In this document: piece after piece, positions 1 to 20,937 of the stretch
Layout: every line of letters starts with the position of its first letter
How positions within the stretch are numbered: position 1 is the stretch's first letter
DNA from: a virus
Reading direction: 5' to 3' (one strand)
Virus record (IMG/VR): IMGVR_UViG_3300039412_001175
Span: 1-20,937 of that record
DNA: 20,937 nt
Translations under genes and position numbers: made by a program
Notes under the pieces: model-generated
Told to the model about the DNA's origin: nothing
Databases searched by the model: none
The model's input: the letters and a program-made list of their open reading frames with translations, nothing else

Positions 1-1
1 G

Positions 2-232
2 TTCCGAATCGATCCTGAGTTGACCGTCCGCGACGACCTCGGAACCGTCTATGAGCCACGCCCCTATGCGTGGAGCCACAGCGGGCGCGACGCACGCGGC
101 CAGATCACGATCGTCCCGCCACCGCCGAAAGATGCGGGATATCTCTGGCTCGAGTTCAGGGTCTCCACCCTTCCCCAGGATGAAGGTTCCGGGGAGACTT
201 ACTTGCGATGCGAGGTGCGCCTCCGGGCCTAG
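2..232 (+). CDS. C-terminal end of an unknown protein (partial)
   Basis: The reading frame is open from the window edge to a TAG at 230-232 and encodes about 76 residues. The TTG at 20 is only an internal codon, and the gene very likely starts upstream of the window. The protein end alternates polar and hydrophobic residues (for example ITIVPPPP and YLWLEFRVSTL), as in a beta-sandwich domain, but I recognise no family. No membrane segment or metal motif is visible. It probably belongs to the chromosome flank and not to the mobile element, because nothing similar occurs in the second element copy. Confidence 0.45.
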   Translation, partial: FRIDPELTVRDDLGTVYEPRPYAWSHSGRDARGQITIVPPPPKDAGYLWLEFRVSTLPQDEGSGETYLRCEVRLRA

Positions 233-322
233 GAGGGCTCACCACGAGACAGGAGGCCGTCACCTCGCGCCGATTGGGCAAGTTGCTCACCTCGCAGGGG
301 GCGGGGGCCACTGAGAGGGCGG

Positions 323-735
323 TCATGCCCATCGCGGTGGCGGCATTGGCGGCGGGGCGAGCCTGGAGATCAGGCTGAACCACACAACGAAGCCGACGGA
401 GAGGACGGCAAACGGGCCGAACTCCCCGGCGAGCGGTGCGAGCCACCAGAAGAACAAGGCCATGCCTGGCGCACCCGCCGGCTGTGACGTACTGATGGGA
501 GCCCAGCACGTGTCGATGCAGACGGGGCCGGCGAAACCCACCTTCTGGCCCAGCAGCGCCCGGAGCAGCGGTGTCGCGGCGATGGCGACGATCCAGGCGG
601 GCAAGAAGGTCATCGGCAGCAGATTGCGGTGACGACGCCCCAGCCTGGCGACGACGCCTGTCACCAGCGCCGACGGGACGACCGCACTGGCAGCTGCGGT
701 CCATCGGGCCGGGTCCGTCCACGACAGGTCGGGCA
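323..735 (-). pseudogene. Membrane protein gene, 5' end probably lost at an element junction
   Basis: The frame ends at a TGA (323-325) and encodes several hydrophobic stretches, including LPAWIVAIAATPLLRALLG, MALFFWWLAPLAG and FGPFAVLSVGFVVWFSLI, so about three membrane segments. Upstream, the open frame runs on to 823, but beyond about 735 it only shadows the tyrosine recombinase remnant on the other strand. The natural start therefore seems to have been removed when the element joined here. An internal GTG near 664 could still give a 114-residue product. Family unknown. The Arg/Lys-poor, Trp- and Phe-rich composition supports a real membrane protein over a chance frame. Confidence 0.4.
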
Positions 736-1062
736 CGACCCTGGCCGACGCCGGCAAGGAGCTAACCACGATGGCTCCCGATGAGTCGCTCTGGCAGGCA
801 GCAGCACGGCCGGAGGGGGTCACGAGCGGAACGTTCTACTCGCGCTTTCGACGGTACCTAAAGACGTCTGGCCTGGCGCCCACCGGCATCCACGTCCTAA
901 GGCACACCGCAGCCAAGCTTCGTCGCGACGCCGGCGAGTCGATCGAGGACGTGAGCGCGTTCCTAGACCACAGCTCGCTGGCGGTCACTACGGTCTATCT
1001 GCGCCGGCTGGAGGGCCAGGAGGATCGGGCCTGGCGTGATGTGGCCGAGGCTATCGGGGTCT
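735..1062 (+). pseudogene. Tyrosine recombinase (integrase), C-terminal remnant
   Basis: This encodes the last ~109 residues of a phage-type integrase. It is about 93% identical by hand alignment (8 differences) to the end of the complete recombinase at 14501-15436. The catalytic HxLRHT block, the LDHSS block and the TTVY nucleophile tyrosine region are all still present, but the N-terminal DNA-binding half and the first catalytic arginine are missing. Similarity starts abruptly at about 735 (TTLADAGKEL). It stops exactly at the final GV of the intact protein. The frame then runs out of phase into a serine recombinase remnant and stops at 1193. It should be inactive. Confidence 0.85.
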
Positions 1063-1065
1063 GTG

Positions 1066-1605
1066 CCGATCCTCGCGCAGCTGGGCGGGATCGAGCTCGA
1101 CGACGGGGTCATCGCCAGAGTCGTGGCAGCGCTGGGCTCGACGGTCCGTCCAATTGCCATCGACCGTTCTCGGATCGAGCGTCAGATGCGTGAGCTTGCC
1201 CTCGAACACGTCAGTGGCGGCATGAGCGACGAGACCTACCTCGCGCGTCTCAAGCACCTGCGAGCCTCGCTGGCTGAGGTCGAGGAGACCTCTCAGGTTG
1301 GCGTGCCGGCCGATCGGGCCGTGTCCTGGCTGCGCTCCCTCGCCGAGACCTGGCAGAAGGCCGACGTTCCCGAAGCGCGGAGCGACCTGGTCCACGCGAT
1401 CTACGAGCGGATTGTCGTGGCGGGGCGGGAGTTCGTCGGGGCGCGGCTGACGCCCGGTGCTTACGCGAACGGACTCGCCTTTGCGCTTTCAGAAAAGGTT
1501 GTAATGGCGCGCCCGACAGGAGTCGGACACGCGTTAACAACCTATCGGATCCCGATCGAAGGTCGCGATGAGTGGGTAGCGGCTGCACGGGCGCGGTCCG
1601 CATGA
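1066..1605 (+). pseudogene. Large serine recombinase, C-terminal remnant
   Basis: About 180 residues, starting at PILAQLGGI, match the C-terminal third of the complete serine recombinase at 8644-10182 (about 85% identical by hand alignment, no gaps). The resolvase catalytic domain, recombinase domain and zinc-ribbon region are absent, leaving mostly the coiled-coil tail. The fragment lies in a different frame from the integrase remnant to which it is joined, so a deletion fused the two 3' ends at roughly 1062-1066. A short GTG-started product from 1036 is conceivable but could not catalyse recombination. Its stop codon still overlaps the next ORF, as in the intact copy. Confidence 0.85.
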
Positions 1606-1856
1606 GCGCCGTGGCCTTGCGCTGGGCTTCGGACCGCTGCCACGTTGCGCGGTCGGGCGCTGCGGGCGCGCGTGTGGCGCGAGTGCCGAGCGAGTGGGCT
1701 GACTGGCCGACGGGTGCAGATCCGCTCGACACAAGGCCGGGCAACTTGCCAGCTCGCGTGGAAAGCCCTTTCGGCGATGGCGTAGACCGTGGCGCCCCTT
1801 TTCCGCGAGAGATATTCCGACTAATAGACGCGCTGGGCAAAGAGGTGAAGGACTGA
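1602..1856 (+). CDS. Small unknown protein, 84 residues, between the recombinase remnant and HNH gene
   Basis: The ATG at 1602 overlaps the recombinase remnant's stop (ATGA), and its own TGA overlaps the HNH start (TGATG). It corresponds to the first ~70 residues of the ORF at 8342-8647 in the other element copy. The N-terminal thirds differ, but the stretch SEWADWPTG...LDTRP...SPFGDGVDRGAPFPREI aligns in frame there. Rich in Arg, Ala, Pro and Gly; no domain recognised. It could be a weakly conserved peptide kept mainly for translational coupling, so its status as a functional protein is uncertain. Confidence 0.45.
   Translation: MSAVALRWASDRCHVARSGAAGARVARVPSEWADWPTGADPLDTRPGNLPARVESPFGDGVDRGAPFPREIFRLIDALGKEVKD
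1761..1797 (+). repeat. Direct repeat unit A upstream of the HNH gene
   Basis: A segment of about 37 bp that recurs, imperfectly, at 2155-2192. The last 17 bases (CGTAGACCGTGGCGCCC, 1781-1797) are identical in both. It lies inside the 84-residue ORF and encodes SPFGDGVDRGAPF, similar to the HNH protein tail. Confidence 0.7.
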
Positions 1857-2242
1857 TGCCCTGGCGTCCCGCCTCACCCTGCCCACGCTGCCATCGGATC
1901 GGTGGCTGCGCCTGTCCCAAGCGAGCACCGGACACCCGTCCTTCGGCGGCTCGGCGTGGGTATGGGAGAGCGCATCAGGCAGAGCGTCGGCGCTGGGAGA
2001 CTGCGGTGGCGGAGGGCCTCGTCGACTGCGCCCGGTGCGGTCGACCAATCCTCCCCGGTGAGGCATGGGACCTCGGACATGCCGATGACCGGGCAAGCTG
2101 GACAGGGCCGGAGCACGCCCGCTGCAACCGCGCGGCACCCCGACGGGTGGCAAAGAATGCCCTTTTCGCGATCCCCGTAGACCGTGGCGCCCGCTTCGTG
2201 TGCGTGCATCCAGGTTTCGCCAATTTGGGAGATTGGCCATGA
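1856..2242 (+). CDS. HNH endonuclease, packaging-associated type
   Basis: A 128-residue protein. Its core, CARCGRPILPGEAWDLGH followed by a GPEHARCNR element, matches the short HNH nucleases found next to terminase genes in many phages. There the nuclease acts with the terminase when packaged DNA is cut (established for HK97-like phages). A second cysteine cluster (CPRC, CAC) sits near the N-terminus and may bind zinc. The start at 1856 has a good ribosome site (AGGTGAAGG), and the stop overlaps the methyltransferase ATG (ATGA). The equivalent place in the other element copy lacks the whole nuclease core but keeps the last ~29 codons (NKALFATPVDRDARL...), so this gene is a gain here or a loss there. 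Confidence 0.8.
   Translation: MPWRPASPCPRCHRIGGCACPKRAPDTRPSAARRGYGRAHQAERRRWETAVAEGLVDCARCGRPILPGEAWDLGHADDRASWTGPEHARCNRAAPRRVAKNALFAIPVDRGARFVCVHPGFANLGDWP
2155..2192 (+). repeat. Direct repeat unit B inside the 3' end of the HNH gene
   Basis: Second copy of the ~37-bp unit at 1761-1797. Together they bracket the HNH nuclease core, and both are also present, degenerate and much closer together, at 8391-8513 in the other element copy. Confidence 0.7.
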
Positions 2243-3453
2243 GCGCTAACGCTCCCTGGCGTTCCCGGATCGTCGGACACGGTGAGGAGCCGCCGGATCA
2301 GCTCCTGGCCAATCCCCGCAACTGGCGCCGCCATCCGGCAGTGCAACGCGAGGCCCTGCGAGGCTCCCTCGACACCGTCGGCTGGGTCGCCCAGATCCTG
2401 GTCAACCGCACCACAGGACACGTGATCGACGGCCATGCCCGGATCGAGGAGGCGCTCAGCCGCGGCGAGCCATCGGTCCCAGTCCTCCACGTTGAGCTAT
2501 CCGAAGCCGAGGAGGCTCTCGTCCTCGCGACGATCGATCCCATCGCGGCGATGGCGATCGCCGAGCAGTCGGTCCTCGACGAGCTGCTCGCCTCCCTATC
2601 GGTCGACGACGCCGGCCTCGCGGCCCTCCTGGCGGATCTCGCGGGCGATCTGCCCAAGGCCGGCCTGACCGACCCAGACGAGGCACCGCAGGTACCGGAG
2701 CAGCCATACATCAAGGCTGGCGAACGCTGGGTCCTTGGGCAGCATCGTCTCCTCGTCGGCGATGCCACCAAGCCCGACGACGTGGCCCGGCTCATGGGCG
2801 GTGTGAGCGCGGAGTGCATGTGGACCGACCCACCGTACGGGGTCGAGTACGTCGGCAAGACACGAAGGGCGCTGCGGATCGTCAACGACGAAGCCGAGCT
2901 GGGTCCGGCGGTCTTCGCCGCCGCGGCTCGGGTGGCCCCACTGGCGCCCTCGGCCCCCTTCTACGTCACCGTGCCGGCCGGACCCCGTCAGCTCGACTTC
3001 CTGCTGGCGATCCGCGATGTCGGCTGGCGCCTCCATCAGGAGCTCGTCTGGGTCAAGAACAGCATCGTGCTGGGACACTCCGACTACCACTACGCCCACG
3101 AGCCGATCCTCTATGGCTACACGGCGGGTCCGGGCCGACCCGGACGCGGTGCGCATGCTGGCACCCATTGGTATGGCGACAACTCGGCCTCGAGCGTGCT
3201 CGAGTACGACAAGCCGGCGCGCAGTCTGGAGCACCCTACGATGAAGCCGGTCGGCCTGATCGAGGCGTGTCTGGCCAATAGCAGCCGATCGGGCGACGCA
3301 GTGTACGAACCGTTCGCGGGCTCGGGCTCGACCCTGATCGCGGCCGAACGACTCGGGCGGCGCTGCTACGCGATCGAGATCGACCCCCGCTACGCCCAAG
3401 TCGTCATAGAGCGCTGGGCGGCGTTCAGCGGTCTGGAGGCCGTCCGTGGGTAG
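2239..3453 (+). CDS. ParB-domain DNA adenine methyltransferase
   Basis: A 404-residue predicted N6-adenine methyltransferase of the beta class. Residues ~20-115 form a ParB/sulfiredoxin-like domain (NPRNWRRHP, VINR-type TGHVIDGHAR). The catalytic DPPYG motif is at ~197-201 and the S-adenosylmethionine motif FAGSGST at ~359-365; the order catalytic-then-AdoMet is typical of the group. I start it at the ATG at 2239, because it has GGGAG six bases upstream and overlaps the HNH stop; an in-frame GTG at 2200 is less likely. No restriction enzyme lies nearby, so it is an orphan modification enzyme, perhaps protecting or marking element DNA. It is ~88% identical, without gaps, to the gene at 7131-8345. 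Confidence 0.9.
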   Translation: MSANAPWRSRIVGHGEEPPDQLLANPRNWRRHPAVQREALRGSLDTVGWVAQILVNRTTGHVIDGHARIEEALSRGEPSVPVLHVELSEAEEALVLATIDPIAAMAIAEQSVLDELLASLSVDDAGLAALLADLAGDLPKAGLTDPDEAPQVPEQPYIKAGERWVLGQHRLLVGDATKPDDVARLMGGVSAECMWTDPPYGVEYVGKTRRALRIVNDEAELGPAVFAAAARVAPLAPSAPFYVTVPAGPRQLDFLLAIRDVGWRLHQELVWVKNSIVLGHSDYHYAHEPILYGYTAGPGRPGRGAHAGTHWYGDNSASSVLEYDKPARSLEHPTMKPVGLIEACLANSSRSGDAVYEPFAGSGSTLIAAERLGRRCYAIEIDPRYAQVVIERWAAFSGLEAVRG

Positions 3454-3925
3454 GCGGGGTCCGGCACCGCTGCCGACAAGAGTCAAGCTCCTCCACGGTG
3501 AGACTCGGAGAAGCCGGCTGAACCTGCGAGAGCCACTCCCGGCGACCGACGTACCGGTCATGCCGTCCGATCTGCTAGAGGCCGCCAAGCCGATCTGGGA
3601 GCGGGTCTTGGCCGCCCAGGCCCCGGGCGTGATCCTGGCCGCCCATGCCGAGGTGTTCCGGATCTACTGCGAGTCGGCTGCTCGCTATGCGGAGGCCTCG
3701 AACCTGCTGGCTCGCTCGGGGCTGCTGCTGCGCGACGGCCATCACGGTGGCGCGCCGGTGAAGAACCCGCTGTGCCAGATCGTGCGCGACAACGCCGACC
3801 AGGTCCGGGTCCTCGCCCGTGAGCTCGGTCTCACACCTAGCTCGCTCTCGGGCGTCCACGCCGCGCCTGCGCCACAGGACTCGGCGATGCTCGCCCTGCT
3901 CACCCCGAGGGGGCGAACCGGATGA
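3446..3925 (+). CDS. terS: Phage terminase small subunit, P27 family
   Basis: The 159-residue protein begins GRRGPAPLPTRVKLLHGET and has the helical core EAAKPIWERVLA...ILAAHAEVFRIYCESAARYAEA, both typical of P27-type (Terminase_4) small subunits. These proteins recognise the packaging site and recruit the large ATPase/nuclease subunit. The GTG start at 3446 overlaps the methyltransferase stop by eight bases (GTGGGTAG), and the stop overlaps the next ATG. It is about 94% identical to the copy at 6659-7138 (10 differences). No large subunit, portal or capsid gene follows, which is unusual for a true prophage packaging locus. Confidence 0.85.
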   Translation: MGRRGPAPLPTRVKLLHGETRRSRLNLREPLPATDVPVMPSDLLEAAKPIWERVLAAQAPGVILAAHAEVFRIYCESAARYAEASNLLARSGLLLRDGHHGGAPVKNPLCQIVRDNADQVRVLARELGLTPSSLSGVHAAPAPQDSAMLALLTPRGRTG

Positions 3926-4329
3926 GGCGGCGACGCGAGCTGGCACGACGGGAGTCGGCCGATCAGCCAGCCCGGACGCCGTCGGCCCACGTGCGGCCCG
4001 TGTCGGGCTCACGCGCGGAGCTAGGGGCGCGAGCCGAAGTCCGCCGTCAGGTGCTCGAGTCGCTGAACCGGCCCCTGCGAGCAACCGAGCCGGAACGGTG
4101 GGCCATCCGCTATCTCGAGTCGAGCCGCAGACTGCCGCCGACCGTCTCCGCGCCAGTCCCTCCCGCGGACCAGGTCAGGCTCGCCTATGCCCAAGCCGAC
4201 CAGATCGTCGGCGCGATCACCGCGGTCCTCGATGGCCTCGGGCTATCGGCGGAGGACCGGGAGCGCGGCCGCAAGCTCGCCGCGGACGCCCTCCGAGCCG
4301 CCTCGGTCGAAGGCTGGTGCCCGCTGTGA
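3922..4329 (+). CDS. Unknown protein coupled to TerS (ORF135)
   Basis: A 135-residue protein whose ATG overlaps the TerS stop (ATGA). The first ~40 residues are basic and probably disordered (MRRRREL, SADQPAR). The rest is predicted helical, with conserved islands EPERWAIRYLESSR and QIVGAITAVLDGLGL followed by DRERGRKLA. It matches the protein at 6255-6662 over its full length but is only ~77% identical (31 differences), the fastest-diverging gene of the shared block. No family is recognised. Tight coupling with TerS suggests a DNA-packaging or DNA-binding partner, which is inference. Confidence 0.75.
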   Translation: MRRRRELARRESADQPARTPSAHVRPVSGSRAELGARAEVRRQVLESLNRPLRATEPERWAIRYLESSRRLPPTVSAPVPPADQVRLAYAQADQIVGAITAVLDGLGLSAEDRERGRKLAADALRAASVEGWCPL

Positions 4330-4390
4330 GCGCCACACACGATGGCGAGATAGAGCCCAAGCAGCGGCCTGTGCCCAGCAGAGGTTGGCC

Positions 4391-4810
4391 ATGCTAGGGC
4401 CCCGCTGCAGTGCCCAGACCGCCGATGGCCGAGCGTGTCCGGCGACCCCGTTGCGCGATGAGCCGTACTGCTTCTGGCACTCCCCCGACCACAGCGCCGA
4501 GGCTGCCGAGGCCCGTCGCCTGGGCGGACTGCGCCGACGCCGTGAGAAGACGCTGTCAGGCGCATACGACTTCGCCGGGCTAGAGAGCATCGAGTCGATC
4601 CGGCGCATCCTCGAGATCGCCACCCTCGATGCCTTGGGACTCGACAACTCGATCGCCCGGGCAAGGGTCCTGATCGCCGCGGCAATGGCCGCCACGAACC
4701 TGCTCAAGGTCGGCGAGTTCGAGGAGCGCCTGACCGCCCTCGAGGCGGCACTCGGCCAGGGGCACGCCCACCAAGAGGACACCGCCTTCCCCGACGAGCC
4801 AGCCCGATGA
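4391..4810 (+). CDS. Unknown protein with N-terminal Cys/His zinc-knuckle-like motif
   Basis: A 139-residue protein. Residues ~5-31 carry RCSAQTADGRACPATP and YCFWHSP, giving the pattern C-x9-C-x10-C-x2-H, a putative zinc site seen in many short phage- and island-encoded proteins near terminase genes. A basic linker (RRRREK) and a helical C-terminal part with an EIATLDALGLDN segment follow. The ATG at 4391 is preferred over 4187 because the earlier start would overlap ORF135 by 140 bases and because AGAGG lies just upstream. The stop overlaps the next gene (ATGA). No counterpart exists in the second element copy. Confidence 0.65.
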   Translation: MLGPRCSAQTADGRACPATPLRDEPYCFWHSPDHSAEAAEARRLGGLRRRREKTLSGAYDFAGLESIESIRRILEIATLDALGLDNSIARARVLIAAAMAATNLLKVGEFEERLTALEAALGQGHAHQEDTAFPDEPAR

Positions 4811-5622
4811 CTCTGGATCGACGGCTCGCCAAGATCGACGAGACGCTCTCGCCTACGCAGCTCGTCCTCCGCTGGCTGGCCGAGGCCCATAGCTACGGCG
4901 ACCTCGTGCCCTACGTGAACTCCCTCCTAGCCCAGGACCCACCAGTGGCACCGCTGGATCGCCTGGCCCGGGAGGCCGTCCACGGGGCTCGGTCAGCAAT
5001 GCGCGGCAAGCGTCCTGAGGTCATTGACGGCGCAGTCCGTAGCGCCCTGCGCGAGACGGTCTTCCGCTTCGAGCTCGTGATGCGTATCAACGTGACCGCC
5101 AAGGAGCTACTCGACCGGGAGGAGCTCGTCGCGGCGCTCTTCGCCTCGCAGCTCGCGATGCTCTTGAACGAGGATGGCGGGAAACGTCTTGCGGACGACT
5201 CCTACCTGAGCCGCCTCGAGCTATGCCGTCGCCTGACTCTCCTTCGAGTGAACGAGCTGCTCGCATCCCGCGACGCACGCTCGAGCGTCGAGGCCCGCTA
5301 CCTCGACGGACACCCCGCCCTCTTTCCGGACGTTGCCACCGCGTTCGAGGAGCAGCTACACCAGAGTCAGGAGATCGCGGTCATGGCCATGCACGCCGCC
5401 GAGCTCGACGGCGTCGAACCCGCGCCGCCCGAAGATCCGGATGTCCTCAAGGTCCGGGCGGGAGAACTCGTCGCGGACCTCGTAGAGCCGGCCAAGTCCG
5501 AGGCGCTCGACAAGCTCGGCGAGGGCAGGCAGGCGCTCGACATCGCGGCTGACTGGGTGCGGGCGAAGATGACGCCGAGAACGGTCGCCGTGGATGAGCC
5601 GGTCAGAAAGAACCAGCCGTGA
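4807..5622 (+). CDS. Unknown helical protein, 271 residues
   Basis: Translationally coupled to the zinc-knuckle-like gene by an ATGA overlap. The sequence is charged and almost wholly alpha-helical, with segments such as LDRRLAKIDETLSPTQLVLRWLAEAHSYG at the N-terminus and LLDREELVAALFASQLAMLLN in the middle; there is no signal peptide or membrane segment. I do not recognise a family. The N-terminal 'TLSPTQLVLRWLAEA' pattern recurs, from memory, in uncharacterised proteins of Chloroflexota islands. It is the last gene of this element copy and is missing from the other. A role in replication, packaging or helper interference would be guesswork. Confidence 0.65.
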   Translation: MTLDRRLAKIDETLSPTQLVLRWLAEAHSYGDLVPYVNSLLAQDPPVAPLDRLAREAVHGARSAMRGKRPEVIDGAVRSALRETVFRFELVMRINVTAKELLDREELVAALFASQLAMLLNEDGGKRLADDSYLSRLELCRRLTLLRVNELLASRDARSSVEARYLDGHPALFPDVATAFEEQLHQSQEIAVMAMHAAELDGVEPAPPEDPDVLKVRAGELVADLVEPAKSEALDKLGEGRQALDIAADWVRAKMTPRTVAVDEPVRKNQP

Positions 5623-5691
5623 TTGCCGCCGAGCTGGTGAGGGACCGGTCGCGACTTGACGGAGACTCGGGACGGCCTATCTTTGGCCTCG

Positions 5692-6162
5692 ATGAGAAGG
5701 CGAATTCAGCCACCAGATCAGGCCGACGAGCGGGCACGACCAGTGGACGGACCGACAAGGGTGCGCCTGCGGCCGCGCGGTGAGTCGCACCTACTCGCGT
5801 TCTTGGCGATCGCCGCAGCCGTTTGCGTTTCGATTGCGGCAGTCAAACCGTGGGGCGAGCACGCTGCGGCGCCAGGCCCATCGACCATGGCTCCGTCAGC
5901 GGGTACGACCTCCGCGGTCGCGTCCGATCCCGGCCAACCCTACATCCTCGTCCCCCCGGCATATGTCGGGACCGGGGCGGAAAGCTGCACCGGCAACCAG
6001 TATTGGTTTGCGGTGTCGGGAAGCCCACAGCCACTGTCTAGCCTCGAGCAAATCACTCCGTTGCTGATCTGTGCGAGCGAGAGTCAGCAGCACGTCGTTT
6101 GGCTGTCCTCACCTGGACCAGACGCCTCGGCGTCGGTCGAACTCGAGTCGAGCACGCCCTGA
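5692..6162 (+). CDS. Single-pass membrane-anchored protein of unknown function
   Basis: A 156-residue protein: a basic cytoplasmic N-terminus (residues 1-32), one membrane segment at ~33-51 (LLAFLAIAAAVCVSIAAV), a Ser/Thr/Pro/Ala-rich linker and an extracytoplasmic domain with two cysteines (ESCTGNQYWF and LLICASES) that may form a disulfide. The ATG at 5692 lacks a clear ribosome site; a TTG at 5656 after GGTGAGGG would add 12 residues. It sits in the loop between the two inverted element copies and has no partner in either, so it is either a host gene or cargo. Confidence 0.55.
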   Translation: MRRRIQPPDQADERARPVDGPTRVRLRPRGESHLLAFLAIAAAVCVSIAAVKPWGEHAAAPGPSTMAPSAGTTSAVASDPGQPYILVPPAYVGTGAESCTGNQYWFAVSGSPQPLSSLEQITPLLICASESQQHVVWLSSPGPDASASVELESSTP

Positions 6163-6223
6163 CCTAGCTGGCTCGGGTACAGCCGTCCAGATGGCGCGGT
6201 CGCCCCTTCGGCGCACGCTTTAG

Positions 6224-6251
6224 CCCGACACGATGACACCATCGTGCGGGG
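6224..6251. terminator. Hairpin between convergent genes, candidate terminator
   Basis: CACGATG (6229-6235) and CATCGTG (6240-6246) pair perfectly around a 4-base loop, and after a 2-base mismatch CCC/GGG (6224-6226, 6249-6251) can extend the stem. It lies 4-31 bases after the stop of the - strand gene ending at 6255 and 62 bases after the + strand gene ending at 6162. No strong U-tract is visible on either side, so intrinsic termination is plausible but unproven. Confidence 0.45.
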
Positions 6252-6254
6252 GTT

Positions 6255-6662
6255 TCACAGCGGACTCCAGCCTTCGACCGCGACGGCTCGGAGCGCCCCT
6301 GCGGCGAGCTTGCGCCCCCGCTCTCGGTCCCCCGCCGACAACCCGAGGCTGTCGAGAACCGAGGTGATCGCGCCGACGATCCGGTCGGCCTGGGCCTCGG
6401 CGAGCTTGACCTGCTCGGGTGGAGGGACGGGCGCCGAGATGGTCGGCGGCAGGCTGCGGCTCGACTCGAGATAGCGGATGGCCCACCGTTCCGGCTCAGG
6501 TCCTCGCAGGGGCTGGTTCAGGGTCCCGTGCGCCCGCTGCAGGACTTCCTCTCGGGCGCCAAGCTTGGCCCGTGAGCCCGACACGGGCCCCACGTGGGCC
6601 GACGGCATCCGGGCTGGCTGATCGGCCGACTCCGGTCGTGCCGGCTCGTGTCGCCGCCTCAT
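6255..6662 (-). CDS. Unknown protein coupled to TerS (ORF135, copy 2)
   Basis: Same length as its partner at 3922-4329 and ~77% identical, with the conserved islands EPERWAIRYLESSR and DRERGRKLA intact and most changes in the basic N-terminal tail and a short middle segment. Its ATG overlaps the TerS stop. It is the last gene of the - strand operon; the two genes that follow it in the other copy are absent, and a hairpin comes directly after the stop. Maintenance of the frame despite heavy substitution indicates purifying selection and therefore a working gene. Function unknown. Confidence 0.75.
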   Translation of the reverse strand: MRRRHEPARPESADQPARMPSAHVGPVSGSRAKLGAREEVLQRAHGTLNQPLRGPEPERWAIRYLESSRSLPPTISAPVPPPEQVKLAEAQADRIVGAITSVLDSLGLSAGDRERGRKLAAGALRAVAVEGWSPL

Positions 6663-7138
6663 CCGGTTCGCCTCCTCGGGGTGAGAAGGGCGAGCATCGC
6701 CGAGTCTTCCGGCGCAGGCGCGGCGTGGACGCCCGAGAGCGAGCTGGGCGTGAGACCGAGCTCACGGGCGAGGACCCGGACCTGGTCGGCGTTGTCGCGC
6801 ACGATCTGGCACAGCGGGTTCTTCACCGGAGCGCCGCCGTGATGGCCGTCGCGCAGCAGCAGCCCCGAGCGAGCCAGCAGGCTCGAGGCCTCCGCATAGC
6901 GAGCAGCCGACTCGCAGTAGATCCGGAACACCTCGGCGTGAGCGGCCAGGATCACGCCCGGGGCCTGGGCGGCCAGGACCCGTTCCCAGATAGGCTTGGC
7001 GGCCTCCAGCAGATCGTCGGGCATGACCGGTACGTCGGCCGGCGGGTGTGGCTCGTTGCGGTTGAGGCGCGAGGGCCGAGTCTCACCGTGGAGGAGCTTG
7101 ACCCTGGTCGGCAGAGGTGCCGGACCGCGCCTACCCAC
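6659..7138 (-). CDS. terS: Phage terminase small subunit, P27 family (copy 2)
   Basis: The 159-residue product is nearly identical to the + strand copy; its ten differences lie mainly at residues ~20-40. The GTG start at 7138 overlaps the methyltransferase stop, and the TGA overlaps the next ATG, as in copy 1. The central ILAAHAEVFRIYCESAARYAEAS and the QVRVLARELGLTPSSLSGV helix-turn region are unchanged between copies, which points to constraint on DNA binding or oligomerisation. This second TerS also has no large subunit within reach. Confidence 0.85.
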   Translation of the reverse strand: MGRRGPAPLPTRVKLLHGETRPSRLNRNEPHPPADVPVMPDDLLEAAKPIWERVLAAQAPGVILAAHAEVFRIYCESAARYAEASSLLARSGLLLRDGHHGGAPVKNPLCQIVRDNADQVRVLARELGLTPSSLSGVHAAPAPEDSAMLALLTPRRRTG

Positions 7139-8345
7139 GGACGGCCTCCTCGCCTGTGAAGGCTCCCCAGCGCTCGATCGTGACCTGGGCGTAGGCGGGA
7201 TCGATCTCGATCGCATGGCAGCACCGGCCCAGTCTCTCGGCCGCTATCAACGTGGAGCCCGAGCCCGCGAAGGGTTCGTAGATCGCGTCGCCCGCGCGGG
7301 TGCTGTTGGCCAGGCACTCCTCGACGAGAGCGACGGGCTTCATCGTTGGGTGCTCGATGCTCCTGGCTGGCTTGTCGTACTCGAGGACGCTGCTGGCTGA
7401 GTTGTCGCCATACCAGCGGGTTCCGGCATGCGCGCCACGTCCCGGTCTCCCCGCGCCAGGTGTGTAGCCATACAGGATCGGCTCGTGGGCGTAGTGGTAG
7501 TCGCTATGTCCGAGCACGATGCTGTTCTTGACCCAGATGAGCTCCTGATGAAGACGCCAGCCGACATCGCGGACTGCGAGAAGGAAGTCGAGCTGTCGCG
7601 GTCCGGCAGGGACGGCGACGTAGAAGGGGGCCGAGGGCGCCAGAGGCGCAACACGACACGCTGCGGCGAAGACGGCCGGGCCCTGCTCCGCCTCGTCGTT
7701 GGCGATCCGCAGCGCTCTGGCGGTCTTGCCGACGTAGCCGACCCCGTATGGCGGGTCCGTCCACATGCACTCCGCGGTCGCCCCGTCGGTGAGCCTGGCC
7801 ACGTCCTCGGGCTTGGTGGCGTCGCCACACAGGAGGCGATGCTGCCCAAGGAGCCACAGCTCACCGGGCTTGACGTATGGCTGCTCCGGAGGTTCGGGAG
7901 CCTCGTCGGGGTCGGTCAGGCCGGCCTTGGGGATATCGCCTGCGAGATCGGCCAGGAGGGCAGCGAGACCGGCATCGTCGACCGATAGGTCGGCCAGAAG
8001 ATCGTCGAGGACCGACTGTTCGGCGATCGCCATCGCGGCGATGGGATCCAGTGTCGCAAGAACGAGCGCCTCTTCCTCTTCGGATAGCTCGACGTAGAGC
8101 ACCGGCACCGAGCGCTCGCCCCGGCTGATCGCCTCCTCGACCCGGGCGTGACCGTCTACGACGTGCCCGGTGGTGCGGTTGACCAGGATCTGCGCAACCC
8201 AGCCGACGGTGTCGAGGGAGCCCCGCAGGGCCTCTCGTTGCTCTGCCGGATGCCGCCGCCAGTTGCGCGGGTTGGCCAGGAGCTGATCCGGCGGCTCCTG
8301 GCCGTGCCCGACGATCCGGGAGCGCCAGGGAGCGTTAGCGGTCAT
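7131..8345 (-). CDS. ParB-domain DNA adenine methyltransferase (copy 2)
   Basis: 404 residues, ~50 differences from copy 1 and no gaps. The ParB-like domain, DPPYG and FAGSGST motifs are all intact, so the enzyme should be active. Changes concentrate in the linker between the ParB and methyltransferase domains (EAPEPPEQPYVKPGELWLL region) and in the stretch before DPPYG. If target recognition differs between the two copies, the variable segment after DPPYG and around GYTPGAGRPGR is where I would look. The ATG at 8345 overlaps the preceding ORF's stop (ATGA) and keeps the same GGGAG ribosome site seen in copy 1. Confidence 0.9.
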   Translation of the reverse strand: MTANAPWRSRIVGHGQEPPDQLLANPRNWRRHPAEQREALRGSLDTVGWVAQILVNRTTGHVVDGHARVEEAISRGERSVPVLYVELSEEEEALVLATLDPIAAMAIAEQSVLDDLLADLSVDDAGLAALLADLAGDIPKAGLTDPDEAPEPPEQPYVKPGELWLLGQHRLLCGDATKPEDVARLTDGATAECMWTDPPYGVGYVGKTARALRIANDEAEQGPAVFAAACRVAPLAPSAPFYVAVPAGPRQLDFLLAVRDVGWRLHQELIWVKNSIVLGHSDYHYAHEPILYGYTPGAGRPGRGAHAGTRWYGDNSASSVLEYDKPARSIEHPTMKPVALVEECLANSTRAGDAIYEPFAGSGSTLIAAERLGRCCHAIEIDPAYAQVTIERWGAFTGEEAVRG

Positions 8346-8647
8346 GGCCAATCTCCCAAATTGGCGAAACCTGGATGCACGCACACGAGGCGGGCGTCAC
8401 GGTCTACGGGGGTCGCGAAAAGGGCTTTGTTTGCGAGGGGCAGTGTCGCGAGTCGCAATATCTCTCGCGGAAACGGGGCGTCTCGGTCCCTGCCATCGGC
8501 GAAAGGGCTTTGCGAGTGAGCTGGCATCTTTGCTACCACGGGCCTCACGTCGAGCCGACCTCCGCCCGTTCGCCAGATACCCCACTCGCGGTGCCTTCGC
8601 CCCACACGCGGGCTCACAGGGCCCGACGTCGCAACGGGGCCGGTCAT
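8342..8647 (-). CDS. Small unknown protein, 101 residues; deletion-joined relative of the small ORF plus HNH tail
   Basis: The ATG at 8647 overlaps the serine recombinase stop and the TGA overlaps the methyltransferase start. The first two thirds resemble the 84-residue ORF of copy 1 (REWGIWRTG, LDVRP, SPFADGRDRDAPFPREI). The last ~29 residues match the end of the HNH protein (NKALFATPVDRDARLVCVH). The nuclease core, including all HNH residues, is absent. It is thus either an ancestral single ORF into which an HNH gene inserted in copy 1, or a fusion left by deletion of that gene. Functionality of the product is uncertain; it may mainly pass ribosomes to the methyltransferase. Confidence 0.5.
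   Translation of the reverse strand: MTGPVATSGPVSPRVGRRHREWGIWRTGGGRLDVRPVVAKMPAHSQSPFADGRDRDAPFPREILRLATLPLANKALFATPVDRDARLVCVHPGFANLGDWP
8391..8513 (-). repeat. Degenerate direct repeat pair matching the HNH-flanking repeats
   Basis: Units at about 8391-8430 and 8472-8513 correspond to the repeats at 2155-2192 and 1761-1797. Here only about 40 bp separate them, against 357 bp in the other copy. Confidence 0.55.
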
Positions 8648-10182
8648 GCCGACCTGGCCCGTGCAGCCGCCAACCACTCATCGCGGCCTTCGATGGGAAT
8701 TCGGTAGGTTGTTAACGCGTGTCCAACTCCTGTCGGGCGCGCTTTAACCACCACCTCGGGCAGCGCCAGCGCCAGGCCGTGGGCGTAGGCGGCCGGAGTG
8801 AGGCGCCCCGACACGAACTCCCGCCCGGCGACGACGATCCGCTCGTAGACCGCGTGGATGAGTTCGCCCTTCGCCTCCGGGATGTCGGCTTGCTGCCAGG
8901 TCTCCGCGAGGGCGCGCAGCCAGGCCACTGCCCGATCCGCGGGCACGCCCATCTGCGCAGTCTCTTCCACCTCAGCCAGTGAGGCTCGGAGTTGCTTCAA
9001 GCGAGCGAGGTAGGTCTCGTCGCTGATCCCGCCACCGACGTGCTCGAGCGCCAGCTCCCGCATCTGGCGCTCGATCCGGGATCGGTCGATGGCCACCGGT
9101 CTCTTGGTGGAACCGAGGGCAGCCACGACTCGGGCGATGACGCCGTCGTTGAGATCGATGCCGCCGAGCTGAGCAAGGATCGGGAGATCCCAGGCCTCGG
9201 CCGGTATGCGGGCCTTGGGACCCCACGCCGGGCATGGCTTGGGGTGGAGCTTTCGGGGCTTTCGGTCGGCCGCGGCGCCGTCGCTGCGGACCCGACGACC
9301 GCACACGCAGTGAAGCAGCCCGCCCAAGAGATCGACTCGGTCGCGGCGGCGCGGACCGCTGCCTCGGCACTTGGCCCGCCTGACCTCCTCGACTCTGGCC
9401 CACAACTCGTCGGAGACCGGCGGGTTCGAGCGCCAGGGCGCGGGCTTCCGGGTTTCGTTGCGCCCGCGGTGTCTGCGTATCCAGCCGTTGTAGATCGGGT
9501 TCATCAAGATGCAGCGGATGCGCGACGCCTCAAGGCCTGTTTCGAGGGCGAGCTGCCGGGCGCTGACCGTGCCCAGGGCATAGCGCTCGAAGAGCCCGAC
9601 CGCGACCGCGATGCTGGCTGGGTTGATCTCGAGGGTATTGGGCGGCTCGGGCGATCGTCGTAGCCCCAACCCTGCATGGCCGCCCGGATCGTTCTCCTGC
9701 TCGAACTTGGCGGCGTAGCCCTCGGTGATCCGCTCCGAGAGCCGTCGGCTGTAACGCTCTGCACTTGCGGACTCGGCCACAAGCTCATCCCAGTCGTGGG
9801 GGTCGGAGCTCAGGATGCGCCGGTCGCACATGACCAGGGCGACGCCTGCCGGATGCAGATGGTCTTCGAGCAGCTCAAGGGTCCGGCGCAGGTTGCGCTG
9901 CCAGCGATCGCTGTATCCGGCCAGGAGAAGGTCGAACCCTCCTGCCTTGGCCTCGGCGAGCATCTGGGTCATCGTCGCCGAGCGCCAGACCGTGGTGCCG
10001 CTGTGGGCCACCTGAAACACCCGGCCTGTATCGATGAGACCGTAACGCTCGATGAAGCGGTCCTGCTGCTCGCGCTGGCTGGCGGGTCCGAACCGGTCGT
10101 ATTGACCGGCCGTGCTCTCGCGGATCCAGCGGGCGGCCCGCAGGCCCCGGATGTCGTCGAGAGAGCGCGGCAGTTGCTTCAT
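8644..10182 (-). CDS. Large serine recombinase
   Basis: A 512-residue site-specific recombinase. The resolvase domain has the nucleophile serine at ~23 (WIRESTAGQ) and the arginine motif SDRWQRNLRR. A recombinase domain follows (GLGLRRSPEPP, ILMNPIYNGWIRRHRGR, DELWARVEEVR), then a cysteine-containing ribbon (LLHCVCGRRV, KPCPAWG) and a coiled-coil C-terminal region. The ribbon shows three clear cysteines instead of the usual four, which may weaken metal binding. Such enzymes integrate and excise phages and islands. Here it lies inside an operon, not at an element edge: its ATG overlaps the 59-residue ORF and its stop overlaps the next ORF. Copy 1 keeps only its C-terminal third. Confidence 0.92.
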   Translation of the reverse strand: MKQLPRSLDDIRGLRAARWIRESTAGQYDRFGPASQREQQDRFIERYGLIDTGRVFQVAHSGTTVWRSATMTQMLAEAKAGGFDLLLAGYSDRWQRNLRRTLELLEDHLHPAGVALVMCDRRILSSDPHDWDELVAESASAERYSRRLSERITEGYAAKFEQENDPGGHAGLGLRRSPEPPNTLEINPASIAVAVGLFERYALGTVSARQLALETGLEASRIRCILMNPIYNGWIRRHRGRNETRKPAPWRSNPPVSDELWARVEEVRRAKCRGSGPRRRDRVDLLGGLLHCVCGRRVRSDGAAADRKPRKLHPKPCPAWGPKARIPAEAWDLPILAQLGGIDLNDGVIARVVAALGSTKRPVAIDRSRIERQMRELALEHVGGGISDETYLARLKQLRASLAEVEETAQMGVPADRAVAWLRALAETWQQADIPEAKGELIHAVYERIVVAGREFVSGRLTPAAYAHGLALALPEVVVKARPTGVGHALTTYRIPIEGRDEWLAAARARSA

Positions 10183-10358
10183 GCCGCCCTGACCTTCCCG
10201 CTCTTGCGCATCCGAGGGATGTTCCCTCTGGCGTCAAGCGCCTCGGCGCGCATCTGGTCGGGGCCATCGGGGTATCGGGCGTGCAGGGCCTCGACGTAGC
10301 GGGCGAGGGCCAAGACAAGCTGATCGCGATCCGCGGGCAGCACAACCTGGCCGTTCAC
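10179..10358 (-). CDS. Small unknown protein, 59 residues, upstream of the serine recombinase
   Basis: GTG start at 10358 with a strong ribosome site (GGAGG at 10366-10370, seven bases upstream); the stop overlaps the recombinase ATG (ATGA). The product is VNGQVVLPADRDQLVLALAR at the start, then a helix and a basic C-terminal tail (RMRKSGKVRAA). No family is recognised. Its size, charge and position suggest a DNA-binding accessory or excision-type factor for the recombinase, which is inference. The strong ribosome site and coupling make it the likely first cistron of the six-gene operon running to 6255. Confidence 0.65.
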   Translation of the reverse strand: MNGQVVLPADRDQLVLALARYVEALHARYPDGPDQMRAEALDARGNIPRMRKSGKVRAA

Positions 10359-10419
10359 CTGAGACCTCCGCGGATCGCGAAGTCCAAGTCAGCCTCGCTG
10401 CCACGGGCTCCTCGGGGGT

Positions 10420-10509
10420 GAGCAGGGTGAGCAAAGACGCTGTTTCTGGGTCTCTTTCCAATACACGCGAAGAGGGAACCTGGGAATGGGCACAATGCTC
10501 CCCCTGCTC
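10420..10509. repeat. Inverted repeat between primase and the recombinase operon
   Basis: The 14-base arms at 10420-10433 and 10496-10509 pair with one mismatch (GAGCAGGGTGAGCA against GAGCAGGGGGAGCA) and are separated by 62 bases. They fill most of the gap between the primase stop (10522) and the 59-residue ORF's ribosome site. Possible roles are an operator or an RNA fold controlling the downstream operon. Apart from this I see no convincing gene in 10371-10521. Confidence 0.5.
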
Positions 10510-10521
10510 CCCCCTGCCGGC

Positions 10522-12792
10522 TCATTCGGCGGGCCTCCGCACGATCAGCCCCTCATACACCGGGCTGCCGTGGACTTTGCGCCGGTGCACGGGGAAGCCA
10601 AGCCGATCATGGCGCTCGGTGAACGCTCGTCCGAAGACTGGCGCGGCCATGGCCTTGGACCCGATCGAGCCAGCCCAGGCCACGTAGGCCTCGTAGATCT
10701 TGGGTCCAGGGGTTGAGGCACCCGCCTGCGAGACGACCCATTCGCGCAGAAACCCACCGATGGGATCCTCATCCTCTTGGTAGGCAGCCGTCTCGCGCGC
10801 GACGGCGGTCGGAAACGGGTAGAGGGTCCCGGCGGTCGCATAGGCCACGGCGCCTCGGACAGCCCAGGCGAGGATGCCGCGGGCCTCGCCGGCGAGGACG
10901 GCCGCGAGACCCGGATCTTCGGCCGGACCGTCGCTTGCCTCGCCCCGTTTCGCGAACCGCACCGTCCACGGGATCAGCGCGATCCTGCGCCAGAATCCCT
11001 CCGACGCATCGTCGGCGGCGGGCAGATGGTTGGTCGCGAGATGGAGGGTATGGCTGGGTGGCCACTCCTCCTGGCGCCCATGTAGCTCGCGACCGGTCAT
11101 CAGATCGATTGAGGCGAGGCGCTTGAGAACTCCACCCTTGAACTTCGCCCCCTGCTCTGGTTCGCTCGTAAAGGCCAGGCGTGCTCCACGAAGGCGCATG
11201 AGATCAGAGGTTGGTGCGCCGGCGGTTCGGTTGGCGTTGAGCAGCGTCTCGACCGCGACTTCGAGGCTGTAGTCGCCTGCCATCTCACGACCGAGGGTCC
11301 GGAAGGCCACCGACTTACCGTTGTTGCCCGTGCCGTAATGGACGGCGAGCAGCTCCTTGGACGTGCCGACGAGCGATGCGCCGATCAGCCGGGCGAACCA
11401 GCTGATGAGGTCCTCGTCGCCGGCGAAGACCTCCACAAGAAACCGATCCCAGCGCGGGCACGTCGCCCGAGGGTCGTAGTCGAGTCGGGTGGATCGACTG
11501 ACCATATCCTCTGGTCGTCCCACCCGCAGGGCTCCGGTGCGGAGGTCGACCAGGCCGTTCTCGCAGCCAAGGATCCAAGGATCGGGGTCCCAGGCGTCGC
11601 CGGTTGTTGCAACGGGCTTCATCGCCGCAGTGATCCGAAGACCCGCCGCGATCGCGTCGTCGGTTGCGCCCGCAGCCATGATCGCGGCGACCGTCCGCTC
11701 GCGCATCTCGCCATCGGCAATTAGGAGCGCTTCGCTGTACCTCTCGCCGAGCGCCGCGAGCCATCGCCTGCGGATCTCCTGGTCCCGATCCGGGCGCCAG
11801 CGATGGCCATGCCAGATGAGCCAGATCCGTCGGCCATGGTCGAACCGGACCTCGTCTCCTCTCCGTTGGGCGAAGTGGTAGGCGGCGAGCGATTGACGGC
11901 TCAGATGATCGATCTGGCCGACAGTTCCCTCCGCAGGTTCCTCTTCGGCACCAGAACCCTCATCCTCAGGGTCGGGCAGCGGGCCGCCCTCGCCCTGGCC
12001 AGCCCGAGCCTGGGTTTGCTCACCTGGTGGTTTGCGCCCGATCGAGGCCGCGATCGTTTGGACCTCGTCTTCGTCCAAGGGTGGTCGGCACTGCAGCCGG
12101 TTGGCCTCGAGGAGCGCAGCGAGGATGACCGGCGCTGACGCCCCACGGCGGCGCATCGAGCCCGCGAGTGAGGCAAGGGTTGCATTGCGCTGACCCTCGA
12201 TGATCACATCGGGGATCGGACGCGCAGCGCCAACCCGGTCGAGGCCCCGACCGTCTCCCACGAGATCGCAAATCCAGGCTGGAGCCTCGGCGATACCTTC
12301 CTCGGGCTCGCGGAGCCAGCGGTACTGGCGGCCACTATGGTGCAGCGAGGGGGGCGCGACGAGATAGCTGCCCGGGCCTCGCAGGTCGACCTTTGGGAGG
12401 ATGGCGACCTTGGGTCCTATCTGTTCGGCCGTCCGATACAAGTAGTGACGGCCGCGCCCAGTTTCGACGGTGGCGGTCTCTGGTAGGGCGTAACCGCGGG
12501 CCCGGAGGGCATCCACGCCTTCGGGCCCGTCGATGTCGACTGCGACGATGCCAAAGGGCATCGCGATCCCGACGTTCGCGTCGGGCCACATTGCCCACCA
12601 CGCACGTATCTGATCGATGTCGGTGGTCGCATCGAGTAGGCCGCTCCTCGTCCGCGGGTGCTTGCCCTGTGCCGAGCACTCGGGGCGGCGGCAATCACAG
12701 ACGCCGTCGACCGGCGTGTGCAGGGGGATTACCGCCCAGCCCGCGGCTGCCATTGTCAGAGCGCCCTCGAGAAGGGCGGGCAGCGAGTTCAT
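10522..12792 (-). CDS. PrimPol-SF3 helicase replication protein
   Basis: A 756-residue bifunctional primase/polymerase and helicase. The N-terminal PrimPol domain (about residues 1-210) has a CDCRRPEC...GKHPR cluster, the metal-binding DID at ~86-88 and GRGRHYLYR. A D5-type region follows (RIWLIWHGHRWRPD, LGCENGLVDLRTG). The C-terminal SF3 ATPase has Walker A GTGNNGKS at ~486-493, the FTSEPEQG acidic motif and ATNHLPAADDASEGFWRRI with sensor Asn and Arg finger. Such proteins start and unwind replication of satellites, plasmids and prophages. I use the ATG at 12792; an in-frame GTG at 12852 is possible but would cover one operator arm. Copy 1 lost this gene. Confidence 0.92.
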   Translation of the reverse strand: MNSLPALLEGALTMAAAGWAVIPLHTPVDGVCDCRRPECSAQGKHPRTRSGLLDATTDIDQIRAWWAMWPDANVGIAMPFGIVAVDIDGPEGVDALRARGYALPETATVETGRGRHYLYRTAEQIGPKVAILPKVDLRGPGSYLVAPPSLHHSGRQYRWLREPEEGIAEAPAWICDLVGDGRGLDRVGAARPIPDVIIEGQRNATLASLAGSMRRRGASAPVILAALLEANRLQCRPPLDEDEVQTIAASIGRKPPGEQTQARAGQGEGGPLPDPEDEGSGAEEEPAEGTVGQIDHLSRQSLAAYHFAQRRGDEVRFDHGRRIWLIWHGHRWRPDRDQEIRRRWLAALGERYSEALLIADGEMRERTVAAIMAAGATDDAIAAGLRITAAMKPVATTGDAWDPDPWILGCENGLVDLRTGALRVGRPEDMVSRSTRLDYDPRATCPRWDRFLVEVFAGDEDLISWFARLIGASLVGTSKELLAVHYGTGNNGKSVAFRTLGREMAGDYSLEVAVETLLNANRTAGAPTSDLMRLRGARLAFTSEPEQGAKFKGGVLKRLASIDLMTGRELHGRQEEWPPSHTLHLATNHLPAADDASEGFWRRIALIPWTVRFAKRGEASDGPAEDPGLAAVLAGEARGILAWAVRGAVAYATAGTLYPFPTAVARETAAYQEDEDPIGGFLREWVVSQAGASTPGPKIYEAYVAWAGSIGSKAMAAPVFGRAFTERHDRLGFPVHRRKVHGSPVYEGLIVRRPAE

Positions 12793-12896
12793 CCAGGGAA
12801 GCGCCTGCCGCTCATTCCTGGATGGTAGCGGGCCTGCCACAGCGAAGGCCACAAACCGCTACCATTGGCGGTCACATTTGCGCGGGAGGCGGGTTG
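12793..12896. promoter_or_regulatory. Divergent control region with a perfect 10-bp inverted repeat
   Basis: The 104 bases between the divergent primase and HTH genes contain ATGGTAGCGG (12822-12831) and its exact reverse complement CCGCTACCAT (12856-12865), with 24 bases between them (centre to centre 34 bp, about three helical turns). This is a good candidate operator for a dimeric regulator controlling both directions. No clear -35/-10 pair could be fixed by eye. Confidence 0.6.
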
Positions 12897-13640
12897 ATGG
12901 AGTGGCGGCCGAAACCTGCGATGTCGTTCGGCAAGCCTGGCGATCCGGCCAGCTTCGGCGTCGTGTTCCCGTTCTCGTGGCGTCACGGCGCAATCGCTGG
13001 GCAGGGCTATGTGATCTACCGAGGGTTGGGCGGTCGGGTTGAGCCGGTCGGGCTCTCGATCGGCGATCCGGGTACGGGAGGAGCGGTCATTCCTAACGGG
13101 CCCCAGCCGCGTGTCACGACGACGATCCTTCGGCTCTTGCCTCTCGGAGCGATCGTTGCGGCTGGCGGAAAGGAGGCAGCCGCGTTGAGGGACGCTGTTC
13201 TCGCCGCCCAATCCTTGACGATGGCTCTGCCGCTGACGCCCGGGGAGGTGGCAGAGGCCAAGGAGAAGGGCATCCCCCTTCTGCATCTCCAAGGGTTCAC
13301 CATGATGAACGAGGCGGAGGCTGCGGATGCTGTGGCTGCCATGGCTGAATTTGCGGCCCTGTTCTCGGTTGGACCGGGCACTAGGCGGACCGGTCCGAAG
13401 GCGCGCCCCGATAGCCACTACCGAGCGGTCGCCGCGATCTACTCTCAAGCCGATCGTAAAGGCCGCAACCCGGTCCAGGCAGTCCGGGAAATGTACCGCG
13501 AGGCGACCGGCGTTCTTGTACCTCGCTCGACCGCCTCGCGCTGGGTGCGCCGGGCCGAGAAGAAGGGCTTCCTTGGGCCAGCGCCCGGTCCCGGCAGGAT
13601 CGGCCGCGCTCTCCCCGAGCCCCCCGACGGGGACGGTTAG
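12897..13640 (+). CDS. Putative DNA-binding regulator with C-terminal helix-turn-helix-like region
   Basis: The 247-residue protein starts at the ATG at 12897, with GGGAGG seven bases upstream; the frame is open further 5' but overlaps the primase. The N-terminal ~170 residues are of unknown family (FGVVFPFSWRHGAIAGQGYVIYRG, MTMALPLTPGEVAEAKEKG-like middle). The C-terminal part, DSHYRAVAAIYSQADRKGRNPVQAVREMYREA followed by PRSTASRWVRRAEKKGFL, looks like the replication-initiator or transposase-type HTH in which STASRWVRRA is the recognition helix. It is the only + strand gene inside the longer element and is divergent from the primase, the classic place for a life-cycle regulator. Function is inferred from position and HTH only. 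Confidence 0.65.
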   Translation: MEWRPKPAMSFGKPGDPASFGVVFPFSWRHGAIAGQGYVIYRGLGGRVEPVGLSIGDPGTGGAVIPNGPQPRVTTTILRLLPLGAIVAAGGKEAAALRDAVLAAQSLTMALPLTPGEVAEAKEKGIPLLHLQGFTMMNEAEAADAVAAMAEFAALFSVGPGTRRTGPKARPDSHYRAVAAIYSQADRKGRNPVQAVREMYREATGVLVPRSTASRWVRRAEKKGFLGPAPGPGRIGRALPEPPDGDG

Positions 13641-13777
13641 GGCCTCGGATTCCAAGGGCACCTTCCGGCCCCGGTGGTCTGTCACGCCTCTTTGGGCCTC
13701 CCGCCTGTGCGGGCCGCGACTACTGTCGCTGGCGCTCGGAGGATCGCAGGCGGGATGGGTGGTCGTATCTGGGTGAC

Positions 13778-14227
13778 CTAGTTTCGAGCCCCGGTTCCTT
13801 TGCTGCGACGCGGACGACCGCCCCGAAGGCGACCGCTGTAGGCATCGACGAGTTCGCTTGCAAGGGACGCCGCTGCGCGGCGGAGCTTGGGCGGCACTCG
13901 GTCCCAATGGACAGTGACGCTCACCGGCTGCACGCTCTCATCCACGACCACGCTGCCTCTTAGGGCCTCGAGGGTGGCCGTACCACGGGCCCAGTAAGGC
14001 AGGATCTGGTTGATACCGTCAGCTCGGCGGGTCCCATCACTCCGACGAGTGCCGAGCACTAGTTCTTCGACCAGTAGGTCATTGCCCTTCCGATAGGCGG
14101 CGAGCACGTCCGCCATGCGCTCGAGGCCAATTGCGGCCTTGATCCGAAGCGTTCGAGGCAGATCCGCGTCCTGAGCCACCCGCTCGAGATCAGCGATGAG
14201 GTGTAGCAGGGGCTCTTCGTCACGCAC
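13778..14227 (-). CDS. Unknown protein, 149 residues
   Basis: The GTG start at 14227 has no obvious ribosome site. The protein is helical at the N-terminus (HLIADLERVAQDADLPRTLR, IGLERMADVLAAY), has a variable middle and ends in a basic tail (RLRGGRPRRSKGTGARN) suited to nucleic-acid binding. No family is recognised. It lies between the integrase and the HTH gene, convergent with the latter; 137 bases separate their stops. It has no copy-1 counterpart because that region is deleted there. Codon use matches its neighbours, which supports a real gene. Confidence 0.6.
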   Translation of the reverse strand: MRDEEPLLHLIADLERVAQDADLPRTLRIKAAIGLERMADVLAAYRKGNDLLVEELVLGTRRSDGTRRADGINQILPYWARGTATLEALRGSVVVDESVQPVSVTVHWDRVPPKLRRAAASLASELVDAYSGRLRGGRPRRSKGTGARN

Positions 14228-14500
14228 GGCTGTTTGAGCCTACATCGAGGGACAGCCACCTTCTCGTGGCCGGCCCCGGCTACGAGATCAGGACGCCTGC
14301 GGCAGCGCCCTCACCGGGTCGCTCACCGTCGTACGGCTTGGGCCTGGTCGGAGCCCGACCAGAAATGCAACCTAATCTTGAGGGCCCGGACTCCACGTAC
14401 AGGTCCAGACTACCGATATCGTGGCCGCCCCCTCCCCCAAGGGCGGTCGTCTCCTCTGAGCCCGTCACCTGCTCCCTCGGGCGGCGGGGCTCTTCTGTTG
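14228..14500. other. Non-coding stretch downstream of the integrase with several palindromes
   Basis: No convincing ORF lies in these 273 bases. There is a perfect 8-bp palindrome with a 3-base loop (CTGGTCGG-AGC-CCGACCAG, 14344-14362) and a CCGCCC/GGGCGG hairpin near 14425-14446. Just after the integrase stop there is also a GAGCCC/GGGCTC pair (14458-14463, 14487-14492). These may be a terminator, regulator sites or part of an attachment region; I found no tRNA here. Confidence 0.35.
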
Positions 14501-15436
14501 CTAGACCCCGATGGCCTCGGCGACGTCGCGCCACGCCCGATCCTCTTGGCCTTCTAAGCGGCGCAAGTACACCGTCGTGACCGCGAGTGAGCTGTGGTCG
14601 AGGAATGCGCTCACGTCCTCGATCGACTCCCCGGCATCCCGCCGAAGCTTGGCGGCGGTGTGACGCAGGACGTGGATGCCAGTTGGTGCCAGGCCAGCGA
14701 GTCGTAGGTAGCGGCGGAAGCGGGCGTAGAACGTCCCGCTCGTGACGCCAGAGGGTCGCGCCGCGGCCTGCCAGAGGGACTCGTCGGGGGACATCGAGGT
14801 CAGCTCCTTGCCGACGTCCGCGAGCGTGGTGCAGATGGCCTCATAGGCAGGGTGAGGGAGTTCCCGGCGACCTCGCTTGCCGCCCTTGCCCCGATAGGAG
14901 TAGAAGCAGGTCTCGCCCTCGAGGCTGAGATCACCTGCCCGTAGGTCGATGACCTCCGAGCGGCGGCGGCCGGTTAGAACAAGCGTGAGCAGGATCGCTC
15001 GGTCGCGTCGACCGGCCACCGTGTCGGGAACAACCGCCAGGAGCCGTCGCACCTCGTCGGCGCCGTATCCCCGTGCAACAGACTGAACACTCCGCGGCCG
15101 CTCGACGGCATCGCATGGGTTGGAGATGACCAGCCCCATCCTGATCAGGAAGCGGTAGAAGGATGACAGGCAGGCGATCCGGGCTCCGACTGTCGTCGAA
15201 GAAGGCGTCCGCCCCGACTTGCCGATGCCGTGCACCCAGGCCAGGACATCGGCTGGCTTGACCCTGTCGGGCGTCTTGCCGAGATCGCCGAAGAACGGCC
15301 AGAGCATCCTGCCGTACGACTCGACCGTCCGCCGGGAACCGGAGCGGTTGCCCTTCTCGACGAGGAAGGCGTAGAGGGCCTGGTCCCAGGCCGACGGGTC
15401 GCCGCTGGCTAAGGCGGGGAGGGGTTGAGCGGTCAT
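14501..15436 (-). CDS. Tyrosine recombinase, element integrase
   Basis: A 311-residue phage-integrase/XerC-like enzyme. It has an N-terminal SAM-like core-binding domain (residues ~10-105; TVESYGRMLWPFFGDLGKTP), then the catalytic domain with Arg in TGRRRSEV (~157), the Lys-containing RGKGGKRG loop, HVLRHTAAK (~254), LDHSSL and the tyrosine in TTVY (~289). All expected catalytic residues are present, so it should be active. I chose the ATG at 15436; a GTG at 15478 after AGGCGG would add 14 residues. It is the outermost element gene on this side and probably marks the right boundary. A 109-residue remnant of a close homologue sits at 735-1062. Confidence 0.92.
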   Translation of the reverse strand: MTAQPLPALASGDPSAWDQALYAFLVEKGNRSGSRRTVESYGRMLWPFFGDLGKTPDRVKPADVLAWVHGIGKSGRTPSSTTVGARIACLSSFYRFLIRMGLVISNPCDAVERPRSVQSVARGYGADEVRRLLAVVPDTVAGRRDRAILLTLVLTGRRRSEVIDLRAGDLSLEGETCFYSYRGKGGKRGRRELPHPAYEAICTTLADVGKELTSMSPDESLWQAAARPSGVTSGTFYARFRRYLRLAGLAPTGIHVLRHTAAKLRRDAGESIEDVSAFLDHSSLAVTTVYLRRLEGQEDRAWRDVAEAIGV

Positions 15437-15547
15437 CGTGGGCGCCTCGGGTGCGAGATGGTCGCCTACATCGATCACTCAGCCGCCTGCGGAAAGCAAC
15501 ACCATGGCCAAATCGTCTATGGGTATCCGGGGACCACAGCCCGAGTA

Positions 15548-16231
15548 CTACCTCGGGACCGCCCGTATGGCCGCAGCGTAGGCCACGAACTGGGACTGGC
15601 TCAACGCTGACCCAAATGCCAGGTACTCGTGTGCGGTCCCGTAGTCGTTGTCGATAACGAAGTTGGGCCCTTCCGTGTAGAGCTCCGCCGCCAGGCCGCC
15701 AAACGCCGCCGGCCCCTGGTCCACGGCGAATGGTTTCCAGGCGCAGAAGCCGCTGATGAGGCCGCAGAGGTTGCCCTAGTGACCCCGCCACCGACTCCCA
15801 CGCCGGCGGTTACGCCGTCACCGGTGGCCACCCCTACGCCGTCTCCGACGGCCACGCCGACCCCCTGGCCCACCCCCACTCCCAGCTCTCCGGCTGCGGC
15901 ATGCACCGGCACGGCGTCCAACAAGGCCTTGTTCGCCCAGGCCGCCGGGGCCATGAACTGGACCGTCTACTGCGCGGTGTTGCCATCCGGCTGGTCCATC
16001 GCAGAGGGCGGCTACAAGAACGCGCCCAACGGCGTGATCCAGGTGATCTACCTGTACGGCAGCAGCACGCAGTTCCTGCTCTACGTAGATGATGATCGGG
16101 CTGGGCGTGGGCACGGGCGTGAGGTACATGATCTGCGGCGTTGGAGAGGCGGCCGAGCAGCCGGCCAGTGCAATGGACACGGCCAGGCCCAGGGCCGCTC
16201 GCTGCAAACGCGAGACCCGCCTCGCGTTCAT
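15548..16231 (-). pseudogene. Secreted lipoprotein gene broken by inversion of its middle third
   Basis: The - strand shows an ATG at 16231 encoding a lipoprotein signal (RAALGLAVSIALAGC, lipobox cysteine at 25) and the start of a Pro/Thr linker, ending near 16089. The - strand from 15777 to a TAG at 15548 encodes a C-terminal piece (NLCGLISGFCAWKPF...AFGGLAAELY...AIRAVPR). Between them, the + strand encodes the missing linker and domain (TPPPTPTPAVTPSPVATPTP, then CTGTASNKALFAQAAGAMNW). Turning the 311-bp middle around gives one uninterrupted 227-residue ORF, and the piece lengths 143+311+230 sum to 684, divisible by three. As it stands, no full product can be made. The family, from memory, is a Chloroflexota-type cell-surface lipoprotein of unknown role. 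Confidence 0.8.
15778..16088. other. Inverted 311-bp segment
   Basis: Coding sense here is + while both flanks are coding on -. The breakpoints are uncertain by a few bases (CCCT/AGTG on the left, CGTAG/ATGATG on the right). Only a CTA-sized microhomology is visible, with no long inverted repeats at the ends. The frame on + is open throughout. Confidence 0.75.
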
Positions 16232-16662
16232 CTTCCCGGCCCCCCTCTATTCCAAGGGACGCTTACTGGGGCCCTCAGAACTTCAGCAAGCTGACGACAG
16301 CCCGGCCAGCAACTCGGAGCGCTCTCCTCGCACAGGGTTGTGGCCCGCCCAGCGCGTTGGCGCAGGAGTTGGTCAGCGGTATCTGGTGGGCGAGCACCCA
16401 GGGGCCGCCTTCCCACTGGAACTGGGGCCACCCGCCACTGGCAAGTATTGCCGTCTCATCCGCGGTCTTTCTGGGTTTCCGGTGACGTCAAGTGGCCAGA
16501 TCCGTCGATACAATCCAGGATGGCACCCACCGGTGGACTGCACGTCAAGCGTTCAGGGTCGCGCCTATTCGGTCTCCGCGCCCAGAGTGGTCGAGGCACC
16601 TAGCCGGCGCACAAAGAGGGCTGCAGCACCACGGGCTTAGGGCGAAAGGCAGAAGGAGAACC
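16232..16662. other. No recognisable gene
   Basis: About 430 bases between the lipoprotein start and the next gene. Short open frames exist on both strands but lack ribosome sites, codon bias or a recognisable motif. The last 25 bases hold the ribosome site (AGAAGGAGAA) of the gene at 16663. Confidence 0.5.
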
Positions 16663-17538
16663 ATGCCGTCCGGGACACGCCGCCGTGACCGCAACGGGCA
16701 AGTCTCGGCTGAGCCAATCGCCGCGAGAAGCAGCCTCATCAAGCAACCTGGCCGGGACGACATTGGGCAATGGAACGGGCCTGCTATGGCCACCTGGGTC
16801 CAGATGCTCGCGATCACGTCGGCACTCTTGCCGGTCATCGGCGCGGTTCGCAATTACACGGCTGGCTTCGTGGACGGCGTGCCTGGGGGGTATGTTGGGC
16901 AGATGCCAATACAGGAGCTGGCATTGGATGGCTTCAACACGGTCGCAGGACCGGCGGCGTTCGCGAGCTTCCTGGTCCTTATGACGAGCAGAACCACCTG
17001 GTGGCGGCAGCCGTTGAGCTCACGGGCCCAGACGATCCTTCGTTGGACATGGGTGCCCTTATGGGTCTTCGTGATTGGAGCCATTGTTTCGGCCTGCTTC
17101 CTATTACCGTTTCCCGAAGTCATTGCGACCGCCAGCGCCTACGCTGGGATAGGAGCGTGGATCACGTGGGAGTCCTTCAAACGGAAGCTTCCATTTGGGC
17201 AGGTTGCCGGGATCGTCATGCTTGCTGCATTCGTGTCCTCAGTTGCTACTGGCGTCAACGGCGGCACTCAGGCTGCAACTTACGTTTCATTCTCGCCGCC
17301 TTCGCCTCACAAGTCGGGCTGGTATTTACAGATGGGGCCAATCTCAGACCAGGTGTATTTGATGCCGTGTTCTGACAAGCACTGGATTGTGGTCCCTTGG
17401 TCCACAATCGCTTCGATCGACTACCAGAAAGACGTGCCGGACGTCGACACCACCCTCCTCCATGCAATACAGACGGGGAGCCTCCCACCGATCGGGGACG
17501 TTCTGACCTGCCCGGACCCCAGTCAGCCACCGCCCTAA
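16663..17538 (+). CDS. Five-pass membrane protein of unknown function
   Basis: A 291-residue protein starting at an ATG directly after the strong ribosome site AGAAGGAGAA; the open frame reaches back to 16492 but without a site. A cytoplasmic basic N-terminus is followed by five predicted membrane segments at ~42-62, 91-108, 126-150, 152-168 and 180-198. A C-terminal ~90-residue domain (GWYLQMGPISDQVYLMPCSDKHWIVVPW) is probably outside the membrane. Family not recognised. The DNA looks less GC-rich than its surroundings, and the gene sits among broken genes, ending within a few bases of a truncated - strand remnant; both suggest insertion by transfer. Confidence 0.65.
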   Translation: MPSGTRRRDRNGQVSAEPIAARSSLIKQPGRDDIGQWNGPAMATWVQMLAITSALLPVIGAVRNYTAGFVDGVPGGYVGQMPIQELALDGFNTVAGPAAFASFLVLMTSRTTWWRQPLSSRAQTILRWTWVPLWVFVIGAIVSACFLLPFPEVIATASAYAGIGAWITWESFKRKLPFGQVAGIVMLAAFVSSVATGVNGGTQAATYVSFSPPSPHKSGWYLQMGPISDQVYLMPCSDKHWIVVPWSTIASIDYQKDVPDVDTTLLHAIQTGSLPPIGDVLTCPDPSQPPP

Positions 17539-17539
17539 G

Positions 17540-17689
17540 CTCGACGAAGAGCGAGCCTGTTGCGTCACGGACGATGAGATCCGGGTTGCCTAGCGTCGTC
17601 GACAGCCCGCACTCGACGAGCGCGGCGGCCATGTAGAGCTCGCACATCGCCGAGCTGTAGTCGGCCGCCACGCCAGCCGGCCCCGCCAT
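17540..17689 (-). pseudogene. Truncated unknown gene, N-terminal fragment
   Basis: The frame from an ATG at 17689 gives a protein-like stretch (SSAMCELYMAAALVECGLST, then NPDLIVRDATGSLFVELRAV) that turns into low-complexity shadow sequence after about 17540, exactly where the + strand membrane gene ends. The 'PDLIVRD...GSLFVEL' pattern resembles nuclease-fold proteins that bind damaged or foreign DNA, but too little is left to assign it. It appears to have been cut off by the insertion. Confidence 0.45.
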
Positions 17690-17701
17690 CCCGCCGGGGA
17701 G

Positions 17702-17962
17702 TCACCCTATCGCGGCATAGGGGCGGTTGAACGGCGGCGCGTCGAAGAGCGGGGTCAGATCGGCGACCGCGCGTGGGACGGAGGTCTGGGCGCAAAGCGG
17801 AGCCATCCGACCGTAGAGACTGATGGCCACGAACGGCTCCACATCAGGGAGATCGACCACTCGAGCGGCCAAGGTGCCCGCAACGCGTGGACTGACCTCG
17901 AACGCTGTCTTGGATGAGTATCTCGTGGTCACTTCGGGCAGAGGTTCCAGCTGCCAGCTGGG
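17702..17962 (-). pseudogene. Remnant resembling an endonuclease/exonuclease/phosphatase-family protein
   Basis: An 86-codon fragment opens after a TAA at 17963-17965 and ends at a TAG at 17702. It carries LPEVTTRYSSKTAFEVSPRV and FVAISLYGRMAPLCAQTSVP, then RAVADLTPLFDAPP. This resembles the part of endonuclease/exonuclease/phosphatase-fold proteins just before the GGDLN catalytic motif, which is missing here. No start with a ribosome site is seen. It is probably an internal piece of a decayed chromosomal gene; the family assignment is from memory and tentative. Confidence 0.4.
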
Positions 17963-18128
17963 TTACTCCCGCGGAGCAGAAAGAGTTACATCAGATCGAG
18001 CTTCCGTTGGGCTGGCGAGTCCCACTCGCTCCGGGACGAGATTGTTGTCCCCAGCGGACGCGTCTGCCTCATCATATGGACCGGGTCCTTCTGCTCGCGC
18101 TCTCGAGCTGAGACGGAGGGAGACAGAC

Positions 18129-19412
18129 ATGAATGGGGTGCTCGCCGTCGTGCTGGCAGGCGGAGCCGGTGAGCGGCTCTCCTGCCTGTCCGCGATCCGC
18201 TCCAAGCCGGCGGTCCCTTTCGGAGGCAAGTTTCGGCTGATCGACTTCAGCCTCTCGAACTGCGTCAACTCCGACATCGACGACGTGCTGGTCCTCGCGC
18301 AGTTCAACCCCCGTTCGCTTATCAATCACATCGGAACGGGACGTCCGTGGGACCTCGACCGGATGCGCGGAGGGGGCATCAAGATCCTCCAGCCGTACAT
18401 GTCCAAGGAGCATACCGGCTGGTACCAGGGCACGGCCGACGCGGTGCGCTACAACCTCCACGAGATCGACCAGGACGGCGCCGAGCTGGTCCTCGTGCTG
18501 GCCGGCGACCACATCTACAAGATGGATTACCGGCCGATGATCGCGGAGCACCGGCGGACAGGCGCGGGTGTGACCGTCGCCGTACGCACGGTGCCGCCGG
18601 CCGAGGCGTCGCGCATGGGCATACTCTCGCTCGACGCCGATGGCCGGGTGGTGGATTGGGAGGAGAAGCCGGCGGTCCCGAAGAGCGACCTAGCGTCGAT
18701 GGGCATCTATGTCTTCACCCGAGCCGCGCTCCATGAGTGGCTCGACGAATCACGTAGCGACTTCGGGCGCGACGTCATCCCGGCCATGCTGGCCGGCGGC
18801 GCTGCCGTCTTCGGCCATCGCTTCGACGGCTACTGGCGAGACGTGGGCACCATCGAGGCGTACTGGGCGGCCAACCTCGACCTGACCGCGCTGGTCCCCC
18901 AGCTCGACCTGTTCGATCGGAGCTGGCTCGTCCACACTCGTTCGGAGGAACGCTCGCCGGCCAAGATGGGCCCAGACGCGGTTGCGCGCCACTCGCTGAT
19001 CAGCCACGGCTGCATCGTCAATGGCACCGTCGTGAACTCGGTCCTCTCACCAGGAGTGAGGGTCTACGAGGGTGCTCTGGTTTGCGATTCGGTGGTGCTG
19101 CTCGATAGCGAGATCGGCCCGGGGGCCGTGGTCGACCGGGCGATCGTCGACAAGTTCGTCCACGTCGGTGCCGGCGCGGTCATCGGTTTCGGGGACGATC
19201 TCGGGACGCCCAACGTCGAGGAGCCCGAGCACCTCCGTAGCGGCATCACCGTGGTGGGGGAGCGAGCCCGGATCCCGGCGGGCGTGCGGATCGGACGCAA
19301 CTGCCTAATCGGGCCCTCGGTTGTCGAGTCGGACTTCCCGGGTCCGTTAGTCGAGTCCGGGGTATCGGTGAAGAGTTCGGACGGAGCGAGGATTTCGACG
19401 ACACCGACCTAA
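18129..19412 (+). CDS. glgC: Glucose-1-phosphate adenylyltransferase (ADP-glucose pyrophosphorylase)
   Basis: A 427-residue enzyme that makes ADP-glucose from ATP and glucose 1-phosphate, the committed step of bacterial glycogen synthesis in the cytosol. Recognisable motifs are GGAGERL (residues 11-17), SKPAVPFGGKFRLIDFSLSN (25-44), WYQGTADAVRYN, LAGDHIYKMDY, GIYVF and the GTIEAYWAANLDL substrate-site motif; a left-handed beta-helix with isoleucine/valine repeats makes up the C-terminus. The first motif lacks the usual PLT after RL (it reads SCLSAIRSK), a minor deviation. I start at the ATG at 18129 with GGAGGGAGAC upstream; the open frame extends to 17823 without support. No other glycogen gene is in the window. 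Confidence 0.95.
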   Translation: MNGVLAVVLAGGAGERLSCLSAIRSKPAVPFGGKFRLIDFSLSNCVNSDIDDVLVLAQFNPRSLINHIGTGRPWDLDRMRGGGIKILQPYMSKEHTGWYQGTADAVRYNLHEIDQDGAELVLVLAGDHIYKMDYRPMIAEHRRTGAGVTVAVRTVPPAEASRMGILSLDADGRVVDWEEKPAVPKSDLASMGIYVFTRAALHEWLDESRSDFGRDVIPAMLAGGAAVFGHRFDGYWRDVGTIEAYWAANLDLTALVPQLDLFDRSWLVHTRSEERSPAKMGPDAVARHSLISHGCIVNGTVVNSVLSPGVRVYEGALVCDSVVLLDSEIGPGAVVDRAIVDKFVHVGAGAVIGFGDDLGTPNVEEPEHLRSGITVVGERARIPAGVRIGRNCLIGPSVVESDFPGPLVESGVSVKSSDGARISTTPT

Positions 19413-19606
19413 CGCCTCACAACTCCTCGGCTATGACCTTCGCGGGGCCCTGGATCGGGTTCGGCGTCCTGTCCATATAGACGTCGCCCTGACGGCGCCC
19501 GAACCCGGCCGGCATGCGCACTAACACCCGATCGTGCGTTGCCGGTGCGGACGACAGGACTTGAGATGCGACTGGACAACAGGAGCGCGGCTTCGACCGG
19601 GACCCA

Positions 19607-20527
19607 TTAGGCCTCGTCCGGCGACTCCGGGGCTCCGAGGAAGTCCTCAAGCCTGGTCGGATGAGCGAAGTCACGGTCGGGGAGTTGGCTCAGGTCGAGG
19701 TCGTTTGGCAAGTCCTCCCAGCCGCACGCCTCGCAACGCGCTACGGTCGAATGCTCGGCGCCGAGTTCCGGGCGGTAGTCCTGAGTCAGCCGGTATGAAG
19801 AGCATTGCGGACAGCGGCCAGGCTCGCCGTTCTCCTTGCGCAGGATCGCCATCCCGAACATCCCGAGCGTGTGCTGGGTAGCCTCAACGGCGATCACGCC
19901 GTCCGTGCGGGTGGCGTTCTTCGCGTGCGTCAGCCAGCCGACCAACTCCCAGGTCGACTTCGACACCGACTTGAGATGGCCGCGGATACGGTCCGCCGTT
20001 GAGCCGACTGCTGCCCAGTCTGCGATCAGCTCCGCCCAATGGACGAAGTCGGATGCCTTTGGCGCATCCTGGCCCTTCGGGACCATCTCGGGCTGCGCCG
20101 CGTCATGGGCAAACGAAATGAGGGCTTCGCGCAGCCGAACCCCAACGGCCTGGAAGTCCTCGGCTTCCTCCGCCGCGTCAAGGGCCTCGGCGGCCTGCTG
20201 CCAGCGCCGCCAAGACGGCGCCAGCCGCTCGCGTTCCTCGTCCTCGACAGACGGCTCGTTACGCATCGCGAGCCGCTGCGCGAGGCCGAGGTGGAACGTG
20301 AAAGCCATATCCATGTACTTGAAGTCAGACTGCCGGTAGAGGTTCGTAGGGTTGGTGATGACCCACCAGCGGTCCTTCTTCGTGTGAACGTCCCAGATGT
20401 CGTGCCGGCGGCCGAACGACCGGTGGGTCGCGACCTTCTCCGCCTGCCGGATAACCTCGCCCTCCGGGCTCTGCATCAGGACGTACTCGCGGACCGCCCG
20501 CTCCTCATGCTCCTCGCTTGTCTCCAT
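19607..20527 (-). CDS. Unknown protein with C-terminal zinc ribbon
   Basis: A 306-residue soluble protein starting at the ATG at 20527. The N-terminal region (HDIWDVHTKKDRWWVITNPTNLYRQSDFKYMDMAFTFHLGLAQRL) is followed by a helical domain (residues ~115-235) containing VGVRLREALISFAH and WELVGWLTHAKNATRTDGV. A zinc ribbon with CPQC and CEAC pairs lies near residues 240-272, and an acidic tail follows. The helical domain is reminiscent of HEPN-like proteins, but I cannot confirm a catalytic RxxxxH. No ribosome site precedes the ATG; TACGCT sits 8-13 bases upstream, so leaderless transcription is possible. Homologous 'WDVHT..RWWVITNPTNLY' proteins occur widely as hypothetical proteins (from memory). 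Confidence 0.7.
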   Translation of the reverse strand: METSEEHEERAVREYVLMQSPEGEVIRQAEKVATHRSFGRRHDIWDVHTKKDRWWVITNPTNLYRQSDFKYMDMAFTFHLGLAQRLAMRNEPSVEDEERERLAPSWRRWQQAAEALDAAEEAEDFQAVGVRLREALISFAHDAAQPEMVPKGQDAPKASDFVHWAELIADWAAVGSTADRIRGHLKSVSKSTWELVGWLTHAKNATRTDGVIAVEATQHTLGMFGMAILRKENGEPGRCPQCSSYRLTQDYRPELGAEHSTVARCEACGWEDLPNDLDLSQLPDRDFAHPTRLEDFLGAPESPDEA

Positions 20528-20698
20528 GCCTAGAGCGTAGCAGCAGGCCCTTCGTGGTTGGGTCGTCTGGGCCAGAACGCCGAACGATCCCGAGTGGCGC
20601 CCGGCGTGAGCTGAACCTCCGACTTCCCATTTGTGCTGGACCGTCGGGACGTCCGGGAAGGGAGAAGGCGAAAGCGCGACCCTATGGCTTGGTCGTGT

Positions 20699-20937
20699 TC
20701 AAAGGCGAGCGGACGACTGCTCGTCGATCACGTCCTTGTGGGTGACTGTCAGGTAGCCGACGAGGATCACGATCAGCACGGCCAGGACCACGCTGACATA
20801 CCCGGTGCCGAGCCCGAGTCCGCTCAGTGTCTTCGCCTTCCCAGCCCAGTCGGCGAACGAGGCGCCAAACGGCCGCGTGAGGATGTAGGCGACCCAGAAG
20901 GCCGCGATCGCGTTGAGGCGGAACAGCCGATAGGCCA
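20699..20937 (-). CDS. COG4705/DUF347-type membrane protein, C-terminal end (partial)
   Basis: The - strand is open from the window edge to a TGA at 20699-20701 and encodes 78 residues. They contain NAIAAFWVAYILTRPFGASFADW and a terminal membrane helix (YVSVVLAVLIVILVGYLTV). The 'FW.AYILTRP.GASFADW' signature is typical of the DUF347 repeat in COG4705 multi-pass membrane proteins, whose function is not established. The start lies outside the window. The 171 bases between this gene and the zinc-ribbon gene show no further ORF. Confidence 0.8.
   Translation of the reverse strand, partial: AYRLFRLNAIAAFWVAYILTRPFGASFADWAGKAKTLSGLGLGTGYVSVVLAVLIVILVGYLTVTHKDVIDEQSSARL

Follow-up and report, generated by a model that had tools for sequence, protein, structure and literature searches.

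A mosaic integrative island, probably from Chloroflexota, with a phage-type small terminase gene and no large terminase gene

The small terminase subunit (TerS) of TerS-type SaPIs recognises the pac site of the island itself and works together with the large subunit (TerL) of the helper phage (PMC6893505; PMC10690885). In cfPICIs and in the Mulch and Flayer satellites, HNH and TerS genes are part of the packaging gene sets (PMC10690885); these satellites, unlike the locus described here, also encode TerL, portal and capsid proteins. Our locus resembles the type 1 SaPIs and Gram-positive PICIs in that it combines an integrase, a replication protein and a TerS of its own with the absence of TerL and capsid genes. 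It differs from them in several respects, since neither an stl/str-type regulator pair nor a capsid-size or Ppi gene was recognised, and since it possesses two recombinases and a ParB-type methyltransferase and belongs to a family most of whose members lack TerS. In addition, PICIs and SaPIs are intact elements with att sites, whereas both copies of the island described here have suffered deletions and no att repeats were found when they were sought. Literature searches within a limited collection of papers found no description of a satellite in Chloroflexota.

The window, i.e. the whole stretch of DNA that was analysed, corresponds to positions 1-20,937 (20,937 nt) of the IMG/VR virus record IMGVR_UViG_3300039412_001175. 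The region from 16.5 to 20.9 kb has a chromosomal look and contains a GlgC-like gene (17823-19412), so that the record apparently consists in part of host DNA. Judging from the relatives of the window genes, the host phylum is probably Chloroflexota. Our tentative reading is that the window represents bacterial chromosome in which one integrative island is present twice, in inverted orientation and with deletions in both copies, and that this island had gained a phage cassette including TerS and pirated the packaging machinery of a helper; taken jointly, these propositions fall a little short of an even chance. The anatomy of the island and its mosaic origin, as judged from the sequence, are held with high confidence.

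The genes of copy B lie on the minus strand at the positions given in an earlier note on this DNA and extend from 15436, where INT starts, to 6255, where ORF135 stops; a divergent ORF lies on the plus strand. The tyrosine recombinase INT (14501-15436; 311 aa when translated from the ATG at position 15436; PF00589 Phage_integrase, E=6e-18) has counterparts of 87-90% identity in three loci of Chloroflexi. Upstream of it a conserved stretch (15437-15516, minus strand) marks the int-side edge of the element, as seen in an alignment of four loci and in the blastn endpoints at 15516, where homology to loci L013 and L016 ends. INT is followed by a 149-aa ORF (ORF149, 13778-14227) which has no Pfam or PHROG match and only sub-threshold NCBIfam scores, and by the divergent ORF (12972-13640). 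The latter had been called an HTH-type regulator, a designation which proved to be a guess, as neither Pfam nor PHROG gave a match; likewise, no divergent ORF matched a family in Pfam, PHROG or NCBIfam that would indicate an stl/str regulator pair or AlpA.

The replication protein (PrimPol; 10522-12852, 776 aa) has a PrimPol-PriCT-D5 (D5_N) architecture (PF09250, 1.1e-39; PF08706, 1.1e-26) and shows 77-83% identity to proteins of two viral contigs and one Chloroflexi MAG. Next come the serine recombinase SerRec (8644-10182, 512 aa; PF00239, 7.6e-11), with counterparts of 71% identity in L002 and L013, and an HNH gene region (8342-8677) from which about 0.3 kb is deleted in comparison with copy A (self-blastn gap 8434/8451 against 2150/1822). 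The ParB-like/N6_N4 DNA methyltransferase (MTase; 7131-8384, 417 aa; PF01555, 3.6e-18; phrog_498, 1.5e-103) has a ParB-like N-terminus, and its reading frame overlaps that of the P27-family TerS (6659-7138 for the 159-aa core, the longest ORF starting at 7216; PF05119 Terminase_4, 4e-15; NCBIfam TIGR01558 above the cut-off). ORF135 (6255-6662) has homologs in genomes G049, G047 and G006. Thus integrase, PrimPol-D5, MTase and P27 TerS, as listed in the earlier note, were confirmed by Pfam, PHROG and NCBIfam; the regulator was not, and a second copy of the island had been overlooked.

This second, inverted copy (copy A, plus strand) was found by self-blastn at 733-5637 and is 77-87% identical to copy B. 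The matching segments are 6239-8434 with 4345-2150 (86.7% over 2.2 kb), 8451-9202 with 1822-1043 (76.7%) and 14503-14832 with 1062-733 (81.9%). In order, copy A comprises the C-terminal part of INT (733-1062, the 81.9% match to 14832-14503), the C-terminal part of SerRec (1043-1605, by self-blastn), which abuts the INT remnant directly, an HNH-like ORF of 128 aa (1856-2242) without a Pfam match above the cut-off but in the position where phage contig G001 has its HNH-like gene, MTase (2200-3453; 88% identical to copy B), TerS (3446-3925; 93-94%), ORF135 (3922-4329; 77%), ORF207 (4391-4810) and ORF271 (4807-5622). ORF207 belongs to the island-end module, has homologs in other genomes and is given here as its conserved 139-aa part, with a Cys/His-rich N-terminus; ORF271 is the last island gene, homology ending a few nucleotides past its stop codon.

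Copy A lacks the N-terminus of INT, the ORF149/PrimPol region and the N-terminus of SerRec, and copy B lacks most of HNH, of which the 3' end is kept, together with the end genes ORF207 and ORF271. Homology between the copies stops 16 nt beyond the ORF135 stop of copy B, and because related elements end just after ORF271 and not after ORF135, copy B has been cut short. Both copies are probably immobile remnants themselves. As they have the same TerS-ORF135 junction, their ancestor was already without TerL. The dS values between the copies range from 0.2 (TerS) to 1.1 (INT), and given this unevenness the comparison may be distorted by gene conversion or mosaicism.

The absence of TerL, portal and capsid genes reported earlier was upheld, a PF03354 search of the whole record for TerL giving no match and Pfam and PHROG revealing no portal, capsid or tail gene in the window; genes for capsid size, interference or regulation were not recognised there either. 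Relatives which do continue into such genes exist in two contigs of siphophage type, G001 (IMGVR_UViG_3300037086_000245, 41.7 kb) and G002 (IMGVR_UViG_3300037076_000416, 71.2 kb). Their PrimPol is 77-79% identical to that of copy B, SerRec is shared with phage-type contigs at 71-84% identity, and both have the order HNH-MTase-TerS, followed by TerL, an SPP1-like portal, scaffold and capsid and then by tail genes (G001: TerL_ATPase 1.2e-20, SPP1_portal 9.5e-26, Phage_scaffold 5.8e-11, major head protein phrog_212 1.4e-56; G002: tape measure phrog_28 3.8e-8). The earlier note had held that relatives of this kind would refute the satellite reading. They were found for the block from PrimPol to TerS; the window INT and ORF135-ORF207-ORF271, however, were not detected by blast in G001 or G002, which have a different tyrosine integrase or none. 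G001 begins and ends within a serine recombinase gene (L006:1-899 and L008) and may therefore represent a circular genome, about 42 kb in size, with a short gap.

The second set of relatives consists of chromosomal islands. The window INT family (mostly 69-96% identity) was present in 17 of 177 genomes of one Chloroflexota class, with up to six copies per genome. In none of the 24 INT loci read were TerS, TerL, capsid, ORF207 or ORF271 found near INT, some of these loci being cut off by the end of their contig before the position in question. INT identity reaches 90-96% in islands such as L079 and L275. The latter (G006:C48) runs from INT to PrimPol (83%), SerRec (85%) and MTase, where the contig ends, and the former (G006:C68) has the same INT with another serine recombinase, an AAA_25 ATPase, MTase, ORF135, ORF207 and ORF271. 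ORF271 itself occurred in 23 of the 177 genomes, where the usual order was MTase-(ORF135)-ORF207-ORF271 and fragments were frequent; in other genomes ORF207 and ORF271 follow ORF135, and homology stops right after ORF271. It gave no match in the viral-contig scan, the phage records, Pfam or NCBIfam, and the AlphaFold models of ORF207 (pLDDT 55, pTM 0.32) and ORF271 (pLDDT 50, pTM 0.35) were poor. Short C-terminal fragments of ORF271 are numerous and scattered in G006, G047, G053, G044, G052 and G050, as if element ends had stayed behind. The islands L084 (G009), L229 (G051) and L231 (G085) share their host surroundings, namely a topoisomerase I-like gene ('IVESPAKAKTIERYLG') with the genes around it, which suggests an integration hotspot.

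The end block ORF135-ORF207-ORF271 normally comes after an MTase without TerS. The window shares the traits of this family, namely the same INT and the block MTase-ORF135-ORF207-ORF271, which in copy A has TerS after MTase and in copy B is truncated. Unlike the window, the INT-SerRec-ORF271 islands carry an island-type methyltransferase and no TerS. The window MTase is 47-50% and its TerS about 55% identical to the phage-type versions, as against 36-38% between the window MTase and the usual island MTase. The island family is real and usually free of TerS, which is not a family trait.

These two sets of relatives bear on the possibility that the window harbours a decayed prophage, i.e. a G001/G002-like siphophage which lost everything from TerL to the tail genes by deletion, the remainder being a relic. 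The similarities of PrimPol and SerRec and the order HNH-MTase-TerS in common with contigs that carry TerL, portal, scaffold, capsid and tail genes would agree with such an origin, as would the deletions in both window copies. INT and ORF135-ORF207-ORF271, however, belong to the TerS-free islands, PrimPol and SerRec adjoin the same INT without phage genes in L013 and L275, and the TerL-less junction is common to both copies and was followed by selection on TerS, so that we consider this origin improbable. Its simplest form, a G001/G002-like prophage merely cut short, was demoted, the INT and ORF271 module being absent from the phage contigs.

Between the two TerS copies 15.8 of 39 changes are nonsynonymous (dN/dS 0.24; simple neutral model, P=5e-5; simulations, 0/500), which rejects neutral evolution for this pair and clearly points to purifying selection. 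Five other pairs of TerS without TerL gave dN/dS values of 0.16-0.42, compared with 0.04-0.29 for TerL-linked pairs, suggesting that TerL-less TerS are constrained, perhaps slightly less than TerL-linked ones. Single-protein scans of viral and genome contigs with TerS and ORF135 gave no match, and relatives were obtained with alignment queries. Among 78 labelled TerS sequences TerL lies downstream in 66 and not in 12, three of the latter (both L097 genes and L107) being close to a contig end, which makes the absence of TerL less certain for them. On the TerS tree the 12 are spread over several small clades whose members come from different samples, and the TerL-less state needs about 5 changes as against 11.4 in shuffles, a contrast inflated by near-copies.

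An independent TerL-less locus on a viral contig (L091) reads PrimPol (60%)-...-MTase-TerS-TerS-ORF207 and thus has TerS in the same slot between MTase and ORF207 as the window; L097 shows a comparable MTase-TerS-TerS run, and its contig ends soon after. The tandems of two different TerS genes after MTase (L091:4339-5570 and L097:8438-9655) consist of the same pair of clades and come from two metagenomes. Genome G009 has three TerS genes, two of them near methyltransferases and one of these two beside restriction-modification cargo, and PF03354 detected no TerL there. Longer TerS ORFs of G009 were considered as TerS-ORF135 fusions, which was rejected, the extra residues being N-terminal in the alignment. 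A type IIG restriction-modification gene and a PLD/SNF2 helicase are present both in phage contig G001 (L007:8628-15295) and in the TerS-bearing G009 locus (L235:7305-14548).

With moderate confidence, we regard the island TerS as functional; its role in packaging is put at less than an even chance. The most serious competitor is that TerS is a passenger: the island would move by its recombinases and replication protein, only the captured methyltransferase would be useful, e.g. for self-protection, and TerS would ride along in an overlapping operon. Most of the island family has MTase without TerS, MTase and TerS overlap and hence travel together, and MTase is under stronger constraint (dN/dS 0.14 between the copies); TerS itself, however, is under clear purifying selection, and TerL-less TerS recur, two loci each holding a pair of different ones. 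On balance we find this explanation rather unlikely, though less so than a decayed prophage. Alternatively, TerS without TerL could be a decoy that poisons phage packaging and so defends host or island, the island remaining unpackaged. The defence cargo at related loci, namely the restriction-modification and helicase genes near TerS and MTase in G009, would be in line with this, and any use of TerS would fit the selection on it, but we know of no tested case of decoy activity of a P27 TerS lacking TerL, and we consider interference very unlikely.

The reading we prefer, tentatively, remains that of a mosaic island with pirated helper packaging. Members of the island family begin with a tyrosine integrase and also have a replication protein, here PrimPol-D5, and a serine recombinase; some of them end in methyltransferase-ORF135-ORF207-ORF271. 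In the lineage of the window, an HNH-methyltransferase-TerS cassette of the siphophage kind, as in G001 and G002, would have replaced the usual methyltransferase. An intact ancestor common to both copies may then have been excised by its integrase and replicated by PrimPol, its TerS recognising island DNA and recruiting TerL and capsid from a phage that was infecting the cell or resident in it. Piracy of this type is proposed by analogy with TerS-type SaPIs and PICIs. The N-terminal 30 residues of TerS are 67-77% identical to those of TerL-linked relatives and the C-terminal tail only 21-38%, so the use of a G001-like TerL is not favoured.

As to the undescribed satellite family proposed earlier, the TerL-less TerS is indeed recurrent and under purifying selection, but TerS is found at none of the 24 INT loci and both window copies are damaged. 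The locus is therefore better described as a satellite-like variant within an island family than as a demonstrated new satellite family, with piracy being plausible. A wider proposal appears doubtful, namely that Chloroflexota hold a recurrent class of TerS-only satellites on INT/serine-recombinase islands, which would repeatedly capture siphophage HNH-MTase-TerS cassettes, sometimes with two different TerS in tandem, and in which ORF135, ORF207 and ORF271 would serve as partner functions.

The combination of integrase, primase and TerS without TerL is insufficient to call a satellite family, because the closest members of this family lack TerS. If the TerL-less TerS is used for packaging, satellite piracy would reach a phylum from which few phages have been cultured, and the island would show how an ordinary island can turn into a satellite through one captured cassette.
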